Shown here: in pieces, positions 1 through 64,000 of the stretch
Layout: each line of letters opens with the position of its first letter
Position numbering within the stretch: the stretch's first letter is position 1
Origin: Nitrospirota bacterium
Lineage (GTDB): Bacteria > Nitrospirota > Thermodesulfovibrionia > Thermodesulfovibrionales > Dissulfurispiraceae
NCBI GenBank assembly: GCA_009773415.1
Contig: WSNO01000011.1
Location: forward strand, 1 to 64,000
DNA: 64,000 nt
Reading direction: 5' to 3'
Translations under genes and position numbers: made by a program
Notes under the pieces: generated by a model
What the model was told of the DNA's origin: nothing
Databases searched by the model: none
What the model saw: only the letters and a program-made list of their open reading frames with translations

Positions 1-39
1 ATCCCGCTCAATCAAAATAACGTCGCCGCTAAATCATGC

Positions 40-270
40 TCCGGTTCCATTGCTGCGCCGGTTTCGGTGCCGCCAGAATCGGTGCTTTTTTGCCGCCGCT
101 AACAGGGCAGTTTCTGGGGGAAGGTCAGAAGCCGGAATTTGCGGCTAGCCTAATCCGGCCAGCTCTGCACGTCCGATATATTCAACGACGGTACTCGGTG
201 ATATGGTGCAGGACCTCGCGACCTGTCGCTTGCTCAGGCCCAGTCCAAAGTACAGTCCGTCAAGGATTCA
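40..270 (-). pseudogene. IS21-family istA transposase remnant
   Basis: Read on the minus strand from 270 leftwards, one frame gives a helix-turn-helix segment resembling the IS21 IstA N-terminus: YFGLGLSKRQVARS, then TISPSTVVEYIGRAE and LAGLG. The next codon, where IstA proteins usually have Trp (GLGWPLP), is TAG. In the same frame beyond it, PQIPASDLPPETALLAAA again looks like IstA. A TGA lies just upstream of the HTH. There is no good start, and no plausible ORF on either strand covers the stretch. I read it as a decayed transposase fragment; its remainder would lie left of the window. The rest of positions 1-465 shows no other gene. Confidence 0.55.
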
Positions 271-465
271 CAATGACCTATGCTCAGGATTCTTATCCAG
301 CAGGCACGCTATGCTTTCGTCAGGGAACTTTCGGTTTCGTTCCGATCATCCCGAACACCCATTCCGAATCACTCCGCAAAAGTGTTCGGATTCGATCAGA
401 ATACGCACATAAACAGCCCTACGAGCGGTAGGTGCTATTAATATCGGAGAACACCAGGAGGTAAA

Positions 466-741
466 ATGCAAATCGAACAGATTGAAAAACGAATCAAAAT
501 GCTTGAGGCAAAAAAGAAGGCGTTGGCAAGTCGGAAACGCGCCATCCTTGCAGCCGGAAATCGCGCAGAAAGGAAGAAGCAGACCCGCGCTAAAATCATC
601 ATCGGTGGCGCTCTCATTGCCGCCGTCCGGAATGGCTATGTGCTGCCAGGTATGCTACAACTCACGCCATCTGATTTTGCTTTCGTGCTCAGTGTCCTCG
701 GTACGCAAACGCTGGCCAAAATCGCTGAGGTTTCGGAGTGA
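466..741 (+). CDS. TraD-like small mobilisation protein
   Basis: A 91-residue basic protein preceded by a good ribosome site (AGGAGG, 455-460). The first 35 residues are a Lys/Arg-rich helix with the heptad-like pattern IEQIEKRIKMLEAKKKAL. A short hydrophobic segment (IIIGGALIAAV) follows. This matches the small TraD (PF06412) proteins that sit beside MobA/MobL relaxases on RSF1010/Ti-like mobilisable elements. They are thought to assist relaxosome assembly. The gene lies directly upstream of the oriT-like hairpins and the relaxase, as expected. Family assignment is by composition and context; I cannot run a profile search. Confidence 0.7.
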   Translation: MQIEQIEKRIKMLEAKKKALASRKRAILAAGNRAERKKQTRAKIIIGGALIAAVRNGYVLPGMLQLTPSDFAFVLSVLGTQTLAKIAEVSE

Positions 742-758
742 TGTCATGCCTAACCGCC

Positions 759-784
759 CTTATACCCCTTCAGCTGGGTATAAG
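759..784. repeat. Inverted repeat upstream of oriT
   Basis: Nine-base arms CTTATACCC (759-767) and GGGTATAAG (776-784) enclose an 8-nt loop. The repeat lies 10 nt before the oriT-type hairpin. No T-run follows it, so it is more likely a relaxosome protein site or mRNA structure than a terminator. Confidence 0.6.
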
Positions 785-793
785 CGCACTTAG

Positions 794-823
794 GCATTTC
801 CCTTCGGGAAATGCGTGCGCCCT
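794..823. other. oriT: Candidate oriT (RSF1010/MOBQ-like)
   Basis: A perfect 9-bp inverted repeat, GCATTTCCC (794-802) and GGGAAATGC (806-814), has a 3-nt loop and is followed at once by GTGCGCCCT (815-823). RSF1010/R1162-type origins of transfer have the same plan: a hairpin, then a nic core ending in GCGCCCT. The site sits between the traD-like gene and the MobA/MobL relaxase at 855, which is where MOBQ oriTs are found. The sequence match is direct; its function is inferred. Confidence 0.65.
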
Positions 824-854
824 GCCGGGAGCCGGAAAGGATAGAAAATAAAAG

Positions 855-1678
855 ATGGCCCATTACCATTGTCACGTTTCATCTCTCGGTCCGGACAAGA
901 GCGCCGCCAAGACTGCTGCCTACATTTGCAGGGTCGCTGGCTACGCGCACCGAGATGAGCATGCGGTCGAAACGTACGCGTTCAACATCCCCTCTTTTGC
1001 AAAAAACGCCACTGATTTTTTCGCGAAATCCGACATGCACGAACGCGTTAATGCATGCCGTGGGAAACACTTTAATATCGCGCTGCCAAATGGCTACGAC
1101 CATGCTTCTATTGCAGCCGAAATCGTCCGTCCATTCGTTTTGATGGGGCTCCCAATTTTAGCCGCCGTTCACGACAAACCGGGGAACAAACATCTGCACA
1201 TTCTCGTGAGCGAACGCATGCAGGATGACTATACCCGGTCCCTCGATGCCGACCAATTTTTCAAACGCGCAAGCCAAAAAAAAGACGGCACCCGAACAGG
1301 CGGCGCAAGAAAAACGAGAGACCTGTCTAACAACCGGGATTGGCTCATGGCCTTCCGGAGACACGTCGCCGAGAGCATCAATTTTTACGTTGCCGAGGCC
1401 GATAAGGTTGACCACCGCTCTCACCTTGCCCGTGGCTTAGATAGGCTCCCAGAGCGTCACAGAGGGCCAGCAGGACATCAAAATCAGACACGGCACAAGA
1501 GTACCTGGCACGTGCCCAGCGCCTGCAAAATGTCAATGCTGAGTTGTCTAGGGTAGAGGATGCCATCCAGCGGGGCAAAAACATGGTAGAGACGATGAGA
1601 CAGCAGGCCAGGGAGCGCCAAAACGACCAGTATGACTATCATTGCTATAACCTGTATGGCGGACCTCTTGGTCGGTGA
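855..1678 (+). pseudogene. MobA/MobL relaxase, frameshifted
   Basis: The first 200 residues are a MobA/MobL (MOBQ) relaxase. The N-terminus MAHYHCHVSSLGPDKSAAK is followed by an HIHxLVSER-like metal-binding segment (NKHLHILVSERM, near residue 115) and a DHRSHLARGLDRLPERHRGPA block typical of the family. Near 1465-1484 the frame breaks: the zero frame ends at 1556 with unrelated residues. The +2 frame continues a coiled-coil tail (SDTAQEYLARAQRLQNVNAE, then VEDAIQRGKNMVETMRQQARE) to a TGA at 1676-1678. It therefore looks like one gene with a single indel. Either the element has lost its relaxase or the assembly has an error here. It would nick oriT at about 815-823 to start mobilisation. Confidence 0.75.
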
Positions 1679-1761
1679 TGTGCTGTCCTTGTGTGGTCGG
1701 TCGGTGGTCGGAGCGCGGAGCGCAGCGCCGGAAGCGGCGTAGTATGTGCCTACGCGTCTCG

Positions 1762-1798
1762 GTCGGGAGATTAAGGATATGCTCCGCTATCTCCCGAC
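1762..1798. repeat. 10-bp inverted repeat after relaxase
   Basis: Arms GTCGGGAGAT (1762-1771) and ATCTCCCGAC (1789-1798) enclose a 17-nt loop in the 283-nt gene-free stretch between the relaxase and the HTH gene. No T-tract follows. Its function is unknown. The flanking 1690-1745 is unusually GC-rich and repetitive (GCGCGGAGCGCAGCGCC), but I see no gene in it. Confidence 0.5.
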
Positions 1799-1834
1799 AC
1801 TCGCTTGCTCCGGCGGTTTCTGTTTTTCTCTTAG

Positions 1835-1860
1835 GGGGCAAATTAGCCCCGTCTTTTTTT
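1835..1860 (+). terminator. Rho-independent terminator of mobilisation genes
   Basis: Stem GGGGC (1835-1839) and GCCCC (1846-1850) with loop AAATTA, followed by GTCTTTTTTT. It ends transcription arriving from the relaxase side. Confidence 0.7.
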
Positions 1861-1929
1861 AGACGAGACTAGACTTTCGGTTACCGCCGACACATGCCGA
1901 AAAAAAACGAATCGTTCCTCGCTATTCAA

Positions 1930-1960
1930 GAGTGTATTCCAATGAAAGAGGTATACACTC
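1930..1960. promoter_or_regulatory. Inverted repeat before excisionase-like gene
   Basis: GAGTGTAT (1930-1937) and ATACACTC (1953-1960), an 8-bp perfect inverted repeat with a 15-nt spacer, ends 1 nt before the ATG at 1962. It also encloses the AAAGAGG ribosome site. It could be an operator bound by the HTH protein itself, or a hairpin that hides the ribosome site. Confidence 0.5.
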
Positions 1961-1961
1961 A

Positions 1962-2246
1962 ATGACACAGTATTTCACCACTGAAGAGGCAGCAGCACTC
2001 CTGAAACTCTCCCCTGGTACGCTCCGCAACTGGCTTTCGTCGGGACGCATCAAATGCCACCGGATTGGTCGCGCCGTGCGATTCAGCGAGAGCGACATCG
2101 CAAACATCGCCGACCTTGGACCGGGCAAGTCGAAGACCAAAAAGCCGAAAAGGAATGGCAAAAGAGGCCCACGCGCTGGCAAGGACCCGCATATCGATGG
2201 TATCATGCAGCGTGTGTTTGCAGTGCCCGGAGAGGCGGTAGCATAA
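1962..2246 (+). CDS. Excisionase-like HTH (MerR-type) protein
   Basis: A 94-residue protein with a winged-HTH of the excisionase/HTH_17 type at residues 4-52 (YFTTEEAAALLKLSPGTLRN, then RIKCHRIGRAVRFSESDI). A basic tail follows (KSKTKKPKRNGKRGPRAGK). The ATG at 1962 is preferred over a GTG at 1932 because AAAGAGG precedes it. The stop overlaps the integrase start (TAATG), so the two are translationally coupled, the classic xis-int arrangement. It probably acts as recombination directionality factor and/or autoregulator of the element. Confidence 0.75.
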   Translation: MTQYFTTEEAAALLKLSPGTLRNWLSSGRIKCHRIGRAVRFSESDIANIADLGPGKSKTKKPKRNGKRGPRAGKDPHIDGIMQRVFAVPGEAVA

Positions 2247-3317
2247 TGGCTATCAGGGGCGCTATCAAAGGTAGTTTCGATCTTTATCAACGCGATGGGA
2301 TTTGGTACATCGGCACAATACGCCGCAGCACCGGCACTGCCGATAAAAAAGAAGCACAACGCATCAGAGATGCTGTTGTCGGGCAAATTCGCAGCGGCAA
2401 ATGGCGCGAACGCGAACGGTATAAGCAGTACACGTTTAGCATGCTCGTTGACCGTTTCATGTCTGAACATGCACCGACCGTCAGCGCAGGCGGGCAGCGC
2501 TTCTATAAGCAATGCCTGACAAACCATATCACGCCGTATTTTGGCCGATATACCTTGTCGGAAATCGGTCAGGCCGAAATATGGAGCTTCAAGATTCACC
2601 GCAGGAAAAGCGGCAATAGTGCCAGCACTATCAACCGCGATCTTGCCGTCCTGTCGAAAATGTTTAACCTCGCCGTTCTGTGGGACTGGATAAAGGCCAA
2701 TCCCATAAAGAAGGGCCTGAAAGAAAAAGTGCCACCGGTACGGCACGGGAAGCCCCTTTCACTGACCGACGAAATAACTCTTCTGGTCGAATGCCGGGCA
2801 GGAAACTACTTGAGCGGCGACCTTGCAGACATCTTGACTCTCGGCATTTACACCGGCATGCGTTCAGGAGCATTGCTGGCGCTGACTTGGTCGCAGGTCG
2901 ATTTTTGACCGAAATATTATTAAGGCATGGAACGAAAAGGCCAAAAGGGCTTATACCCTTCCCATGGTTGATGTTGTCCGGCAGGTGCTTCAGAGACGCC
3001 ATTCTGAAGGCGCTACGGGCCTTGTTTTTAGGACCGGGAACGGCACGGAATATGAGGGCCGGAACGTCTATCACGCATTGCAACGGGCTTGTGAAGCCGC
3101 AGGAATCGGCAAACGGCGAGTGCATGACCTCAGACACACCACCGGTACTCGACTTGGCGAACTTGGCCTTAATGCGTACCAAATTGCTGCAATATTGGAC
3201 CACTCACAACTTTCCACGACGATGATTTATATCGACTTGGATGAAAACGCAAAGGCGAAAATCACCCAAAATTTCGGCAAAATTCCGACCACAACTTGCA
3301 CACAACTGACACAGTAA
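2246..3317 (+). pseudogene. Tyrosine recombinase/integrase, frameshifted
   Basis: The sequence encodes a phage-type tyrosine integrase of about 356 residues in two frames. Part one (2246-2908) carries the SAM-like core-binding domain and the first catalytic Arg (IYTGMRSGALLALTWSQVDF). It ends at a TGA created inside a run of five T (2902-2906). With one T fewer, the frame reads on through DRNIIKAWNEKAKRAYTLPM into 2964-3317. That part has the HxxR box (HDLRHTTGTRL), LDHS, and the Tyr nucleophile (TTMIYIDLD). All catalytic residues are therefore present but split. A homopolymer error or a recent inactivating indel both fit. It lies directly beside the tRNA-Lys 3' end, the likely attachment site. 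Confidence 0.85.
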
Positions 3318-3340
3318 GTACTTTCACCGTCGTTTCAGGA

Positions 3341-3383
3341 CAAAAAGAAAGGGATTTCAAGGTCTATATCTCCTTGAAATCCC
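3341..3383 (-). terminator. Terminator of tRNA-Lys (bidirectional hairpin)
   Basis: A 12-bp stem, GGGATTTCAAGG (3351-3362) and CCTTGAAATCCC (3372-3383). On the minus strand it is followed by CTTTCTTTTTG (complement of 3340-3350), a good terminator for the tRNA. On the plus strand TGCTTTATT follows, so it may also stop the integrase transcript. Confidence 0.75.
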
Positions 3384-3395
3384 TGCTTTATTCGA

Positions 3396-3471
<76 letters not shown>

Positions 3472-3570
3472 ATCGAAACAGACCACTATAGTACGAAAAA
3501 TTCCTGTTTTCCGTCAAGTCAGGTCTCAGCGCAATGCGGAATCGTCCCGAAGACTTCGCCCCCGTCTTCT

Positions 3571-5031
3571 TTATTCAAACAGAGGGATTTGGCTGTCTTT
3601 ATCCTCGAAAGTCCTCGGGGCCTGTGAAAATATTTTGCCGGGGTTCAGGATGGATTTCGGGTCAAACGTTCGCTTGATGGCGCGCATGATGTCCAGCTCC
3701 CGAGCTTTCAGCTCCATATCGACATACGGCGCTTTCAGGATGCCGATGCCATGCTCCCCTGAGATGGAACCTCCCGCTGTTATTGCCATTGAAAAAACTT
3801 CGCGCACGAGATCCAGCCCCTGTCGATAGGCGTCCGGGCTCTCTTTTTCGACCATGATGTTGACGTGGATGTTGCCGTCTCCGGCGTGGCCGAAGCTCAC
3901 AATCGGAATCCCGGAGCGCTCGGAGAGTCGTCGCAACTCCTTCAGGGCAAAGGCGAGCCGTTCGACCGGAACAACAATATCTTCATTAATCTTGCGCCGG
4001 TTCATATATTTCAGCGCGGGCGACAGTGCGCGTCGTGCTTCCCAGAGCCGTTCCCGCGCGAAACGGTCTTCAGCGATCGTCACTTCGCCGCCAAGCAGGG
4101 AGCAGACCGATGCGACGCGATCGGCTTCTTTCCGTACGGTGGCCGGATATCCATCCAGTTCGATAAGCAGCAGCGCCTCGCTGCCTGCAGGCAGGCCGGT
4201 CGGTTTGTACTTTTCAACAACGTCGATGGCTGAACGGTCAATGAACTCAAGTGCACGCGGGATAACTTTCGCAGCAAGAATGCGCGGCACCGCGGTCCCG
4301 GCAGCCTCTAAATCTCTGAATACAACGAGAAGGGTCATCAGATCTTCCGGCTGCGGCAATACTCGCAGACGAATTTTTGTGGTTATCGCCAGCGTGCCTT
4401 CTGAGCCGACGATGAGGTCTTTCAGGCTATAGCCGACAACCCGTTTCTGCATTTTTCCGCCGACAGTGAGGACGGCTCCGTCGGCAAGCACCACCTCAAG
4501 CTCCATCACATAGTTTCTGGTCACTCCGTACTTTACGGCGCGAGGGCCGCCGGCATTCGTCGCGACGTTACCGCCTATGGTGCTGATCGCCATGCTCGCA
4601 GGGTCGGGTGGATAAAAAAACCCTTTGTAGTCGAGCTCTTTCTGGAGCGTCGCATTAACCACGCCGGGCTCGACAACGACCTGAAGATTCTGCGTGTCGA
4701 TTTCGAGAATTTTTCGCATGCGCTCAAAGCTGAGCACTATGGCACCCGTAACCGTCGGTATGGACGCGCCCGCCATGCCGGTGCCGGCTCCGCGGGGGAT
4801 AATTGCCATTTCATGTTCCGCGGCATGCCTGACAAGGCGGGACACGTCGGCCGCGCTTTTCGGCCAGGCAACGGCGTAAGGCAGCGATGGCGCGGCGATA
4901 GATGCATCGTAGCTGTAGCAGACGAGATCCTCCGGCTCCGTCGAGATGTCGATGCCGGGAATGGAAAAGAGGGAGCTCATGACAGCGACCTGCAAGGGTG
5001 AAGTTTCAGGCCGGGGAATTGACGGGTCCAT
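3571..5031 (-). CDS. FAD-linked oxidase, GlcD/D-lactate dehydrogenase type
   Basis: 486 residues, full length for the GlcD/LdhD family. The N-terminal FAD_binding_4 domain spans about residues 50-190 and includes PRGAGTGMAGASIPT and the pyrophosphate-binding block DPASMAISTIGGNVATNAGG. The C-terminal FAD-oxidase domain contains GHAGDGNIHVNIM and SGEHGIG, conserved active-site regions of glycolate/D-lactate oxidoreductases. It should oxidise a 2-hydroxyacid and pass electrons to a partner Fe-S protein; no GlcF-like gene is adjacent. A later Met (residue 18, 4980) is also a possible start. Substrate cannot be told from sequence. Confidence 0.85.
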   Translation of the reverse strand: MDPSIPRPETSPLQVAVMSSLFSIPGIDISTEPEDLVCYSYDASIAAPSLPYAVAWPKSAADVSRLVRHAAEHEMAIIPRGAGTGMAGASIPTVTGAIVLSFERMRKILEIDTQNLQVVVEPGVVNATLQKELDYKGFFYPPDPASMAISTIGGNVATNAGGPRAVKYGVTRNYVMELEVVLADGAVLTVGGKMQKRVVGYSLKDLIVGSEGTLAITTKIRLRVLPQPEDLMTLLVVFRDLEAAGTAVPRILAAKVIPRALEFIDRSAIDVVEKYKPTGLPAGSEALLLIELDGYPATVRKEADRVASVCSLLGGEVTIAEDRFARERLWEARRALSPALKYMNRRKINEDIVVPVERLAFALKELRRLSERSGIPIVSFGHAGDGNIHVNIMVEKESPDAYRQGLDLVREVFSMAITAGGSISGEHGIGILKAPYVDMELKARELDIMRAIKRTFDPKSILNPGKIFSQAPRTFEDKDSQIPLFE

Positions 5032-5148
5032 GCGGCGGAAAACCGCAAGATTGGAAGAGCGGAAGTTTTTTGCGGTGATTGAGTGCGGCCACAGGTAGTG
5101 ATCTGCATTTTTGTTTTCTGTCTTCCGGGCTTTGGTTTTTCCGGACTG

Positions 5149-8100
5149 TCACGCCACGCCGATGGCTTCGATCTCGCTCATCTGGAGCGAGATGGTTTTT
5201 GATGCGCCGGGCTCTTCCATGGTAATGCCATAGAGATTGTCGGCTGCTTCCATTGTGGTGCGGTTGTGTGTGATGACGACGAACTGCGTATCACGCGCAA
5301 GCTCGCGTATCATCTGGGCAAAGCGGGTCGTGTTGGATTCATCGAGTGTGGCATCCGCTTCATCAAGGATGCAGAGAGGGCTCGGCTTGAGCAGGAATCC
5401 GGCAAAGAGAAGGGAAAGCGAGGTCAGCGCTTTTTCGCCGCCGCTCAGCAGGTTGATGTTCTGGAGCTTTTTCCCCGGCGGCTGCGCAATGATATCGAGT
5501 CCTGCTTCAAGTACGTTTTCCTCGTCGGTCAGCACGACGTCTGCGCGTCCGCCGCCGAACAGCGTTGTGAATACCTCGGCAAACTTCGCTCGAAGGGCGT
5601 CATATGCTTCACGAAGCTTGCGGCGGGTCGTCAGGTTGATGCGTGAAATCGCCTCCTCAAGCTCTGCGATTGACATCGTCAGGTCTTCCTGCTGCTTTGT
5701 CAGGAAGTCATGACGGCTTTTGAGTTCATCATATTCCTCAAGGGTGCCGAGGTTAACCGGTCCCAGTTCGCGGATTTTATCGTTGAGAAGAGCGGCTTTT
5801 TCGGCGTCTTCAGCAGGGTCAAAGCCATCGATTGAAATTTCGGCCTGCGCAATCCCGATACCGTATTTCTGGTGCATTCCCGACGCGATGGACTCAAGTT
5901 TCATTCGCTGTTCAACCGAAGCCGACCTTTGGTCAGAAAGGCGCCGGGATAGCTCGTCGATTTCGGCGCGGAGCTTTCTGAGGCCATTTTCAAACCCGAG
6001 CAAGCCCTCTTTTTCTGCGGCGATTGCTTCGCGCTGACGTTCCCGCGCCTGCCGCAGTGCTGCTGCCTCTTCGACGCTTGACTTGATGGAGCTTTCCATC
6101 TGCCGGAGCTTTGCGACAGACTCCTCAACCTTAGCGGTATTGGCAGCGATGTCTTCTGCGGCGATCGAATTTTTCTCCTCTGTTTCGGCGATTGCGTCTT
6201 CGGTCGCCTGCTTCTCGCGGCTGACGGCAAGAAGTTTCTCCCTGAACGACGCTATCTCCAGCCGCATATCCTCAATCTGAGCCCGCTCCTGCTCATAGTC
6301 CTCACGGACGCCGGCGATGAGCGCCTGAATTTCGGCAATGGCGACGTTGACCGTCTGGTGTTCGATTTCGAGCTGGGAGATTTCGCGGCTTTTTGCCTGA
6401 AGAGCGGCTTTCAGGCTCTCCTTTTCGGATGCTATCGTGGCAAGTTCTGTCTCAAGGAAAGAGCGGCGGCGCACTCTGCGCTCACGCTCTTCACTGTGAG
6501 CGGCCCGCTGGTGCTGAATCAGCGAGAGCTTTTTCTCCGCCTCCACAACGGCGGATTCCGTCTCCCGGACAGAATCAAGACGAACAGACAGCTCCTCGTT
6601 CATGAGCAGAAGTTCCTGCTCCATGGCACTGATGACTTTCTGCTGCTTTTCGACCGCTTGCTGGAGTTCCTTGATTTCACGCTTGCGTCTGAGAATGTCC
6701 TTCCCCTGACCGGCAGTGATGAAGCCGCTGGACGAAATCACCACCCCGTCGAGCGTAACCAATATAAAAGAACCGCCGGGGTGCGACTGAAAGGCCCCGA
6801 TGGCCGCGCGAAGGTCGCGGGCGATAAATGTATTGTCAAGCACAGAGATCACCGCATGCCCAGCGGCGATATTCTCCGTTTTGATGAAATCGGATGCCCT
6901 GCCAAGCACGGCTGGATGGCCTGCTATCGGAGGGGTTCCGGTTTCTATTGTCGCAGGTTCGGCGCCGAGGGCTGTGTAGAATATGGAGGTCCGCCCAAGC
7001 TGCTTTTCTCTGACCACGTTGACAGCTGCCAGCACATCTTCCGCGCTGTCGAGGATGAGAGAATTCAGTTTCTCCGAAAGCGCGGCTTCCAGGGCAACTT
7101 CATGATCTCTGTCAGACGAGAGAATGTCGGACAGGACGGTGCTGCTCGTCTGCAAGCGGTTGCTCGAATCTGCGAGAAAGTCGCGGAGCGTCTTGTCAAT
7201 GATAAGCTCTTTCAGCGAAACGATGCGGGACGTGTTGGAAGCAAGGGATTCACGTTCCTGCGCGACTTCGGCTTTTTTCTCTTCAATCTGCCGGCTGAAC
7301 GCATCTGCTCCGGAAGCAAGCCGCCCGGCCGCTGCCTTGAGACTGACAATCTCGGCATTCGCTCCGGCAATCTGCGCGTCAGCTCCGGAAATGCCGGCTT
7401 CTGCGGCAACGATGCCCTGCGCGATGACTTCTTTATCGCGAACCGCGACAGATTCCTTGTATGCCAGCGTTTCGCTGGAGGACTGGAGCCTGCTGAGTTC
7501 ATTGCGCCGGGAGCTGAGGCGATCGGACGCACTGAAGATCGCCTTGCGGTTCTCCTCAAGAGCTGACTCCTGCTCGGCCATGGCTGCTTCAATCGATGCG
7601 GTCGCCTCCCGCTTTTCCCGAAGGGCATTGCTGATCTGCTCAACATGAGCAGCGTGGGAACGTTCCCGATCTTCAAGCTCGACCAGTCTTTCCGCCAGTT
7701 CGGTCTTCTTGGCCGCGCCCTCGGTTTCGATGGAGGTCAGGCGGGCGATGTCGATGCGGATATTCTCTATGGTGGTCTTTAAAACAGCAATCTTCTTTTC
7801 GGTTTCAGCGACCGACCGTTCTTTATCATAAAGCGTCTGTTCGAGGGCAGCGAGCGCTTTCTCTTTTTCGACGACTCCGACGCGCTCTGTTTCAAGCTTG
7901 TTTTCTGCGGTCGAGAGCGCGGCCCTCTTGCCTGCATCAGCCTCACGGAGCTGATCCAGTTCGGCAGTCACTCCTGCAAGCTGCTCAGAAAGGTTCAGGA
8001 ATTCGCGACGCGCAATCCGCAATTCGATATCCTTTAATTCATCAATCAGTCGCTTAAACCGTTCGGCCTTTTTGACCTGGCGGTCAAGACTATTGAGCTG

Positions 8101-8739
8101 ACGCCTGACTTCATGAATGATGTCATTGATTCTCTGAATATTTTCTTTTGAGGAGGCAAGCTTTGAAAGCGCTTCTGCCTTACGAACCTTGTACTTCATG
8201 ACTCCAGCAACTTCTTCAATCAGGAAGCGGCGATCAATCGGCCTGGCATTCAGAATTTCACCTATCCTGCCTTGATCAAGAATTGAATAACTCTTTACGT
8301 CGAGACCGGTGTCGAGAAACAGGTCCTTAATGTCTTTCAGGCGGCAGGAGCGCTTGTTCAGGAGATAATCGCTTTCGCCGGACCGGTAAAGGCGGCGGGC
8401 GACAACGACTGAATCGTGCGCGGTGTCGTCGTCCTTCGGCAGTTCCGTTGCGTTGCCTGTATCTTTGCTCTGAGGTGGTGTGAGAGATATGCTGAGGGTG
8501 ACTTCTGCCATGCCTTTTGGTTTTCTGGAAGACGACCCCTGGAAAATGACCTCATCCATTTTCTCGCCGCGAAGGCTCCTGGCGCTCTGCTCGCCAAGCA
8601 CCCACCGGAAGGCGTCTACTATGTTGGATTTGCCGCATCCATTGGGCCCGACTATGACTGTTACGCCGTCATGGAGCGATAAAACCGTTCTGTCGCTGAA
8701 GGATTTAAACCCGTTCAGCTCTATTTCCTTAATCTTCAT
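5149..8739 (-). CDS. smc: Chromosome partition protein SMC
   Basis: About 1196 residues, the usual SMC length. N-terminal ATPase half: MKIKEIELNGFKSF and Walker A GPNGCGKSNIVDAFRWVLGE. Two long coiled coils flank a hinge in the middle (around SSDRDHEVALEAALSEKLNS to EIKELQQ). The C-terminal half has the ABC signature LSGGEKALTSLSLLFAG and Walker B PLCILDEADATLDESN. SMC condenses and segregates the chromosome with ScpAB. The open frame runs on upstream to 9090, but that extension is not SMC-like. ATG 8739 is chosen because it lies 8 nt after a TAAAAT box with a TTGACC -35, suggesting leaderless transcription; ATG 8745 is the alternative. Confidence 0.95.
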   Translation of the reverse strand: MKIKEIELNGFKSFSDRTVLSLHDGVTVIVGPNGCGKSNIVDAFRWVLGEQSARSLRGEKMDEVIFQGSSSRKPKGMAEVTLSISLTPPQSKDTGNATELPKDDDTAHDSVVVARRLYRSGESDYLLNKRSCRLKDIKDLFLDTGLDVKSYSILDQGRIGEILNARPIDRRFLIEEVAGVMKYKVRKAEALSKLASSKENIQRINDIIHEVRRQLNSLDRQVKKAERFKRLIDELKDIELRIARREFLNLSEQLAGVTAELDQLREADAGKRAALSTAENKLETERVGVVEKEKALAALEQTLYDKERSVAETEKKIAVLKTTIENIRIDIARLTSIETEGAAKKTELAERLVELEDRERSHAAHVEQISNALREKREATASIEAAMAEQESALEENRKAIFSASDRLSSRRNELSRLQSSSETLAYKESVAVRDKEVIAQGIVAAEAGISGADAQIAGANAEIVSLKAAAGRLASGADAFSRQIEEKKAEVAQERESLASNTSRIVSLKELIIDKTLRDFLADSSNRLQTSSTVLSDILSSDRDHEVALEAALSEKLNSLILDSAEDVLAAVNVVREKQLGRTSIFYTALGAEPATIETGTPPIAGHPAVLGRASDFIKTENIAAGHAVISVLDNTFIARDLRAAIGAFQSHPGGSFILVTLDGVVISSSGFITAGQGKDILRRKREIKELQQAVEKQQKVISAMEQELLLMNEELSVRLDSVRETESAVVEAEKKLSLIQHQRAAHSEERERRVRRRSFLETELATIASEKESLKAALQAKSREISQLEIEHQTVNVAIAEIQALIAGVREDYEQERAQIEDMRLEIASFREKLLAVSREKQATEDAIAETEEKNSIAAEDIAANTAKVEESVAKLRQMESSIKSSVEEAAALRQARERQREAIAAEKEGLLGFENGLRKLRAEIDELSRRLSDQRSASVEQRMKLESIASGMHQKYGIGIAQAEISIDGFDPAEDAEKAALLNDKIRELGPVNLGTLEEYDELKSRHDFLTKQQEDLTMSIAELEEAISRINLTTRRKLREAYDALRAKFAEVFTTLFGGGRADVVLTDEENVLEAGLDIIAQPPGKKLQNINLLSGGEKALTSLSLLFAGFLLKPSPLCILDEADATLDESNTTRFAQMIRELARDTQFVVITHNRTTMEAADNLYGITMEEPGASKTISLQMSEIEAIGVA

Positions 8740-8747
8740 AACCATCA

Positions 8748-8777
8748 ATTTTACGGGCGGGGGTCGAGCAGGGTCAA
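8748..8777 (-). promoter_or_regulatory. Promoter of smc (leaderless)
   Basis: On the minus strand, TTGACC (8777-8772), an 18-nt spacer and TAAAAT (8753-8748), then 8 nt to the ATG at 8739. No Shine-Dalgarno is visible. Confidence 0.5.
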
Positions 8778-8816
8778 GTACTAAAAAAAAGTAATAGATG
8801 AATAAATAAATTAAAT

Positions 8817-8845
8817 TTGACGATTCAGGCTGTTTCCCGTATTGT
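8817..8845 (+). promoter_or_regulatory. Promoter of dsrAB
   Basis: TTGACG (8817-8822), a 17-nt spacer and TATTGT (8840-8845), about 80 nt before dsrA. The same -35/spacer/-10 plan (TTGACC-N17-TATTGT) precedes the dsrH/E/F-tusA operon at 29549-29577. Confidence 0.55.
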
Positions 8846-8925
8846 GTACTATAGCCAAATGGCTTATCTCCACGCAGTTCACACTGTTTTTCTGCTGGAA
8901 AAACAATCAGAAAGAGGAGGATAGC

Positions 8926-10134
8926 ATGCCAAAGAAGTATGACACGCCTTTGTTGGACGAGCTGGAAAAGGGACCTTTTCCGAGCTTCGTGACCGAGATT
9001 AAAAAGGCAGCGGCACGGACAGAAATGGCAGCTGCTGAGCTCGGCGTGCTCGAAAGGTGCTACCGCGAAAAGAAAACCCACTGGAAACACGGCGGAATCG
9101 TCGGTGTTCGCGGGTACGGCGGCGGCGTTATCGGGCGTTATTCAGATGTTCCGGAAGATTTCCCGGAAGTTGCGCATTTTCACACGGTACGTATTAATTC
9201 CATCGCAGGCTTTTTCTACACCTCTGAGTCTCTCAGAACAATCTGCGACATCTGGGACAAGTACGGAAGCGGCCTGACCAACCTTCACGGATCGACCGGC
9301 GACCTGGTCCTCCTCGGCACGACGACCGACAAGCTTGAGGCTATCTTTGCTGAGTATTCTTCCCGCGGATGGGACCTCGGCGGGTCCGGCTCTGCAATGA
9401 GAACCCCGAGTTGCTGCGTCGGCCCGGCGCGGTGCGAGTGGTCGAACATTGATACCCTCGACATTAACTATGCAGTAACCCAGGAATTCCAGGACGAGAT
9501 GCACCGGCCGGCATTCCCGTACAAGTTTAAATTCAAGACCGTCGGCTGTGCAGTTGACTGCAACGCATCAATCGCGCGCGCCGACTGTTCGATTATCGGC
9601 ACATGGAAAGGCAATATTGCCGTTGACCAGGCTGAAGTCGCAAACTATGCCAAGGCAGGCATGGATATCCAGGCTGAAATCGCCGATCTCTGTCCGACCC
9701 AGTGCATCACCTATGCCGGCGGAAAGCTTGCTATTGACGATGCAAACTGTTCGCGCTGCATGCACTGTATTGCAAAAATGACGAAGGCTCTCAAGGCGAC
9801 CGGCGAGAAGGGCGCATCGATTCTTATCGGCTCCAAGGCTCCGTTTGTCGTCGGCGCAACCCTTTCGTGGGTCATCGTTCCGTTCATCAAGATGGAGGCT
9901 CCGTACACCGAATTCTTCGCTCTCATTCGCAAGATGTGGGAATGGTGGGATGAGCACGGCAAGAACCGCGAACGTATCGGTGAGCTGATCATCCGTCGCG
10001 GCATGAGAGAGTTCCTCGAGTATATCGGTGTCGATCCGGTTCCGCAGCAGGTGAAAGAGCCGAGAAGAGACCCGTTCTGGTTCTGGACCGAGGACGACCT
10101 CAACCAGAAGCCGTGGGAAGCATACACGAAGTAA
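8926..10134 (+). CDS. dsrA: Dissimilatory sulfite reductase subunit alpha
   Basis: 402 residues. Sirohaem-[4Fe-4S] binding cysteines are at C164/C170 (CVGPARC) and C208/C212 (CAVDC). The inserted ferredoxin domain has C256, C260, C275, C278 and C281 (NCSRCMHC). With DsrB it forms the cytoplasmic alpha2beta2 enzyme that reduces sulfite, delivering a DsrC trisulfide. The start at 8926 follows an excellent ribosome site (GAGGAGG, 8914-8920); the frame is open further upstream, but that part is leader. dsrB follows after 34 nt. The adjacent dsrD argues for the reductive type. Confidence 0.98.
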   Translation: MPKKYDTPLLDELEKGPFPSFVTEIKKAAARTEMAAAELGVLERCYREKKTHWKHGGIVGVRGYGGGVIGRYSDVPEDFPEVAHFHTVRINSIAGFFYTSESLRTICDIWDKYGSGLTNLHGSTGDLVLLGTTTDKLEAIFAEYSSRGWDLGGSGSAMRTPSCCVGPARCEWSNIDTLDINYAVTQEFQDEMHRPAFPYKFKFKTVGCAVDCNASIARADCSIIGTWKGNIAVDQAEVANYAKAGMDIQAEIADLCPTQCITYAGGKLAIDDANCSRCMHCIAKMTKALKATGEKGASILIGSKAPFVVGATLSWVIVPFIKMEAPYTEFFALIRKMWEWWDEHGKNRERIGELIIRRGMREFLEYIGVDPVPQQVKEPRRDPFWFWTEDDLNQKPWEAYTK

Positions 10135-10168
10135 CCACACTAAATAGCGATATATAAGGAGGAAGATT

Positions 10169-11239
10169 ATGGCACTGCCTCAGAGAAGAACCGACATCGG
10201 CCCGCCTCATTATAAAGACTTTCTTCCGCCGGTCATTCAGAAGAATTACGGCGACTGGAAATATCATGAAGTAATCAACGGTGGTCTTATGGTCCACGTC
10301 GCCAACAGCGGCGACAAGATCTGGACCGTCCGCATCGCATCTCCGAGACTGCTCGCAACCGATACCATCCGTGAGTATGCTGATCTTGCCGAAAAGTATT
10401 GCGGCGGCTATGTCCGCTTCACCACGAGAAACAACGTCGAGTTCCTCGTATCCGAAGAGAAAAACATCGAGCCGCTGGTAGCCGAACTCAAGGCAAAGAA
10501 ACAGATGCTCGGCGGCATCGGCCCGCGCATTTCGAACATCGTTCATACGCAGGGCTGGATTCACTGCCACAGCGCATGTACCGACGCATCCGGTCTCGTG
10601 AAAGTCCTTATGGACGAGTTTGCCGATTACTTTAACGAAAAGACTCTTCCGAACAAGGTCCGCTTCGCGGTAGCCTGCTGCACGAACATGTGCGGCGCGG
10701 TTCACTGCTCCGACATCGCGGTTGTCGCGATTCACCGGAAAGTGCCGCGCATCGAGCATGAGAACGTCAAGAATATGTGTGAAGTCCCGTCTACGCTTGC
10801 CTGCTGCCCGACCGGCGCTATCAGCCCGGACCCGGCAAAGAAGAGCATCAAGATTAAGGACGAGAAGTGCATGTACTGCGGCAACTGCTATTCAGTCTGC
10901 CCGGCGCTCCCGATTTCCGACTCCGAGTATGACGGCGTGGCCATTGTCGTCGGCGGCAAGGTCGGCAGCCTTCGCAGCGACCCGAAGTTTTCGAAGCTGG
11001 TTATTCCGTATATTCCGAACAACCCGCCGCGCTGGCCGGAAGTCGCCAAAGCCTTCAAGATTATTCTTGATGCGTATATCGCCGGGGCAAAGAAGCATGA
11101 GCGCGTCGGCGAGTGGGTCGAGCGGATCGGCTGGGAGCAGTTCTTCAACATCACCAAGTTCCCGTTCACCTTCCAGCACATCGACGATTTCACCATAGCT
11201 CGGGAGACGTTCAGAACCTCTGCAGCATTCAAGTGGTAA
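10169..11239 (+). CDS. dsrB: Dissimilatory sulfite reductase subunit beta
   Basis: 356 residues, full length. The sirohaem/cluster region includes WIHCHSACTDASG (residues 130-142) and the conserved ACCTNMCGAVHCSDI (residues 169-183). The ferredoxin insert carries C234, C237, C240 and C244 (KCMYCGNCYSVCP). DsrB provides the catalytically active sirohaem in characterised enzymes. A strong ribosome site (AAGGAGG) precedes the ATG. It is co-transcribed with dsrA and followed by a stem-loop and dsrD. Confidence 0.98.
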   Translation: MALPQRRTDIGPPHYKDFLPPVIQKNYGDWKYHEVINGGLMVHVANSGDKIWTVRIASPRLLATDTIREYADLAEKYCGGYVRFTTRNNVEFLVSEEKNIEPLVAELKAKKQMLGGIGPRISNIVHTQGWIHCHSACTDASGLVKVLMDEFADYFNEKTLPNKVRFAVACCTNMCGAVHCSDIAVVAIHRKVPRIEHENVKNMCEVPSTLACCPTGAISPDPAKKSIKIKDEKCMYCGNCYSVCPALPISDSEYDGVAIVVGGKVGSLRSDPKFSKLVIPYIPNNPPRWPEVAKAFKIILDAYIAGAKKHERVGEWVERIGWEQFFNITKFPFTFQHIDDFTIARETFRTSAAFKW

Positions 11240-11264
11240 GATGCAGTTGATGGTGGTATAATGA

Positions 11265-11298
11265 GTTCAGGAGGGGCATTTACGGCTCCCTCCTGAAC
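11265..11298 (+). promoter_or_regulatory. Stem-loop between dsrB and dsrD
   Basis: An 11-bp perfect stem, GTTCAGGAGGG (11265-11275) and CCCTCCTGAAC (11288-11298). No T-tract follows; the dsrD ribosome site comes 6 nt later. It is likely an mRNA 3'-stabiliser for dsrAB or a partial attenuator that sets the dsrAB:dsrD ratio. Confidence 0.6.
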
Positions 11299-11318
11299 CT
11301 TTGAAAGGAGAGAACCAG

Positions 11319-11531
11319 ATGGAAATTGCTGAGCTCAAAGAAAACATGTACAAGCTTGTCGAAAGCGCGATGGGCAAAAAGAAGCTGAAAGCCGGCGATA
11401 TCAAGAAGCACTACAGAAATGAGGGCATTGCTGAAGATCAGGTAAAAGAAGCCCTGAAAGAGCTGGTTGACGAAGGAAGGCTTATCTATACGTACTTTGG
11501 CGGCAGCTACGTGGAAATTCCACCCAAATAG
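11319..11531 (+). CDS. dsrD: DsrD, allosteric activator of DsrAB
   Basis: 70 residues, winged-helix fold family. It opens MEIAELKENMYKLVESAMGK and ends with GGSYVEIPPK. DsrD is found with reductive-type dsrAB and is reported to increase sulfite reductase activity; its presence supports a reducing role for this locus. The start at 11319 follows AAGGAG (11305-11310); a TTG at 11301 in the same frame overlaps that site and is rejected. It is the last gene of the dsrABD unit. Confidence 0.95.
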   Translation: MEIAELKENMYKLVESAMGKKKLKAGDIKKHYRNEGIAEDQVKEALKELVDEGRLIYTYFGGSYVEIPPK

Positions 11532-11565
11532 GGTTTTTTAAAGCTTTAAAGCAAGGTGTTTTGAG

Positions 11566-11608
11566 TTCAGGCGATCTGCCATGTCGGCGGATCGCCTGAA
11601 TTTATTTG
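11566..11608 (+). terminator. Terminator of dsrABD
   Basis: TTCAGGCGATC (11566-11576) pairs with GATCGCCTGAA (11590-11600), extended inward by GCC/GGC across a T-G pair, then TTTATTTGCTTTG. It lies between the convergent dsrD and the CYTH gene. Confidence 0.75.
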
Positions 11609-12081
11609 CTTTGACTGTCCCAGTGCCGGAACGGCTTGCTCGCAAGCGCCGAGTTCTGATAACGATAATCGCCTGAAATCTCTTTTCCAATCCAGCATGG
11701 TCGGACAAACTGCTCATCCGATACCGTCAGTTCGATTTCAGCGACAATAAGTCCTTCGTTGTCGCCGTGGAAAACATCGATCTCCCATACGTGTCCTCTG
11801 TGGGGAACGTAGTGACGGGTCTTTTCGATAATCACGCCTTCACACAGCCACAGCAGCTCCTCGGCGTCTTCAGGAGGTATCGGGTATTCAAACTCCGGGC
11901 GGGAAGTTTCAACGGGTTTCCCCTTTATTGTAAGAAACGCCGCTTCGCCGGTGGTCCGGACCCTGACGGTCCGCTCCGGAGAGGTTGAGAGAAATCCCTG
12001 CCGCACAAATACGCTTTTCTCTGCCTGCTGCTGCCACTCACTATTTCTGACAAGGAATTTGCGCTCTGTTTCTATTGCCAT
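11602..12081 (-). CDS. CYTH-domain (triphosphate tunnel) protein
   Basis: 159 residues from MAIETERKFLV. The ExExK signature (ETERK, residues 4-8) and the alternating charged strands (ERTVRVRTTG, AFLTIKGK, WEIDVFHG, LIVAEIEL) define a CYTH/TTM beta-barrel that binds metal and triphosphate. Bacterial members of this short class hydrolyse inorganic triphosphate or have unknown substrates. An AAGGAG site precedes ATG 12081; the frame extends upstream but without a ribosome site. It sits inside the dsr region on the opposite strand, with no obvious functional link. Confidence 0.85.
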   Translation of the reverse strand: MAIETERKFLVRNSEWQQQAEKSVFVRQGFLSTSPERTVRVRTTGEAAFLTIKGKPVETSRPEFEYPIPPEDAEELLWLCEGVIIEKTRHYVPHRGHVWEIDVFHGDNEGLIVAEIELTVSDEQFVRPCWIGKEISGDYRYQNSALASKPFRHWDSQSK

Positions 12082-12155
12082 GGAAGCCCGCTCCTTAAAA
12101 TGCAGTTGCATGCCGGGGGCCGGCACGCTATTATTAAAACACAGGAGGCAGAGGA

Positions 12156-12632
12156 ATGTTCCATGTTGTTCTCTATCAGCCCGAGATTCCGCCGAACACC
12201 GGGAATGTTGGACGGCAGTGCGTCGGCATGCGTGCTGAGCTTCACCTTATCGGCCCCGTGCAGTTCGATCTCAGCAGGCAGGCGGTGCGCCGGGCAGGTC
12301 TTGACTATTGGGATCATCTTGAACTGACGATTCATACCAATCCCGAAGCATTTCTTGAGTGGCTGGGCGCCCGCCGTCCGTGGGTAGTGACGCGGAAGGG
12401 GAGGCTGAGATATGATCGACCTGCATATAAGGACGAGGATGTTCTCATCTTCGGCAGCGAGACACAGGGACTGCCGGCATCCTGGATTGAGAGATGGGAT
12501 GGCCGAACCGTCCATGTGCCGATTCTCGGTCCGGTTCGCAATTATAATCTTGCGAACACGGTCGGCATCGTTCTGGCTCAGGCGTGCCTCAATGCGGGAA
12601 TGTACAACAATCAGCCTGTTGCCGGCGGATGA
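12156..12632 (+). CDS. trmL: tRNA (cytidine34-2'-O)-methyltransferase TrmL
   Basis: 158 residues with the SPOUT/TrmH knot. It starts FHVVLYQPEIPPNTGNVGRQ, then has LIFGSETQGLP in the SAM site and PILGPVRNYNLANTVGIVLA at the C-terminus. TrmL methylates the wobble ribose of tRNA-Leu species using SAM. A ribosome site (AGGAGG) lies upstream. It is a housekeeping gene between dsrD and dsrN. Confidence 0.92.
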   Translation: MFHVVLYQPEIPPNTGNVGRQCVGMRAELHLIGPVQFDLSRQAVRRAGLDYWDHLELTIHTNPEAFLEWLGARRPWVVTRKGRLRYDRPAYKDEDVLIFGSETQGLPASWIERWDGRTVHVPILGPVRNYNLANTVGIVLAQACLNAGMYNNQPVAGG

Positions 12633-12771
12633 AAATCTTTTCATAATTTCACCGATAGACGCCGGGGCATTGTAAGCTCACGAATCCGGTTTGTCGACAT
12701 TGCAGCAGTTTTCTTAATCAGGGAGAAAATAAAACGCGGCCATTCGGCACCCGGGAGCAGGTCAAATCCGT

Positions 12772-12777
12772 TATAAT
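12772..12777 (+). promoter_or_regulatory. -10 box of dsrN (leaderless)
   Basis: A perfect TATAAT lies 7 nt before the dsrN ATG (12785), with no Shine-Dalgarno in between. The string TATAATTAAC occurs again just before the gene at 54099. Confidence 0.5.
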
Positions 12778-12784
12778 TAACCCT

Positions 12785-14170
12785 ATGTGTTCGCGCCCAC
12801 GACTCATCATAGCCGGCATGCGCGGCGGCAGCGGCAAGACGACCGTCACTCTTTCGGTAATCGCGGGACTGCGCGCCCTCGGACGCTCCGTGAGTCCGTT
12901 CAAGAAAGGGCCTGACTATATTGACGCCGGCTGGCTATCTGTTGCAGCCGATGCCCCGTGTTATACGCTTGATCCCTTTCTCATCCCCCGGGACAAGCTT
13001 CTTGACTCGTTTGTGCGGCATCATGTTCACGACATTGCCGTCATTGAAGGCAATCGGGGGCTGTTTGACGGCAAGGATGTGCAGGGTTCATGCAGTACCG
13101 CAGAAGTCGCAAAACTGCTCAACTGCCCGGTAGTGCTCGTTGTGGATTGCACAAAGATGACACGAACCGCAGCGGCACTGGTGTTCGGCTGCATGAAGTT
13201 CGATGAGTCGGTGCAGGTGAAAGGAGTCGTGCTGAATCAGGTTTCAAGCACTCGGCACGCCTCCATAATTCGTGATTCCATAGAACAGTACTGCGGCATC
13301 CCGGTTGTGGGCGTTATTCCCCGCATGAAGGCAGGCGAAATGCCGGAACGCCACATGGGACTGACCCCGCATCAGGAGCATGGCGATATTGCACTGGCGC
13401 TTGCCCGCGCAGGGGAGATTGCGAGGCAGCATCTCGATCTGCCTCGCTTGCTGGAGATGGCCAGCGCTGTCGGGAGCCTCTCCGCACATGGGGAGAGATT
13501 GCCAGAGGAGCAGCCTCCCATGGTATCGTCGGGTATTCGTATCGGCGTATTGAAGGATGCCGCATTCCAGTTCTATTATCCCGAAAATCTTGAAGAACTG
13601 GTGCGCCTCGGCGCAGAAATTGTCGAGATAGATGCACTGAGTGCAAGCGGGCTGGGATCTGTCGACGCGCTCTATATCGGGGGCGGATTTCCCGAGACGA
13701 ATGCGCTCCGGCTGGCTGAAAACAGGTCATTTCGGGCCTCAGTGAAATCTGCAGCCGACAACGGACTGCCTGTCTACGCGGAATGCGGCGGGCTGATGTT
13801 TCTTGGAGAGGCAATAGTGGCAGACGGCGTGCGCTATCCTATGGCGGGCGTCTTTCCGCTGACCTTTGCCATGCACAAGAAGCCTCAGGCTCACGGGTAT
13901 TCTGTTGCAGCGGTCGAGGGACCGAATCCTTTTTACGAGCAGGAAACAACATTGAATGGTCATGAATTCCACTATTCATCCATGGTCGGATTTCGTCCTG
14001 CGGACGGCATTTCATTTGCGTTTCGCATGGATCGTGGAGAAGGCATTTTTAATAAACGGGACGGCATCTGTTACAAGAATGTGCTTGCAACATATACCCA
14101 TATTCATGCGCTCGGCGCACCTCAGTGGGCTGCAGGCATGATAAGAAAGGCGAAGGAATATCATGGCTGA
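12785..14170 (+). CDS. dsrN: DsrN/CbiA-type cobyrinate or sirohaem amidase
   Basis: 461 residues homologous to cobyrinic acid a,c-diamide synthase. The N-terminal ATP-dependent synthetase domain opens IIAGMRGGSGKTTVTLS, followed by KKGPDYIDAGWL and EGNRGLFDG. A C-terminal type-1 glutamine amidotransferase domain has its Cys nucleophile in VYAECGGLMFLGE (about residue 334) and a His block GHEFHYSS. In dsr clusters this protein is named DsrN and is held to amidate sirohaem to sirohaem amide for DsrAB. Since cobalamin genes lie elsewhere in the window, it could also or instead serve as CbiA. Its position between dsrD and dsrC favours DsrN. It overlaps the next gene by 8 nt. Confidence 0.88.
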   Translation: MCSRPRLIIAGMRGGSGKTTVTLSVIAGLRALGRSVSPFKKGPDYIDAGWLSVAADAPCYTLDPFLIPRDKLLDSFVRHHVHDIAVIEGNRGLFDGKDVQGSCSTAEVAKLLNCPVVLVVDCTKMTRTAAALVFGCMKFDESVQVKGVVLNQVSSTRHASIIRDSIEQYCGIPVVGVIPRMKAGEMPERHMGLTPHQEHGDIALALARAGEIARQHLDLPRLLEMASAVGSLSAHGERLPEEQPPMVSSGIRIGVLKDAAFQFYYPENLEELVRLGAEIVEIDALSASGLGSVDALYIGGGFPETNALRLAENRSFRASVKSAADNGLPVYAECGGLMFLGEAIVADGVRYPMAGVFPLTFAMHKKPQAHGYSVAAVEGPNPFYEQETTLNGHEFHYSSMVGFRPADGISFAFRMDRGEGIFNKRDGICYKNVLATYTHIHALGAPQWAAGMIRKAKEYHG

Positions 14171-15185
14171 TATGACGAAATATGTTCCTGACTGTCCGTT
14201 TTGCGGTCGAAAGATTGAGCGCCCCGTTTTGAGGCGCATGGATTTTGGTCAGGCTGATTCGGGCAACTGCGAGTGCGGAGCGGTCTATGTCTGCGATCCG
14301 ACCGGCCGCAATGAAGGTGAAGCATATTGCGATGCGATGGTCCTGGCAAAAGGAGACTGGGAGATAGGCGCTCTTGCTCCCGGAGTCGACTATGATGTGT
14401 CTACCATGGATTACGACATGAAGTCGCATATCAGAATTTATAATCGCAGCAGCGTTGTCCATGCCGGAAGGCTGATTTTTGTAAGGATGAAGACACAGCA
14501 ATCTTCCGCGGAATCATCTCCGGGCGGTGAATTATCCGGGAAGGGAGCCGGGAAAGGAATGACAAAAAAGGAGTTGCTTGATTTGCTCGATGCGGCCAAA
14601 TTTGACGAGATAGGACGCCGGTCGATTGAGGATAAAAATGTGATGAAGTTTCTCATTGCGGCATCATACGACAAGGAAGATATCCGGACGTGGCGCGCCA
14701 TTGAAGCAATGGGCTCTGTTGCGAAATGCGCCCGGGTTGATGTTGTGCGGGAAACGACGCGCAAACTGCTCTGGTCCATGACGGATGAGTCGGGAGGGAT
14801 TGGATGGAGTGCTCCGGAAATGCTCGGCGAGATTGTGCGGGCCAATCCGGCGGAGTACCGGGATCTTATTCCGCTCGTCTGGAATTGCCGCGATGAAGAT
14901 CTTTTCCGTCCGGGCGCTGCATGGGGGCTTTACCGTGCGGCGCAGGCCGACCGGATGGCGGTAGCTGCAGTTGTGACCGAACTGGACGAGTTGGCAGACG
15001 ATCCGAATCCGGTGGTGCGCGGCTACGGCCTGCTTTTAGGTGCAGAAATCAGCCATCCCGATTTCACGAAACATGCTGCGCGGCTGGCGCAGGATGAAGC
15101 AGAAATACCTCTCTATGTGGACGGGAAACTCGGGCGCGCAAAAATCAGGGAACTTGTTGAAAACATTAATAATAAACTGAGCTAA
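14163..15185 (+). CDS. Zinc-ribbon/HEAT-repeat protein, DVU0298-like
   Basis: 340 residues. The N-terminus is a possible metal-binding ribbon (CPFCG at residue 11, CECG near 37). After a low-complexity linker (about 112-130) comes an alpha-helical HEAT-like region with repeated patterns such as WRAIEAMGSVAKCARVDVV and AAWGLYRAAQADR. It resembles proteins conserved beside dsr genes in sulfate reducers, often labelled DVU0298 family; this is from memory of the family, not a search. No catalytic motif is seen. The 8-nt overlap with dsrN suggests a shared task, perhaps cofactor loading or assembly of DsrAB. Confidence 0.6.
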   Translation: MADMTKYVPDCPFCGRKIERPVLRRMDFGQADSGNCECGAVYVCDPTGRNEGEAYCDAMVLAKGDWEIGALAPGVDYDVSTMDYDMKSHIRIYNRSSVVHAGRLIFVRMKTQQSSAESSPGGELSGKGAGKGMTKKELLDLLDAAKFDEIGRRSIEDKNVMKFLIAASYDKEDIRTWRAIEAMGSVAKCARVDVVRETTRKLLWSMTDESGGIGWSAPEMLGEIVRANPAEYRDLIPLVWNCRDEDLFRPGAAWGLYRAAQADRMAVAAVVTELDELADDPNPVVRGYGLLLGAEISHPDFTKHAARLAQDEAEIPLYVDGKLGRAKIRELVENINNKLS

Positions 15186-15207
15186 TGAGAGTATAAGGAT
15201 ATTTAAT

Positions 15208-15234
15208 TTGACCGATAACACCATACTGTATTAA
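15208..15234 (+). promoter_or_regulatory. Possible promoter of dsrC
   Basis: TTGACC (15208-15213) with a weak TATTAA (15229-15234) at 15-nt spacing, in the AT-rich 134-nt gap before dsrC. The gap is long enough for a separate dsrC promoter, but this exact assignment is tentative. Confidence 0.3.
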
Positions 15235-15319
15235 TTTTTCAACACATAAAGTAGAATATCTGCAATATCAGAGCCTACAAATTGCTCTCACTTGTAAAGA
15301 ATGAAAGGAGGACACACAG

Positions 15320-15655
15320 ATGCCATTTATCGAGTTTGGAGGAAAGCAGGTCGAAGTTGATGAGGACGGTTATATTGTTAACCTTGACGACTGGACCAAG
15401 GAGCTTGCTGAGTACATGGTCAGCCAGGACGGTATGACCCTCAGCGAGAGCCACTGGGAAGTCATAAACTTCCTCAGAGACTATTATGCGAAGTATCAGA
15501 TTGCTCCGATGATCAAAATCCTCGTCAAAGAGATCGGCAAGGTTATGGGCCCGGAAAAGGGCAACACCAAATACCTCTATGAGCTCTTCCCTGATGGTCC
15601 GGCAAAACAGGCCTGTAGATATGCAGGACTGCCGAAGCCGACGGGTTGCGTCTAG
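15320..15655 (+). CDS. dsrC: DsrC sulfur carrier protein
   Basis: 111 residues. The C-terminal arm ACRYAGLPKPTGCV carries both redox cysteines of true DsrC: the penultimate Cys110 and Cys99, separated by ten residues. DsrC takes sulfur from DsrAB as a trisulfide between these cysteines and is regenerated by DsrK in the membrane complex. A strong ribosome site (AAAGGAGG) fits the very high expression usual for DsrC. A stem-loop follows the gene. Confidence 0.97.
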   Translation: MPFIEFGGKQVEVDEDGYIVNLDDWTKELAEYMVSQDGMTLSESHWEVINFLRDYYAKYQIAPMIKILVKEIGKVMGPEKGNTKYLYELFPDGPAKQACRYAGLPKPTGCV

Positions 15656-15667
15656 ACGTATCCATTC

Positions 15668-15699
15668 CGGAGAGGCAGGGGTTCTCCTCTGCCTCTCCG
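15668..15699 (+). terminator. Stem-loop after dsrC (leaky terminator)
   Basis: CGGAGAGGCAG (15668-15678) pairs with CTGCCTCTCCG (15689-15699), an 11-bp stem. The following TTCAAACTTTC is T-poor, so termination is probably partial. That would give more dsrC mRNA than dsrMKJOP mRNA. Confidence 0.5.
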
Positions 15700-15831
15700 T
15701 TCAAACTTTCACCGTTGAGAAAAGAGAGACCAGACCACGATGCGGAATGTCGGGCGTACCGGCGCACCCCGGATGACTGTTGCCTTCCTCAATAGCCGTG
15801 ACGTCCTGAGAGCAGTGCGGAGACCGTCTGT

Positions 15832-16398
15832 ATGAGTCTGTCACGTCTACTCACTGCACAGAAGTCACCGATTCTTGACAAGTGGTTTGCCCTGATTCTT
15901 TCGACGTATCCTTCCGATGCAGCACAATTTTTTCGCAAGAAAAGCACGTTTACCAATCCTGTTGGGCATACTATTTCTCAAGGCATAGAGGACATATTCG
16001 ACGGCGTGATCAGCGGCGCAGCGCTGGAACAGTACCGCCCGTTCCTCGACAACATTATCCGTGTCCGCGCTGTGCAGGACTTTACCGCTTCAAAGGCAGT
16101 CGCGTTCGTGTTTCACCTGAAGACAGCCGTTCGTGCAGTCTGCCTGAAAAAGATTGCTGCCGAGAGACTGCATGATGATCTGCTGGATCTGGAGTTGCGC
16201 ATCGACGAACTGTCGCTCATGGCCTTCGATATCTTCATGCAATGCCGGGAAAAGCTCTACGACCTGCGGGCAAATGAACTCCGTGACCGCACGCTCTGGA
16301 TTCTGAAGCGAAGCGGCTATGTTACCGAAATTGAAGATGAGCCGGGTGAGATCCCCGGCGAACGTATTAACGTCAAGCCAACGAAAGAGGTTAACTGA
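15832..16398 (+). CDS. RsbRD N-terminal-domain protein of the dsr cluster
   Basis: 188 residues, all-alpha, resembling the RsbRD_N domain (PF14361): LSRLLTAQKSPILDKWFALI, then a bundle of amphipathic helices. There is no STAS domain, so it is a stand-alone sensor-like module. It is encoded immediately before dsrM (stop/start overlap at 16398), as in other sulfate reducers. The function is unknown; regulation or assembly of DsrMKJOP is an inference from position. Confidence 0.7.
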   Translation: MSLSRLLTAQKSPILDKWFALILSTYPSDAAQFFRKKSTFTNPVGHTISQGIEDIFDGVISGAALEQYRPFLDNIIRVRAVQDFTASKAVAFVFHLKTAVRAVCLKKIAAERLHDDLLDLELRIDELSLMAFDIFMQCREKLYDLRANELRDRTLWILKRSGYVTEIEDEPGEIPGERINVKPTKEVN

Positions 16399-17387
16399 TG
16401 GGCATGTATGTAGCATTCCTCGCAGTTGCAGGGCTCATTGTGCTGGCCTTCCTGGGCGTGCAAGCGGCCGGGCTCCACTTCCTCTTCGGTGCGCTGATCC
16501 CGTATATCGCCTTTTTTCTGTTTGTCATCGGGTTTGCGTACCGGGTCTTTTTGTGGGGCACGTCAGCGGTGCCGTTCCGAATTCCGACAACAGCCGGCCA
16601 GATGCAGAGCTTCCCATGGGTGAAATCGAACAAATTCGACAATCCGTCGAACGGGTTCGGCGTTGTAATCCGGATGGCGCTGGAGGTTCTTCTTTTCCGC
16701 TCGCTTTTCCGGAATACGAAGTCAGAGATTCACGATGGCCGCCTGATACACGGCTCCGACAAGTGGCTTTGGCTTTTCGGCCTGATGTTTCACTATTCAT
16801 TCCTTATTATATTTATCCGCCACTTCAGGCTGTTTCTTGAAAACGTGCCGGGATTTATCCTGATTATCGAATCGCTCGACGGTTTTTTCCAGGCTGGCGT
16901 GCCGTTTGTATATCTGACGGATCTGATGCTTGTCGCTGCTGCGACCTTCCTGTTTGCACGCCGGGTGCTTCTGCCGCAGATTCGCTACATCTCGATGGCC
17001 GCCGATTATTTCCCGCTTTTCCTGATACTCGGCATCGCCATTTCCGGTATTCTCATGCGCTACTTTATCCGCGTGGACATTACCGGCGCGAAGCAGGTCA
17101 TCATCGGCCTGGTCAGCTTTCAACCGGCACCTTCTGCTGAAGTCGGCGTGATTTTCTACATCCATCTGTTCCTTGTCAGTACGCTGCTGGCATATTTTCC
17201 CTTCAGCAAGCTGATGCATTTTGGCGGCGTCTTTCTGAGCCCGACGAGAAACCTTGCAAACAACAGCCGTATGGTCCGCCACGTCAACCCGTGGAACCCT
17301 GATGTGCATGTTCATACGTATGCTGAATATGAAGACGAGTTCCGCGACAAGATGAAGAAAGTCGGCATCCCCGTGGAGAAGGAGTAA
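16398..17387 (+). CDS. dsrM: DsrM, cytochrome b subunit of DsrMKJOP
   Basis: 329 residues with at least five membrane helices (residues 2-24, 33-52, near 125-150, 170-190, 205-225, 255-280). It belongs to the nitrate reductase gamma (NarI)/HdrE family, which binds two b haems. His residues in DKWLWLFGLMFHYSFLI and YIHLFLVSTLLAYFPFSKLMH are likely haem ligands. It passes electrons between menaquinol and DsrK. First gene of the tightly packed MKJOP run. Confidence 0.95.
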   Translation: MGMYVAFLAVAGLIVLAFLGVQAAGLHFLFGALIPYIAFFLFVIGFAYRVFLWGTSAVPFRIPTTAGQMQSFPWVKSNKFDNPSNGFGVVIRMALEVLLFRSLFRNTKSEIHDGRLIHGSDKWLWLFGLMFHYSFLIIFIRHFRLFLENVPGFILIIESLDGFFQAGVPFVYLTDLMLVAAATFLFARRVLLPQIRYISMAADYFPLFLILGIAISGILMRYFIRVDITGAKQVIIGLVSFQPAPSAEVGVIFYIHLFLVSTLLAYFPFSKLMHFGGVFLSPTRNLANNSRMVRHVNPWNPDVHVHTYAEYEDEFRDKMKKVGIPVEKE

Positions 17388-17390
17388 GAT

Positions 17391-19019
17391 ATGGCAAAAC
17401 TACCAAAACCCTCAGAACTTGCGAAGATAAGTCTTACGCCTCCCGCAAAACCTTGGATGGACGTTGTTACCGATATCCGGCAGGGCATGTACTGCCACGG
17501 TGCAAAAGCCAAGAACCTAGCAGCGCTTGAGCTTCCGAACGCGCGTGACTTCAAGGTCGCGGAAGAAGACTGGCAGTTGCCGGAGGACTGGAAGGAAACA
17601 GTATTGAACGGCATAAAGGAACGACTTGAGAAGTTCCGCACTTTCCATGTATTTATGGATATCTGCGTTCGCTGCGGAGCCTGCGCCGACAAGTGTCATT
17701 TCTTTCTCGGTTCAGGCGACCCCAAGAACATGCCGGTAATTCGTGCCGAGCTGCTCCGCTCCGTTTACCGAAAATACTTCACGACGGCGGGCAAGGTATT
17801 CGGAAAGACTGCAGGCGCCCGCGAACTTGACATCCAAACGCTCAAGGAAATCTGGTACTACTACTTTCAGTGTACCGAATGCCGCCGCTGCTCGCTCTTC
17901 TGCCCCTATGGCATCGACCAGGCGGAAATTACTATCATCGGTCGTGAACTGCTGAACCTGCTCGGACTGAACATCGATTGGATCTGCGGCCCGGCGGCAA
18001 ACTGCTATCGCAAAGGCAATCATCTCGGGCTTGAGCCGCATACCATCAAGAGTTCGGTCGAATTTTTCCTCAGCGACCTTGAAGACATCACCGGCATTAC
18101 CATTGAACCGACCTTCAACCGCAAGGGCGCGGAGATTCTCTTCGTCACCCCTTCCGGCGACCTCTTTGCCGACCCCGGCACCTACACTGCAATGGGGTAC
18201 CTGATGCTCTTCCATGAACTCGGGCTCGACTACACCTGGAGCACCTATGCATCGGAAGGCGGCAACTTCGGCTTCTTCACCTCAATGGATATGGCCAAGC
18301 GCCTGAACTACAAGATTTACGCTGAAGCAAAACGCCTCGGTGTTAAATGGATTCTCGGAGGGGAGTGCGGCCACATGTGGCGTGTGCTGCACCAGTATAT
18401 GGACACGTTTAATGGTCCCGCGGACTTTCTTGAGGTGCCGAAATCACCCATCACCGGCACGGTATTTGACAGTGCGAAGGGCACGAAGATGGTCCATATC
18501 GTAGAATTTACCGCCGACCTTATGAAGAACAACAAGCTGAATCTCGACCCGACCCGCAACGATCATCTCAAGGTTACCTATCATGATTCGTGCAATACGT
18601 CACGCGGCATGGGATTCCTCGAGGAGCCCCGCTATGTAATCAAGAGTGTCTGCAATCACTTTTACGACATGCCGGAAGACACTATCCGCGAGAAGACCTT
18701 CTGCTGCGGAAGCGGTTCAGGGCTGAACGCAAGTGAAAACATGGAGCTCAGAATGCGCGGCGGCTTCCCCCGCGCCAATGCGGTTCGCCATGTCCATGAA
18801 AAACACGGCGTCAACCTGCTTACCAACATCTGTGCTATCGACCGCGCTTCGCTGCCGCCGCTCATGGACTATTGGGTGCCGGGCGTCAAGGTTGCCGGAA
18901 CCCATGAACTGGTGGGCAATGCACTTGTCATGAAGGGCGAAAAAGAGCGGACGGTTGACCTCAGGAACGAGCCGCTGCCGGGCAAGGCGGGGGCGGAAGG
19001 AGGTGAGGCTGATGTATAA
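17391..19019 (+). CDS. dsrK: DsrK, HdrD-like Fe-S catalytic subunit
   Basis: 542 residues. A ferredoxin-type pair of [4Fe-4S] motifs, CVRCGACADKC (about residue 91) and CTECRRCSLFC (about 162), is followed by an HdrD-like CCG region (HDSCNTSRG, then FCCGSGSGLN). DsrK is thought to reduce the DsrC trisulfide at a special [4Fe-4S] cluster on the cytoplasmic face. It starts 3 nt after dsrM and overlaps dsrJ by 8 nt. Confidence 0.96.
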   Translation: MAKLPKPSELAKISLTPPAKPWMDVVTDIRQGMYCHGAKAKNLAALELPNARDFKVAEEDWQLPEDWKETVLNGIKERLEKFRTFHVFMDICVRCGACADKCHFFLGSGDPKNMPVIRAELLRSVYRKYFTTAGKVFGKTAGARELDIQTLKEIWYYYFQCTECRRCSLFCPYGIDQAEITIIGRELLNLLGLNIDWICGPAANCYRKGNHLGLEPHTIKSSVEFFLSDLEDITGITIEPTFNRKGAEILFVTPSGDLFADPGTYTAMGYLMLFHELGLDYTWSTYASEGGNFGFFTSMDMAKRLNYKIYAEAKRLGVKWILGGECGHMWRVLHQYMDTFNGPADFLEVPKSPITGTVFDSAKGTKMVHIVEFTADLMKNNKLNLDPTRNDHLKVTYHDSCNTSRGMGFLEEPRYVIKSVCNHFYDMPEDTIREKTFCCGSGSGLNASENMELRMRGGFPRANAVRHVHEKHGVNLLTNICAIDRASLPPLMDYWVPGVKVAGTHELVGNALVMKGEKERTVDLRNEPLPGKAGAEGGEADV

Positions 19020-19407
19020 CGGCGGTAAAATCATTCTTGGCCTGATTGTTTTCATCGGCCTCATGGCAGCGCCTTTCATCTTCGGACTGGGAAAGGGCAA
19101 TGCCAAGCCGAATCCGAGCATTGACACCCCCGCAATCAAGGCAATGGAAAAGAAGCAGTGCGTAGAGGCGAAAGCTGTCATGAAGACCGAGCATATGAAG
19201 ATGCTGAATGACTGGCGCGATTCGGTCGTTCGGGACGGCAAGCGCCTGTATGTTGCAACGGACGGCAAGAAGTACGACATGAGCCTCCAGAACACGTGCA
19301 TGAAGTGCCATTCCAATAAAGCGCAGTTCTGCGACAAGTGTCACATTTATGTAGGGGCAAAGCCCTATTGCTGGGACTGCCACATTGCACCGAAGGAGGG
19401 AGCGTAG
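19012..19407 (+). CDS. dsrJ: DsrJ, periplasmic trihaem cytochrome c
   Basis: 131 residues. A single N-terminal membrane anchor/signal (YNGGKIILGLIVFIGLMAAP) is followed by three CxxCH sites close together: CMKCH, CDKCH and CWDCH. That matches the trihaem DsrJ. The start at 19012 follows GGAGGTGAGG; an in-frame upstream extension lies within dsrK and is rejected. It faces the periplasm with DsrO. Confidence 0.95.
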   Translation: MYNGGKIILGLIVFIGLMAAPFIFGLGKGNAKPNPSIDTPAIKAMEKKQCVEAKAVMKTEHMKMLNDWRDSVVRDGKRLYVATDGKKYDMSLQNTCMKCHSNKAQFCDKCHIYVGAKPYCWDCHIAPKEGA

Positions 19408-19409
19408 CC

Positions 19410-20216
19410 ATGAAGATTGAGAGAAGAGAGTTCCTCAAGCTGGCCGGGCTGTCCGCGATATTCGGTCTCGGTGGCACCGCGATTGCCGCAAGCGTACAGC
19501 AGACCCCGTCCTATATCCCGGACCCAAAAGAACTCACGGGCAAGCGCTGGGCGCTGGTCATAAACATGGACAAGTTTAAGACCGATGCTGACGTTAAGAG
19601 GGTTATCGAAGTTTGTCACACCAAACATAACGTTCCGAATATCCCGAATCCGAAGCAGGAGGTGAAGTGGATCTTCACCGAGATGATGGAGAATGTGTTT
19701 CCTGAACAACAAGACAAGTATCTTACCGAGCATTACAAGCATATGCCGTTTCTGACTCTGTGCAACCACTGCGCAAATCCGCCGTGTGTGAGGGTCTGTC
19801 CGACACAGGCGACGTTTAAGCGCAAAAGTGACGGCATCGTCATGATGGACATGCACCGTTGCATCGGCTGCCGCTTCTGCATGGCGGGCTGTCCATACGG
19901 TGCGCGCAGCCTGAACTGGATCGATCCCCGGCCGTATCTGGATCCGAAAAAGATCAATCCTGAATTTCCGACCCGCATGAAAGGCGTTGTCGAGAAATGC
20001 ACACTCTGTTACGAGCTCATCGCAGTCGGAAAGATACCTGCATGCGCTGAAGCATCCAATGGCGCGATAGTATTCGGCGACCTTGAAGACCCGAAGTCGG
20101 AAGTCAGAAAGGTTCTTGCTGAAACCTATACGATCCGCCGTAAACCCGAGCTCGGCACTCGTCCGAGCGTATACTATGTGATAGGAGGGATGAAGGATGC
20201 TGGAAAGGGCGCTTAA
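19410..20216 (+). CDS. dsrO: DsrO, periplasmic ferredoxin-like subunit
   Basis: 268 residues. A twin-arginine signal (MKIERREFLKLAGL) is followed by an AIAAS-type cleavage region. Multiple [4Fe-4S] motifs of the HybA/DmsB type follow: CNHCANPPCVRVC, CIGCRFCMAGC and CTLCYE. It is exported folded via Tat and pairs with the membrane protein DsrP. The start at 19410, with GGAGGG upstream, is chosen over an extension into dsrJ. It overlaps dsrP by 20 nt. Confidence 0.95.
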   Translation: MKIERREFLKLAGLSAIFGLGGTAIAASVQQTPSYIPDPKELTGKRWALVINMDKFKTDADVKRVIEVCHTKHNVPNIPNPKQEVKWIFTEMMENVFPEQQDKYLTEHYKHMPFLTLCNHCANPPCVRVCPTQATFKRKSDGIVMMDMHRCIGCRFCMAGCPYGARSLNWIDPRPYLDPKKINPEFPTRMKGVVEKCTLCYELIAVGKIPACAEASNGAIVFGDLEDPKSEVRKVLAETYTIRRKPELGTRPSVYYVIGGMKDAGKGA

Positions 20217-21366
20217 CGGAGGCAAGCTGTACTGGACCTGGATAGGCTTCCTGCTGGCGGTATTCGGAGTCGGTTTCCTCTTTTACCTCCAGCAGTGGAA
20301 TGTCGGCCTCGGCATTACCGGCATGAGCCGCGACGTATCGTGGGGCTTTTATATCTCCCAGTTTACGTTTCTTGTCGGAATCGCCGCATCAGGAGTCATG
20401 GTTGTGCTGCCGTTTTATCTGCACGACTACAAGGCATTCGGCCGGATTACGATTCTCGGCGAGTTTCTCGCCATTCCGGCAGTCATTATGTGCGTCACCT
20501 TTATTGTGGTCGACCTCGGTCAGCCGTATCGGGCGATGAACGTTATTTTTCACCCGTCGCCGAGTTCAATCCTGTTTTATGACACCATCGTTCTGAACGG
20601 CTATCTTCTTCTTAATCTGCTGGTCGGGTGGACCTGCCTGCATGCCGAAAAGAAGAGCATTGCTCCGCCCAAGTGGGTGAAGCCGTTCATCATTCTTTCG
20701 ATCATCTGGGCACCGTCTATCCACACGGTTACGGCATTCATTTACGCCGGCATCCCGGGCAAGCACTTCTGGCTGACCGCCGTCATGGCAGCCCGATTTC
20801 TTGCCTCAGCATTTGCGTCCGGCCCGGCACTGCTTTTGATTCTGGCGCTTATCGTCCGGAAGTTCTCGAAGTTCGATCCGGGCAGCGAAGCGATTCAGAC
20901 GCTCGGCAAGATTGTCACATATTGCATGATTCTCAACGTCTTTCTCCTCGGGCTGGAGCTTTTTACCGCGTTTTACAGCGGCATTCCGGGGCATATGCAT
21001 GCGTGGGAGTATCTCTATGCCGGAATTGACGGCAAGGGAGTGCTGGTGCCGCTGATGTGGCTCTCAGCGATTCTTGCGGCCGTATCGATTTCGATGCTCG
21101 TATTCCCGCAGGTCAGGAAAAATGAGACGCTTCTGGCAATTGCATGCGTCTGCGTATTCTTCTCGCTCTGGATCGACAAGGGCTTCGGTCTGGTCGTCGG
21201 CGGCTTCGTTCCCAACTCGTTCGAGCAGGTGACTGAATACTGGCCGACCCTCGCGGAGTTCTCCATCGCCATGGGAGTCTGGGCGCTCGGCTTTTTGATT
21301 CTGACAGTTCTTTACAAGGTTGCTGTTTCGATCAAGGAAGAATCGGGCGGCGAAGCGATTCATTAG
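20197..21366 (+). CDS. dsrP: DsrP, NrfD-family membrane subunit
   Basis: 389 residues with about ten transmembrane helices, NrfD/HybB family. It has a typical N-terminus (YWTWIGFLLAVFGVGFLFYL) and the conserved GMSRDVSWGFYISQFTFLVG. It exchanges electrons with quinone and, through DsrO/DsrJ, with the periplasm. Last gene of the operon, followed by a strong terminator. Confidence 0.95.
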   Translation: MLERALNGGKLYWTWIGFLLAVFGVGFLFYLQQWNVGLGITGMSRDVSWGFYISQFTFLVGIAASGVMVVLPFYLHDYKAFGRITILGEFLAIPAVIMCVTFIVVDLGQPYRAMNVIFHPSPSSILFYDTIVLNGYLLLNLLVGWTCLHAEKKSIAPPKWVKPFIILSIIWAPSIHTVTAFIYAGIPGKHFWLTAVMAARFLASAFASGPALLLILALIVRKFSKFDPGSEAIQTLGKIVTYCMILNVFLLGLELFTAFYSGIPGHMHAWEYLYAGIDGKGVLVPLMWLSAILAAVSISMLVFPQVRKNETLLAIACVCVFFSLWIDKGFGLVVGGFVPNSFEQVTEYWPTLAEFSIAMGVWALGFLILTVLYKVAVSIKEESGGEAIH

Positions 21367-21390
21367 CTGGCCGAATGGTCTGAATGAAAA

Positions 21391-21427
21391 ACCGGCCCCG
21401 TGTGCAGTGCACCGGGGCCGGTTTTTT
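21391..21427 (+). terminator. Terminator of dsrMKJOP
   Basis: ACCGGCCCCG (21391-21400) pairs with CGGGGCCGGT (21413-21422), followed by TTTTT. It is flanked by AAAAA on the 5' side, so it can also serve the convergent minus-strand gene. Confidence 0.92.
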
Positions 21428-21453
21428 GTTGCATGGAAGAGCGCTTCAGAGGC

Positions 21454-22041
21454 TTATTGCGTCTCTCTTTTCCGCCGAAGCAGTATCCCCTCGCCTGGAT
21501 GAACTTTGCGCTCATTTGACGGAGTAGGGCGCGTTACCGGCGGGTATGCGCTGGCCACAGGGGAGAGCCCATCAGCTATAGTATGCGATGGGTGAGGGTC
21601 TGCCATCACTGGCTGCTTGCGGATATCCATGTCCGGCAGGCAATAGCTGATCTCAACCGCAATGCCGTTTGGATCAAACGCGTAGATGGAATGGATAAAC
21701 CCTTGGTCGATGACTTCCGATACAAAGATGTCCGCAGCATTCAACCGGTCTTTCAGTTCCCATAGCTGATCGGGACCTTCAACGCCCAGTGCAACGTGGT
21801 CGAAAGCATAGGCGCCTTTGACCGGCCGGCCGGCGTCTTTTTCCTCGATCGGCTCAACTTCAGGCCATTCAAAAAATGCGATGAGGTCATTTTCGGATAC
21901 CTCGAAGAAGTATTGACGAAATCCTTTTCCGCCGATTCCGGCAACGATTCTCAGCCCCAGCATATCCCGCCAGAACCGGATCGTAGAGTCCATGTTGCCA
22001 GTTGCAAGAGCAAGGTGATTGATTCCGGTATAGCGCACCAT
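21454..22041 (-). CDS. VOC (glyoxalase/dioxygenase) family protein
   Basis: 195 residues. Two beta-alpha-beta-beta-beta units of the vicinal-oxygen-chelate fold span residues 1-135. Candidate metal ligands are His9 (GINHLALA), a His in AFDHVALGV, and a Glu in NGIAVEISYC. The last 60 residues are a Pro-rich, probably disordered tail. The substrate is unknown. A GGGAGG ribosome site precedes the ATG. Monocistronic, convergent with dsrP. Confidence 0.8.
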   Translation of the reverse strand: MVRYTGINHLALATGNMDSTIRFWRDMLGLRIVAGIGGKGFRQYFFEVSENDLIAFFEWPEVEPIEEKDAGRPVKGAYAFDHVALGVEGPDQLWELKDRLNAADIFVSEVIDQGFIHSIYAFDPNGIAVEISYCLPDMDIRKQPVMADPHPSHTIADGLSPVASAYPPVTRPTPSNERKVHPGEGILLRRKRETQ

Positions 22042-22191
22042 GACGGCCTCCCGAGAAGTGATATTTTATTATCATTATTCAGGAAAAATGAGGAAAAAGC
22101 AAAGGCATGTTCCGACGTCGCCGATCGTGATATACTGACAGCAAGAGCGGCTCTGTGAGCCCGCGATATTTTCAGCATCGGAGGGATGTGT

Positions 22192-22881
22192 ATGAAGAGA
22201 AAAGTGCCGGTTCTACTCAGCATGGTAGTTGCCGTATTTGTATCGCTCTGTCTTGCGGTGCCTTGTTTTGCGGCGGCAAAAGACGAGCCGAAAAAGGATG
22301 ACGCAAAAAAAGAAACAAGGAAAGAGGAGCCGAGGAAGGATACCGCAAAGAAAGAATCTCCCAAGGCTGTTGATCTGAATAACGCGTCGCAGAAAGAACT
22401 CGAGGCGCTCAAGGGCGTCGGTGCGGCAAAGGCAAAAAAGATTATTGCCAACCGCCCGTACAAGTCTGCTGATGAGCTGTCAAAGGCGGGGCTTTCCAAA
22501 AAGGAGATTGACGGACTGAAATCGCAGGTGGTCGTGGGTGCTGCTCCCGCAGTCGCGCCGAAGGATGATGCGAAGGCCCATCCGGCGGCAAAAACGCCGG
22601 AGAAAGCTGCTTCGCCTGCCAAGGAAGAAAAGCCGGCAAAGGACGCAAAGAAGGAAAAAGACGCCAAGAAAGAAGCGAAGGCAAAACTGGCGCCCGGACA
22701 AAAGATTAATCTGAACACCGCGAGTCAGACTGACCTGGAGCTTCTTCCTGAAATCGGACCTGCCAAGGCCAAAGCCATTATCGCCGGACGACCCTACAGC
22801 AAGCCGGAAGATATCATGAAGGTCAGGGGAATCAAGCAGAAGACCTATGACCAGATCAAGGACAACATCGCTGTGAAATAA
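22192..22881 (+). CDS. Secreted protein with two ComEA-like HhH domains
   Basis: 229 residues. A signal peptide (residues 1-25, ending PCFAAA) is followed by a Lys/Glu/Asp/Ala-rich linker, a first helix-hairpin-helix domain (VDLNNASQKELEALKGVGAA), a second Lys/Ala/Glu/Pro-rich linker (about 108-165), and a second HhH domain (INLNTASQTDLELLPEIGPA). HhH domains of this type bind DNA in ComEA, the competence receptor. The duplication and highly charged linkers are unusual. ATG 22192 has GGAGG at the right distance; ATG 22186 is in the same frame but too close. Confidence 0.8.
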   Translation: MKRKVPVLLSMVVAVFVSLCLAVPCFAAAKDEPKKDDAKKETRKEEPRKDTAKKESPKAVDLNNASQKELEALKGVGAAKAKKIIANRPYKSADELSKAGLSKKEIDGLKSQVVVGAAPAVAPKDDAKAHPAAKTPEKAASPAKEEKPAKDAKKEKDAKKEAKAKLAPGQKINLNTASQTDLELLPEIGPAKAKAIIAGRPYSKPEDIMKVRGIKQKTYDQIKDNIAVK

Positions 22882-22961
22882 GGTGATAGTGCGATGCGGT
22901 ATCTTCGCTGATGCCGCCTTATATTATTGTGGAAATAATGATACCGTAAAGGAGCGCAGGT

Positions 22962-23369
22962 ATGGGACTACTGAATGATCTTGCTGGCAGTGTGCTCGGC
23001 GGGGGTGGCTCCTCGCAGAATCAACTTCTGGAGCTGGTGCTGAATCTCGTAAACAACAAGGAAACGGGCGGACTTGCGGGCCTGGCAAAGACCTTCGCGG
23101 AAAAAGGGCTTGGAGACGCAGTCTCATCCTGGATTGGCACCGGCCAGAACCAGCCGGTTTCCGGCGATCAGATTACGCAGGCGCTCGGGTCTGATCAAAT
23201 CTCAGACATTGCGCAGAAGCTTGGTTTGGGGCAGCAGGACGCAGCCAACGGACTTGCAGGATTGCTTCCTGATGTTGTCGATAAATTGACGCCGAACGGA
23301 CATGTGCCTGATAATGACTTGCTTGAGCAAGGTCTTACTATGCTGAAGGGGAAGCTTTTCGGACAATAA
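22962..23369 (+). CDS. YidB family protein
   Basis: 135 residues, Gly/Leu-rich, matching the YidB/DUF937 pattern: MGLLNDLAGSVLGGG, then GLAKTFAEKGLGDAVSSWIG and a C-terminal LLPDVVDKLTPNGHVP. Function unknown. A good ribosome site (AAAGGAG) precedes it. It is followed 10-45 nt later by a DUF4126 gene, probably co-transcribed. Confidence 0.85.
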   Translation: MGLLNDLAGSVLGGGGSSQNQLLELVLNLVNNKETGGLAGLAKTFAEKGLGDAVSSWIGTGQNQPVSGDQITQALGSDQISDIAQKLGLGQQDAANGLAGLLPDVVDKLTPNGHVPDNDLLEQGLTMLKGKLFGQ

Positions 23370-23414
23370 GGAATTGATGTGGCTCGTCCGCACCGGCGGG
23401 CGGGCCTTTCATGC

Positions 23415-23993
23415 ATGGAACCACGAATAGATCTTATCCTGAGCATCTGCCTCGGCATAGGCCTGAGCGCCGCATGCGGGTTTCGCGTGTTTATTCCGCT
23501 GTTTGTTGCAAGCGGCGCTGCTTTCTTCGGCTATCTGCAGCCATCAGCGGGGTTTGAATGGCTTGGGTCGGAGACGGCTTTCTGGACGTTTGCAACCGCG
23601 GCATTGCTTGAGGTTTTAGCATATTTTGTCCCGTGGTTCGACCACCTGATGGATAGTATTGCGGGTCCGGCTGCTCTCGTTGCAGGAACGCTTCTCATGG
23701 CTGCATCGCTGACCGACATGGGCCCATGGCTTAAATGGACGCTGGCTCTTATTGCGGGAGGGGGGAGCGCCGCAGTGGTTCAGGGATCCTCAATGCTTGC
23801 CCGCGGCTTTTCGACAACCCTGACCGGCGGAGCGGGAAACTTCCTGGTGTCTGCTGCTGAAGCGGGGGGCGCGCTTGTTTTGAGCCTGCTGGCAATAACC
23901 CTGCCGGTCGTGGCTGCGGGTGCCGTTGTCGTGATTGCAGTGTCGGGGATCCGGCGCGGAATTGCGGCGCTCAAGAGGAAGAGGAAAGGATAG
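23415..23993 (+). CDS. DUF4126 membrane protein
   Basis: About 192 residues with four to five hydrophobic segments (residues 5-35, 50-70, 85-110, 120-140 and 150-180). The opening IDLILSICLGIGLSAACGFRVFIPLF and the block YFVPWFDHLMDSIAGPAALVAG fit the DUF4126 family. The function is unknown. The frame is open back to a GTG at 23379, which would add 12 residues; the exact start is unresolved. Confidence 0.75.
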   Translation: MEPRIDLILSICLGIGLSAACGFRVFIPLFVASGAAFFGYLQPSAGFEWLGSETAFWTFATAALLEVLAYFVPWFDHLMDSIAGPAALVAGTLLMAASLTDMGPWLKWTLALIAGGGSAAVVQGSSMLARGFSTTLTGGAGNFLVSAAEAGGALVLSLLAITLPVVAAGAVVVIAVSGIRRGIAALKRKRKG

Positions 23994-24013
23994 TTCAGCT
24001 TGCTTCCGCATGG

Positions 24014-24835
24014 TCAGCGCGGCCGATGATTTGCCGTAAACCAGTCTATGAGCTGACGCGCTATCGTGCCTTTGCCTGGAATGGCAGGAAGATCATCGGG
24101 GCTGTACCATCCGGCATCGGTCAGTTCCGACGTATCAATCGCGATCTCGCCGCTTGCGTGGCTTGCGGTAAAGCCTGCCATCAGGACATTCGGGAACGGC
24201 CACGGCAGGCTGCCGAAATATTTGATGTCGGCAATTTCAATGCCGACCTCTTCCCGAACTTCCCGGTGAACACACTCTTCGAGTGTTTCACCGGGTTCGA
24301 CAAAGCCGGCCAGAACGCTGTAAAAAGCGAACTTAAAACGACGGGAGTGAGCAAGCAGTATCTTGCCGTCGCGGACAACCGCAACAATAATCGCCGGCGT
24401 TACCGGAGGATAACTGACAAGTCCGCACGACGGGCATATTTTTGCCCGGTCGTCTGGTTTTTTGGTGACAACCGCGCCGCATCGGGGGCAGAATCTGTAC
24501 GTTCGGTCCCATTCGATAATCTGAAACGCCTTGCCCGCCATTGAGAAGTGCCTGTCCGGAAGCAGAGTGAAGAGCGGTCTCAGTTCAGAGTATTCCATTC
24601 CTTCGGGAGATTCGGCGCTCTTGAGAGATTCGACCGCATAGCAGTCTATGTCGCCGATGCTGCCCACATGAGAAATGCTGACGGGCTCCAGCGGAAGATG
24701 TTCGATGGCGCGGAGAAGGGGGATTTTCGGCTTGCCGGTGCGAACATCGATGAGGATGCGGTTTTTGTGAAAGATAAACCAAAAGGCCGGCGTGGTGTGC
24801 TCATGAAGAGCGGGCGACGAACAAGAATGAGCCAT
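24014..24835 (-). CDS. nudC: NAD(+) diphosphatase NudC
   Basis: 273 residues. A zinc ribbon (FCPRCGAVV, then ICPSCGLVSYP) is followed by the Nudix box GFVEPGETLEECVHREVREE and the NudC-specific array LPWPFPNVLM. It hydrolyses NADH/NAD+ and can remove NAD caps from RNA. An AAAAGGA site precedes ATG. It lies 11 nt downstream of the ABC-F gene on the same strand, so the two are probably co-transcribed. Confidence 0.92.
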   Translation of the reverse strand: MAHSCSSPALHEHTTPAFWFIFHKNRILIDVRTGKPKIPLLRAIEHLPLEPVSISHVGSIGDIDCYAVESLKSAESPEGMEYSELRPLFTLLPDRHFSMAGKAFQIIEWDRTYRFCPRCGAVVTKKPDDRAKICPSCGLVSYPPVTPAIIVAVVRDGKILLAHSRRFKFAFYSVLAGFVEPGETLEECVHREVREEVGIEIADIKYFGSLPWPFPNVLMAGFTASHASGEIAIDTSELTDAGWYSPDDLPAIPGKGTIARQLIDWFTANHRPR

Positions 24836-24846
24836 AATGATCCTTT

Positions 24847-26709
24847 TCAGATGATCGAGCCTGTCTCGCTCAGTCGCCTGACGAACTCGCCTGATTTCGT
24901 CTCAACGGTTTCGGCAAGCCCGGAAAGCTCGTCAAAAAGATTTTCTATCTCAGACTTCGAGTCACTCAGGATTTTCGATTGCTCGCTGATGGTCTGCCAG
25001 TCTCCCTTTTCGGAGGCTTCAACCAGAGCTTTTTCAGCACGTGCGCACTGCTCCTCGAGTTGAACGATGGTATTTTCTATCTGTTCCATGCGGTTCTGCA
25101 TCGGCACGAGCGTTCTTGAGCGCTCCGCGATTATATCGGCCCGCAGCTTGCGCAGGTCTTTTTTGGTGATTTTTTCATCAGGCGATACTTTCTTCTGCTC
25201 GGTGAACAGCTCTTTTTCGTCCAGCCAGCCGACACGGTCAAGAAAATCCTGATAGGTGCCTTCAAAAGTACTGACGGCGCCGCCGTCAAACACAATGAGG
25301 CGCGTAGCCACTGCATGCAGGATCATTTCGCTGTGCGCAACGATGATGACGGCGCCTTCAAAGGCGTCAATGGCCTCCAGCAGGGAGTCGACCGATTCCA
25401 TGTCGAGATGGTTGGTCGGCTCGTCCAGCAGCAGCAGATTCGACGGTTGGGCAAGCAGCTTCCCAAGCAGCACCCGGCTGCGCTCTCCTCCGGACAGGAC
25501 GCTGATTTTTTTGAGCGCTGCATCGCCTTCAAACATCATCACTCCGCAGATGGCGCGGGCTGTCCGCCGAAGCTCATCGGGAACGACCGACATAATCTCC
25601 TCCTCAACCGTCATGGTCGGGGAAAGCCGGTTGATATTTGTCTGGCCGAAATATCCGAGCTTGCATTTTGAGCTCAGCGCGACTTCCCCATGAGAAGGGG
25701 ACAGCTCTCCCGCAAGCAGATTGAGCAGTGTCGTCTTCCCTTTGCCATTGGGGCCGATGATAGCAACACGATCCTTCGGTCCGACGATGAAGCTCAGGTT
25801 TTCTATAAGCTGATGGCCTGCTGCAGCATAGGAGAAGCTGAGGTTTTTTGTCTCCAGAAGCCACTTTCCGACAAAGGGTTCTTCATTGAACTGAAATTCG
25901 AGTGTGCGGACGTTTTGCAGTTTGTCGAGTCGTTCATGCCGCTGGAGCGCCTTGATCTTTGACTGGACCGCCTTGGCCCGGGTTGCCTGCGCACGGAAAC
26001 GGTTGATGAACTGCTCAATTTCCTGGCGCTTCTTTTCGTCATTGACGCGGGTGCGCTCGTGGACCTCTTCATCCGTCATAATCTGCCGCCAGAACTTTTC
26101 GGTGGATCCTTCCATCTTGCGGAGTGTGCAGCGGTGAATTCCCATGGTGTGAGTCGAAACGCTGTCCATGAACGCACGGTCGTGGGTAATAAGCATCAGT
26201 TCATTCTTCCATGCGCGGAGAAACTCCTTCAGCCAGCGGATAGAAAGAATATCGAGATAGTTTGTCGGCTCATCGAGCAGAAGAAGGTTCGGCTCCTGCA
26301 GCAACACCTTTGCGAGGTTCAACCGGATCTGAAACCCGCCAGAAAGCTCCAGGGGGCTGCGCCGAAAATCCACATCTGTAAATCCGAGACCGGTGAGAAC
26401 CTTCTCGGCGCGATAGGTTTCATCAACCCCGTCGTCGCGCAGCGGAAGAGAAAGGCAGGCTTCCTCAAGAACGGTCTTGCCCGTGAACCTGATATGCTGC
26501 GAAAGGTGGCCGATTGTATAGCCGCTGGGAATACTGATGATCCCGCTGTCAGGATGTTCTTCGCCAAGAAGCATCCTGAACAGGGTAGTCTTGCCGTGGC
26601 CGTTGCGCCCGACCAGTCCGATGCGCTCCCCCGCGCTGACGGTGAACCCGACCTCATCGAAGATGATCTGACGCCCGTATGATTTAGAGAGATTGTATGC
26701 CTGTATCAT
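24847..26709 (-). CDS. ABC-F family ribosome-associated ATPase
   Basis: 620 residues with two ABC cassettes and no membrane segment. The first has Walker A GLVGRNGHGKTT, signature LSGGFQIRLNLAK and LLLLDEPTNYLD. The second has GPNGKGKTTLLN, LSGGERSRVLLGK and LLLLDEPTNHLD. A charged interdomain linker and a C-terminal coiled coil (about 545-615) follow the Uup/YdiF pattern. ABC-F proteins act on the ribosomal E site. I cannot assign a subfamily. No clear ribosome site precedes ATG 26709. Confidence 0.9.
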   Translation of the reverse strand: MIQAYNLSKSYGRQIIFDEVGFTVSAGERIGLVGRNGHGKTTLFRMLLGEEHPDSGIISIPSGYTIGHLSQHIRFTGKTVLEEACLSLPLRDDGVDETYRAEKVLTGLGFTDVDFRRSPLELSGGFQIRLNLAKVLLQEPNLLLLDEPTNYLDILSIRWLKEFLRAWKNELMLITHDRAFMDSVSTHTMGIHRCTLRKMEGSTEKFWRQIMTDEEVHERTRVNDEKKRQEIEQFINRFRAQATRAKAVQSKIKALQRHERLDKLQNVRTLEFQFNEEPFVGKWLLETKNLSFSYAAAGHQLIENLSFIVGPKDRVAIIGPNGKGKTTLLNLLAGELSPSHGEVALSSKCKLGYFGQTNINRLSPTMTVEEEIMSVVPDELRRTARAICGVMMFEGDAALKKISVLSGGERSRVLLGKLLAQPSNLLLLDEPTNHLDMESVDSLLEAIDAFEGAVIIVAHSEMILHAVATRLIVFDGGAVSTFEGTYQDFLDRVGWLDEKELFTEQKKVSPDEKITKKDLRKLRADIIAERSRTLVPMQNRMEQIENTIVQLEEQCARAEKALVEASEKGDWQTISEQSKILSDSKSEIENLFDELSGLAETVETKSGEFVRRLSETGSII

Positions 26710-26750
26710 GATAGGAGGTATATTTATTATAGAAAAGACAAGCTGTTTTG

Positions 26751-26779
26751 CGCACTTTTTTCTGATAAAAGTGCTCTCT
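26751..26779. repeat. Hairpin upstream of candidate RNA
   Basis: GCACTTTT and AAAAGTGC (within 26752-26774) form an 8-bp stem, followed at once by GCTCT/AGAGC (26773-26787). It lies between the divergent ABC-F gene and the rod-like structure at 26798-26932. Confidence 0.35.
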
Positions 26780-26797
26780 GCAAAGAGCTATGACTAT

Positions 26798-26932
26798 GCG
26801 GCTATTCGATGCCGTGTCATGGGCGGTTATGCCGGGAGTCCCCAGAATTCCGGGATTTGCCCATGCCCTCAGGTGACTGCCTCGGTGCCATCCCCTGTCG
26901 GGAATCTGCAGCCAGCTAGCTTCAGGAGCCGC
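26798..26932 (+). ncRNA. Candidate rod-like structured RNA (6S-like shape)
   Basis: This 272-nt gene-free interval has nested complementary arms forming one long interrupted hairpin: GCGGCT (26798) with AGCCGC (26927), GATG/CATC and CCG/CGG (26808-26814 with 26883-26892), CATGGGC (26818-26824) with GCCCATG (26859-26865), and CCGGGA (26832-26837) with TTCCGG (26848-26853). A bulged 3' side (26893-26926) can form a small hairpin. The shape recalls 6S RNA, but I find no convincing 6S, c-di-AMP or other riboswitch consensus. The strand is assumed. Confidence 0.3.
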
Positions 26933-26945
26933 TCTTTCGGTAAAA

Positions 26946-26951
26946 TATAAT
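26946..26951 (+). promoter_or_regulatory. -10 box of FKBP gene
   Basis: TATAAT 30 nt before the ATG at 26982, in AAATATAATATAC. No good -35 is visible. If used, transcription starts downstream of the structured region, so that region would not be this gene's leader. Confidence 0.4.
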
Positions 26952-26981
26952 ATACTTACAACGAAATGAAATGAGGTGCGT

Positions 26982-27674
26982 ATGAAACGTTTGCTGGGAA
27001 TTATTCTGATCGTGGCGATTGCCGCAGTTCCGGCTGTTGCGGCTGAGAAAGGAAAGCCGAAGACCGTCAAGGAGAAGCTCGGCTACAGCGTCGGCTATGT
27101 GACCGGCATGAACATGAAGCAGGATGGCCTTGATATCTCTGCAGAGCAGCTCTCCCGGGGCATCCGGGATGGGTATCTGGGGAAAAAGGGCGCAATGACT
27201 GAAGACGAAATGAAAGGCGCTCTTGATGAATACCAGAAAGTTCTTGTTGCAAAGCAGGCTGAAGCAATGAAGTTAACGGCCGAGAAGAACAAAAAAGAAG
27301 GGGTTGCATACCTTGCAGAAAACGGAAAAAAGGAAGGTGTGGTTACGACTGCAAGCGGTTTGCAGTACAAGGTAATCACCCCGGGAGCGGGGAAACAGCC
27401 GAAGGAGAGCGACTCCGTGAAGGTGCACTACCGCGGCACTACGCTCGACGGAACCGAGTTTGACAGTTCAATCAGGCGCGGAGAGCCGGCGACCTTTCCG
27501 GTAACCGGCGTCATTGCTGGATGGAAAGAGGTGCTGCAGCTCATGAAAGAAGGGGCAAAATGGCAGGTTGCAATTCCCGCTGAGCTTGCCTATGGTGAGC
27601 GGGGGGCAGCTCAGGTCATCGGACCGAATCAGGTTCTTCTTTTCGATGTGGAGCTGATACAAATTGTGCAGTAG
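26982..27674 (+). CDS. FKBP-type peptidyl-prolyl isomerase, exported
   Basis: 230 residues. A signal peptide (MKRLLGIILIVAIAAVPAVAA) is followed by an FKBP_N dimerisation domain (about 30-115, LGYSVGYVTGMNMKQDGLDI) and an FKBP domain (about 120-230). The latter carries VKVHYRGTTLDGTEFDSS, GVIAGWKEVLQLMKEGAKW and IPAELAYGERG, containing the expected active-site aromatics. It is a Mip/FkpA-like periplasmic folding catalyst. ATG 26982 follows GAGGTG; a GTG at 26976 is in frame but overlaps that site. Confidence 0.9.
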   Translation: MKRLLGIILIVAIAAVPAVAAEKGKPKTVKEKLGYSVGYVTGMNMKQDGLDISAEQLSRGIRDGYLGKKGAMTEDEMKGALDEYQKVLVAKQAEAMKLTAEKNKKEGVAYLAENGKKEGVVTTASGLQYKVITPGAGKQPKESDSVKVHYRGTTLDGTEFDSSIRRGEPATFPVTGVIAGWKEVLQLMKEGAKWQVAIPAELAYGERGAAQVIGPNQVLLFDVELIQIVQ

Positions 27675-27714
27675 TGTCGTGAGCCGCAAGCGTTCACGCC
27701 AGCAGCAGAGCGGA

Positions 27715-27744
27715 TTGACAATATATGCAGTGAGTTAGTAATAT
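27715..27744 (+). promoter_or_regulatory. Promoter of the dicluster ferredoxin
   Basis: TTGACA (27715-27720), an 18-nt spacer and TAATAT (27739-27744), about 54 nt before the start codon. One of the best sigma-70-like promoters in the window. Confidence 0.6.
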
Positions 27745-27797
27745 TACCGGAACCGTCTCTTGTTAGAGAACTATTCATGATTAAGGAGGTGAGTGCT

Positions 27798-27983
27798 TTG
27801 TATTTAGTTGTGGTTGATAATGACAAGTGCACCGGTTGTGAGGAGTGCGTCAACAACTGTCCGCAGGTTGTTTTCCAAATGAAGGACGAAAAGTCCGACC
27901 CGTTCCAGGCTTCCGAGTGCGTGATGTGTGAGACCTGTCTCAACGTCTGTCCGACGAGCGCCATTACCATCACTGAGATTTAA
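27798..27983 (+). CDS. 2[4Fe-4S] dicluster ferredoxin
   Basis: 61 residues with two complete [4Fe-4S] motifs, CTGCEECVNNCP and CVMCETCLNVCP. Start choice: AAGGAGG (27782-27788) lies 9 nt before a TTG at 27798. The in-frame ATG at 27777 lies upstream of that ribosome site and has none of its own, so TTG is preferred. It is a low-potential electron carrier. It faces the tusA/dsrE-like operon across a shared terminator, and a role in sulfur metabolism is inferred from that only. Confidence 0.88.
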   Translation: MYLVVVDNDKCTGCEECVNNCPQVVFQMKDEKSDPFQASECVMCETCLNVCPTSAITITEI

Positions 27984-27991
27984 TCATTCAT

Positions 27992-28027
27992 AAAAGAGGG
28001 GTTCCGCTTATGCGGAACCCCTCTTTT
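27992..28027. terminator. Bidirectional terminator, ferredoxin/tusA
   Basis: A 16-bp perfect stem, AAAAGAGGGGTTCCGC (27992-28007) and GCGGAACCCCTCTTTT (28012-28027), with a 4-nt loop. A/T-rich on both flanks, it works for both convergent transcripts. Confidence 0.93.
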
Positions 28028-28044
28028 ATTGGTTTTTACAGCGA

Positions 28045-28287
28045 TTACTTCTTTTCGATGTAGATTTCCCAGTGATCGCCGACCTTGTCGACCTCAATCG
28101 GAAAACCTGACTTCTCAGCAAAGCGCGGAAGCGAATCTTCAGCCGATGCCGGGGCATCACACATAACCTTCAAAACCTGTCCGGAGCTCAATTTTTCCAT
28201 CTGCTTCTTCGTGAGTACGAGCGGATACGGGCAGACCCTGCCCATAACATCAAGAACTTCTGCCGGTGTTTTTGCTTTCAGACTCAT
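28045..28287 (-). CDS. tusA: TusA-family sulfur carrier
   Basis: 80 residues. The CPxP signature is VCPYPLVLTKKQMEKLSSGQ, with Cys19 as the persulfide carrier. TusA proteins pass sulfane sulfur between rhodaneses, DsrE-type proteins and DsrC. It is the last gene of a four-gene minus-strand run (dsrH-, dsrE-, dsrF-like, tusA), with its own AAGGAGG site. Confidence 0.93.
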   Translation of the reverse strand: MSLKAKTPAEVLDVMGRVCPYPLVLTKKQMEKLSSGQVLKVMCDAPASAEDSLPRFAEKSGFPIEVDKVGDHWEIYIEKK

Positions 28288-28314
28288 TAGTATAATCCTC
28301 CTTTGGTTTGTTCG

Positions 28315-28722
28315 TTAAAAAATCTGCAGGTGCGTAGCCGTTGCCAGCGCCGCATTGATCTCGCTCATCGGCACAATTCTGGCCTTCATGTCGCCGCCGA
28401 GGTCATCTGCGTCCATGATAAGTGAATCTTCCGTCAGTCCGAGGCGCTCGACATCTTCCTTACAGTACATGATCGGCAGATCGAGCAGGAGCCCGTTCTT
28501 CGTGTGCTGCTCAAGCGTCGAAACTCCATAGCACTTTGCTGATTGGCTTTTGAGGCCGTTCATAACCCCGTCGCCGACAAGCGCGACGATTGGCTCGACG
28601 TTTTGACCGTCCTCAAGGTAAATCTCAACCGTCTGGCTTGCGATGGCGTGGGTCATTGCAAGGCGGGATGCCTCAGTCTTGTATGGCAGTGATCTGATGA
28701 TAAATGCGATTTTCTTGATCAT
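28315..28722 (-). CDS. DsrE/DsrF-family protein (DsrF position)
   Basis: 135 residues of the DsrE/F fold: KKIAFIIRSLPYKTEASRLA at the start and VEIYLEDGQNVEPIVALVGDGV next. A Cys is present in IMYCKEDVERLGL, where DsrE-type proteins keep their persulfide-accepting Cys, but the surrounding residues differ. It occupies the DsrF/TusC place between a DsrE-like gene and tusA. It probably forms a hexamer with its two upstream neighbours. AGGAGG precedes the ATG. Confidence 0.8.
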   Translation of the reverse strand: MIKKIAFIIRSLPYKTEASRLAMTHAIASQTVEIYLEDGQNVEPIVALVGDGVMNGLKSQSAKCYGVSTLEQHTKNGLLLDLPIMYCKEDVERLGLTEDSLIMDADDLGGDMKARIVPMSEINAALATATHLQIF

Positions 28723-28723
28723 C

Positions 28724-29086
28724 TTATTCGCCTCCTATAAGCAAAACTCGGTCTGCGTTATAGCAACTGGCGAGATACCAGTCCATGCTTTTGCGGATCC
28801 AGCCGTCCATGGTGTCTTCTTTGTGGTAGCCGCGCGCTTCTGCGCATGCCTCGCATGCACATGCCTGGAATCTGCCGGTTTTGAAGAGTTCTTCAAGCGT
28901 CTTGTAGAGGACGGAGTAGTCTTTGAATGCGCGCTGCCCCTTCTTGGAAAGCATGGTTCCGTTGGAAGAAACCCAAAAATCAACACTATGTCCCTTTTTT
29001 ACTGCAGCTTCAGACAGCTTGACGGCAAAGTCAAGAGAGAGAGAGCCAACAAGTCCCGGGAAGGCACCTATCGTAATTTTTCCCAT
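28724..29086 (-). CDS. DsrE/TusD-like sulfurtransferase subunit
   Basis: 120 residues. The fold starts KITIGAFPGLVGSLSLDFAV and contains FQACACEACAEARGY. This resembles the TusD/DsrE active-site block (Cys-x-x-Ala-x-x-Arg-Gly), which carries the persulfide. Four cysteines or more cluster here (CACEAC), more than in standard DsrE, so metal or Fe-S binding is also possible. It is in one operon with the dsrH-, dsrF-like and tusA genes. Confidence 0.8.
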   Translation of the reverse strand: MGKITIGAFPGLVGSLSLDFAVKLSEAAVKKGHSVDFWVSSNGTMLSKKGQRAFKDYSVLYKTLEELFKTGRFQACACEACAEARGYHKEDTMDGWIRKSMDWYLASCYNADRVLLIGGE

Positions 29087-29114
29087 TGTATCCTCCTTGC
29101 GTAGTCGATCAGGT

Positions 29115-29411
29115 CTAGACCCAGACGAGCTTTTCGTATTCGTTGAAAATCAGGTCAACTACGTCATCGTAGGTGACCACCTTAACGTTCCCCGGAACCT
29201 GAGAGGCATTGAACCCTCTCACTTCAAGGTCTTCAGCCAGAACATAAAAGTTCGCGCTCTTCTGGAGAACCGGATCTGCTGCGCCGGCATCCTTGACGGC
29301 GGCATGATAAATCCCGTTGCCGACAAAAATTATGCCGAGCTTCTCTGCGCTCAACCGGTCAAGCATGTCGCCACCGGTTCTAAAGTCGCTTTTGAATACT
29401 GCTAGTTTCAT
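29115..29411 (-). CDS. DsrH/TusB-like protein lacking cysteine
   Basis: 98 residues with a DsrE/DsrH-like fold: MKLAVFKSDFRTGGDMLDRL, GIIFVGNGIYHAAVKDA and FYVLAEDLEVRGF. TusB/DsrH proteins of the DsrEFH complex usually keep a cysteine near residue 20; this protein contains no cysteine at all. It is first in the minus-strand operon, with a strong GGAGG site. A structural role in the complex is likely. Confidence 0.7.
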   Translation of the reverse strand: MKLAVFKSDFRTGGDMLDRLSAEKLGIIFVGNGIYHAAVKDAGAADPVLQKSANFYVLAEDLEVRGFNASQVPGNVKVVTYDDVVDLIFNEYEKLVWV

Positions 29412-29449
29412 CCATACACCTCCCTGTGCGGTATTGGGTTCTGTCTATA

Positions 29450-29463
29450 CGGCATATATGCCG
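29450..29463. promoter_or_regulatory. 14-bp perfect palindrome upstream of dsrH-like gene
   Basis: CGGCATATATGCCG, centred about 45 nt upstream of the ATG at 29411 and downstream of the predicted start of transcription. It is probably an operator for a dimeric regulator of the sulfur-relay operon. Confidence 0.5.
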
Positions 29464-29548
29464 CATGATTGATCAGCGACAGCATATGCAGACGAGTGAT
29501 AGAAAGCGCATTTACTCGTATAGCTTTATACTACGATACTATCCTAAC

Positions 29549-29577
29549 ACAATAAGAGAATTGCCGGTGGAGGTCAA
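29549..29577 (-). promoter_or_regulatory. Promoter of dsrH/E/F-like-tusA operon
   Basis: On the minus strand, TTGACC (29577-29572), a 17-nt spacer and TATTGT (29554-29549). The -10 hexamer and spacing are identical to the predicted dsrAB promoter. The leader is about 130 nt. Confidence 0.55.
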
Positions 29578-29663
29578 ATAAAAAAAACTTATTTTCATAT
29601 TACTTTTGGTGAAAAAACAAGAATGAACAAGGACTGAGCCCTGCTGTGCCGGAAAACGCGCGG

Positions 29664-30902
29664 CTATGCCGCTGCCGGAGAAATGAGCTGAAACAACAGG
29701 GAGTCAATTTCATCGAGCAGTGTCTTGAACTCGCCGCCGTAGCTCTTGGCGGAACCGAAAAGGGAGATTCTCAGTTCCTGCATTGCAGGGTGATTGCACC
29801 TGTCATACGCAAGGGGTTCCTGCATCATGGCTTCATATTCCTGGTGCAGCAGTATTTCCGCGCGCGTGCGGAACGAAGCGAACAAGTGTGCGACCGCCAG
29901 AAGCTTTTCGGTCGTCTGCTCCGGGATGTCGTCACCGAATCGGAATGAAAGGTTCTCAGCAAGGGCAGCCGCCATATTCGCAAGAGTGCAGTATTCCAGC
30001 CCGCGCACCCCCCGCTTCCACTGGAGCACCCAGTGCGTTCTCCAGCGCCAGAGCCTAAGCGATTCACCGACTGCAATCAGAGCCCGCGCCTCATGCAGAA
30101 GTGTCTTTACCGCCCCTGAAAGCAGGCGACAAGAATCTTCTGCAGGAGGCTCCGCAAGCAGAGTGCCCCCGAGATTCGACCAGGCCTGTCTGAGAACCCG
30201 GTTGCCGCGAGCGTCATCAGGAGTGTCGAAATGGAGCAGAGACAGAAGGACGCGGCCCTTTCCGAAAAAACCCTCGACGACTGCCGGTTCTCCTGCTAAG
30301 CGTGCCGGATTGAGATGAATCCCATATTTGGCCTCCCGCTCAGACCACTCGGCCTCCGTCCTGACTGAGCCGACCCGGATGTCGGAGCTATAAGCATCAG
30401 GCAATGCTTTGTCGTACTGCGCACAAATCCGAACCTCGTTTCCCTTCACTCTGAACTGGGACGGCCACCACGCCCAGAAAACCGGTTTATAGATGCCGCT
30501 CCAGAGAAGATGGTCATCAACAGAGCAGAGCACTTGGCCGCTGAAGCTCGGCACCCGGTATTCCGACGGCACCCGCTGAATGTCCAGCAGGCCGAGACCG
30601 TCCTGCGTTGCCAGTCCGGCTCCGCCGCAGAAGCCAAGGTAGTTGCCGCCGTCCCGGACAAACTGCCTTATAGCCTCAACGCCTCCGTCTCCAAGCGCTT
30701 TCAGCTTGTTGGAAGCCCATCCCCCGGGGACAAAAAGGAGCTTGTGTCCGTCCAAAGCACCTGCCCGGATGTCTCCCGCCCTGATGAGCCTGAATGCGAG
30801 TCCTTTTTGCCGGAGCGTACGTAGCGCAATCAATCCCCACAGGAAAGATTCATCCCAAAGAACGACCGCCGACGGCTCATGCAAGGTCGTATTTATCTTC
30901 AT
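29664..30902 (-). CDS. BPL_N/GATase1-like domain protein
   Basis: 412 residues. The N-terminal half resembles the biotin-protein-ligase N-terminal (BPL_N, PF09825) glutamine-amidotransferase-like domain. LLFVPGGWASNKLKALGDGG and GGNYLGFCGGAGLATQDGLG place a Cys at the nucleophile elbow, and GKGRVLLSLLHFDTPDD holds a His. The C-terminal 150 residues are helical and unassigned. The start overlaps the end of the cbiG-cbiH fusion by 26 nt, so it is translationally coupled to a cobalamin gene. An amidation or transport-related role is conceivable but unproven. Confidence 0.7.
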   Translation of the reverse strand: MKINTTLHEPSAVVLWDESFLWGLIALRTLRQKGLAFRLIRAGDIRAGALDGHKLLFVPGGWASNKLKALGDGGVEAIRQFVRDGGNYLGFCGGAGLATQDGLGLLDIQRVPSEYRVPSFSGQVLCSVDDHLLWSGIYKPVFWAWWPSQFRVKGNEVRICAQYDKALPDAYSSDIRVGSVRTEAEWSEREAKYGIHLNPARLAGEPAVVEGFFGKGRVLLSLLHFDTPDDARGNRVLRQAWSNLGGTLLAEPPAEDSCRLLSGAVKTLLHEARALIAVGESLRLWRWRTHWVLQWKRGVRGLEYCTLANMAAALAENLSFRFGDDIPEQTTEKLLAVAHLFASFRTRAEILLHQEYEAMMQEPLAYDRCNHPAMQELRISLFGSAKSYGGEFKTLLDEIDSLLFQLISPAAA

Positions 30903-32676
30903 AGCCGCGCGGCGTAATCATCCGTCCGTTGCAGACAAAGGTCTTTGAATTTCCGATAATGACGGTTGACTGCATATCAATCTCTCCGAACGGAACGGTG
31001 CCGAGCGTTGCGATTATGGCCTGCTGACCATCGCGCAAGGCGGCCTTTACAATTCCGACAGGTGTCGAGGGGATCTGTACCTGGCTTATCAGCGCTATGG
31101 CTGCCTCAATGTGCTCTGTGCGACCCCGGCTTTTCGGATTGTATAAAACGATGACGAAATCTGCGGCAGCAGCTGCGATAAGTCTTCGTTCGATAACGTC
31201 CCACGGCGTCAGGCGGTCCGACAGGGAAATGGCGCAGAAGTCATGCATCAGCGGTGCCCCAAGCACTGAGGCTGCGGCATTGAGGGCGGAAACGCCGGGA
31301 ACAACCGAGACGGAAATTCCGGAAAAGGGAACGGAGGGCAGCGAGAAACCCGAGGAAGAAGAAGCGGCCGATCCTGTTCCTTCCGTGGTTTCCTTTTCCC
31401 GTTCATCAGCGCTCAGCAGTTCGAAAACGAGGCCTGCCATGGCGTAAATGCCGGGATCCCCTCCACTGACGACCGCAACCCGTCTGCCCTTGCGTGCACT
31501 ATCTATCGCCGCGCGGCAGCGTTCAACCTCGCCGGTCATTCCCGTGGTGAGCACGTCTTTGTCCGCGATGAGCGGTCGAATCATCTCAATATAGGTGTCA
31601 TAGCCGACGACCGTGTCCGCCTCTCGCAGAGCCATCCTGGCAGCAGGAGTCAGGTGCTCCGCGCGACCCGGCCCGATCCCTACGATTGAAAGCATCCCGG
31701 GAGTCCGGAAGACCTCTTGTCGGGCAACCGAAACGGTCACATTCTGATATTTATATTTGTCGACAAGCAGCCAATCGACTCCTGACGCCAGCATGGCGGC
31801 CGGTTCAGCGACCGCATACGCACCGGTCGCCTTGAATACGGTCTCAGAACGACCGACGTTCGGCACCATGTTCAGCCTGGCAGCAGGGAACGTGACAAGC
31901 GGGAAATTATGGTTCCTGCAAAATGAGACCAGCCCCGGCTCCTCCTCCTTCAGGTCAATGGTCGCAATATTCCGGATTGAGCCGAATGCGATATTTGCAA
32001 TGCGAAGCGTGGCGCGGATCGAGGCTTCAATTTCACGCTCCGGAGCCCCGCGGTTGCAGCCGATGCCGACCGTCAGCACTCTCGGACGGAGCATGAGCGG
32101 AAGCTCAGCGGCGACCGCATCCCCGACGTCATCCGAAACAGAAATAATCACATCGGCGCTGTCCTGTTCTGTCGTCCGCTCAAAAACAGCAGGCAGGCTG
32201 ACATCGCAGTCGGAGAATATGCGGAGCGACCGGTTATTCAAAAGACGTATCATTGCTGAGGAGAGGGCGTCAGGGTTTTCGATAAACAGATTGTTGTTGC
32301 GGGCCCAGATGTCCAGTGCAGGAAGGCCGGCAACGTCGGATGCGGTCGTGATGACCGGCACGGCATCCAGCAGATGCGCTATGTTTTGAGCGAGCGAATT
32401 TGCCCCTCCCAGATGACCGCTCAAAAGGCTGATGACATGCTGCCCGGACTCGTCCAGCACAACAACAGCCGGGTCGGTTTTCTTGTCGGCAATGAGGGGA
32501 GCAATCGTCCTGATAACGATTCCCGCAGCCATAATAAAAACCAGCTTGTTGCCGGGCTGCCACTGCTGGCGGACCAGTTCAGGGTCAAAGCGAGCCGCAC
32601 TGGCGTCGTTCAGCGCAGCTTCTATTCTGGCTGCAACCGCTTTTCCGGCATTCGTTATAAAGAAGATGGTGGTCAT
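30877..32676 (-). CDS. cbiGH: CbiG-CbiH fusion (cobalamin C-ring contraction)
   Basis: 599 residues. The first 330 are CbiG, cobalt-precorrin-5A hydrolase: IMAAGIVIRTIAPLIADK, LSGHLGGANSLAQNIA, VLTVGIGCNRGAPEREIE. The rest is CbiH, precorrin-3B/cobalt-factor-III C17-methyltransferase: LSIVGIGPGRAEHLTPAAR, VVSGGDPGIYAMAGLVFELL, VIVLYNPKSRGR. CbiH contracts the ring using SAM and CbiG opens the resulting lactone, so the fusion joins consecutive steps. An unusual Ser/Thr/Gly/Glu-rich insert (about residues 425-455) interrupts the methyltransferase domain. ATG 32676 is chosen; a GTG at 32682 is in frame. A TGCTATACT -10-like box lies about 17 nt upstream. Confidence 0.93.
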   Translation of the reverse strand: MTTIFFITNAGKAVAARIEAALNDASAARFDPELVRQQWQPGNKLVFIMAAGIVIRTIAPLIADKKTDPAVVVLDESGQHVISLLSGHLGGANSLAQNIAHLLDAVPVITTASDVAGLPALDIWARNNNLFIENPDALSSAMIRLLNNRSLRIFSDCDVSLPAVFERTTEQDSADVIISVSDDVGDAVAAELPLMLRPRVLTVGIGCNRGAPEREIEASIRATLRIANIAFGSIRNIATIDLKEEEPGLVSFCRNHNFPLVTFPAARLNMVPNVGRSETVFKATGAYAVAEPAAMLASGVDWLLVDKYKYQNVTVSVARQEVFRTPGMLSIVGIGPGRAEHLTPAARMALREADTVVGYDTYIEMIRPLIADKDVLTTGMTGEVERCRAAIDSARKGRRVAVVSGGDPGIYAMAGLVFELLSADEREKETTEGTGSAASSSSGFSLPSVPFSGISVSVVPGVSALNAAASVLGAPLMHDFCAISLSDRLTPWDVIERRLIAAAAADFVIVLYNPKSRGRTEHIEAAIALISQVQIPSTPVGIVKAALRDGQQAIIATLGTVPFGEIDMQSTVIIGNSKTFVCNGRMITPRGYEDKYDLA

Positions 32677-32706
32677 CAACACTGTACTGTTTCAGTATAG
32701 CAAACC

Positions 32707-34005
32707 TCAGGCAATCGTTTTGAACAGGTAGCCTGCGACGGCAGAGCCGATGATGACCGGAATCATCGGCCAGTGGCGATACTGCAGTCCATAAAACGTT
32801 ACGACAGATGCAACAAGCGCGTACCAGTCGAGCCCGCCCTTGTCAGGCACCAGCGCATGCCATGTAAACGTAACGCCGAGATTCAGGATAACGCCGACAA
32901 CAGCGGCAGTCACCGCGGCAAGTGCCGTCGAGAGCATGACGTTTTTTCTCAGGACTTCCATGTATGGGGCAAACAGGAGAATCATCAGAAATGAAGGGAC
33001 AAAGGTAACCCAAGTGGCGAGCAGCCCGCCGAGCAGTCCTGCCATCCCAGGAGACATTGTGCCGGGATTCAGGTATGCGGCAAGGTAGCCGACAAACTGG
33101 TTCACCATGATGAGCGGCCCCGGTGTTGTTTCGGCCAGCGCAAGGGCATCCATCATCTGCTCGGGCCGAAGCCAGCCGTATTGTTCGACTGCTGCCTGGC
33201 CAACGAAAGCGAGTACGGCGTATGCACCGCCGAAGGTGACCATGGCCGCCGTGCTGAACAGCAGTCCGAGATCAAGAAGAATGCCGGTCCCCTTCCAGAG
33301 TGAAACTGCTGCGAGCGGCGCTGCCCAGAGCGACAGCCAGAGTGAAAGCGTTGTGACGGCGGGTTTCCAGCCGGTTGAGCGTATCTGTGCGGCAAGTCCG
33401 CCGATAAGGGTGTCTGTTTCTGCCTGAGGGACGCCGGAACTTCCGAACAGCTGCGGAGAGACATGTCGTGCGCCGAACCCGAGGAGCGCTGCGCTGAACA
33501 CAATGAACGGAAACGGCACCGAAAACACAAATATCGCGATGAACGAGAGTGCCGCAAGCAGGACGAAAAACCAGTTCTTCAGAGCCTTTTTCGCAATCCT
33601 GAGCGTCGCTTCCGCGACAATTGCAACAACAGCTGGCTTCAGGCCATACAGCAGGGCGGCAACTGTCGGAACGGTACCCATCGCGGCATAGAGCCACGAA
33701 AGTCCGAGCAGGATGAAAACGGCAGGAAGCACAAAGAGCGTTCCGGCGACGATGCCTCCCCAGGTTTTATGGAGCAGCCAGCCTATATAGATGCAGAGCT
33801 GCTGCGCTTCCGGCCCCGGCAGGAGCATGCAGAAATTCAGTGCCTGCAGAAAGTGGTTTTCCGATATCCATTTCCTTTTTTCGACCAGTTCCTTATGGAG
33901 AATGGCTATCTGCCCGGTCGGTCCGCCGAAACTGATAAAGCCGAGCTTCAGCCACCAGAGAAATGCTTCACGGAATGTCGGCTTCTGCGTGATGTCTGTA
34001 CTCAT
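32707..34005 (-). CDS. chrA: Chromate transporter ChrA
   Basis: 432 residues with two homologous halves of the CHR family. The first half opens LWWLKLGFISFGGPTGQIAI with NFCMLLPGPEAQQLCIYIG; the second has MVTFGGAYAVLAFVGQAA and ALAETTPGPLIMVNQFVGY. About ten to twelve membrane helices. It extrudes chromate, a sulfate analogue that would enter through sulfate uptake, which is relevant in a sulfate reducer. It is last in an operon with chrB and a rhodanese gene. Confidence 0.93.
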   Translation of the reverse strand: MSTDITQKPTFREAFLWWLKLGFISFGGPTGQIAILHKELVEKRKWISENHFLQALNFCMLLPGPEAQQLCIYIGWLLHKTWGGIVAGTLFVLPAVFILLGLSWLYAAMGTVPTVAALLYGLKPAVVAIVAEATLRIAKKALKNWFFVLLAALSFIAIFVFSVPFPFIVFSAALLGFGARHVSPQLFGSSGVPQAETDTLIGGLAAQIRSTGWKPAVTTLSLWLSLWAAPLAAVSLWKGTGILLDLGLLFSTAAMVTFGGAYAVLAFVGQAAVEQYGWLRPEQMMDALALAETTPGPLIMVNQFVGYLAAYLNPGTMSPGMAGLLGGLLATWVTFVPSFLMILLFAPYMEVLRKNVMLSTALAAVTAAVVGVILNLGVTFTWHALVPDKGGLDWYALVASVVTFYGLQYRHWPMIPVIIGSAVAGYLFKTIA

Positions 34006-34017
34006 GGCGATATCCTC

Positions 34018-35007
34018 CTATGCTTTGCTCGCGTACAACAGTTCAAAGATCGCCATGCCTTTTTCGAGCGCTTCGGCGTCGCTCCGAGCAGTTTTTCGGA
34101 TGCCGGTGAGCAATTCTTCAATGCCGGACGCTTCCGGAACTTTGCAGCGCCCGTCCTTGATGTCCAGTTCATGTACGATCCCGGCTATCTTTCTGAGAGG
34201 ACGCTGCTTCAGTCCAAAGGACTTCATAAGGACTTCGAAGGTGCAGAGGTCGTTGTGATGAGTGAATTCCCCGCCGCTCATGTCGAACAGCACACTGCCC
34301 GGCGGAGGCGGTTTCTTTTCGTCCGCAATGAAGGAAAACCGGGCTTCAGAATCAATAAAGCGCCGTATGAGCCAGGCAGAGGCCATTCGATCGACAAATG
34401 GCTTGGTCCGTGTCACCCAGAGCCTGCGCTGATAGTCAGCAGGGTTTCTCAGTTCAATTCCGGGCGAATCGGCGGGAGCTTTGCCGTGAGAGGTTTCATC
34501 GAGTTTTTCGGCGAGTGCCTTCAGGCGCGCCTCATAGGCGGAACCCTGCTCGGAGCCGAAGAAATCGATTGCCGCGATGTCATTGACTGCTTTTTCGATC
34601 CTGCGGAACTCTGTCAGGAGCAATTCCGGGGTAATGACCTTTCCTCCCTTCTGTATGCCGGCGAGCTTCTGCTCCAGGGCATGGAGCCTTTTCCCCGTAT
34701 CTTCATAGGATCGGCAGCGCTCCGCATTGAAGAGAGGGACAATGTCATCATTGCCTATCGTCTCCATCTGAGCCGCTTTCACAAAGGCGGCATCTCCCCC
34801 CATGGCAATGACATCCGAAACAAGTGTTGTCAGCATCTCCTCGCGGCTTTCAGACCAGGGCAGAAGATACACTGCCCCCTTGAAGTGAAGCGCTCCTTCC
34901 TGCAAGAGCTTGCGCCATACTTTCATGCGCTTGCTTACCGGGCGCGACGGCGCCGAATAAAAAAAGATAAGCCATGGAACAGTAACGGTCCGTTTTTGAG
35001 CAGACAT
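34018..35007 (-). CDS. chrB: Chromate resistance protein ChrB
   Basis: 329 residues. An N-terminal helical region (WLIFFYSAPSRPVSKRMKVW, a ChrB N-terminal feature) is followed by a C-terminal ChrB domain (PF09828): LWVTRTKPFVDRMASAWLIR, then MSGGEFTHHNDLCTFEVLM and GLKQRPLRKIAGIVHELD. ChrB is a chromate-sensing regulator or reductase partner of ChrA. AAGGAG precedes ATG 35007. It lies 12 nt upstream of chrA. Confidence 0.88.
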   Translation of the reverse strand: MSAQKRTVTVPWLIFFYSAPSRPVSKRMKVWRKLLQEGALHFKGAVYLLPWSESREEMLTTLVSDVIAMGGDAAFVKAAQMETIGNDDIVPLFNAERCRSYEDTGKRLHALEQKLAGIQKGGKVITPELLLTEFRRIEKAVNDIAAIDFFGSEQGSAYEARLKALAEKLDETSHGKAPADSPGIELRNPADYQRRLWVTRTKPFVDRMASAWLIRRFIDSEARFSFIADEKKPPPPGSVLFDMSGGEFTHHNDLCTFEVLMKSFGLKQRPLRKIAGIVHELDIKDGRCKVPEASGIEELLTGIRKTARSDAEALEKGMAIFELLYASKA

Positions 35008-35039
35008 GCAACTCCTTTCCGCTTTCATGTGTGATGGAA

Positions 35040-35333
35040 TCAGTCGTTTTTGTTCCAGGCTTCAATTCCGCCTTCGAGATAGCGGGCACGAACGCCTTTT
35101 TCCAGAAGGACATCCAGAACGCTGTTGCTGACAGAGCCGCCCCGGGCGCAGTAAATGACCACATCCCCCTCTTTCGGCAGGGTGTCCGCCCACGCCTCGG
35201 CAGCTTCGGGCAGCTCGCGGAGCGCTCCTTCCATCATCGCCGGGCCGGACGTGAAATTAGCTTCACGGCGGACATCAACAAGAACAACATTGCTCAGCTG
35301 CTTCAACTCTGCGGGCTTGATAGTTCTTTCCAT
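35040..35333 (-). CDS. Single-domain rhodanese
   Basis: 97 residues of rhodanese fold: VVLVDVRREANFTSGPAM and the active-site loop VVIYCARGGSVSNS with catalytic Cys, then YLEGGIEAWNKND. It transfers sulfane sulfur. GGAAGG precedes ATG 35333. Its place upstream of chrB suggests a role in redox/sulfur defence against chromate, or feeding the TusA relay; both are inference. Confidence 0.88.
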   Translation of the reverse strand: MERTIKPAELKQLSNVVLVDVRREANFTSGPAMMEGALRELPEAAEAWADTLPKEGDVVIYCARGGSVSNSVLDVLLEKGVRARYLEGGIEAWNKND

Positions 35334-35426
35334 GCCATATCCTTCCAATAACTACGTTTTGTTTGTTGCGATGCGGTTTTCGCAATTATGCCGCACTATG
35401 CATTCGGAGAATCAAATGCAATGACC

Positions 35427-36620
35427 TCATGATCCGAAGCGAAACCCGGCAAGAGCGTTTCTGCCCGCATGCATCAGAAAAGCCGATGCAGCAGCAGCAA
35501 GCACGACTGCCGCCATGAGAAACGCTGTTCCGAAGCCGTATTGCAGAATGACAAACCCTGCAATGAGCGGGCCCGCGGTGTGGCCGATATCCATTATGGA
35601 ACCCAACATTCCCATAGCCGAACCCCGTGTGTCCGTGCTGCTCAGATCGGCGATATGCGCCGAAGAGGCTGATGTCAATATCGACAGGCTCAGGCCAAGA
35701 AGAATGCTGAGCATGAACAGGCCGGGGAATGATGAGACCAGTGAAAAAAGCGCGATACATGCAGCTCCCAGCACGGCCCCCCAGAATATCTGGGGCGGCC
35801 TGCCATGACGATCAGAAAAGCGCCCCATGGCCGGCTTCGAGATCGCCAGCGTGATGACCTGCACAGAGAGCAGTACGCCGATCTCCACCGCGCTGATTCC
35901 CGACTGTATGGCATAGAGCGGGACAAAGGTCTCGAAAATCCCGTACACAAAAAGGATGCCTGCCTCAACGGCGCAGGTGAGAGCGATCGCCCTCGACGCA
36001 ACTACGGTTTTCAACGCGCTCCATGAAGCACGAAAGCTTCTGGACGGCAGTCGGCAGGCCTCTTCCTTCGGAATGCGAAGGGCAAGAAGCAATACGATGA
36101 GTCCAGCTGCGCCGCAGACGAGATAGACTGCCTGAAAGCGATGCGCTTCGCTCAGCATCATCAGACTGAACAGCAGGCCTCCGGCAACCGGCGCACAAAA
36201 ACGTCCGAGGAGCATAGCGGTCGAAAACCAGCCCAGCTTCTCCCCGCGCTCCTGATGAAACAGTTCGGAAACGAGCGCCATGCCGACCGGAAGAAAGACG
36301 GCTGTAGCGATGCCGTGGTAGAGGCGGACAATTGCAAGCTGCCATATTTGGGTCACCGCAAGATAGAGAAAGGGCGCTGTCGCAAAGACGACCGCCGCAC
36401 CCACCAGCATCTTCCGCCTGCCGCAATGGTCGGCAATAAAACCGGCGGGGATGCTTGCAACAATGCCGGCAAATGCCGAGACTGACGCAACGATGCCGAC
36501 TTCAGAGGGGTCGGCGCCGAGCCAGGCGGCAAAAATCGGCAGCACAGGACTCTTCGCGATCGTCGAACTGAAGATCGCAAAGAACCCGGTTATGCAGAGA
36601 AAACGGAACGGAGTCATCAT
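35427..36620 (-). CDS. MFS transporter
   Basis: 397 residues, twelve predicted membrane helices in two halves. It has the MFS loop signature AGFIADHCGRRKMLVG (first half) and its echo MGRFSDRHGRPPQIFWG (second half). Drug/metabolite:H+ antiporter type; the substrate cannot be assigned. It lies 94 nt upstream of the rhodanese-chrB-chrA genes on the same strand, so it may be part of that operon. Confidence 0.85.
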   Translation of the reverse strand: MMTPFRFLCITGFFAIFSSTIAKSPVLPIFAAWLGADPSEVGIVASVSAFAGIVASIPAGFIADHCGRRKMLVGAAVVFATAPFLYLAVTQIWQLAIVRLYHGIATAVFLPVGMALVSELFHQERGEKLGWFSTAMLLGRFCAPVAGGLLFSLMMLSEAHRFQAVYLVCGAAGLIVLLLALRIPKEEACRLPSRSFRASWSALKTVVASRAIALTCAVEAGILFVYGIFETFVPLYAIQSGISAVEIGVLLSVQVITLAISKPAMGRFSDRHGRPPQIFWGAVLGAACIALFSLVSSFPGLFMLSILLGLSLSILTSASSAHIADLSSTDTRGSAMGMLGSIMDIGHTAGPLIAGFVILQYGFGTAFLMAAVVLAAAASAFLMHAGRNALAGFRFGS

Positions 36621-36687
36621 GTCTGGCTATTCCTTGGCGGAGAGCTGCCTCCGCGAAATTTTTCACAGAAGCAGCTCTCCGGTGTTC

Positions 36688-37539
36688 TTACGCGTTGAGA
36701 GCGATGAGCGACTGAATCTCGCGGTGGTAGCCGAGATATCGCTCGTACGTCACCTGGTTTTTGTGGTATTTCTGCACGTCGCGGATGAACTCCTCGAAGC
36801 GGTCCTCCGCCTCACGCTCTGACCCGATCTGCACCACGCCGTCAGTGATGATGTCCACGAGCCGGTCGGCATAGATGATGATCTTCTCTTCCAGCGACGA
36901 GAGCGCATAATCCTTGACCGGCAGGTTCAGTTCATTCGCTTCCGCTTCGGTCATGCCGCCGCGGATATGTTTTTCCATGATGTCGGTGAGGGCCTTCGGC
37001 AGGCCGAGCGCAATGCCGAGTTCTGCCCCGATTTTGCCGTGATCCATCGCATGAGACTTCGCCTTGCCGAGGTCGTGGAAGAATGCCCCGCGTCCAACCA
37101 GCTCCATGTCGAGACGCACTCCGGTGCGCTGCGCAATCTCTATCGCTTTCCCGGCAACCTTCAGGCAGTGGGCGAGATCGGCGTCGGTCAGTCCGGCATT
37201 CTTCATGATGTCGATGTCGGCCTGCTGGACGGTGTAGTTCAGGGCGCTTCCTTTTTTGACGCCGAAATAGGTGAGGATGTCGCCGGTCATCTTCTCCACA
37301 TCGTGCTGCAGTTGTTCGAACTTGGCGGCGACGTCATCATGGATATGCTGAAGGTATTCGTTGAGACCTTCCCGTCCATACCGTTTTTCGATGCGCTGTC
37401 CGAAGACGAACGTGCGCGTGATGTCGTGACGCTCGGACTTGATCTTCGGATCGGCGTCGTCTATCCAGGTGTGGAGTTCGCGGTACTCTTTACCGGTGCG
37501 GAGCCGGCTGGTCGCAACATGTTTTTCGACGGGTGGCAT
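36688..37539 (-). CDS. HD-domain metal-dependent phosphohydrolase
   Basis: 283 residues. The C-terminal two-thirds is an HDIG-type HD domain: AHCLKVAGKAIEIA supplies the first His, VGRGAFFHDLGKAKSHAMDHG the HD pair, and EKIIIYADRLVDII the last Asp. The N-terminal 110 residues are helical and charged. HD hydrolases cleave phosphate esters of nucleotides; the substrate is unknown. AGGAGG precedes ATG 37539. It is divergent from rcnR. Confidence 0.8.
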   Translation of the reverse strand: MPPVEKHVATSRLRTGKEYRELHTWIDDADPKIKSERHDITRTFVFGQRIEKRYGREGLNEYLQHIHDDVAAKFEQLQHDVEKMTGDILTYFGVKKGSALNYTVQQADIDIMKNAGLTDADLAHCLKVAGKAIEIAQRTGVRLDMELVGRGAFFHDLGKAKSHAMDHGKIGAELGIALGLPKALTDIMEKHIRGGMTEAEANELNLPVKDYALSSLEEKIIIYADRLVDIITDGVVQIGSEREAEDRFEEFIRDVQKYHKNQVTYERYLGYHREIQSLIALNA

Positions 37540-37644
37540 GTTATCCTCCTGATGCACAAGAATGCGGCGAATGTATCGCCTGATTCAAATGTATCAGATG
37601 TTACATTTTCTGTCAAGTACTTTTTCAGATGGATTCAGACGCCC

Positions 37645-37674
37645 TTGACCGAAGGCCGAGGAATGTTGTATCCT
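37645..37674 (+). promoter_or_regulatory. Promoter of rcnR-rcnA
   Basis: TTGACC (37645-37650), an 18-nt spacer and TATCCT (37669-37674). The -10 box lies inside the left arm of the inverted-repeat operator. Confidence 0.55.
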
Positions 37675-37692
37675 ATCCACATGGATAGGATA
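37669..37692. promoter_or_regulatory. RcnR/CsoR-type operator
   Basis: A 10-bp perfect inverted repeat, TATCCTATCC (37669-37678) and GGATAGGATA (37683-37692), around ACAT, ending 5 nt before the regulator's ATG. It overlaps the predicted -10 and start site, so binding of the apo-repressor would block transcription of its own gene and the exporter. Confidence 0.75.
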
Positions 37693-37697
37693 ATGTT

Positions 37698-37967
37698 ATG
37701 AGCAAGCATACCTCTCATCCCGATATCACCAAGCGGCTGAAGCGTGCAGAAGGCCACCTGAAAAGCATCATCACTATGATGGATGAAGGCCGGAGCTGCA
37801 TGGATATTGCCCAGCAATTGCAGGCTGTCGAGCATGCGATAGCGAGCGCCAAACGGACGATGGTGCATGATCATATCGACCATTGTCTGGAGCAGGCCGC
37901 GCGGGAAGGCACCAAGGGAGTGAACGAAACCATCCGCGAGTTCAAGGCGATTACCAGATACCTGTAG
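37698..37967 (+). CDS. RcnR/CsoR-family metal-sensing repressor
   Basis: 89 residues, all-alpha, typical of the CsoR/RcnR/FrmR family: DITKRLKRAEGHLKSIITMM, then a CMDIAQQLQAV helix. Likely metal ligands are Cys34, His59 and Cys63 (the x-H-x3-C spacing of CsoR/InrS), with His4/His7 at the N-terminus as extra candidates as in RcnR. E. coli RcnR has His where Cys63 is, so this protein is intermediate. The downstream RcnA-like exporter argues for Ni/Co sensing, as in InrS. It is preceded by its own operator. Confidence 0.85.
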   Translation: MSKHTSHPDITKRLKRAEGHLKSIITMMDEGRSCMDIAQQLQAVEHAIASAKRTMVHDHIDHCLEQAAREGTKGVNETIREFKAITRYL

Positions 37968-37977
37968 AGGAGCCTCA

Positions 37978-39105
37978 ATGACCGATTTTTCGACCCTGCT
38001 CCAGCAGGGAGCGTCCAATGCCTGGCTGTTCATCCCCGGCGCCGTTCTGCTCGGAGCGCTGCATGGCCTGGAACCGGGTCACTCCAAGACAATGATGGCA
38101 GCCTTCATCATTGCCGTTCGCGGCACGGTCATGCAGGCTGTTCTCCTTGGTCTTGCCGCGACGATTTCGCATACCGCAATTGTCTGGATTATTGCGCTCG
38201 GAGGGATGTATTTCGGGCAACAGTGGAGCGCCGAAACGAGCGAGCCTTATCTGCAAACGGCATCCGCGCTGCTCATTATCGGAGTCGCTTTCTGGATGAT
38301 GGTCCGGACATGGCGGCAGCAGCGCATTGCACCGCATGAGCAAGATCATGATCACAACTCCCATGACACGGTCAAACGGATCGATACCGGCCACGGCATC
38401 GTGCGGCTCGAAATAGATAAGACAGGGTCATCACCGCGGTTCCGTTTCTTTCAGGAAGGATCGCACGGGCATGTCCGGACGACCGGTCAGGTGAGGATTG
38501 AAACGGAACGTGCCGACGGCAGCCGTCAGGAGTTTACGTTCGTCCGGCGCGAAGGGTATGCGGAGTCGGAACAGGAAATTCCGGAGCCGCACGAGTTTGT
38601 CGTTCGCCTGCGCCTTGGCGATGAGCGCCATAGCCACGACTATGACGTGGAGTTTGTCGATCATTCCCGCCATCATCACGCAGTGCAGGACTATGAAGGA
38701 TTGGACGTATCGGCTCCCGGATACCAGGATCCGCATGAACTGGCTCATGCCAATGATATCCGCAGGCGGTTTGCAAACCGCACTGTAACGACCGGGCAGA
38801 TTATCGTATTCGGCCTGACAGGCGGACTGATTCCCTGTCCTTCTTCAATTACGGTGCTTTTGCTGTGCCTGCAGTTGAAGCAGATTGTACTTGGCGCGGC
38901 GCTGGTCCTCTGTTTCAGCATCGGGCTGGCGCTGACGATGGTGGTATCAGGCGCGCTTGCCGCTGTGAGTGTGAAACATGCTTCACGGCGATGGTGCGGT
39001 TTCGGTGCGGTCGCCCGCAAAGCCCCCTATCTGTCGGGCATTCTGATGCTGATCATCGGCTTTTATGTCGGGTATCACGGATTGCTCGGCCTCGAAATGA
39101 GATGA
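37978..39105 (+). CDS. rcnA: RcnA-like nickel/cobalt exporter
   Basis: 375 residues, NicO/RcnA family. The N-terminal helix bears the signature LLGALHGLEPGHSKTMMAAF. A second conserved block is QIIVFGLTGGLIPCPSSITV. Between helices 3 and 4, a long His-rich hydrophilic loop (about residues 118-258) has HEQDHDHNSHD, RHSHDYDVEF and DHSRHHHAVQDYE, probably for metal capture. Roughly six membrane helices. It exports Ni/Co, sensible in a cell making cobalamin. It is 10 nt after the regulator, forming one operon. Confidence 0.9.
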   Translation: MTDFSTLLQQGASNAWLFIPGAVLLGALHGLEPGHSKTMMAAFIIAVRGTVMQAVLLGLAATISHTAIVWIIALGGMYFGQQWSAETSEPYLQTASALLIIGVAFWMMVRTWRQQRIAPHEQDHDHNSHDTVKRIDTGHGIVRLEIDKTGSSPRFRFFQEGSHGHVRTTGQVRIETERADGSRQEFTFVRREGYAESEQEIPEPHEFVVRLRLGDERHSHDYDVEFVDHSRHHHAVQDYEGLDVSAPGYQDPHELAHANDIRRRFANRTVTTGQIIVFGLTGGLIPCPSSITVLLLCLQLKQIVLGAALVLCFSIGLALTMVVSGALAAVSVKHASRRWCGFGAVARKAPYLSGILMLIIGFYVGYHGLLGLEMR

Positions 39106-39184
39106 CGCTGCGCCTGTCAACACCAGATGTCGGAAAACAGTACGGATGTCAGCGGCGGCAAAGCCTGTGATTGGCGAACTCTGG

Positions 39185-39190
39185 TAAAAT
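39185..39190 (+). promoter_or_regulatory. Extended -10 box (leaderless start)
   Basis: TGG-TAAAAT ends 7 nt before the ATG at 39198, with no ribosome site between. It drives the AI-2E family gene. Confidence 0.4.
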
Positions 39191-39197
39191 GTCCTGC

Positions 39198-40268
39198 ATG
39201 GCACCTTCAAAGGCACAACAGGTATTCATTGGAGCACTCCTTTGCGGAGTCTTGGTTGTCATTTTTTTCATTTTTCAGCCATTTCTTGTTACGCTGATCC
39301 TGGCGGCGTCTTTTGCCGTCATGGCGTATCCGCTTCATCAGAAAGTCCTGAAGCTCACACGCAATCGCCGGAGACTTGCCTCACTGCTCACAACGGTTCT
39401 GCTGATTGTGCTCGTAATAGTGCCGATCGCATTTTTCGGCGCGGAAATCTATAAGGAAGCCCGCCATGTCTATGAAACCCTTATTTCGGGCGCCGGCAAG
39501 GCAGGACTTCTTCATGTTGTGGAGAAAGTCACAGCGCATCTTCAGTCTGTTCTGCCGGGTTCGGTTGCGTTTTCATTCAATCCCGACGACTATGTTCAGG
39601 ACGGATTGAACTGGCTGCTCCAGAATGTCGGCTCCTTCTTTGCCGATGCAGCGAAAACAGCGATCAGTTTTTTCGTGTTTCTGATCGCTTTTTATTATCT
39701 GTTGAAGGACGGGTCCAGGATGAAGGATGCGATCATTGCGCTCAGTCCGCTCAAAAAAGATCAGAATGAGATTATTCTGACAAAACTCGAGCTGGCGGTC
39801 GCATCTGTTCTCAAGGGCAATCTTGAAATTGCGATTATTCAGGGAGCATTAACCACAGTCGGTTTCATGGTGTTCGGCGTGCCGAATGCTTTTTTGTGGG
39901 GGAGCGTAGCGGCAATTGCAGCGCTGATTCCCGGCATCGGCACTGCGATTGTATTGACGCCGGCCATCATCTATCTGTTTTATGGAGGGCAAGACATTGC
40001 TGCAATCGGTTTGGCACTCTGGGGCATGACGGCAGTCGGGCTGATAGACAATTTTCTCGGTCCGATCCTGGTCGGCCGGGGAGCGCAGATACACCCCCTG
40101 CTGGTATTTCTTTCGGTTCTGGGAGGTTTTGCCTACTTTGGCCCCTTCGGTTTTCTGCTGGGACCTCTTGCGGTGAATTTTCTGCTCGCGCTGCTCGATA
40201 TTTACTCGGCTCTGATGGCTGCGCCCAATAAGCGCATGTGTTTTCTGAAATTTAAGTCCGACAGATAA
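39198..40268 (+). CDS. AI-2E family transporter
   Basis: 356 residues, seven to eight membrane helices, family AI-2E/PerM. The N-terminus is hydrophobic (VFIGALLCGVLVVIFFIFQP). The typical C-terminal blocks are FGVPNAFLWGSVAAIAALIP, GIGTAIVLTPAIIYLFYGG and VGRGAQIHPLLVFLSVLGG. Members export small molecules or act as Na+/H+ antiporters; the substrate is unassigned. ATG 39198 is chosen because a TAAAAT box lies 7 nt upstream; ATG 39189 and an earlier codon are in frame. Confidence 0.88.
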   Translation: MAPSKAQQVFIGALLCGVLVVIFFIFQPFLVTLILAASFAVMAYPLHQKVLKLTRNRRRLASLLTTVLLIVLVIVPIAFFGAEIYKEARHVYETLISGAGKAGLLHVVEKVTAHLQSVLPGSVAFSFNPDDYVQDGLNWLLQNVGSFFADAAKTAISFFVFLIAFYYLLKDGSRMKDAIIALSPLKKDQNEIILTKLELAVASVLKGNLEIAIIQGALTTVGFMVFGVPNAFLWGSVAAIAALIPGIGTAIVLTPAIIYLFYGGQDIAAIGLALWGMTAVGLIDNFLGPILVGRGAQIHPLLVFLSVLGGFAYFGPFGFLLGPLAVNFLLALLDIYSALMAAPNKRMCFLKFKSDR

Positions 40269-40357
40269 TCTTCATTATTGCCGCAAATTATTGATGACGG
40301 CGGCGGAGATCAAAACAGTCATTTGATGATGCAAAGTTCGGTGTGATAAAATATATC

Positions 40358-40765
40358 ATGTACAAGAAATGGGCTGAATCAGGTATAAAGCTTCTTGTCT
40401 TTATAATCATAGTTGCTTTCTCCACAAGCACTTCCCATGTGCTTTGCGAAGCGGAAGTCGGCGCGTTACACGGTGGAGCAGTATCTGAAATGCACAAGCA
40501 TCCGGAGCCGCCATCCGAAGACTGCTGTGTATTGACGACTACGCATACTGACGCACACCCTGATCATCATATTCTCACCGAGATTCTTCGTAGTTCTTCT
40601 TATGTTTTTAAACCCGCCATCAACACACCAACTGCCGTTGCCGGGACACTGTCGGCTCCTTGCCGAACCGCACTGCGCCGGAGTCTCGTCGGCCCTGAGC
40701 CGAAAATAGATCATTATTTTCTCTTTGGAGGCACTGTTTCCGGTCTCGCTCCTCCAGTCGTCTAA
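40358..40765 (+). CDS. Small exported His/Cys-containing protein
   Basis: 135 residues. An N-terminal hydrophobic signal (WAESGIKLLVFIIIVAFSTS) is followed by a polar region with a potential metal site: MHKHPEPPSEDCCVLTTTHT, then DAHPDHH. No domain is recognised. It lies 93 nt upstream of an RND efflux operon, the position of small periplasmic metal-binding proteins (CzcI-like) in some czc/cus loci; that role is inference. An extended -10 box (TGA-TAAAAT, 40344-40352) ends 5 nt before the ATG, so it may be leaderless. Confidence 0.6.
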   Translation: MYKKWAESGIKLLVFIIIVAFSTSTSHVLCEAEVGALHGGAVSEMHKHPEPPSEDCCVLTTTHTDAHPDHHILTEILRSSSYVFKPAINTPTAVAGTLSAPCRTALRRSLVGPEPKIDHYFLFGGTVSGLAPPVV

Positions 40766-40858
40766 TCAGTCTTTCCATCGGGCAGTTCCGAGTCTCGTGC
40801 CGGTCTTTTGTTGATCCGGCAACAACACACACTATTATTTTTCATTTTGGAGGTTCCC

Positions 40859-42106
40859 ATGCGCAGTGCGCTCATGGCGGCTCTCCTGTTGTCAGCAGTG
40901 CTTTCGGCATCTGCCGCGCTGTCGCTGACTATGGAGCAGGCTGTCACATTGGGTCTTGAGAACAATATGGAGCTCAAGGCGAAACAGGCTGAACTCGGCA
41001 AAGCCGAGGCTGAGGTGATCGGTGCCGCTGAAATACCGAACCCCTCATTTCAATATGGATATGAATCGCTGAAAAACCGTGAATACGAAATTGATCGCTC
41101 CGAAACCTTCACGGTAAGCCAGTCTATCGATTTTCTTTGGAAGCGCGGCAAGCGGGTGGAAGCGGCAGAGAAAAGCCGGGAGGCTCGCGACCTGCTGCTG
41201 CGGCATGAAACATCCGGCGTCGCCGTCCAGATACGGCAAACCTACGGCAAGGTGTTGCTGCTGGAGGAAAACAGCCGCCAACTGTCGGAACTTGCGGCAT
41301 CGTTCTCCGAGGTCGTGCGTATTGTGCAGGCGCGAGTTGCTGAGGGGGATGCTGCAGAAGGCGAACTGCTCAAGCTCGGCGTTGAGCGGGGGAAATTGCA
41401 GCGTACCGTTGCGGCGGCAAAGGCGGAAGCCCTTTCAGAGCGGAGAAAGCTGGGGCTGCTTATCGTCAGGGATATCAATGAAGTCGTATTGACAGACTCG
41501 CTAACGTTTACACCTTTGCGAGCAGATGCGCGTCAGCTTCTCGAACAATCATGGGAGCATCGTTCGGATATCGTCGGCCAGTTGCGATTGACGGAGGCAG
41601 CTGCAGCCGCAGTGTCCGCAGCGAAGCGGGATGGTTTGCCGGCAATCGCGGTTGAGGCCGGGTATAAGCGTCAATCCGGCGGATTCAGCGGAATGATCTT
41701 TGGTGTATCCGTACCGCTTCCCTTCTGGAATCAGAACCGCAGTGCAATAGCCAAAGCCGAGGCGGGAAGAGAGCAGCAGCACCATGCGGCCCAGCTTGCC
41801 CGCAAGACTGCACAGATAGAAGTCCTGACTCAGTTCGACAAGGCTGCCGGCTTGTCTGAAAGAGTCGGAGAAATGCTCCGGCAGCTCGAATCCGCGCAGA
41901 CTGTTTCCCAGACTGTTTCCAGAGGCGCCCGGCTGGCATATGAGGAAGGCGCCAGCACCCTTATCGAACTTCTCGATGCCGTCCGGTTTGAGAAAGATCT
42001 GGTCATGGAATACAATTCGTCCCTGCACGAATACCGGTCGACGGTCTTTGACCTTGAGCGCACGGCAGGAAGTGTTCTGACAGTACGGGAGGAAAACAGA
42101 CAATGA
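40859..42106 (+). CDS. TolC-family outer-membrane factor of RND pump
   Basis: 415 residues. A signal peptide (MRSALMAALLLSAVLSASA) is followed by two OEP domains: LTMEQAVTLGLENNMELKAK and AKRDGLPAIAVEAGYKRQSG with long helices. CzcC/CusC type. It forms the outer-membrane channel for the adaptor and pump that follow. GGAGG precedes ATG 40859. It overlaps the adaptor gene by 4 nt (ATGA). Confidence 0.9.
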   Translation: MRSALMAALLLSAVLSASAALSLTMEQAVTLGLENNMELKAKQAELGKAEAEVIGAAEIPNPSFQYGYESLKNREYEIDRSETFTVSQSIDFLWKRGKRVEAAEKSREARDLLLRHETSGVAVQIRQTYGKVLLLEENSRQLSELAASFSEVVRIVQARVAEGDAAEGELLKLGVERGKLQRTVAAAKAEALSERRKLGLLIVRDINEVVLTDSLTFTPLRADARQLLEQSWEHRSDIVGQLRLTEAAAAAVSAAKRDGLPAIAVEAGYKRQSGGFSGMIFGVSVPLPFWNQNRSAIAKAEAGREQQHHAAQLARKTAQIEVLTQFDKAAGLSERVGEMLRQLESAQTVSQTVSRGARLAYEEGASTLIELLDAVRFEKDLVMEYNSSLHEYRSTVFDLERTAGSVLTVREENRQ

Positions 42107-43611
42107 AATATCTGATCATGCTATCTCTGATATTGATGCTTATAGTCGGTTGCATATCCCATGATGCAAAAAAAGATGCGCAGGAAAGCGAAGTGCTTGC
42201 CGCGACCGGCTGGTCGAAGAAAACCGAAGTCTTCGTGGAATTCACCAACCCGAAGGCAAACACAGAGTCACAGGCGCTGATTCATGTGACACGTCTGGAA
42301 GATTTCCGTCCTTTAACCGAAGGGATGCTTGCGTTGGAATTTCAGATCGATGATGCTCCGGTTTTTTCGGTCACTGCAGAAAAGCAGGAGAAGCCCGGCA
42401 TATATCGGGCAAAGATACCGTTCAAACAGGCCGGTCTCTACACGCTCAAGATTCAAGCGACAGCCAAGGACTATACCGATGTCATTTATATCGAGCATAT
42501 CGATGTGCATGACGCAAATGCTGCGGCACATGCCCATGCCGAAGAAAAAATGAGTGCAATAATAGCCTTCCTCAAGGAACAACAGTGGGGTGTCGATTTC
42601 CGCACGGCATTGCCCGAGAAGCGGAATCTGCAAGCTGCGTTTATCGCATCAGGAGAAATCATGCCTGCTGCGGGCGCTGATGCCGCGATAACCGCTCCGT
42701 TTGCCGGAGTCGTGGCAACAGGGAAAGACGCCCCCTATGTCGGCAAGAAGGTGAAAAAGGGCGACATCGTAGCGGTCATCGAGCCGCCGCTGCACCAGCA
42801 GAACGGTCTCGGGCAGCTGCAGGCCGCGCATGCCGAGGCGCGCCAGAAGTATCTTCTTGCGCAGAAGGAGCATGACCGTGCCCAGCGCCTCTACGAAGCA
42901 AAGGCTGCTCCAAAGCGCCGCGTCGAAGAAGCCCAGCTTGCCCTCGAAAGCTCCCGTGTGGCATTGGCTCCGCTTGCGCAGGCCATTGGAGAGGTCAGCA
43001 GCCGAACGAAGAATGGGAAGTTTGTCATTACGGCACCTATCAGCGGCACCGTGGTCGAAGTGATGCCTCTGCCCGGCAAGTCGGTGGAAGCCGGCGCGCA
43101 GATTGCGCGCATCGTCGATCCGTCGCTCGTTTGGGTCAAGGCGAATGTTCCTGCAACTGCTGCCGCATCAATGAAGGACCTTGCCCGGACAACATTCAGC
43201 ATCAACGGCATGGAGGGTCGTTTCAAGCCGGCCCGTGTAGTATCGGCCAATGATCTGGTCGATACGAAAAGCCGGAGCATCTCCGTGCTGTTTGAAGTGC
43301 CGAACACGACAGGCAAGCTCAAGGTCGGCATGTACGCCGATGTGTCACTCTCGACCGGGTCGGTGACCGATGCCCTGACGTTGCCTGCAGATGCGTTCTT
43401 TGAAGACGAAGGAAGAGCATTTGTCTTTGTACAGCGACAAGGTGAGGCATTTGAACGAAGAGAGGTAAAGACAGGCTTGAAGGGCGAAGGCTATGTGCAG
43501 ATAACTGATGGTCTCGATGAGGATGAACGAGTCGTTGTGCGGGGTGGTTACTATGTCAAACTCGCATCGGTCTCTTCACGCATGCCGCAGGGCCACGGTC
43601 ATGCACACTAA
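42103..43611 (+). CDS. RND periplasmic adaptor (CzcB/CusB-like lipoprotein)
   Basis: 502 residues. A lipobox (MLIVGC) anchors it. An extra N-terminal beta domain (about 35-135) is followed by a His-containing linker (HDANAAAHAHAEEK), then the biotinyl-lipoyl/hairpin core (TAPFAGVVATGKD ... KRRVEEAQLALESS ... FVITAPISGTVVEVM) and beta-barrel domains. The C-terminus ends GHGHAH. It links pump and channel and may bind metal through its His clusters. It lies 12 nt before the pump gene. Confidence 0.9.
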   Translation: MKYLIMLSLILMLIVGCISHDAKKDAQESEVLAATGWSKKTEVFVEFTNPKANTESQALIHVTRLEDFRPLTEGMLALEFQIDDAPVFSVTAEKQEKPGIYRAKIPFKQAGLYTLKIQATAKDYTDVIYIEHIDVHDANAAAHAHAEEKMSAIIAFLKEQQWGVDFRTALPEKRNLQAAFIASGEIMPAAGADAAITAPFAGVVATGKDAPYVGKKVKKGDIVAVIEPPLHQQNGLGQLQAAHAEARQKYLLAQKEHDRAQRLYEAKAAPKRRVEEAQLALESSRVALAPLAQAIGEVSSRTKNGKFVITAPISGTVVEVMPLPGKSVEAGAQIARIVDPSLVWVKANVPATAAASMKDLARTTFSINGMEGRFKPARVVSANDLVDTKSRSISVLFEVPNTTGKLKVGMYADVSLSTGSVTDALTLPADAFFEDEGRAFVFVQRQGEAFERREVKTGLKGEGYVQITDGLDEDERVVVRGGYYVKLASVSSRMPQGHGHAH

Positions 43612-43623
43612 CGGGAGGCTACG

Positions 43624-46600
43624 ATGCTTGATCGGTTAACGCAGATTTGTCTGGAAAAACGCCTCATAGTAGTTGCTGTCGCCGCTGTGCTGCTCGTGGT
43701 CGGATTGTTTGTCGGGGCAGGCATGAAGATAGATGTGTTTCCGGATCTCACTGCTCCTACCGTAACGATTATTACCGATGCTCACGGCATGGCGCCTGAG
43801 GAAGTAGAATCGCTCGTTTCGATTCCCATCGAGAGCGCCATAAATGGCGCCACCGGTGTTCGCCGTGTGCGATCATACTCCACGCACGGGACATCCACCG
43901 TCTATGTCGAGTTCGACTGGGGGACGGATATTTACCGGGCTCGCCAGGTAGTGAATGAAAAGCTTCAGTTGCTTTCCGGCACTCTCCCGCAGGATATGAT
44001 TCCGACGCTGACGCCGATTTCCTCCATCATGGGAGAGATGATGTATGTGGGGATCGGCAGCGACCGTCACAGCCTGATGGAAGTCAAAGAGACGGCAGAT
44101 TATGTCGTAAGAAAGCGATTGCTTTCAGTTCCGGGGGTGTCGCAGGTCGTGAGCGTCGGAGGAGAGCTGAAACAGTATCAGGTTCAGGTGGATCCCCACA
44201 AACTTCTTGCGTATGGAGTTTCGTTGAACGATGTCATTGCGGCAGTGAAAGGAAGCAATGAGAACTTTTCTGCAGGTGTCATGAAAAGTTCGGCTCAGGA
44301 ATATCTTATTCGGGGAGTCGGGCGAGTGCAATCTCCGGAAGACATTGGTGCAGCTTCCCTGACAGTTAGAGACGGCGTTCCGGTGCTGGTTCGGGATGTC
44401 GCCCGGATCGCAATCGCACCTGCATATCGCATCGGCGAAGCCACCATAGACGGGAAGAAAGCCGTTGTTCTGGCTGTGCTCAAGCATCCTGAGTCAAACA
44501 CGGTCGAATTAACGAAACGGATTGAAACCACCCTGGATGCGGTAACGAAGACTCTGCCTGAAGGAATGAAGCTTGATTCCACATTGTTCCGACAGGCGGA
44601 CTTCATTCAACGCTCCATTGACAATGTGAAGTGGGTCGTGCTTGAAGGAGGCATACTGGTTGTCGCCATCATAATGCTCTTTCTCGGCAACGTGCGGGCG
44701 ACGGTTATTTCGGTTGCGGCGATTCCGATGTCGCTTATCTTTGCGATATTCGTCCTGAAGTATTTCGACATCACCATCAACACGATGACACTCGGCGGCA
44801 TCGCCATCGCGGTCGGCATTATCGTCGATGATGCGATCATTTATGTCGAGAATGTCTGGCGACGGCTGCTCGAAAACCGCTCCCGTCCCGAAGAGCAGCG
44901 GCACCGGTCATTGAAGGTTATTTACGATGCCTCCCGTGAAATCCGGGGGCCGATTATCAATGCCACTCTCATCATTATTGTCGTCTTCATACCGTTCTTC
45001 TTTCTGAGCGGTATCGAGGGACGGCTTCTGAAGCCGCTCGGCGTCTCCTATATTGTCTCGATAGCGGCTTCGCTCATTGTGGCGCTTACGCTGACTCCCG
45101 CCATGTGCGCGTACCTGCTTCGTCGCGGGAAATTTCTCCAGGAACATGGAGACAGCAGACTGGTCGTCTGGCTGAAGAGGCGCTATCGTCCGACCCTGGA
45201 GTATGCGGTGAATCATCCGAAAAAGGTCATAGCAGGAGCGGCGATAGCTTTTGCGATTGCAATGCTGCCTTTGCTGTTTCTCGGGCGCTCATTTCTGCCT
45301 TCTTTCAATGAAGGATCGCTGACCGTCATGGTAGCGACGGCTCCCGGGACATCGCTTGAAAAATCGTCCCAGATAGGCGGCATGGTGGAGACGATACTTC
45401 TGCAACACCCGAATGTCATAAAAACCTCCCGCAAGACCGGACGAGGCGAGCTTGATGAGCACGGCAAACCGCCGAGCGCTTCGGAAATAGAAGCACGGCT
45501 TGATATGAAGGACCGGAAACTGGGCGATATCCTTGCGGAACTGCGCAAGGCTGTCGAGGTGGTTCCGGGCACGATTATCACATTCGGGCAGCCGATAGGC
45601 CACCGTATTGATCATATGCTGTCGGGCACCACAGCAAATATCGCGGTCAAGATATACGGGCCGGAGCTTTTTCGGCTCAGGGCTATTGCCGAGGATATAC
45701 GCCTCGAAATGAGCCGGGTGCACGGCATTGCGGATCTTTCGGTGGAACAGCAGGTGGATGTTTCCCAGGTGCGCATTGTCCCCCGCCGCTCCGAAATCGC
45801 GCGCCACGGCATGAGCATTACGCAGGTGGCTGAAGCGGCAGAAACTGCCATGACCGGCAAGATCGTGTCCAGAACTCTTGAAGGGGATCGGGGCTTCGAC
45901 ATCCTGGTGAAGTATGACGAAGGCATGCAGCGTGATTTTGACAGCATTCGGGCGACGCTGGTCGATACGCCGACCGGCGCAAAGGTGCCGCTGTCCGAAC
46001 TGGCCGAAGTGGTGTCCGGAAAGGGACCGAACGGCATCAACCGGGAAAATGTACAGCGCAAGATCGTGGTGCAAGCGAATGTTGCCGGACGGGATCTCCG
46101 TGGGGTATACGATGATGCGAGGAGCGGCATCGACAGGAACCTGAAACTTCCTCCCGGCTATTACATAGAATACGGGGGACAGTTTCAGAGCGAGGCAGAG
46201 GCGTCGCGGATGATAAGTATTCTGAGCATCCTGTCTCTTGCCGCCATACTGCTTATCCTCTACATGCAGTTCGGGTCATTCCGGAAGGCATCGCTTGTGA
46301 TGGTGAACCTGCCGCTCTCGATTATCGGCGGGGTTGCGATAATTCTCGTCACGGATCGGGTTATCAGCGTTGCATCGATTGTCGGGTTCATCACGCTCTT
46401 CGGTATAGCGACCCGGAACGGTATCCTCCTGGTCGCCCATTACCGGCATCTCATGGAGGAGGAAGGTCTCGGCCTCCGCGACGCGGTCGTGCGCGGATCG
46501 ATGGAGCGACTTCGCCCGGTCATCATGACAGCACTGGCAGCAGGTCTTGCTCTTCTGCCGGTTACCTTCGCAGCCGACAAGCCGGGCAACGAAATCCTTG

Positions 46601-46716
46601 CTCCGCTTGCGGCAGTTATTCTCGGCGGACTTCTCAGTTCGACCGCTTTGAACATGGTGGTATTGCCGTCACTCTACATGAAGTTCGGCATCAGCAAGAA
46701 GGAGGAGGAAAAGTGA
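43624..46716 (+). CDS. Heavy-metal RND efflux pump (CzcA/CusA family)
   Basis: 1030 residues with twelve helices and two large periplasmic loops. The N-terminus carries IDVFPDLTAPTVTIITDAHG. Helix 4 reads LGGIAIAVGIIVDDAIIYVE, closer to the CusA pattern (GGIAIAVG..VD..EN) than to the Zn/Co/Cd CzcA pattern (DFG..DG). The C-terminal half has FGIATRNGILLVAHYRHLME. It exports a metal ion by proton antiport; the helix-4 motif suggests Cu/Ag rather than Zn/Co, with moderate certainty. Third gene of the tripartite operon. Confidence 0.93.
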   Translation: MLDRLTQICLEKRLIVVAVAAVLLVVGLFVGAGMKIDVFPDLTAPTVTIITDAHGMAPEEVESLVSIPIESAINGATGVRRVRSYSTHGTSTVYVEFDWGTDIYRARQVVNEKLQLLSGTLPQDMIPTLTPISSIMGEMMYVGIGSDRHSLMEVKETADYVVRKRLLSVPGVSQVVSVGGELKQYQVQVDPHKLLAYGVSLNDVIAAVKGSNENFSAGVMKSSAQEYLIRGVGRVQSPEDIGAASLTVRDGVPVLVRDVARIAIAPAYRIGEATIDGKKAVVLAVLKHPESNTVELTKRIETTLDAVTKTLPEGMKLDSTLFRQADFIQRSIDNVKWVVLEGGILVVAIIMLFLGNVRATVISVAAIPMSLIFAIFVLKYFDITINTMTLGGIAIAVGIIVDDAIIYVENVWRRLLENRSRPEEQRHRSLKVIYDASREIRGPIINATLIIIVVFIPFFFLSGIEGRLLKPLGVSYIVSIAASLIVALTLTPAMCAYLLRRGKFLQEHGDSRLVVWLKRRYRPTLEYAVNHPKKVIAGAAIAFAIAMLPLLFLGRSFLPSFNEGSLTVMVATAPGTSLEKSSQIGGMVETILLQHPNVIKTSRKTGRGELDEHGKPPSASEIEARLDMKDRKLGDILAELRKAVEVVPGTIITFGQPIGHRIDHMLSGTTANIAVKIYGPELFRLRAIAEDIRLEMSRVHGIADLSVEQQVDVSQVRIVPRRSEIARHGMSITQVAEAAETAMTGKIVSRTLEGDRGFDILVKYDEGMQRDFDSIRATLVDTPTGAKVPLSELAEVVSGKGPNGINRENVQRKIVVQANVAGRDLRGVYDDARSGIDRNLKLPPGYYIEYGGQFQSEAEASRMISILSILSLAAILLILYMQFGSFRKASLVMVNLPLSIIGGVAIILVTDRVISVASIVGFITLFGIATRNGILLVAHYRHLMEEEGLGLRDAVVRGSMERLRPVIMTALAAGLALLPVTFAADKPGNEILAPLAAVILGGLLSSTALNMVVLPSLYMKFGISKKEEEK

Positions 46717-46859
46717 AAAAATCATTGTGTTCATGGGCAATGAAGGATCTTCCCGTGCGTTCACCGTCATATCGCAAAGGTATTGCTAAACTTGAGGTAT
46801 TTGTGAACGACCGAAAACAATAAAAGAACGATTTGATAAAAAGAAAGGAGGTGAACAGC

Positions 46860-47099
46860 ATGAAGCGTATGACCACGATGTTAGTTGCAGCGATTCTCAC
46901 GCTTGCGGTTGCATCTGCCGGCTTTGCGGGAGCCCCTTTAAAGGGAGTAGCGTCCAAGATTGACGGCGACACCATTATCGTGAAGACTGTTGATGGAAAG
47001 GAGATATCAGGAAAAGGTGATACCAAGACCATCAGGATCGGCGATAAGGTTTATGTCCACGACGGCAACGTGAAGAAAAAGAGAACGACGGAGCAATAG
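46860..47099 (+). CDS. Small exported protein after RND operon
   Basis: 79 residues. A signal peptide (MKRMTTMLVAAILTLAVASAGFA) is followed by a mature part of about 55 residues forming a small beta domain: GVASKIDGDTIIVKTVDGKE and TIRIGDKVYVHDGNVKKKR. AAAGGAGGTGAAC precedes ATG 46860. No family is recognised; the IDGDTIIV...IRIGDKV pattern resembles small OB/SH3-like beta barrels. It lies 143 nt after the pump gene. Confidence 0.7.
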   Translation: MKRMTTMLVAAILTLAVASAGFAGAPLKGVASKIDGDTIIVKTVDGKEISGKGDTKTIRIGDKVYVHDGNVKKKRTTEQ

Positions 47100-47110
47100 A
47101 AAACTTTTTT

Positions 47111-47138
47111 GAGGGGGGGGAACGCCCCCCTCTCCTCT
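47111..47138. repeat. G/C-run hairpin between convergent genes
   Basis: A run of about eight G and a run of six C form a GAGGGGGG/CCCCCCTC stem around GAACG between the small exported protein and the CorC-like gene. There is no T-tract on either strand, so it is only possibly a terminator. Confidence 0.4.
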
Positions 47139-47155
47139 ATCCGGCGCACAAAAAA

Positions 47156-48448
47156 TCATTCCGAAGACCGCGTTACCAGCACCTTGTCGACTCTTCTGCC
47201 GTCCATATCAATGACTTCTATTCTCAGGCCGCGCCATTCGAAGTGCTGCCCCTCTGAAGGGATGGCGCCGATCTTTGCCATGGCGAATCCGCCGACCGTG
47301 TTCATGCCGCTTCGCTCTTCATCAGCTATGCCGCCCACTTCAAGGTAGTCCGTGAATTCATCAAGCGGCAGACTGCCGGAAATGAGCAGCGAGCCGTCTT
47401 CGCGCTCGACAATCTCTTTTTCGCCCTCAACAGCGTCCTCGACATCTTCAAAGACCGAACGGAGGATGTCTCCGAACGTCACCAGTCCCTGAACGGAGCC
47501 GTATTCGTCAATTACCAAAGCAATATGCGTTCCTGACTTCTTGAAGAGTTCCAGCACCTTGATTGCCGGTGTTGTCTCCGATACAAAAAGAGGCTTGCGA
47601 AGAATGGCAAGCAGATCAAACGGCTTTTCCTCCAGAATGCGGGCGAGCAATTCTTTGCCGGCAGCAAGTCCGACAATATGGTCGAGTCTGTCCCGCGCAA
47701 CAGGGAAGACCGAATGCTGATGTTCGGCAATCGACCGCTTTGTTTCCGCTTCGTCCGCACTCAGGTCGAGCCAGACAATGTCAGTCCGGGGAGTCATGAG
47801 AACGGTAACGCGCCGGTCAGCCAGGCGGAATACCCGCTCTATCATATCCTGCTCAAACTCATGGAACGTGCCGGCCTGAGTCCCCTGGTCGATAAGCAGC
47901 TTTATCTCCTCCTCGGTTACCGCCGGTTCATCAGACGGCTTCACGCGGAGCACACGAAGCAGCACATTGGTTGAAGCACTCAATACAACCACCAGCGGGT
48001 GCGCAAGCCGGGACAGCTTTCGGATCGGCGGGGCAACGAGACGTGCAAGCCGTTCAGGATTGTTCAGTGCCAGACGCTTGGGAACGAGTTCCCCGATAAT
48101 GAGCGAAAGATAGGTTATGCCGACGACAACGACTCCGACGCTGATCGTCAGGCTATACGGAGCGAGCGGGGGGAGAGTATCCAGCACCGGCGCCAGAAGA
48201 CCGGCAATGGTGGCGCCGCCGTAAGCGCCTGCAAGAATGCCGATAAAGGTAATGCCGATCTGGACGGTCGATAAAAAGCTGCCGGGATTGTTGGCAAGCT
48301 CCAGTGCAACTCCGGCTTTTGCATCCCCTTCTTTCGACCACTGCTCAAGCCGTGCTTTTCGCGATGAGACAATGGCAAGTTCAGAAAGAGCAAACACGCC
48401 GTTTAAAACTATCAAAAAAATTATGACTGAAAGCTCAAGCCAGATCAT
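47156..48448 (-). CDS. CorC/CNNM (hemolysin-C) family membrane protein
   Basis: 430 residues. An N-terminal CNNM/DUF21 membrane domain (residues 1-190; LSVIIFLIVLNGVFALSELA, ALELANNPGSFLSTVQIGIT) is followed by two CBS domains (about 205-330; VLMTPRTDIVWLDL ... HIALVIDEYGSVQGLVTFGD) and a CorC_HlyC C-terminal domain (about 345-425; GGFAMAKIGAIPSEGQ). Implicated in Mg2+/Co2+ transport or efflux. It lies 140 nt after terC on the same strand; an AAGGAGG sequence sits about 14 nt before the ATG. Confidence 0.9.
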   Translation of the reverse strand: MIWLELSVIIFLIVLNGVFALSELAIVSSRKARLEQWSKEGDAKAGVALELANNPGSFLSTVQIGITFIGILAGAYGGATIAGLLAPVLDTLPPLAPYSLTISVGVVVVGITYLSLIIGELVPKRLALNNPERLARLVAPPIRKLSRLAHPLVVVLSASTNVLLRVLRVKPSDEPAVTEEEIKLLIDQGTQAGTFHEFEQDMIERVFRLADRRVTVLMTPRTDIVWLDLSADEAETKRSIAEHQHSVFPVARDRLDHIVGLAAGKELLARILEEKPFDLLAILRKPLFVSETTPAIKVLELFKKSGTHIALVIDEYGSVQGLVTFGDILRSVFEDVEDAVEGEKEIVEREDGSLLISGSLPLDEFTDYLEVGGIADEERSGMNTVGGFAMAKIGAIPSEGQHFEWRGLRIEVIDMDGRRVDKVLVTRSSE

Positions 48449-48588
48449 AAATTATGGAGATGCCTCCTTTTTGCGAATTTGTCGGATTGAATATGCAACA
48501 AGAAGCTGATCCCGGCAAACCGCATGGCAGTATTATACAGGATGGCAGGAGCAGTCCAATGCTGATGCTCTTGAAATGTCTCTGCTCT

Positions 48589-49308
48589 TCAGCCGGATTT
48601 TTTAGCTTTCCGTGTGGCTGCGAGGATGTTCATCGTCTCTACGAAGCCCGAAAAACCCATCGCAAAATAGAGATACCCCTTTGGAATTTTGAGATCAAAC
48701 CCTTCCGCAATGAGCGTCACGCCTATCATGAGAAGAAAACTGAGTGCGAGCACTTTGAGCGACGGATGCTTGTCGATGAATGCGCTTATGGCATGCGAAG
48801 CGAACAGCATCATAATCATGGCAATGACGACGGCGGCAACCATGACGCCCACTTGCTGCGCCATGCCGATGGCAGTAATAACCGAGTCGAGCGAAAAAAC
48901 GATGTCTAAGATAAGTATCTGGAAAATGACAGCGCCAAATGCGGCAAGCACCTTTGGTTTCCGTTCATCGGCCTTTATTTCCATGATTCCGTGGATTTCA
49001 TGCGTTGCCTTGTATAGAAGGAAGATGCCGCCAATTATGAGAACGAGATCCCGCATGGAAAAATCAGTTCCAAAGAGGCTGAAAAGCGTCTTCGTAAGAC
49101 TGGCGAGCCAGACCAGGCTGAGGAGAAAGAGAATGCGTGTAATGATGGCGAGGCTTATGCCGATTTGCCGCGCCTTGTATTGCTGATACGCGGGAAGTCT
49201 GCTGGTGAGGATCGAAATGACAACAATGTTGTCTATACCGAGAATGATTTCCAGTACGGTCAGGGTAATGAGCGCTGTCCAGACGTTCACATCAAAAATC
49301 CATTCCAC
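48589..49308 (-). CDS. TerC family membrane protein (Mn exporter)
   Basis: 239 residues, about seven helices. The TerC blocks are LEIILGIDNIVVISILTSRL (acidic residues in helix 1) and ILILDIVFSLDSVITAIGMA (helix 5). TerC/MeeF-type proteins export Mn2+. Start: AAGGAGG lies just upstream of a GTG at 49308; the in-frame TTG at 49332 precedes that site and is rejected. It lies downstream of the UPF0016 gene in one operon with a manganese riboswitch, which strongly supports Mn export. Confidence 0.9.
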   Translation of the reverse strand: MEWIFDVNVWTALITLTVLEIILGIDNIVVISILTSRLPAYQQYKARQIGISLAIITRILFLLSLVWLASLTKTLFSLFGTDFSMRDLVLIIGGIFLLYKATHEIHGIMEIKADERKPKVLAAFGAVIFQILILDIVFSLDSVITAIGMAQQVGVMVAAVVIAMIMMLFASHAISAFIDKHPSLKVLALSFLLMIGVTLIAEGFDLKIPKGYLYFAMGFSGFVETMNILAATRKAKKSG

Positions 49309-49343
49309 AGGAGCCTCCTTAATAAAAGTCAAAAAGAGAACAT

Positions 49344-50024
49344 CTACGACGGTTTAATCCCCTCAAGGGCAGCCAATCTGGATTTCTGGTTCATTCGCAC
49401 GATCAGTCCGATTACGCCCGCGAGCGCAGCAAACGCCCCGATAACAATAGGGGGCTGCCAGAATGCACGCGGCGTCGAATCCCAGAGGCTGTATGCGCCG
49501 AACACAATAAACGTTAGAGCCGCAAACCAGGTGACGGCTTTTTCCGGCAGACGTCGCCCTGCAAGGTTCCCGACAGCGATGCCGATGGCATTGGCGATCA
49601 CCATGCCGACGGTTGTTCCGAGCCAGACAGGGATGATTTCATTGTACCGCGCAGCAAGTACCACCGTCGCGAGTTGTGTCTTGTCGCCGCATTCTGCAAT
49701 AAAAAAAGCGATTGCAACGATCCAGAACGGGCTGCGGCCCGATGTGTCTGTCTTGCAGGAAAGGGTGTCTCCGCGGATTGTCCAGAGCCCGAAAATGATG
49801 AATGAGACTGCAGCTGTGATGTTGATGTAGTGCATGGGAATGAAGGTCGTCAACAGGCTGCCTGCAAGGACGGCAAGAAGATGATTTGCGGCAGTTGCCA
49901 CAAAAACCGCCCACATGACGGTCTGCCAACGATAACGGGCTGCGAAACACATGGCGAGCAACTGGGTCTTGTCGAACATCTCGGCAAGCACTACAAAGAG
50001 CATTGAGCCGATAAATACCGTCAT
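49344..50024 (-). CDS. UPF0016/TMEM165 (GDT1, MneA-type) Mn exporter
   Basis: 226 residues built of two repeats, each with the signature E-x-G-D/F-D-K-T. The first copy is VLAEMFDKTQLLAMCFAARY, the second IAECGDKTQLATVVLAARYN. These acidic motifs bind the transported cation. Family members move Mn2+ (MneA) or Ca2+/Mn2+ (TMEM165). It is the first gene downstream of a yybP-ykoY riboswitch, with terC following, so Mn2+ export is well supported. AAGGAAAGGA precedes ATG. Confidence 0.92.
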   Translation of the reverse strand: MTVFIGSMLFVVLAEMFDKTQLLAMCFAARYRWQTVMWAVFVATAANHLLAVLAGSLLTTFIPMHYINITAAVSFIIFGLWTIRGDTLSCKTDTSGRSPFWIVAIAFFIAECGDKTQLATVVLAARYNEIIPVWLGTTVGMVIANAIGIAVGNLAGRRLPEKAVTWFAALTFIVFGAYSLWDSTPRAFWQPPIVIGAFAALAGVIGLIVRMNQKSRLAALEGIKPS

Positions 50025-50042
50025 TTGTCCTTTCCTTTACAT

Positions 50043-50082
50043 AAAAAAAAGACATTTCAGCATGACAGGGCGTCACACTGAA
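50043..50082 (-). terminator. Riboswitch expression-platform terminator
   Basis: On the minus strand, TTCAGTGTGAC (50082-50072) pairs with GTCATGCTGAA (50066-50056), 11 bp with two G-U pairs, then ATGTC and a run of T (50050-50043). The 5' arm TTCAG is also the 3' strand of the riboswitch P1 helix. Confidence 0.8.
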
Positions 50083-50175
50083 AGTCTCGCTTGTTGGTAT
50101 CGACCAACGGCACGACCAGGCAGTTACGCCAGGATGTTGACCGTGCCCGGAAAGCTACTCCCCTTCAGCCATTCA
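50056..50175 (-). promoter_or_regulatory. yybP-ykoY manganese riboswitch
   Basis: The minus strand has the two conserved loops of the yybP-ykoY family: CTGAAGGGGAGTAGC (50168-50154) and, about 75 nt later, GCGAGACTTTCAG (50090-50078). P1 forms between CTGAA (50168-50164) and TTCAG (50082-50078), bringing the GGGGAGTAG and GCGAGAC loops together around Mn2+. P1's 3' strand is shared with the downstream terminator. Mn2+ binding should therefore stabilise P1, prevent termination and turn on the two Mn exporters. Confidence 0.88.
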
Positions 50176-50233
50176 GCTTACATGGATTTGAGCTAAAAAA
50201 TCAATTTCGAGCACTGGCGGCCTTGCATGCAAT

Positions 50234-53200
50234 TCAGCAGCAAAAGGTTCTGACACCCACGGCATCTTCAATCGTCAATGACCTGAAGCGCGTGACAGAA
50301 TCAGCCTTCGTCCATAATCCGACATGCCCCTCTACGAAGGAATCTGCTGTGTATTCAATCAGCGGTACATCATCAATCAGGCATTGAATTTTTGCGTGCT
50401 CTATCATGACTTTTAGCCGATACCAGACATGAGAGGCGATTTTGGTATGCACGCTCTTGCGCTGAATACGTTTGTTATTAACGAATTCGAACAATATTGC
50501 ATTATCTTCAAGCGCATTTATTCTGAACACGAAATAGTTGGCAACGTTCCGAAGGCCAAACGCGATGCCGCCTGCGCGATCGATACTGCCGCTTTCCAGG
50601 TGCATATCTGCCAGAACAATTCCGTTACCGACCATTTCGCTGTTCTTGGCTATAGCAAGAGGGAAATAGTAATATGCGCCGATCGTATCGAGAAATTCCT
50701 GGTATGAGCTGCCGAATGCTTTGCCGACGATGTCTGATAACGCGCCGGACATCGGCCCCCTCCACTGAAGTCCGTCCTGCAAGAGGTGAAGGGCATCACC
50801 GTCGGCGTCGCATCGCCAGTGTCCGCAATGAAGATAGAAGGAAGTAGGCTGTTCCGGGGTTCTCGGACGAAGAAAGTCATAGTCGCCGGAGAAAAAAGCC
50901 TCTGTGAGTGTCTCCACGTCATTCTGATTAGATAACGCCATATCGAGCAGGCGGCTGGTTGCGAGAAGCCTGCCGAGCTGATCCAATGCTTCGAGCGTGG
51001 TCGCTCGGTCATGACGGTTGAACGATGCTTCCAGCAAATCCCCTTTCATATTAACCTGAAACCCGAGTCGTTCAAGAACCGCCCCCAAAAATCTTACACG
51101 GAGTGACCGGCCGAAATAGGTTCCGACACCGCCGGCAAATTGGAGTGACACATAATTGTGATTCGGATCGTTATCACAGAATGCGTCAATCGTCGCAAAA
51201 TGATAACCGAATTTTGCGCTGAAATTCATGTAGTCCCGCGACAGCAGCGCATAACTGTCTCCACCTGGCGTTGGCCCAAACTCCGAGGTAACCATTGATG
51301 CCATAAGGGTCATGAAGCTGCGAGCATCAAAATTCACCGTTCCGGCCCAACTGATGCCCGGCTGCGTAAAGCCCTTCCAGATGGCTCTCATCGGGTGTGA
51401 TGTTATTTCGTTCGGCGTGACGGCATCGCAGGTCGAGAGCCCCTCTTTCAGTCCACCGCCGAGGTCGATAGCATAGACCACCAGCGGAATGTGGGACACA
51501 ATTTTTACTGCTGCTTCCGCACCTTCGGCATCCGTTGAAATGCCAAACATTTGACGCATGGCGTGCTCATGGCAGAAACGGATGACATCATGAAACGATC
51601 TGCACTCCTCAATACTAAAAGACGGATCCTCGGGATTAGTTAGGCTGAGCGGGGATATCTTGTCCAAGATGGTCCTCAGTTTGCGGTGTATCGGACTGTC
51701 GATGATCAGTTTTTTTGAGGGGCGCATCCGGCTGACGAGCTGATCGACGATACCGCGATACGCAGCAGTCTGTGACTCTGCGGACATGGTGATAACATCT
51801 CCATCTGTCAGTATTCTTGTTGCATTCCCCGCATTGACAATTGCCGGCACGCCGAACTCACGGGCTACAGACGAGAGATGACTCGTAATACTGCCGACAT
51901 CCGTAATGAGGCCGTTGATGCGTCCAATCACCTCTGCATAGGAGGGTGAGGCAGTATGGGTAACGAGAATGGCATTGTCAGGGATTGGGGACAGTTTCTT
52001 TTCGTCTTTTGCAATAAAAACCATACCCGATGCTATTCCGTATGACGCAGACTCGCCTGCAGTAAGTATGTTCTCGTAACCGGACAGGTCTTCAGCCGGC
52101 ATTTCGGGAACTTTTGGCGCCACATGCAACGGGCGCGTCTGGAGCAGAAACAGCCGATTGTCAGCGTCTAGTGCCCATTCAATATCCTGTGGCGTCCGAT
52201 AATATTCCTCAATCCGCACTCCGAAGGCACATAACGTTCGAAGTGCCTCATCTGGCAGTGAAGAGTTCATTTGCTTGTCCGGTCCTGTCTTTTCCAGTCG
52301 AACACCGCCTTCTGCAAGCGTTACCAGCATCCCGGTTTTATTGGCTATATGCCGTTCGGTTATTTCACCGGTCTCCTTTTTGACGACGAAGGTATCCGGG
52401 GAAGCATTGCCGCTGACGAGCTGTTCTCCGAGACCCCAGAGCGAACTGACTTTAACGGTTGCCGGATCCATGGTGGCCGGATCTACCGTATACATGACCC
52501 CGCTTGCCTGCGCATCCACCATGCACAGTCCTATCATGCACATGGGAGTAGCGTCATCTTCAACGCCGAGCAGTTGTCGGTACGCAATCGCCCGCGGAGA
52601 ATACTTGCTCGCAACGACTCGTCTGAATGCGTCGAGGAGATCTGCTCGCGTGACATTCAGTACGGTCGCATACTGCCCCGCAAACGATGCCTCAGTATCC
52701 TCGCCGACGGCACTGCTTCTGAGGGCTATCCGGACTTTCTTATGTGTCTTTGTCTCGAGCAACTCATACGCCTCAATAATGACGGCTGCAATTTCCGGAG
52801 GCACTTCTGCGTCGAGCACCATCTGCCGGATAGCGGCGCAGCCTGTCTCCAGTCGGGCAATATCCTCCATAGATAATCGTGCGAGCTGCTCCCGAATCAT
52901 CCCGGTAAGACTGCTCTGCTCAAGAAAACGGGTGGTCGCTTCCGCAGTAATGACGAAGCCGTCCGGAACGGGGAGTTTCAGGCTGTTTTTCATCACGGCA
53001 AGGTTCACCGCCTTTGCACCTGCAATCCGCTGCATGTCGTGGCCGACTCGCTCGAGCGGGAGAACCATATCTCCTGATAAGCTGACCGGCTGAAATTCCA
53101 TTTCTTTCGAAATGTCGGCATCAATCCCCTTGCAGATGTCAGCCAGGCGCGCAAAAAGACCTCCAGAAAGAGTATTGAGCGATTTTGCAAGGCCAAGGAC

Positions 53201-53416
53201 ATGTTCGTACAGACGTTCATAGTGTTGCTTTACTGCTACCGCGTCAAATGGCCGACCGCTGAAGTAAAGCTGCTCCATTTCAGCCAAAAGGCGAAGTGCT
53301 TCACGATTATGATTGAGAAGGGTTCTGAAGTGCTGATATTTGACCTGATGCTTTCCATTGGAGACGGACAGAGGAGAACAGGTTTTCCCAAAAGAAAAAA
53401 GATCGAAAAAGCTCAT
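50234..53416 (-). CDS. PEP-utiliser protein with C-terminal LamG-like domain
   Basis: 1060 residues. After a helical N-terminus (1-110) comes a PPDK/PpsA-type ATP-grasp domain (about 120-430; PVPDGFVITAEAT, IALRSSAVGEDTEASFAGQY with Arg233, DIEWALDADNRLFLLQTRPL). A phosphohistidine swivel domain follows (about 450-560; GSITSHLSSVAREFGVPAIV, His513). The PEP/pyruvate TIM barrel is absent. In its place lies an unassigned region (about 570-850; RDYMNFSAKFGYHFATIDAF) and a beta-rich LamG/glycosidase-16-like domain (about 905-1050; GIAFGLRNVANYFVFRINAL, HVWYRLKVMIEHAKIQCLID). It may phosphorylate a non-pyruvate substrate. It overlaps the upstream phosphatase-like gene by 4 nt. Confidence 0.8.
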   Translation of the reverse strand: MSFFDLFSFGKTCSPLSVSNGKHQVKYQHFRTLLNHNREALRLLAEMEQLYFSGRPFDAVAVKQHYERLYEHVLGLAKSLNTLSGGLFARLADICKGIDADISKEMEFQPVSLSGDMVLPLERVGHDMQRIAGAKAVNLAVMKNSLKLPVPDGFVITAEATTRFLEQSSLTGMIREQLARLSMEDIARLETGCAAIRQMVLDAEVPPEIAAVIIEAYELLETKTHKKVRIALRSSAVGEDTEASFAGQYATVLNVTRADLLDAFRRVVASKYSPRAIAYRQLLGVEDDATPMCMIGLCMVDAQASGVMYTVDPATMDPATVKVSSLWGLGEQLVSGNASPDTFVVKKETGEITERHIANKTGMLVTLAEGGVRLEKTGPDKQMNSSLPDEALRTLCAFGVRIEEYYRTPQDIEWALDADNRLFLLQTRPLHVAPKVPEMPAEDLSGYENILTAGESASYGIASGMVFIAKDEKKLSPIPDNAILVTHTASPSYAEVIGRINGLITDVGSITSHLSSVAREFGVPAIVNAGNATRILTDGDVITMSAESQTAAYRGIVDQLVSRMRPSKKLIIDSPIHRKLRTILDKISPLSLTNPEDPSFSIEECRSFHDVIRFCHEHAMRQMFGISTDAEGAEAAVKIVSHIPLVVYAIDLGGGLKEGLSTCDAVTPNEITSHPMRAIWKGFTQPGISWAGTVNFDARSFMTLMASMVTSEFGPTPGGDSYALLSRDYMNFSAKFGYHFATIDAFCDNDPNHNYVSLQFAGGVGTYFGRSLRVRFLGAVLERLGFQVNMKGDLLEASFNRHDRATTLEALDQLGRLLATSRLLDMALSNQNDVETLTEAFFSGDYDFLRPRTPEQPTSFYLHCGHWRCDADGDALHLLQDGLQWRGPMSGALSDIVGKAFGSSYQEFLDTIGAYYYFPLAIAKNSEMVGNGIVLADMHLESGSIDRAGGIAFGLRNVANYFVFRINALEDNAILFEFVNNKRIQRKSVHTKIASHVWYRLKVMIEHAKIQCLIDDVPLIEYTADSFVEGHVGLWTKADSVTRFRSLTIEDAVGVRTFCC

Positions 53417-54099
53417 TGGCTACCTCCTATATATGATAGAAGCCGGCTTTTCATGTTGTTACGAAGGGTTCGGGTCCTCTCTGTATCACCGACGCCAAAG
53501 AAAGAACTTGTCATCGGATCTTCAAACGGCATATGCTCCCGCATGCCCTCACCGGGGAATGCCGTGCAGAAAGCGTCCGCATCCGAGCAAAGTGAAATGA
53601 TGAGATCAAAATGACATCCGAGAAAAAGCTCAATATGCTTAGACTGCTTCCCGCCGGCATCGATGCCAATCTCCCGTAGGACTTTCACCACGGGCTTCCA
53701 GATCTGCATCGGCATGATCCCACCTGAAAAAGCTGCCCATGTATTGCCAAGCGCATGGTTGACGAGCGCTTCAGCCATCTGGGAGCGGACCGCGTTGCCC
53801 GAACAGACAAACAGAACGGTTTTGCGCCCGAGCGCCCGGGCAAGATGCCATCGGATTATTTCCATGTCAGGGATGTCGGGGACTGCTCTGCAGACCGGGC
53901 AGGGCGCGACATCTTTTTTTGGAAGACATGAGCAGACAGGCGCACCGTCGATGAGCAGCGCCGGGCATCGACAGGACCCGTCCTCCCGGAGAACGATTGC
54001 GTCGGACCGCACGCCAAGAGCTGTCATGGCTGAGGAAGCATTGCGCTGAAGCCCCTGTGCGGCGGGGCAGTCCGGACGGGAGACAAGCTGAATATCCAT
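53413..54099 (-). CDS. LMW phosphatase/ArsC-like protein with extra N-terminal domain
   Basis: 228 residues. Residues 90-225 are the low-molecular-weight phosphotyrosine phosphatase/arsenate reductase fold: the P-loop VLFVCSGNAVRSQMAEAL (C-x5-R) and an MPFEDPMTSSFFG general-acid region. Residues 1-75 form an additional Cys-rich part with a thioredoxin-like start (VSRPDCPAAQG, then CRCPALLIDGAPVCSC and CPVC). In arsenate reductases the P-loop Cys attacks arsenate; a dephosphorylating role is equally possible. It is translationally coupled (ATGA) to the PEP-utiliser gene. TATAAT lies 6 nt before the ATG and there is no ribosome site. Confidence 0.75.
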   Translation of the reverse strand: MDIQLVSRPDCPAAQGLQRNASSAMTALGVRSDAIVLREDGSCRCPALLIDGAPVCSCLPKKDVAPCPVCRAVPDIPDMEIIRWHLARALGRKTVLFVCSGNAVRSQMAEALVNHALGNTWAAFSGGIMPMQIWKPVVKVLREIGIDAGGKQSKHIELFLGCHFDLIISLCSDADAFCTAFPGEGMREHMPFEDPMTSSFFGVGDTERTRTLRNNMKSRLLSYIGGSQ

Positions 54100-54105
54100 C
54101 TGTTA

Positions 54106-54111
54106 ATTATA
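54106..54111 (-). promoter_or_regulatory. -10 box of leaderless LMW-phosphatase-like gene
   Basis: TATAAT on the minus strand, 6 nt before the ATG at 54099, within TATAATTAACAG. It is the same ten bases (TATAATTAAC) as at dsrN. Confidence 0.5.
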
Positions 54112-54303
54112 CCGGAAGGTCGCGCATGGTCAGACGGCAGGCTGCTTCAAGGGGGTGCCGGGTGTTCATCCTGACCGTGATGCTGCTGATGCGCTCAATT
54201 CTTACCGCCGCATCAAAATATTCCTTGCCGGCCGGCTTTTCGATATGCGCACGCGCCATTCAGACCCGTCAACCGAACCCGCAGTTTCTGGTGCGGCGTT
54301 CTG

Positions 54304-55233
54304 TCAGATGTTTTCATCAAAGAAGTCGGCATCGATCTTTTTTACGGGATACAACGAAACTATTGATACGCCAATATCATTTTCTATCATCAGATTGGTG
54401 AGTTGCTCTCCATCAATCAGGACGATTTTGCTTCCAATTTGAGAAACATAACTTCGGGCATCCTCAGTGAATCGGGAGGTCGTGATGAATATGCCCTTGT
54501 TTGCTTTCTGTGCCTGCAGCGCACCTGCAAACTGCATGACATCCGGGCGTCCGACGGAATTATTTTCCCATCGCTTCGCCTGAATATAGACGACATCAAG
54601 CCCAAGCTTATCTTCCTTGATAATTCCATCAATACCGCCGTCTCCGCTTCTCCCGATCGCTTTTCCTGCATCGGCGCGCGATCCTCCGTACCCCATCTTT
54701 ACAAGAAGCTCGACAACAAGGCGTTCGAAAAAGGATGGCGACGATTTTTTCAGCCGGGCAAGAAGCTCGTCTGCCAGCTCCTCGCGCAGATTCTCGTAGG
54801 CAGCTTCCAATGTTTCTGACGGGGTCGCTGTCGAAATGTCCGGTGTGCTGTCTGAGGCAGATGCTTTCTCACTGCTCCGTGTTCCTTTGAGCTGCTCAAA
54901 TTCAAGAAATTCAGGGTATTGCCTGAGAAGTTTCACAGTAATCGCTTTGGGCTGCTGCTTGAGGAGTTCTTTTCCGCGTGATGTGATTTGATAGTGGCCT
55001 CTCCGGGTAGATTCGAGCAGCCCGGCTTTCTTCATGTACGTAGACGCCCAGCCAACCCTGTTAACAAAAGCAGACTGAATGCCGCTTGGGAGCATTTCTT
55101 TCAAATCTGCGTTTGTCAGTGCTAAGCGCGCAGCCAGAACTTCTACGGCTTCGCCAGTGGATAGTTCGCCTTGTTTTTCTCCGGCAAAGCGGAGAAGAGG
55201 CAGCATCAAGCTCTGGTAATCAGGAACAGCCAT
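54304..55233 (-). CDS. mrr: Mrr-type restriction endonuclease
   Basis: 309 residues. An N-terminal winged-helix Mrr_N domain (1-95; MAVPDYQSLMLPLLRFAGEK and GHYQITSRGKELL) is followed by a C-terminal Mrr_cat PD-(D/E)xK domain (about 165-295). The latter has FFERLVVELLVKMGYGG, SGDGGIDGII with the catalytic Asp, and VVYIQAKRW with the Q-x-K. Mrr cuts methylated DNA (type IV). GGGAG precedes ATG. It stands alone, with no modification genes. The 200 nt on its left (54100-54303) hold no convincing gene. Confidence 0.93.
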   Translation of the reverse strand: MAVPDYQSLMLPLLRFAGEKQGELSTGEAVEVLAARLALTNADLKEMLPSGIQSAFVNRVGWASTYMKKAGLLESTRRGHYQITSRGKELLKQQPKAITVKLLRQYPEFLEFEQLKGTRSSEKASASDSTPDISTATPSETLEAAYENLREELADELLARLKKSSPSFFERLVVELLVKMGYGGSRADAGKAIGRSGDGGIDGIIKEDKLGLDVVYIQAKRWENNSVGRPDVMQFAGALQAQKANKGIFITTSRFTEDARSYVSQIGSKIVLIDGEQLTNLMIENDIGVSIVSLYPVKKIDADFFDENI

Positions 55234-55414
55234 GGATTACTCTCCCGTTTTTTGTGCCGATTCGTAATTGTGGATACTGTTATTTTCAGCACCTGAAAAA
55301 ACAATAGCATTCGGAACCGCAAAACGCAAGCGCTGAGGATTCAACTGTCAAGGGGGGCAGGTATTTGAAAAAGTGCACGAACGGCTGAGAAAACGAGGTC
55401 AGCTCAAGGAAAAT

Positions 55415-56179
55415 CTATTCAGACCGGTATTCATGCGAAAAGGTTTTATGGTAGAGTTTCGACTCTTTGCCGAGCGGTGTTTCAGAAGCCCGCAGGGCGT
55501 CGCCAACATAGATGAGAGCGGTCTTTCTGATGCCGGCATCGGCAATAAGGTGAGCAAGATTGTTCAGTCTTCCGCGCACGACGCGCTCTTCAGGCCACGA
55601 CGCCTTTTCGACGACGGCAACCGTGGTGTCAGGCGGATATGCGGTGAGCAGCTCAGTCTGAACTTTTTCTGCCATCCCGACGCTGAGGAAGATAACCATG
55701 GTGGAGCGGTGCAGCGCCAGTGACCTGAGTGATTCGCTTTCCGGCACTGGGGTGCGGCCTTCCACGCGCGTCATGATTACGGTTTGGGAGACTTCGGGGA
55801 TCGTCAGTTCCTGACCGAGAGCGGCGGCTCCGGCAAAGACGGAGGATACGCCGGGAATAATGGCCGCTGAAATACCGAGGGCATGAAGGCGGTCTATCTG
55901 CTCGGTAATTGCGCCATACATGGCCGGGTCGCCGGTGTGCAGGCGCGCAACCATCTTGCCCGTTTTGACGGCTGCTGCAATGCGGTCGACAATCTCATCG
56001 AGATTCATGGATGCAGAGTCGATCACCTCTCCGTGCACGTCCTGAAGCAATGCGGGATTCACAAGGCTGCCGGCGAAAATGATGAGATCAGCAGCATCGA
56101 GCAGGCGCCTGCCTTTGAGGGTGATAAGTTCCGGATCTCCCGGACCGGCGCCGATGAAATAGACATCAGCCAACGGCAA
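55415..56179 (-). CDS. cbiF: Cobalt-precorrin-4 C11-methyltransferase
   Basis: 254 residues, tetrapyrrole methylase fold: VYFIGAGPGDPELITLKGRR, RLHTGDPAMYGAITEQIDRL, IIPGVSSVFAGAAALGQELT and VVEKASWPEERVVRGRLNN. It methylates C11 of cobalt-precorrin-4 with SAM in anaerobic cobalamin synthesis. Its start overlaps the HD gene by 14 nt; last gene of the cbiET-nitroreductase-cbiL-HD-cbiF run. Confidence 0.95.
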   Translation of the reverse strand: MPLADVYFIGAGPGDPELITLKGRRLLDAADLIIFAGSLVNPALLQDVHGEVIDSASMNLDEIVDRIAAAVKTGKMVARLHTGDPAMYGAITEQIDRLHALGISAAIIPGVSSVFAGAAALGQELTIPEVSQTVIMTRVEGRTPVPESESLRSLALHRSTMVIFLSVGMAEKVQTELLTAYPPDTTVAVVEKASWPEERVVRGRLNNLAHLIADAGIRKTALIYVGDALRASETPLGKESKLYHKTFSHEYRSE

Positions 56180-56948
56180 TGCGCTCCTTCATGTACCGGA
56201 CAATACCATCAACTGCTGCCCGAATTTCGTCCGTCTTCGGCAGATGCGCAGCTATCCTGCCGGGATAGTCACGGCTGAGCATCATCCGGATCGACTCGGT
56301 GAAGCTCAGGTCAAAAACCCATGAAAGCTGGAGCAGGCGAAAGTCATTCAGGGAGCGGAGCTGCTTCAGGGTGAAAATCTTTCGCTCTGCAATGCAGCGG
56401 AGCGCTTCGGGAGAATACCCGGCAGTCTCCGGCAGGCCAAGCCCGATGGCGGATGGATTCGATTTGCCTTCATAGGCGTCGATGAAGACGCGCAGGATGT
56501 CGAGTTTGTCGGCATCGCGGATCAGTTTCAGAAGAAGAATCTGCCGCGCGTCGGGAAAATCTGGCAAGGCAAAGGCATTATGAAAGCGGACGGCGGTGGT
56601 GATGAGCGCTTGTTCCTCAATAGGCAGCTTTTCGAGAACGCGGCTTTCCTCAAGAACGTTCACGCCCAGAAGCGCATGATTTTCGGACTGGTCGTCACGG
56701 AATGTTCTGTATTTGACAAACTGCGGAAAGCGCCCGGCGTCATGAAAAAGCGCGACCGCTTCGGCGATCAGGGCATCTTCCGGCGACAACCGGAGGGAAT
56801 CGGTAATGTCACGCATGTTCCTGCAGACATTGAGCGTATGCTCCTCTTTCATGTCGAGGTTTTGCTGCTCTTCAGCATCAGAAAGGGCGTGGCTGGAGCA
56901 AAAGCCGGTGAACCATGCCTTCATGCGATCAAGATCATGGTCGCGCAT
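56166..56948 (-). CDS. HD-domain phosphohydrolase in the cobalamin operon
   Basis: 260 residues. HD motif residues are in EEHTLNVCRNMRDITD (His), AEAVALFHDAGRFPQF (HD) and LLKLIRDADKLDILRV (Asp). The C-terminal 90 residues are helical. It overlaps cbiL upstream and cbiF downstream by 14 nt each, so all three are translated together. No cobalamin step is known to need an HD hydrolase in this position; it might dephosphorylate a nucleotide-loop or nucleotide intermediate. ATG 56948 is preferred to an upstream in-frame codon at 56969. Confidence 0.8.
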   Translation of the reverse strand: MRDHDLDRMKAWFTGFCSSHALSDAEEQQNLDMKEEHTLNVCRNMRDITDSLRLSPEDALIAEAVALFHDAGRFPQFVKYRTFRDDQSENHALLGVNVLEESRVLEKLPIEEQALITTAVRFHNAFALPDFPDARQILLLKLIRDADKLDILRVFIDAYEGKSNPSAIGLGLPETAGYSPEALRCIAERKIFTLKQLRSLNDFRLLQLSWVFDLSFTESIRMMLSRDYPGRIAAHLPKTDEIRAAVDGIVRYMKERIAVG

Positions 56949-57693
56949 GCGGTCTCCGGGTGCGGACAATAAGGATCGAAAAGTAGTCGAGATCGTCCGC
57001 TGTTATTGCGCCGATATCAAAAACGATGCGTTCGTCAGGCATGCCGGCGCGGGCTACATACACGCAATTGTCCTCCAAATGCAGTTCTTTCAGAACGGGG
57101 AAAATGTCTTTAAACACGGAATGTACTTTCATAAGCACAACAGTGTCGAAACCGGCCAGCACTGTCCTGATGTCGCCGGCGTATGTCGCCGGAAGAATCG
57201 CGATGTTTTCATCGCCGAGACCGAGCGAAATGCCTGCGCGCGCAGCAGCGGCAGTCACCGAAGTGATGCCCGGAACGAACTCGATGGCAACGCCGGGCAG
57301 GCGCTGCAGGAGGACATCGTGCAAATAGAAAAAAGTGCTGTAAATTGCGGGATCGCCGAGAGTAATGAAAGCAACGTCGGTGCCTTGCTGCAGGCGGCTG
57401 ATGATCTCCTCCGCCGTCGATTCCCATTTTTGCACCAGTTGGGCGTCCCCCTGCGGTTGCTGCTTTTCTGAACCATGATTCCTGGTTTTCCGCATCGGGA
57501 AGTGCGCTTCGATAATGTCAGTTCCGTCAATGTTCACCGCCTGCCTGACAATAGAAAGAGCGAGGCTCGTGCCCTCCTCTCTTCCTTTGGGCACGCAGAG
57601 GGTAGGCACTCGTTCAAGGATTCTGACCGCCTTGAGCGTCAGCAGTTCCGGATCGCCAGGGCCTATGCCGATAACGAAGAGCTTTCCGTTCAT
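56935..57693 (-). CDS. cbiL: Precorrin-2/cobalt-factor-II C20-methyltransferase
   Basis: 252 residues, tetrapyrrole methylase: FVIGIGPGDPELLTLKAVRI, CVPKGREEGTSLALSI (CbiL-specific), VAFITLGDPAIYSTFFYLHD and EFVPGITSVTAAAARAGISL. It methylates C20 of (cobalt-)precorrin-2. It overlaps the nitroreductase gene by 4 nt upstream and the HD gene downstream. Confidence 0.95.
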   Translation of the reverse strand: MNGKLFVIGIGPGDPELLTLKAVRILERVPTLCVPKGREEGTSLALSIVRQAVNIDGTDIIEAHFPMRKTRNHGSEKQQPQGDAQLVQKWESTAEEIISRLQQGTDVAFITLGDPAIYSTFFYLHDVLLQRLPGVAIEFVPGITSVTAAAARAGISLGLGDENIAILPATYAGDIRTVLAGFDTVVLMKVHSVFKDIFPVLKELHLEDNCVYVARAGMPDERIVFDIGAITADDLDYFSILIVRTRRPHARP

Positions 57694-58214
57694 TCGCGGC
57701 GGAACCTCTCCCTGTGGACCCGCGCTGCATCATACTCACTGTCAGCATGCGGTGCAGGCACGGTTTCAGGGTAGCCAATCGCCATCAGGCAGAGTACCCG
57801 GTGTGTCGGCGGCATGGCGAGAAGTTTCCTCACATAGTCTTCAGGCGGGCCGACTTCTGCCTCGGTTCCTTCAGCTATCTGGATATAGCAGGCGCCGAGT
57901 CCCTGAGCAGTAGCTTCAAGGTAAATATTTTCGGCGGCCATGGCGCAGTCTTCCTGAAAACGCCGTGCTTTTTGTGCATCATAGCAGACAGCGATAAGAA
58001 GCGGCGCATGTTTGGCAAATGCAGAATACGGGGTTGCGCAGGATAATTTTTCGGCAGTGGGCAGGCTCTCTATGACGATGAATTCGGTCGGCCGGAGATT
58101 CTTCGCGGTAGGTGCAAAAAAGGCTGCCTTCAGGAGTTCATGAATTTTGCCCGGCTCAACCGGCTTCGGAAGATACCGGCGAACGCTCCTTCTGTTGCGA
58201 ATTGTAGGCATCAT
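57690..58214 (-). CDS. Nitroreductase-family flavoprotein in the cobalamin operon
   Basis: 174 residues, short nitroreductase fold: TIRNRRSVRRYLPKPVEPGK binds FMN phosphate, AAFFAPTAKNLRPTEFIVI follows, and EATAQGLGACYIQIAEG and VLCLMAIGYPETVPAP close the FMN site. It overlaps cbiET and cbiL by 4 nt on either side. It is shorter than BluB (the aerobic DMB synthase) and lacks an obvious BluB signature, so a corrinoid cobalt reductase or another flavin reductase role is an inference from position only. Confidence 0.82.
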   Translation of the reverse strand: MMPTIRNRRSVRRYLPKPVEPGKIHELLKAAFFAPTAKNLRPTEFIVIESLPTAEKLSCATPYSAFAKHAPLLIAVCYDAQKARRFQEDCAMAAENIYLEATAQGLGACYIQIAEGTEAEVGPPEDYVRKLLAMPPTHRVLCLMAIGYPETVPAPHADSEYDAARVHRERFRRE

Positions 58215-59482
58215 GACGAGCGTTCTCCCCGGATCACGAATACAGGGTTCTGAGCCCCGAAGAAAGAGCCATCCCCGAGGGCTTTCATTGTCGCAATGCT
58301 GACCTGACAGGCGTCCACCTGGAATCCGTTGCTTTTCAGCCCCACAATCGCGGCATTCAACGTCTCAATCTGTGCGGCATTGATAACGATAATCCCCTTT
58401 GGCATAACGTCTGATACATGGGTGAGAATTTCTGACATTCTCCCGCCGCTTCCGCCGATGAATACCCGAACCGGAGCAGGCAATGAAGCGAGCACTTCTG
58501 GCGCATTTCCGGCAACCACTTCGATATTCAAGGCTCCGAGTCGTGCCCGGTTGGACTTGATATGGGCCAACTGCTCCTCATTCTTCTCAATCGAATAGAC
58601 CTTAATTCCCGGAGCCAGCCGGGCAATCTCCACAGAAACCGAGCCGGATCCTGCTCCGATGTCCCACACGACGCCGGACGAAGGAAGGGATAATTTGTGC
58701 ATCGCAACCGCGCGCACTTCATCTTTTGTGATGAGTCCGCGGCTGTGCAGTATGTCATCTTCCTGCAGCCCGAAGGCAGCGGAAACCGGCGGGGCCTCGG
58801 CAGCACAGCGTATGATCACGACAATATTCGGCTCGCGGAAGTTTCTTCCGGCAAGTTCAGCGGGAGTGCCGGAGATGATGCTCTCTGTCGGATACCCAAG
58901 CTGCTCGCAGACGTGCATCGTAATTGACATGGACTGCGAGAAGCTGCTGGAGGCAATCATTCCGGCAATGGCCGCCGGATTGTTTTCCTTGTCTGTGAGG
59001 ATAAATATCTTCGCGTGTTGTGCGAGAAGATACGGCACATCATGCAGTGCATACGGAAGCTTTCTGCGCTTGGCAGGGTCCGGTCCGCCATGCAGACTGA
59101 TGAGAAGCGCGTCGTCCCACGATTCCTTGCTCAGACTGCTTGCCAGTTGAACGCTCGAAAGATCGGGCATGATCTGCACAATGGCCGAGCCGAAGCGGTC
59201 AAGCGTCCGCTTGCCGATGCCGTGAAACATGGGATCCCCGGAGGCGATAAGTCCGATGGTTACCGCAGGGTCGGAATCAATCTGTTCGTCGATGAAGGAC
59301 ATCACTTCGTCTAGATTGTTGATGACCTTCATCCTGTCTTTCACCAAAGGATACTCGGGATAGTCAGGGAAAACTTCCATCAGACGGCTTGAAGCGAGGA
59401 CCACGTCGCTTGCAAGCAGCGCCTCTGTGGCGTGATCGTCGAGCGGACGGTAGCCGATGCCGATGACATTGATTAGGGGCAT
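58211..59482 (-). CDS. cbiET: CbiE-CbiT fusion (CobL-type)
   Basis: 423 residues. The N-terminal CbiE domain (1-205; VIGIGYRPLDDHATEALLAS, LIASGDPMFHGIGKRTLDRF) is joined to a C-terminal CbiT methyltransferase/decarboxylase domain (about 230-420; GLITKDEVRAVAMHKLSLPS, VVWDIGAGSGSVSVEIARLA, VFIGGSGGRMSEIL). It methylates C5 and C15 and decarboxylates the C12 side chain of the corrin. First gene of the five-gene run. Confidence 0.95.
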   Translation of the reverse strand: MPLINVIGIGYRPLDDHATEALLASDVVLASSRLMEVFPDYPEYPLVKDRMKVINNLDEVMSFIDEQIDSDPAVTIGLIASGDPMFHGIGKRTLDRFGSAIVQIMPDLSSVQLASSLSKESWDDALLISLHGGPDPAKRRKLPYALHDVPYLLAQHAKIFILTDKENNPAAIAGMIASSSFSQSMSITMHVCEQLGYPTESIISGTPAELAGRNFREPNIVVIIRCAAEAPPVSAAFGLQEDDILHSRGLITKDEVRAVAMHKLSLPSSGVVWDIGAGSGSVSVEIARLAPGIKVYSIEKNEEQLAHIKSNRARLGALNIEVVAGNAPEVLASLPAPVRVFIGGSGGRMSEILTHVSDVMPKGIIVINAAQIETLNAAIVGLKSNGFQVDACQVSIATMKALGDGSFFGAQNPVFVIRGERSS

Positions 59483-59521
59483 GAAAAGCCTGTTGCTCCT
59501 TGATCTGAAATGGTTCTTGAT

Positions 59522-59527
59522 TATAGC
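59522..59527 (-). promoter_or_regulatory. Possible -10 box of cbiET operon
   Basis: TGC-TATAAT on the minus strand, about 40 nt before the ATG at 59482, with AAGGAG between. No cobalamin riboswitch consensus is present in the 205-nt gap. Confidence 0.4.
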
Positions 59528-59687
59528 ACAGGATTATTCCGCAGCCGGAATTCCGAGCGGTTCGTCCGGTCGTATTTACAGATTCTCATTCCATCCGATA
59601 ATAAATGCATAAAGCTGCTTTATTTTGAGCATGCATTTCTATACTATATGGATAGGAGCAGCCGGTCTCGTTTGAGTACCGGCAGAA

Positions 59688-60604
59688 ATGAAAGCAATGG
59701 AGTTGCTATCCATGGGCAGTCCCCGCTTCCCCCGATTACTGCGTGCCGTATGCTTTTTGTGGTGTCTGACGGTTGCCATGCAGCCGAACTGCGCGTTTTC
59801 TGTCGACCTGCCCGCCGCCATGGATGCGCTCAGGCAAAAACCGGCAAGGGAACTGCAGGCGCTGCTTATGAAACAATACGAAGAAAACCGGTGCCTGGAC
59901 GTGATCGACACGGCTGTTATTCTGAGCGACAAAATCCCAAACAAGCGGGTTTTTGCGTGGGCAGAGGCGAAGAGCTATGAGGGCAGATGCTATTTCAAGC
60001 TGACTTACGGTCCGATAAAGCCGCAGGTGAAACAGGACATGCTCGCGAAAGCGCTCGCTGCGCTTGGCGCTGCGAATGCCGCGACATCCAGACTTCCGCA
60101 GAAAACACCGATAGTTTATCAGCAGCTGATCAATCTGACGTTCATGGCGGACGTGCATCGCACCATCGCCGAAGTGCCGATGAACTGCTGACTTCGGTCG
60201 AGAACCTTGTTGAAAAGCGTTCGGATACAGCCCGAACGGCACTTGCAGGGTTTGTTTCAATGAAAAAGGGAGATGCGCTTCTTGGCGCGGCTCAGCGGAC
60301 AGAGGACCAGCTGAAGAAGAATCATTTGCTGAAAAGCGCTCTGAAGGAATACCGGAAGGCACTTTCTTTTGATTACGGAAAGCAGAAGCCGCACTATGAT
60401 GCATGGATTTATGGCAATACCGGGGTCGTTTTCGAATCGCTCGGGTCGTTGCATCGCGACGAGGGGTATTATCGGCAGGCTATTGCATCGTATGAGTCGA
60501 TGCTGGATGTTACGGATCGCTCGAAAAACATTTCGGCTGATGTCAGGATCCGTTGTCGCATACTCGTTCTTTCCATGAAGGCTGCACTTGCATCGATGCG
60601 CTGA
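59688..60604 (+). pseudogene. Exported TPR-like protein, frameshifted
   Basis: Part one (59688-60191) has a signal peptide (LLRAVCFLWCLTVAMQPNCA) and a helical body ending LINLTFMADVHRTIAE. A TGA follows at 60189-60191. The +2 frame continues from about 60170 with DELLTSVENLVEKRSDTART, then KEYRKALSFDYGKQKPHYDA and GYYRQAIASYESMLDVTDRS to a TGA at 60602-60604, which looks like TPR helices. One indel near 60165-60180 would restore a single protein of about 305 residues. ATGs at 59697 and 59715 are also possible starts. Function unknown. Confidence 0.65.
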
Positions 60605-60681
60605 CCCGGACTGTTCGTGAACCCACAAATGGCAAGTCCAGGTGAATATGTTGTGAGGCGTAAAATGAACAAGCCTCAATA

Positions 60682-60719
60682 AAGAGAGAGGCAGGCTCCC
60701 ACGAGCCTGCCTCTCTCTT
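60682..60719. terminator. Bidirectional terminator, TPR gene/cytochrome
   Basis: A 15-bp stem, GAGAGAGGCAGGCTC (60684-60698) and GAGCCTGCCTCTCTC (60703-60717), loop CCAC, with AA/TT flanks, between the convergent genes. Confidence 0.85.
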
Positions 60720-60745
60720 ATCAGTTTATAGAGTGGCTTTTCAGT

Positions 60746-62242
60746 CTATTTTTTCTTCGGTTCAATATGGCACTTGTCGCAGTCGGTTGCAACAAATGCT
60801 CCGCCTTTTTCGCTGTGGCAGGTGCCGCAGGACTTGCCCTCATACATCGGGTCCATCTTCATCGGCGCTCCGCGCTTCATGGGCCATAGTTTGGGATGGC
60901 ACTCCTTGCAGGCAAAGGCGCTGCCGTGAAAATCATGACTGAAGGTTGCCGGTGCGGCGTCGGACGGCTTGTAGGTAATGTCCTTTGGCATAGGAACCTT
61001 CGCATGGCACTTCGCGCAGTTCGACCAGTCGCTCGCCTTTTTGCCGTTATGACATGCAAAGCAGGATTTGTCTTTGCTGTGATCGGCAAATGTCACCTTT
61101 GATGAACCAGCCTTCATCGGCCACAATTTCGTGTGGCACGCATCGCACTGCATGCCTTTGGAGTGCGTATCATGCTTGAACGTGACAGCAGTGTCGCCCT
61201 TGCCGAAGGCAACCGGCTTAGGGCTGGACATGCCGGCGTGGCAGTATTTGCAGTTAGACCAGTCGGTCGCCTTTTTGCCGTTATGGCACGGGAAGCAGGC
61301 CTTATCCTTTCCGTGCTCGGCAAAGCCTATCTTTGTGGCGCCTGCCTTCATCGGGAACAGACCGGAATGGCAGATGCCGCATTGAGCGACCGTCGAGTGA
61401 GTCTTGTGCGAGAAGCTGACGGCATTTGCACCAGAGCCCCGCACAATCGGCTTCTCGGGAGTAACCCGCTCTGACTTGCGATGACAGTCGATACAGTTTT
61501 CGTTTTTAGGCGGATTCTTCTTCTCCGCACGCACTTTGTCATGACAGGTGAAGCAGGTCTCCATGTTGCTTGTATAGCCGAGCGTGCCGCTGTGAGCAAT
61601 CTTCAGATGGCAGTCGACGCAGCTCAGCCCCAGTTCAAAATGCTTGTTATGCTTCGGATCGACATCGGTCGTCGGCCGGACTCCTTCGGTAAGAATGTCG
61701 GGCAGCCCCATTTTTTTGCGGAACTCGGGGTTTTTTACCCCGTCAAGCTTGCGGAAATCGTGCCCCAGCAGAGACATAAATCGTTCGGAGCGTGTCTTCT
61801 GGTTCGCGGCATCTGTATGACAGTAGAGGCATACTTCATTTTTAACCAGATTGCCGGCATAGATCGGATCGTCGGACTTTAGGAGCACATGCATCTTCTT
61901 TTCTTCGCCAAGCATGAACTCGCGGTAGACATCGGGAAGGGCAACAATTTTTGCCCTCAGATACCCGACAACGCCTGGTTTCGCATGGCAGTCAAGGCAG
62001 GAAACATTGGCTTCCGCATGCTTGGACCGCTCCCAAGTCGCAACCTCTCCGCCGAAGCCCGCTTCTTTCGGGTGACAGTGCCTGCAAAAGCCCGGTGTGC
62101 TGGTGAAATGCAACGCCTGAACGCTCACGACGACAAAGAATCCGATGCCTGCAAGCAGAATAAGAACGGTGAGTTTCGGATTTGCAAAAATAAAAGCGCG
62201 GATGCGTTCAAAAAGCGATGTGATTCGTGACTTGATCCCCAT
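60746..62242 (-). CDS. Membrane-anchored 15-haem cytochrome c (NapC/NirT-type N-terminus)
   Basis: 498 residues. An N-terminal membrane anchor (ANPKLTVLILLAGIGFFVVV) is followed by a NapC/NirT-like domain (FCRHCHPKE, SCLDCHAKPGVVGYLRAK). I count fifteen CxxCH sites. The C-terminal half is a near-repeat of about 75 residues, three copies, each with FSHKTHS/FKHDTHS/FSHDFHG, an FPMKAG or WPMKAG/WPMKRG turn and, in two of them, CF-x-CHNGKKA-x-DWSNC. This resembles c7-type modules. It probably passes electrons from the quinol pool across the periplasm. Partners are unknown; no catalytic subunit is adjacent. Confidence 0.9.
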   Translation of the reverse strand: MGIKSRITSLFERIRAFIFANPKLTVLILLAGIGFFVVVSVQALHFTSTPGFCRHCHPKEAGFGGEVATWERSKHAEANVSCLDCHAKPGVVGYLRAKIVALPDVYREFMLGEEKKMHVLLKSDDPIYAGNLVKNEVCLYCHTDAANQKTRSERFMSLLGHDFRKLDGVKNPEFRKKMGLPDILTEGVRPTTDVDPKHNKHFELGLSCVDCHLKIAHSGTLGYTSNMETCFTCHDKVRAEKKNPPKNENCIDCHRKSERVTPEKPIVRGSGANAVSFSHKTHSTVAQCGICHSGLFPMKAGATKIGFAEHGKDKACFPCHNGKKATDWSNCKYCHAGMSSPKPVAFGKGDTAVTFKHDTHSKGMQCDACHTKLWPMKAGSSKVTFADHSKDKSCFACHNGKKASDWSNCAKCHAKVPMPKDITYKPSDAAPATFSHDFHGSAFACKECHPKLWPMKRGAPMKMDPMYEGKSCGTCHSEKGGAFVATDCDKCHIEPKKK

Positions 62243-62358
62243 GTATTCCTCCGTCGGAAACAGAACGTAATAAATATGGAAAGAAAAACCAGATACTATT
62301 TTATAGGCAACGCGGCGAATTGTGAACTTAAAGTATTAAATAGCTTGATTAGGAAATC

Positions 62359-63537
62359 TTATTTGCTCTGCACCGTCTGCAGGATGGTTCCGTCATATCC
62401 GGCCAGATGAACAGAAAACGGAATTCCTGTCGCAACAGAGACAGTATAACCGCAGGCAGCATCACAGACTTTTGCAAAGAAAGGAGCGGTGTCGGAGTGG
62501 GACGCTGAAAGGGTCTCAAACATCTCTCGTGCCGTATTGTAGGAATCCTTGCGGGGGAGCGGTATCGAAAGTTCCTGAAGGAACGCGGCGGCTTTTCGAA
62601 CATCCAATGCCCCGAAGCGGACATGGGTTTGAGGAGTTCCCATCGCAATCTTGAGCATCTTTGCCCACTGAGCCACGATGTGAATGCGCCAAAATCCACG
62701 CGCTGCTGCTTCCAGAACGGAGAACTCTAAGCGATCCCCCATCATGATATATGCCTCCTCTGGAAAGCTGAAGCGGCGCATATGGGCTTTCTCGGACGTT
62801 CGACCGGCGGAAAGAACAATCTCGGTGCATCCCGTCGCCTTCGCCACATCCATGCCGACGCTGATAGTGGCTTTCCATGCGTCAGCTGATAGCGGCGTTA
62901 CAATCCCGGTAGTGCCGAGAATAGAGATGCCTCCGACAATGCCGAGTCGATAGTTCAGAGTTTTTTTTGCGAGTTCGCAGCCGTTGGCGACAGATATGGT
63001 GATGGTGATGGTGGCGTCGGCCGGCACCCGCCCGACCAACCGGAGCGCTTCGCTTGCTGCTTCGAGGATCATTGCACGGGGAACGGGATTGATAGCCGCT
63101 TCTCCGACAGCAACGGCAAGCCCCGGCTTTGTGACTGTGCCGACGCCTTCGCCGCCCCTGAGAACCATATTGAACGAATTTCTGTTGCCGTCCCGCGTCA
63201 GGGATAGCTTTGCGGCCCGATTAATCTCCTTGCCGGGAAGCGGCAACGGAACGGGAGTAGCTGAGACCGTTGCTGTAATCCTGGCGCCATTGGTGACATC
63301 GGGGTCATCTCCAGCGTCTTTTTTTACCACAGCCCGGGCAACAGGAATTCCGTCATGCAGCGAGACGGAACAGCTTTCGACGAGAAGCACCCGCCGCCAG
63401 CCATCAGGAAAGGGGATCTCGACAGGCCCCGCTCCGCATCGTTGCCCGTCAAGGCAAAGAAGGGCAGCCTTTGCCGCCGCCGCAGCGCAGGCGCCTGTTG
63501 TGAAACCGGACCGAAGGCGCCGCGTTCTGATCACCAC
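62359..63537 (-). CDS. cbiD: Cobalt-precorrin-5B C1-methyltransferase
   Basis: 392 residues. CbiD signature: LRSGFTTGACAAAAAKAALL at the start, VKKDAGDDPDVTNGARITAT and GLAVAVGEAAINPVPRAMIL, then GISILGTTGIVTPLSADAWK. It methylates C1 in the anaerobic pathway. Its start overlaps the end of cobO by 7 nt. The stretch 62243-62358 before the cytochrome gene is a plain intergenic gap. Confidence 0.95.
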   Translation of the reverse strand: MVIRTRRLRSGFTTGACAAAAAKAALLCLDGQRCGAGPVEIPFPDGWRRVLLVESCSVSLHDGIPVARAVVKKDAGDDPDVTNGARITATVSATPVPLPLPGKEINRAAKLSLTRDGNRNSFNMVLRGGEGVGTVTKPGLAVAVGEAAINPVPRAMILEAASEALRLVGRVPADATITITISVANGCELAKKTLNYRLGIVGGISILGTTGIVTPLSADAWKATISVGMDVAKATGCTEIVLSAGRTSEKAHMRRFSFPEEAYIMMGDRLEFSVLEAAARGFWRIHIVAQWAKMLKIAMGTPQTHVRFGALDVRKAAAFLQELSIPLPRKDSYNTAREMFETLSASHSDTAPFFAKVCDAACGYTVSVATGIPFSVHLAGYDGTILQTVQSK

Positions 63538-64000
63538 TCAATGCCTTTGCGACCCGGAACCCCGGCATCCATATAATGCTTGACCAGCTTCATCTCGGTA
63601 ACAAGATCCGCCCGGCGTATCAGCGCAGCTGGTGCATGGCGTCCTGTCAGGACTACTTCGGTTCGTGCCGGCTTCTGATCGAGCAGCAATAAAAGTTCTC
63701 TCATGTCGATCATTTTTTTATGCAACGCGATATTGATTTCGTCAAGGATGACGACATCGTACTCTTCGGAGAGAATAGCAGCCGCCGCTGCCATGAATCC
63801 TTCGACAGCCGCCGCCGCTGCTTTCTCATTCGCCCTTTCATTCCGGATAAAGCCGGTGCCAAACTGCTGCACGGTAATCAAGTCGCTGAATCGCTCGAGG
63901 GCTTTATGTTCGCCGCAGCGCCTTTTTTTAACGAACTGACCAAAGAATATTCTGTGCCCGGCTCCGGCCGCCCGGAGAGCCAGACCGATCGCGGCAGTTG
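63531..64000 (-). CDS. cobO: Cob(I)yrinic acid a,c-diamide adenosyltransferase, partial
   Basis: The frame runs off the right edge of the window, so the N-terminus (including the P-loop) is missing. The visible part starts TAAIGLALRAAGAGHRIFFG and QFVKKRRCGEHKALERFSDL, then has DVVILDEINIALHKKMIDMR (Walker-B-like) and VVLTGRHAPAALIRRADLVT. This is the CobO/BtuR/CobA family that adenosylates the cobalt of corrinoids using ATP. It overlaps cbiD by 7 nt downstream. Confidence 0.93.
   Translation of the reverse strand, partial: TAAIGLALRAAGAGHRIFFGQFVKKRRCGEHKALERFSDLITVQQFGTGFIRNERANEKAAAAAVEGFMAAAAAILSEEYDVVILDEINIALHKKMIDMRELLLLLDQKPARTEVVLTGRHAPAALIRRADLVTEMKLVKHYMDAGVPGRKGIEW

Follow-up and report, generated by a model that had tools for sequence, protein, structure and literature searches.

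Our comparative data imply that two overlapping genes in the window (the whole 64,000-nucleotide stretch of Nitrospirota DNA that was analysed) are a real functional unit, in which an ArsC-like protein is paired with a dikinase-like protein that carries another domain in place of the PEP/pyruvate barrel. We give roughly even chances to the view that this pair is a metal-oxyanion (chromate/arsenate) tolerance module built on a dikinase-type phosphotransferase, in dsr-bearing bacteria. As the earlier note had stated, the two open reading frames are ATGA-coupled; both lie on the minus strand and the 228-residue protein is encoded first, the 1060-residue protein second.

50234..53416, minus strand: long-form dikinase-like protein, 1060 residues (open reading frame and homologues)
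53413..54099, minus strand: DF/thioredoxin-like plus ArsC-type protein, 228 residues (LMWPc 8e-13; ArsC-structure profile E 6e-30)

Architecture of the dikinase-like protein

The long protein is divided as follows.

53072..53416, minus strand: N-terminal region, residues 1-115, common to long and short forms in the alignment, without Pfam match
52103..53026, minus strand: ATP-grasp domain (PPDK_N), residues 131-438 (PF01326 2e-87; nucleotide-site residues invariant in 72 homologues)
51776..51985, minus strand: phosphohistidine swivel domain (PEP-utilizers), residues 478-547 (PF00391 1.5e-19)
51878..51880, minus strand: codon of His513, predicted phospho-acceptor (His in 72/72; aligned in PEP-synthase alignments)
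50882..51724, minus strand: α+β domain without recognised fold, residues 565-845 (no Pfam match; AlphaFold model)
51566..51592, minus strand: HDxxRxxHE motif, residues 609-617, candidate acceptor or active site (invariance across long forms)
50237..50881, minus strand: CBM66/LamG-type jelly roll, residues 846-1060 (AlphaFold, Foldseek, profile)

The ATP-grasp and phosphohistidine domains recognised in the earlier note are intact: residues K135, R233, D411, E413, Q426 and R428 of the former are kept in 72/72 homologues, and so is His513 of the latter. These domains follow each other in the same order as in PEP synthase and PPDK, with the catalytic residues kept, whereas the extra N-terminal region, the α+β domain and the jelly roll set the 1060-residue protein apart. 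We infer dikinase chemistry, in which the ATP-grasp domain would move the β-phosphate of ATP onto His513, so that AMP and Pi are set free, and the swivelling His domain would then hand the phosphate to a probably small acceptor held by the α+β domain (HDxxRxxHE).

The loss of the PEP/pyruvate barrel, also proposed before, is confirmed, and a divergent barrel was rejected: the Pfam search detected neither PF02896 nor any other family across residues 565-890, the alignment with PEP synthases ends at residue 568, and the AlphaFold model of residues 565-845 (pLDDT 72, core 80-98) has an antiparallel sheet and does not resemble a barrel. A true PPDK that adjoins the long form at locus L034 matches PF02896 at 1.4e-77. 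The NCBIfam cut-offs for PEP synthase were not reached by the 1060-residue protein either (353/598 and 344/740 bits). Searches with the middle domain gave no Foldseek match at E<=0.001, a best VIA-align Z of 6.4 with unrelated small proteins, and a best E of 0.13 for its profile against PDB sequences; since the confidence of the model is moderate, we do not claim a new fold. Residues H609, D610, R613, H616 and E617 are present in 72/72 long forms, and both short forms of the alignment have them too. If the proposed role is correct, the domain with this invariant HDxxRxxHE would give the PEP-synthase superfamily a new acceptor module; other re-targeted members of the superfamily phosphorylate antibiotics, phenol or starch.

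The LamG-like C-terminus of the earlier note turned out to resemble a carbohydrate-binding module. It is predicted with a pLDDT of 88 to adopt the ConA-like jelly-roll fold of CBM66-type modules, with the levanase module CBM66 as its best match (Foldseek E 3e-11 and a TM of about 0.84 across the module; profile E 2e-7), while LamG-like Pfam matches at residues 980-1050 are sub-threshold only. The jelly roll may dock the enzyme to a ligand. One could argue that the protein is a glycan dikinase like the plant α-glucan, water dikinase, with the CBM66-like domain binding a polysaccharide that is phosphorylated by the His domain, and dikinases joined to carbohydrate-binding modules are indeed known from starch metabolism. 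However, the plant GWD/PWD enzymes, which act on starch and use other CBM families, have the reverse domain order; the short paralogues have no jelly roll, the neighbour survey found no glycan-metabolism genes recurring beside the long dikinase, and the genes which do stand there are metal and oxyanion genes. Thus we regard a glycan dikinase as very improbable.

A precedent may be the rifampin phosphotransferase, where dikinase chemistry was re-targeted via a swap of the acceptor domain, as we predict for the 1060-residue protein. In that enzyme the His domain is C-terminal, the rifampin-binding domain lies in the middle, the jelly roll is missing and the context is antibiotic resistance (PMC4844700); in contrast, His513 is located mid-chain, ahead of the α+β domain, and the cut-off of NF041857 (rifampin phosphotransferase) was not reached (254/999 bits). 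Phenylphosphate/phenylphosphoamidate synthase is likewise a PEP-synthase-derived phosphotransferase with a new acceptor, the latter being a prediction in our case; it is divided among subunits, uses phenol or aniline as acceptor (PMC7500099) and has a gene context other than that of the long dikinase.

The ArsC-like partner and its coupling to the dikinase

The smaller protein contains an additional N-terminal domain and three cysteines of interest.

53830..54099, minus strand: divergent DF-family thioredoxin-like domain, residues 1-90 (NF049942 in homologues)
53803..53805, minus strand: codon of Cys99 in the C-x5-R loop, equivalent of ArsC Cys10 (alignment)
53587..53589, minus strand: codon of Cys171, equivalent of ArsC Cys82 (invariant in 11 homologues; aligned to the ArsC LCsDADxxC stretch)
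53566-53568, minus strand: codon of Cys178 (invariant in 11 homologues)

Long-form homologues of 1040-1100 residues were found at 79 loci in Nitrospirota, Desulfobacterota and Rhodocyclaceae; one carrier is the cultured environmental strain Fundidesulfovibrio agrisoli SG106 (L127). An ArsC-like gene lies directly upstream of the long dikinase, on the same strand, in 15/82 loci. The 82 loci are related, so that none of the counts over them stands for independent events. The number 15 comes from a six-frame HMM count, as do all partner counts over the 82 loci; it is preferred to an earlier ORF-based count (35 Chr, 13 ArsC) because long antisense open reading frames had hidden ArsC genes. In a Rhodocyclaceae genome (L131) the two proteins form one 1247-residue open reading frame, a natural fusion, 2 kb downstream of which there is a ChrA-like match, and at locus L132 both genes are broken, that is, they have decayed jointly. 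The pairing is therefore not peculiar to the window, and these adjacent, fused and co-decayed loci are the basis on which we consider the two genes a functional unit.

The earlier note had left the choice between a phosphatase and an arsenate reductase. The LMWPc family is matched, yet the best alignment is with arsenate reductase structures, and the resemblance to the thioredoxin-coupled ArsC of pI258 and B. subtilis extends to the fold, the C-x5-R loop and DP motif (C99, R105, D194-P195), the second and third redox cysteines, seven residues apart, and the spacing of the ArsC triad (72/7/23). The loop cysteine is lost solely in L132, where the dikinase is broken as well. The ArsC thiol relay needs the equivalents of Cys171 and Cys178, which are not known to be typical of LMW phosphatases. 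Differences from the known ArsC are the extra DF domain, the score below the TIGR02691 (thioredoxin-coupled ArsC) cut-off (77.9 vs 174.3 bits), and the coupling or fusion to a dikinase with no recognisable ars operon around the gene. The supposed Cys-rich N-terminal domain does exist, but its identity had to be corrected to a divergent thioredoxin-like DF-family copy: homologues L061 and L092 exceed the cut-off of NF049942 (the NCBIfam DF-family (seleno)protein domain), though the window's own protein gives no match to it. Judged from these sequence features, the partner is more likely a triple-cysteine thioredoxin-type ArsC fold than a phosphatase, and it would act as a thioredoxin-type oxyanion reductase that brings along a thioredoxin-like domain. 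What speaks against the oxyanion role is that no ars operon can be recognised around this gene and that a further LMWPc/ArsC-type gene exists at another place in the genome.

A kinase/phosphatase cycle, in which the dikinase puts a phosphate on itself, on a protein or on a small molecule and the C-x5-R protein takes it off again, would agree with the tight pairing and fusion of the two genes, with the LMWPc fold of the partner and with a PP2C-like gene that comes immediately after the dikinase in 4 other loci. However, the three redox cysteines and the ArsC spacing are kept, and for this reason we do not give first place to a phosphatase that reverses the kinase reaction. Additionally, homologues of the partner carry the thioredoxin-like domain, the pair is followed by a thioredoxin-reductase-like gene in L102, and the ArsC-like gene is absent from most long-form loci. 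Such a cycle is thus unlikely.

Chromate genes and other neighbours

The neighbourhood of the pair in the window includes the following genes.

32707..34005, minus strand: ChrA chromate efflux transporter (PF02417 6e-78; TIGR00937 above cut-off)
34018..35028, minus strand: ChrB chromate regulator (PF09828 2.5e-45, PF20229)
35427..36620, minus strand: MFS transporter, chromate-cluster type (same family as the MFS gene neighbouring the dikinase elsewhere)
36688..37557, minus strand: HD-domain protein, chromate-cluster type (PF01966; same family as the HD gene neighbouring the dikinase elsewhere)
48589..49332, minus strand: TerC-family metal transporter (PF03741)
49344..50024, minus strand: GDT1 cation/proton antiporter, downstream of the dikinase (PF01169)

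Chromate and arsenate resistance genes, which the earlier note did not mention, are the strongest contextual signal; the antibiotic or glycan substrate suggested earlier does not fit well with it. In 45/82 loci chrA/chrB lie less than 9 kb from the long dikinase, usually with an MFS and an HD gene; in the window this set is 13 kb away, not adjacent. Either chrA/chrB or an ArsC-like partner accompanies 59/82 long forms, and neither is seen in the other 23, several of which are on short contigs. None of the 22 short-paralogue loci, a control drawn from one order only, has the chr linkage or an ArsC-like partner (Fisher p 8e-7 for chr against the long forms). The chr linkage is scattered across the tree, with 16 changes. 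The gene chrA itself is common (32/60 relatives), but its adjacency to the dikinase is not. Three other associations were discarded: confinement to dsr-bearing genomes cannot discriminate, as almost every relative has dsrA (58/60 with a match); free-standing LamG proteins do not serve as a chromate marker, since in Nitrospira-type genomes they are mostly not near chrA; and association with true PPDK was limited to 3 loci.

It could also be that phospho-His513 serves as a regulatory signal, which two-component proteins or other partners would read, and that the enzyme has no free acceptor. Receiver-domain and histidine-kinase-like genes each occur within six genes of 17/22 short forms, and a histidine kinase is nearby in 11 long-form loci; this association of the short paralogues with two-component systems makes signalling a real alternative. 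Contrastingly, most long forms lack a receiver partner, and they have the large, strongly conserved extra domain with its invariant HDxxRxxHE where known dikinases have the acceptor domain, so that we hold signalling to be improbable.

In the oxyanion-tolerance reading, one dikinase would serve two alternative detoxification partners, the ChrA/ChrB pair or the ArsC-like reductase. Known bacterial resistance to chromate and arsenate consists of efflux, reduction and repair. More tentatively, we suggest that sulfur-metabolising bacteria may possess an enzymatic arm of toxic-oxyanion tolerance that is new: a dikinase whose acceptor domain is itself new would work with an ArsC-type reductase, fused to it in one case, and would perform a phosphotransfer not known from any chromate or arsenate resistance system. 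A conserved ATP-to-AMP phosphotransferase in these clusters would add a further step. The papers searched describe neither a link of ChrA/ChrB to LamG or to a PEP-synthase-like protein nor a dikinase component of the chromate clusters, the ChrB-ChrA core of which is present here and linked to the dikinase. Because the operon recurs and ArsC and dikinase are naturally fused in one genome, the role can be tested directly.

The order ChrB-ChrA-dikinase-PP2C-DUF2148-MFS, all on one strand, was observed at locus L190, and the order dikinase-GDT1-TerC of the window is kept in the congener G001 (L039/L091).

The pair and the ArsC-like partner

The genes concerned are:

53413-54099, minus strand: first gene of the pair, ArsC-like protein of 228 residues
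50234-53416, minus strand: second gene, long dikinase-like protein of 1060 residues, overlapping the first by ATGA
54304-55233, minus strand: Mrr-type restriction endonuclease, immediately upstream of the pair

The two-gene unit proposed in the earlier note was borne out. A six-frame HMM search over 82 loci placed an ArsC-like gene directly upstream of the dikinase, on the same strand, at 15. The identical ATGA start-stop overlap is found in the window, in five Rhodocyclaceae loci and in locus L132; most other pairs are spaced within about 16 bases, and the gap at L063 is 46 bases. At L131 (Rhodocyclaceae isolate fen_1000, a MAG) both genes are fused into one ORF of 1247 residues (L131:5754-9497) with no N inside and the ArsC cysteines intact; a ChrA-like match lies 2 kb downstream. 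The L132 dikinase (L132:3785-7438) has lost 80 residues by deletion and is frameshifted; in the adjoining ArsC-like gene, tyrosine stands in place of the loop cysteine. Both have decayed together.

The 228-residue protein matches LMWPc in Pfam and could possibly be a phosphatase. However, a profile of 11 partner homologues has ArsC structures as its top hits (B. subtilis, E 6e-30), whereas classical LMW phosphotyrosine phosphatases mostly reach 1e-5 or weaker. With C99-x5-R105, C171, C178 and D194-P195 it matches the ArsC triad, spacing included (72, 7 and 23 residues); the score lies below the NCBIfam ArsC cut-offs. At the N-terminus of partner homologues, a DF-family (seleno)protein domain is found above cut-off, and at L102 a thioredoxin-reductase-like gene follows the pair. 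The partner most likely acts as a reductase that depends on thiols. The ArsC-like genes of L102 and L105 are devoid of the thioredoxin-like domain; there and at L063 a NuoF/GltD-like flavoprotein gene (640-650 residues) precedes the ArsC-like gene, with iron-sulfur and PhsA-like molybdoenzyme genes further upstream at L063.

Domains of the long dikinase

residues 131-438: PPDK_N
residues 478-547: PEP-utilizers phosphohistidine domain

An ATP-grasp and phosphohistidine pair of the dikinase type converts ATP to AMP, Pi and a phosphohistidine. Because K135, R233, D411, E413, Q426, R428 and H513 are invariant among 72 full-length or near-full-length homologues, this half of the protein looks catalytically intact.

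Beyond residue 568 the protein no longer resembles solved PEP synthases. The middle domain (565-845) has no match in Pfam and no sequence relative in the PDB (best E 0.13). Its AlphaFold model with 72 homologues (pLDDT 72 overall, 80-98 in the core) combines helices with an antiparallel sheet and does not form an eightfold beta/alpha barrel; Foldseek gave no match at E<=0.001, and the top VIA-align Z was 6.4. H609, D610, R613, H616, E617, Y738, H739, R773, D793 and D825 are invariant (72/72), the first five being present also in two aligned short forms, the related proteins of about 850 residues lacking the jelly roll. The protein is classed with the PEP-synthase/dikinase kind but not as a PEP synthase, since the defining barrel was looked for and not found. 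By comparison with RPH (PMC4844700), the middle domain would be the expected place of the acceptor domain, to which the phosphate might be handed on.

The C-terminal domain (846-1060; pLDDT 88) has the levanase module CBM66 as top Foldseek match (E 3e-11, TM about 0.84 on the module), and its sequence profile also reaches CBM66 (E 2e-7). Therefore, the LamG-like label given earlier is right at the level of the fold.

Oxyanion-resistance context

chrA and/or chrB (identity checked by Pfam on example loci) lie within 9 kb of the long dikinase at 45 of the 82 loci, MFS genes at 41 and an HD-domain gene at 34. None of these, nor ArsC, occurs at the 22 short-paralogue loci (p 8e-7 for chr). These figures come from related loci, many of them on short contigs, and the control loci all belong to a single order. 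The linkage is spread across the tree, which requires 16 changes for chr and 7 for ArsC. Receiver and histidine-kinase genes each neighbour the short paralogue at 17/22 loci, and it is possibly a signalling dikinase. The short form is widespread in the order (L052, G000:C46; L141-L160), sometimes near CBS and UspA genes.

The chr and ArsC modules rarely share one dikinase locus (2 loci). That two different oxyanion modules go with the same dikinase, mostly at separate loci, suggests a general role in oxyanion stress instead of one-metal chemistry; the dikinase may serve in chromate/arsenate tolerance. This widespread dikinase subfamily is apparently undescribed and lies in an oxyanion-resistance context; it is neither ordinary nor an artefact.

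L190 reads ChrB-ChrA-dikinase-PP2C-DUF2148-MFS on a single strand, followed by ABC-ABC and a free-standing LamG (L190:2381-13365); L050 also has the ABC pair and LamG, as does L192, there together with ChrB. Nitrospira-type genomes (L179-L189, L191, L196-L198) encode free-standing LamG-like proteins of about 240 residues akin to the jelly roll, some adjoining RND efflux genes. In three genomes of Nitrospirota (L034, L061, L080), the long dikinase has a true PPDK gene no more than three genes away.

The window carries the chromate set known from the other loci, accompanied by NicO, RND efflux, CNNM, TerC and GDT1 genes:

32.7-37.6 kb, same strand as the dikinase and 13 kb downstream: ChrA, ChrB, MFS, HD
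37978-48448, between chromate cluster and dikinase: metal-resistance stretch with NicO/RcnA-like exporter, RND efflux operon and CNNM transporter

Host and gene transfer

8953-10128: dsrA, confirmed by TIGR02064
8842-21366, plus strand: stretch that includes dsrA and, behind it, ORFs reading like dsrB, dsrC and dsrMKJOP

From these genes, dissimilatory reduction (or oxidation) of sulfur compounds is probable for the organism. One may speculate that, in sulfate reducers, oxyanions set ATP sulfurylase on a futile cycle that yields AMP and PPi, and that an AMP-linked dikinase could then matter there.

The closest relatives of the window genome are recorded as Thermodesulfovibrionales/Nitrospirae, and the genome is on the Nitrospirota side. 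Its dikinase, however, falls with those of Rhodocyclaceae in the tree (67% identity, support 100). A congener has the same order, dikinase-GDT1-TerC; compared with the window, its GDT1 and TerC are 84-89% identical, whereas its dikinase is 47.5% identical. The dikinase gene has undergone horizontal transfer, in one direction or the other.
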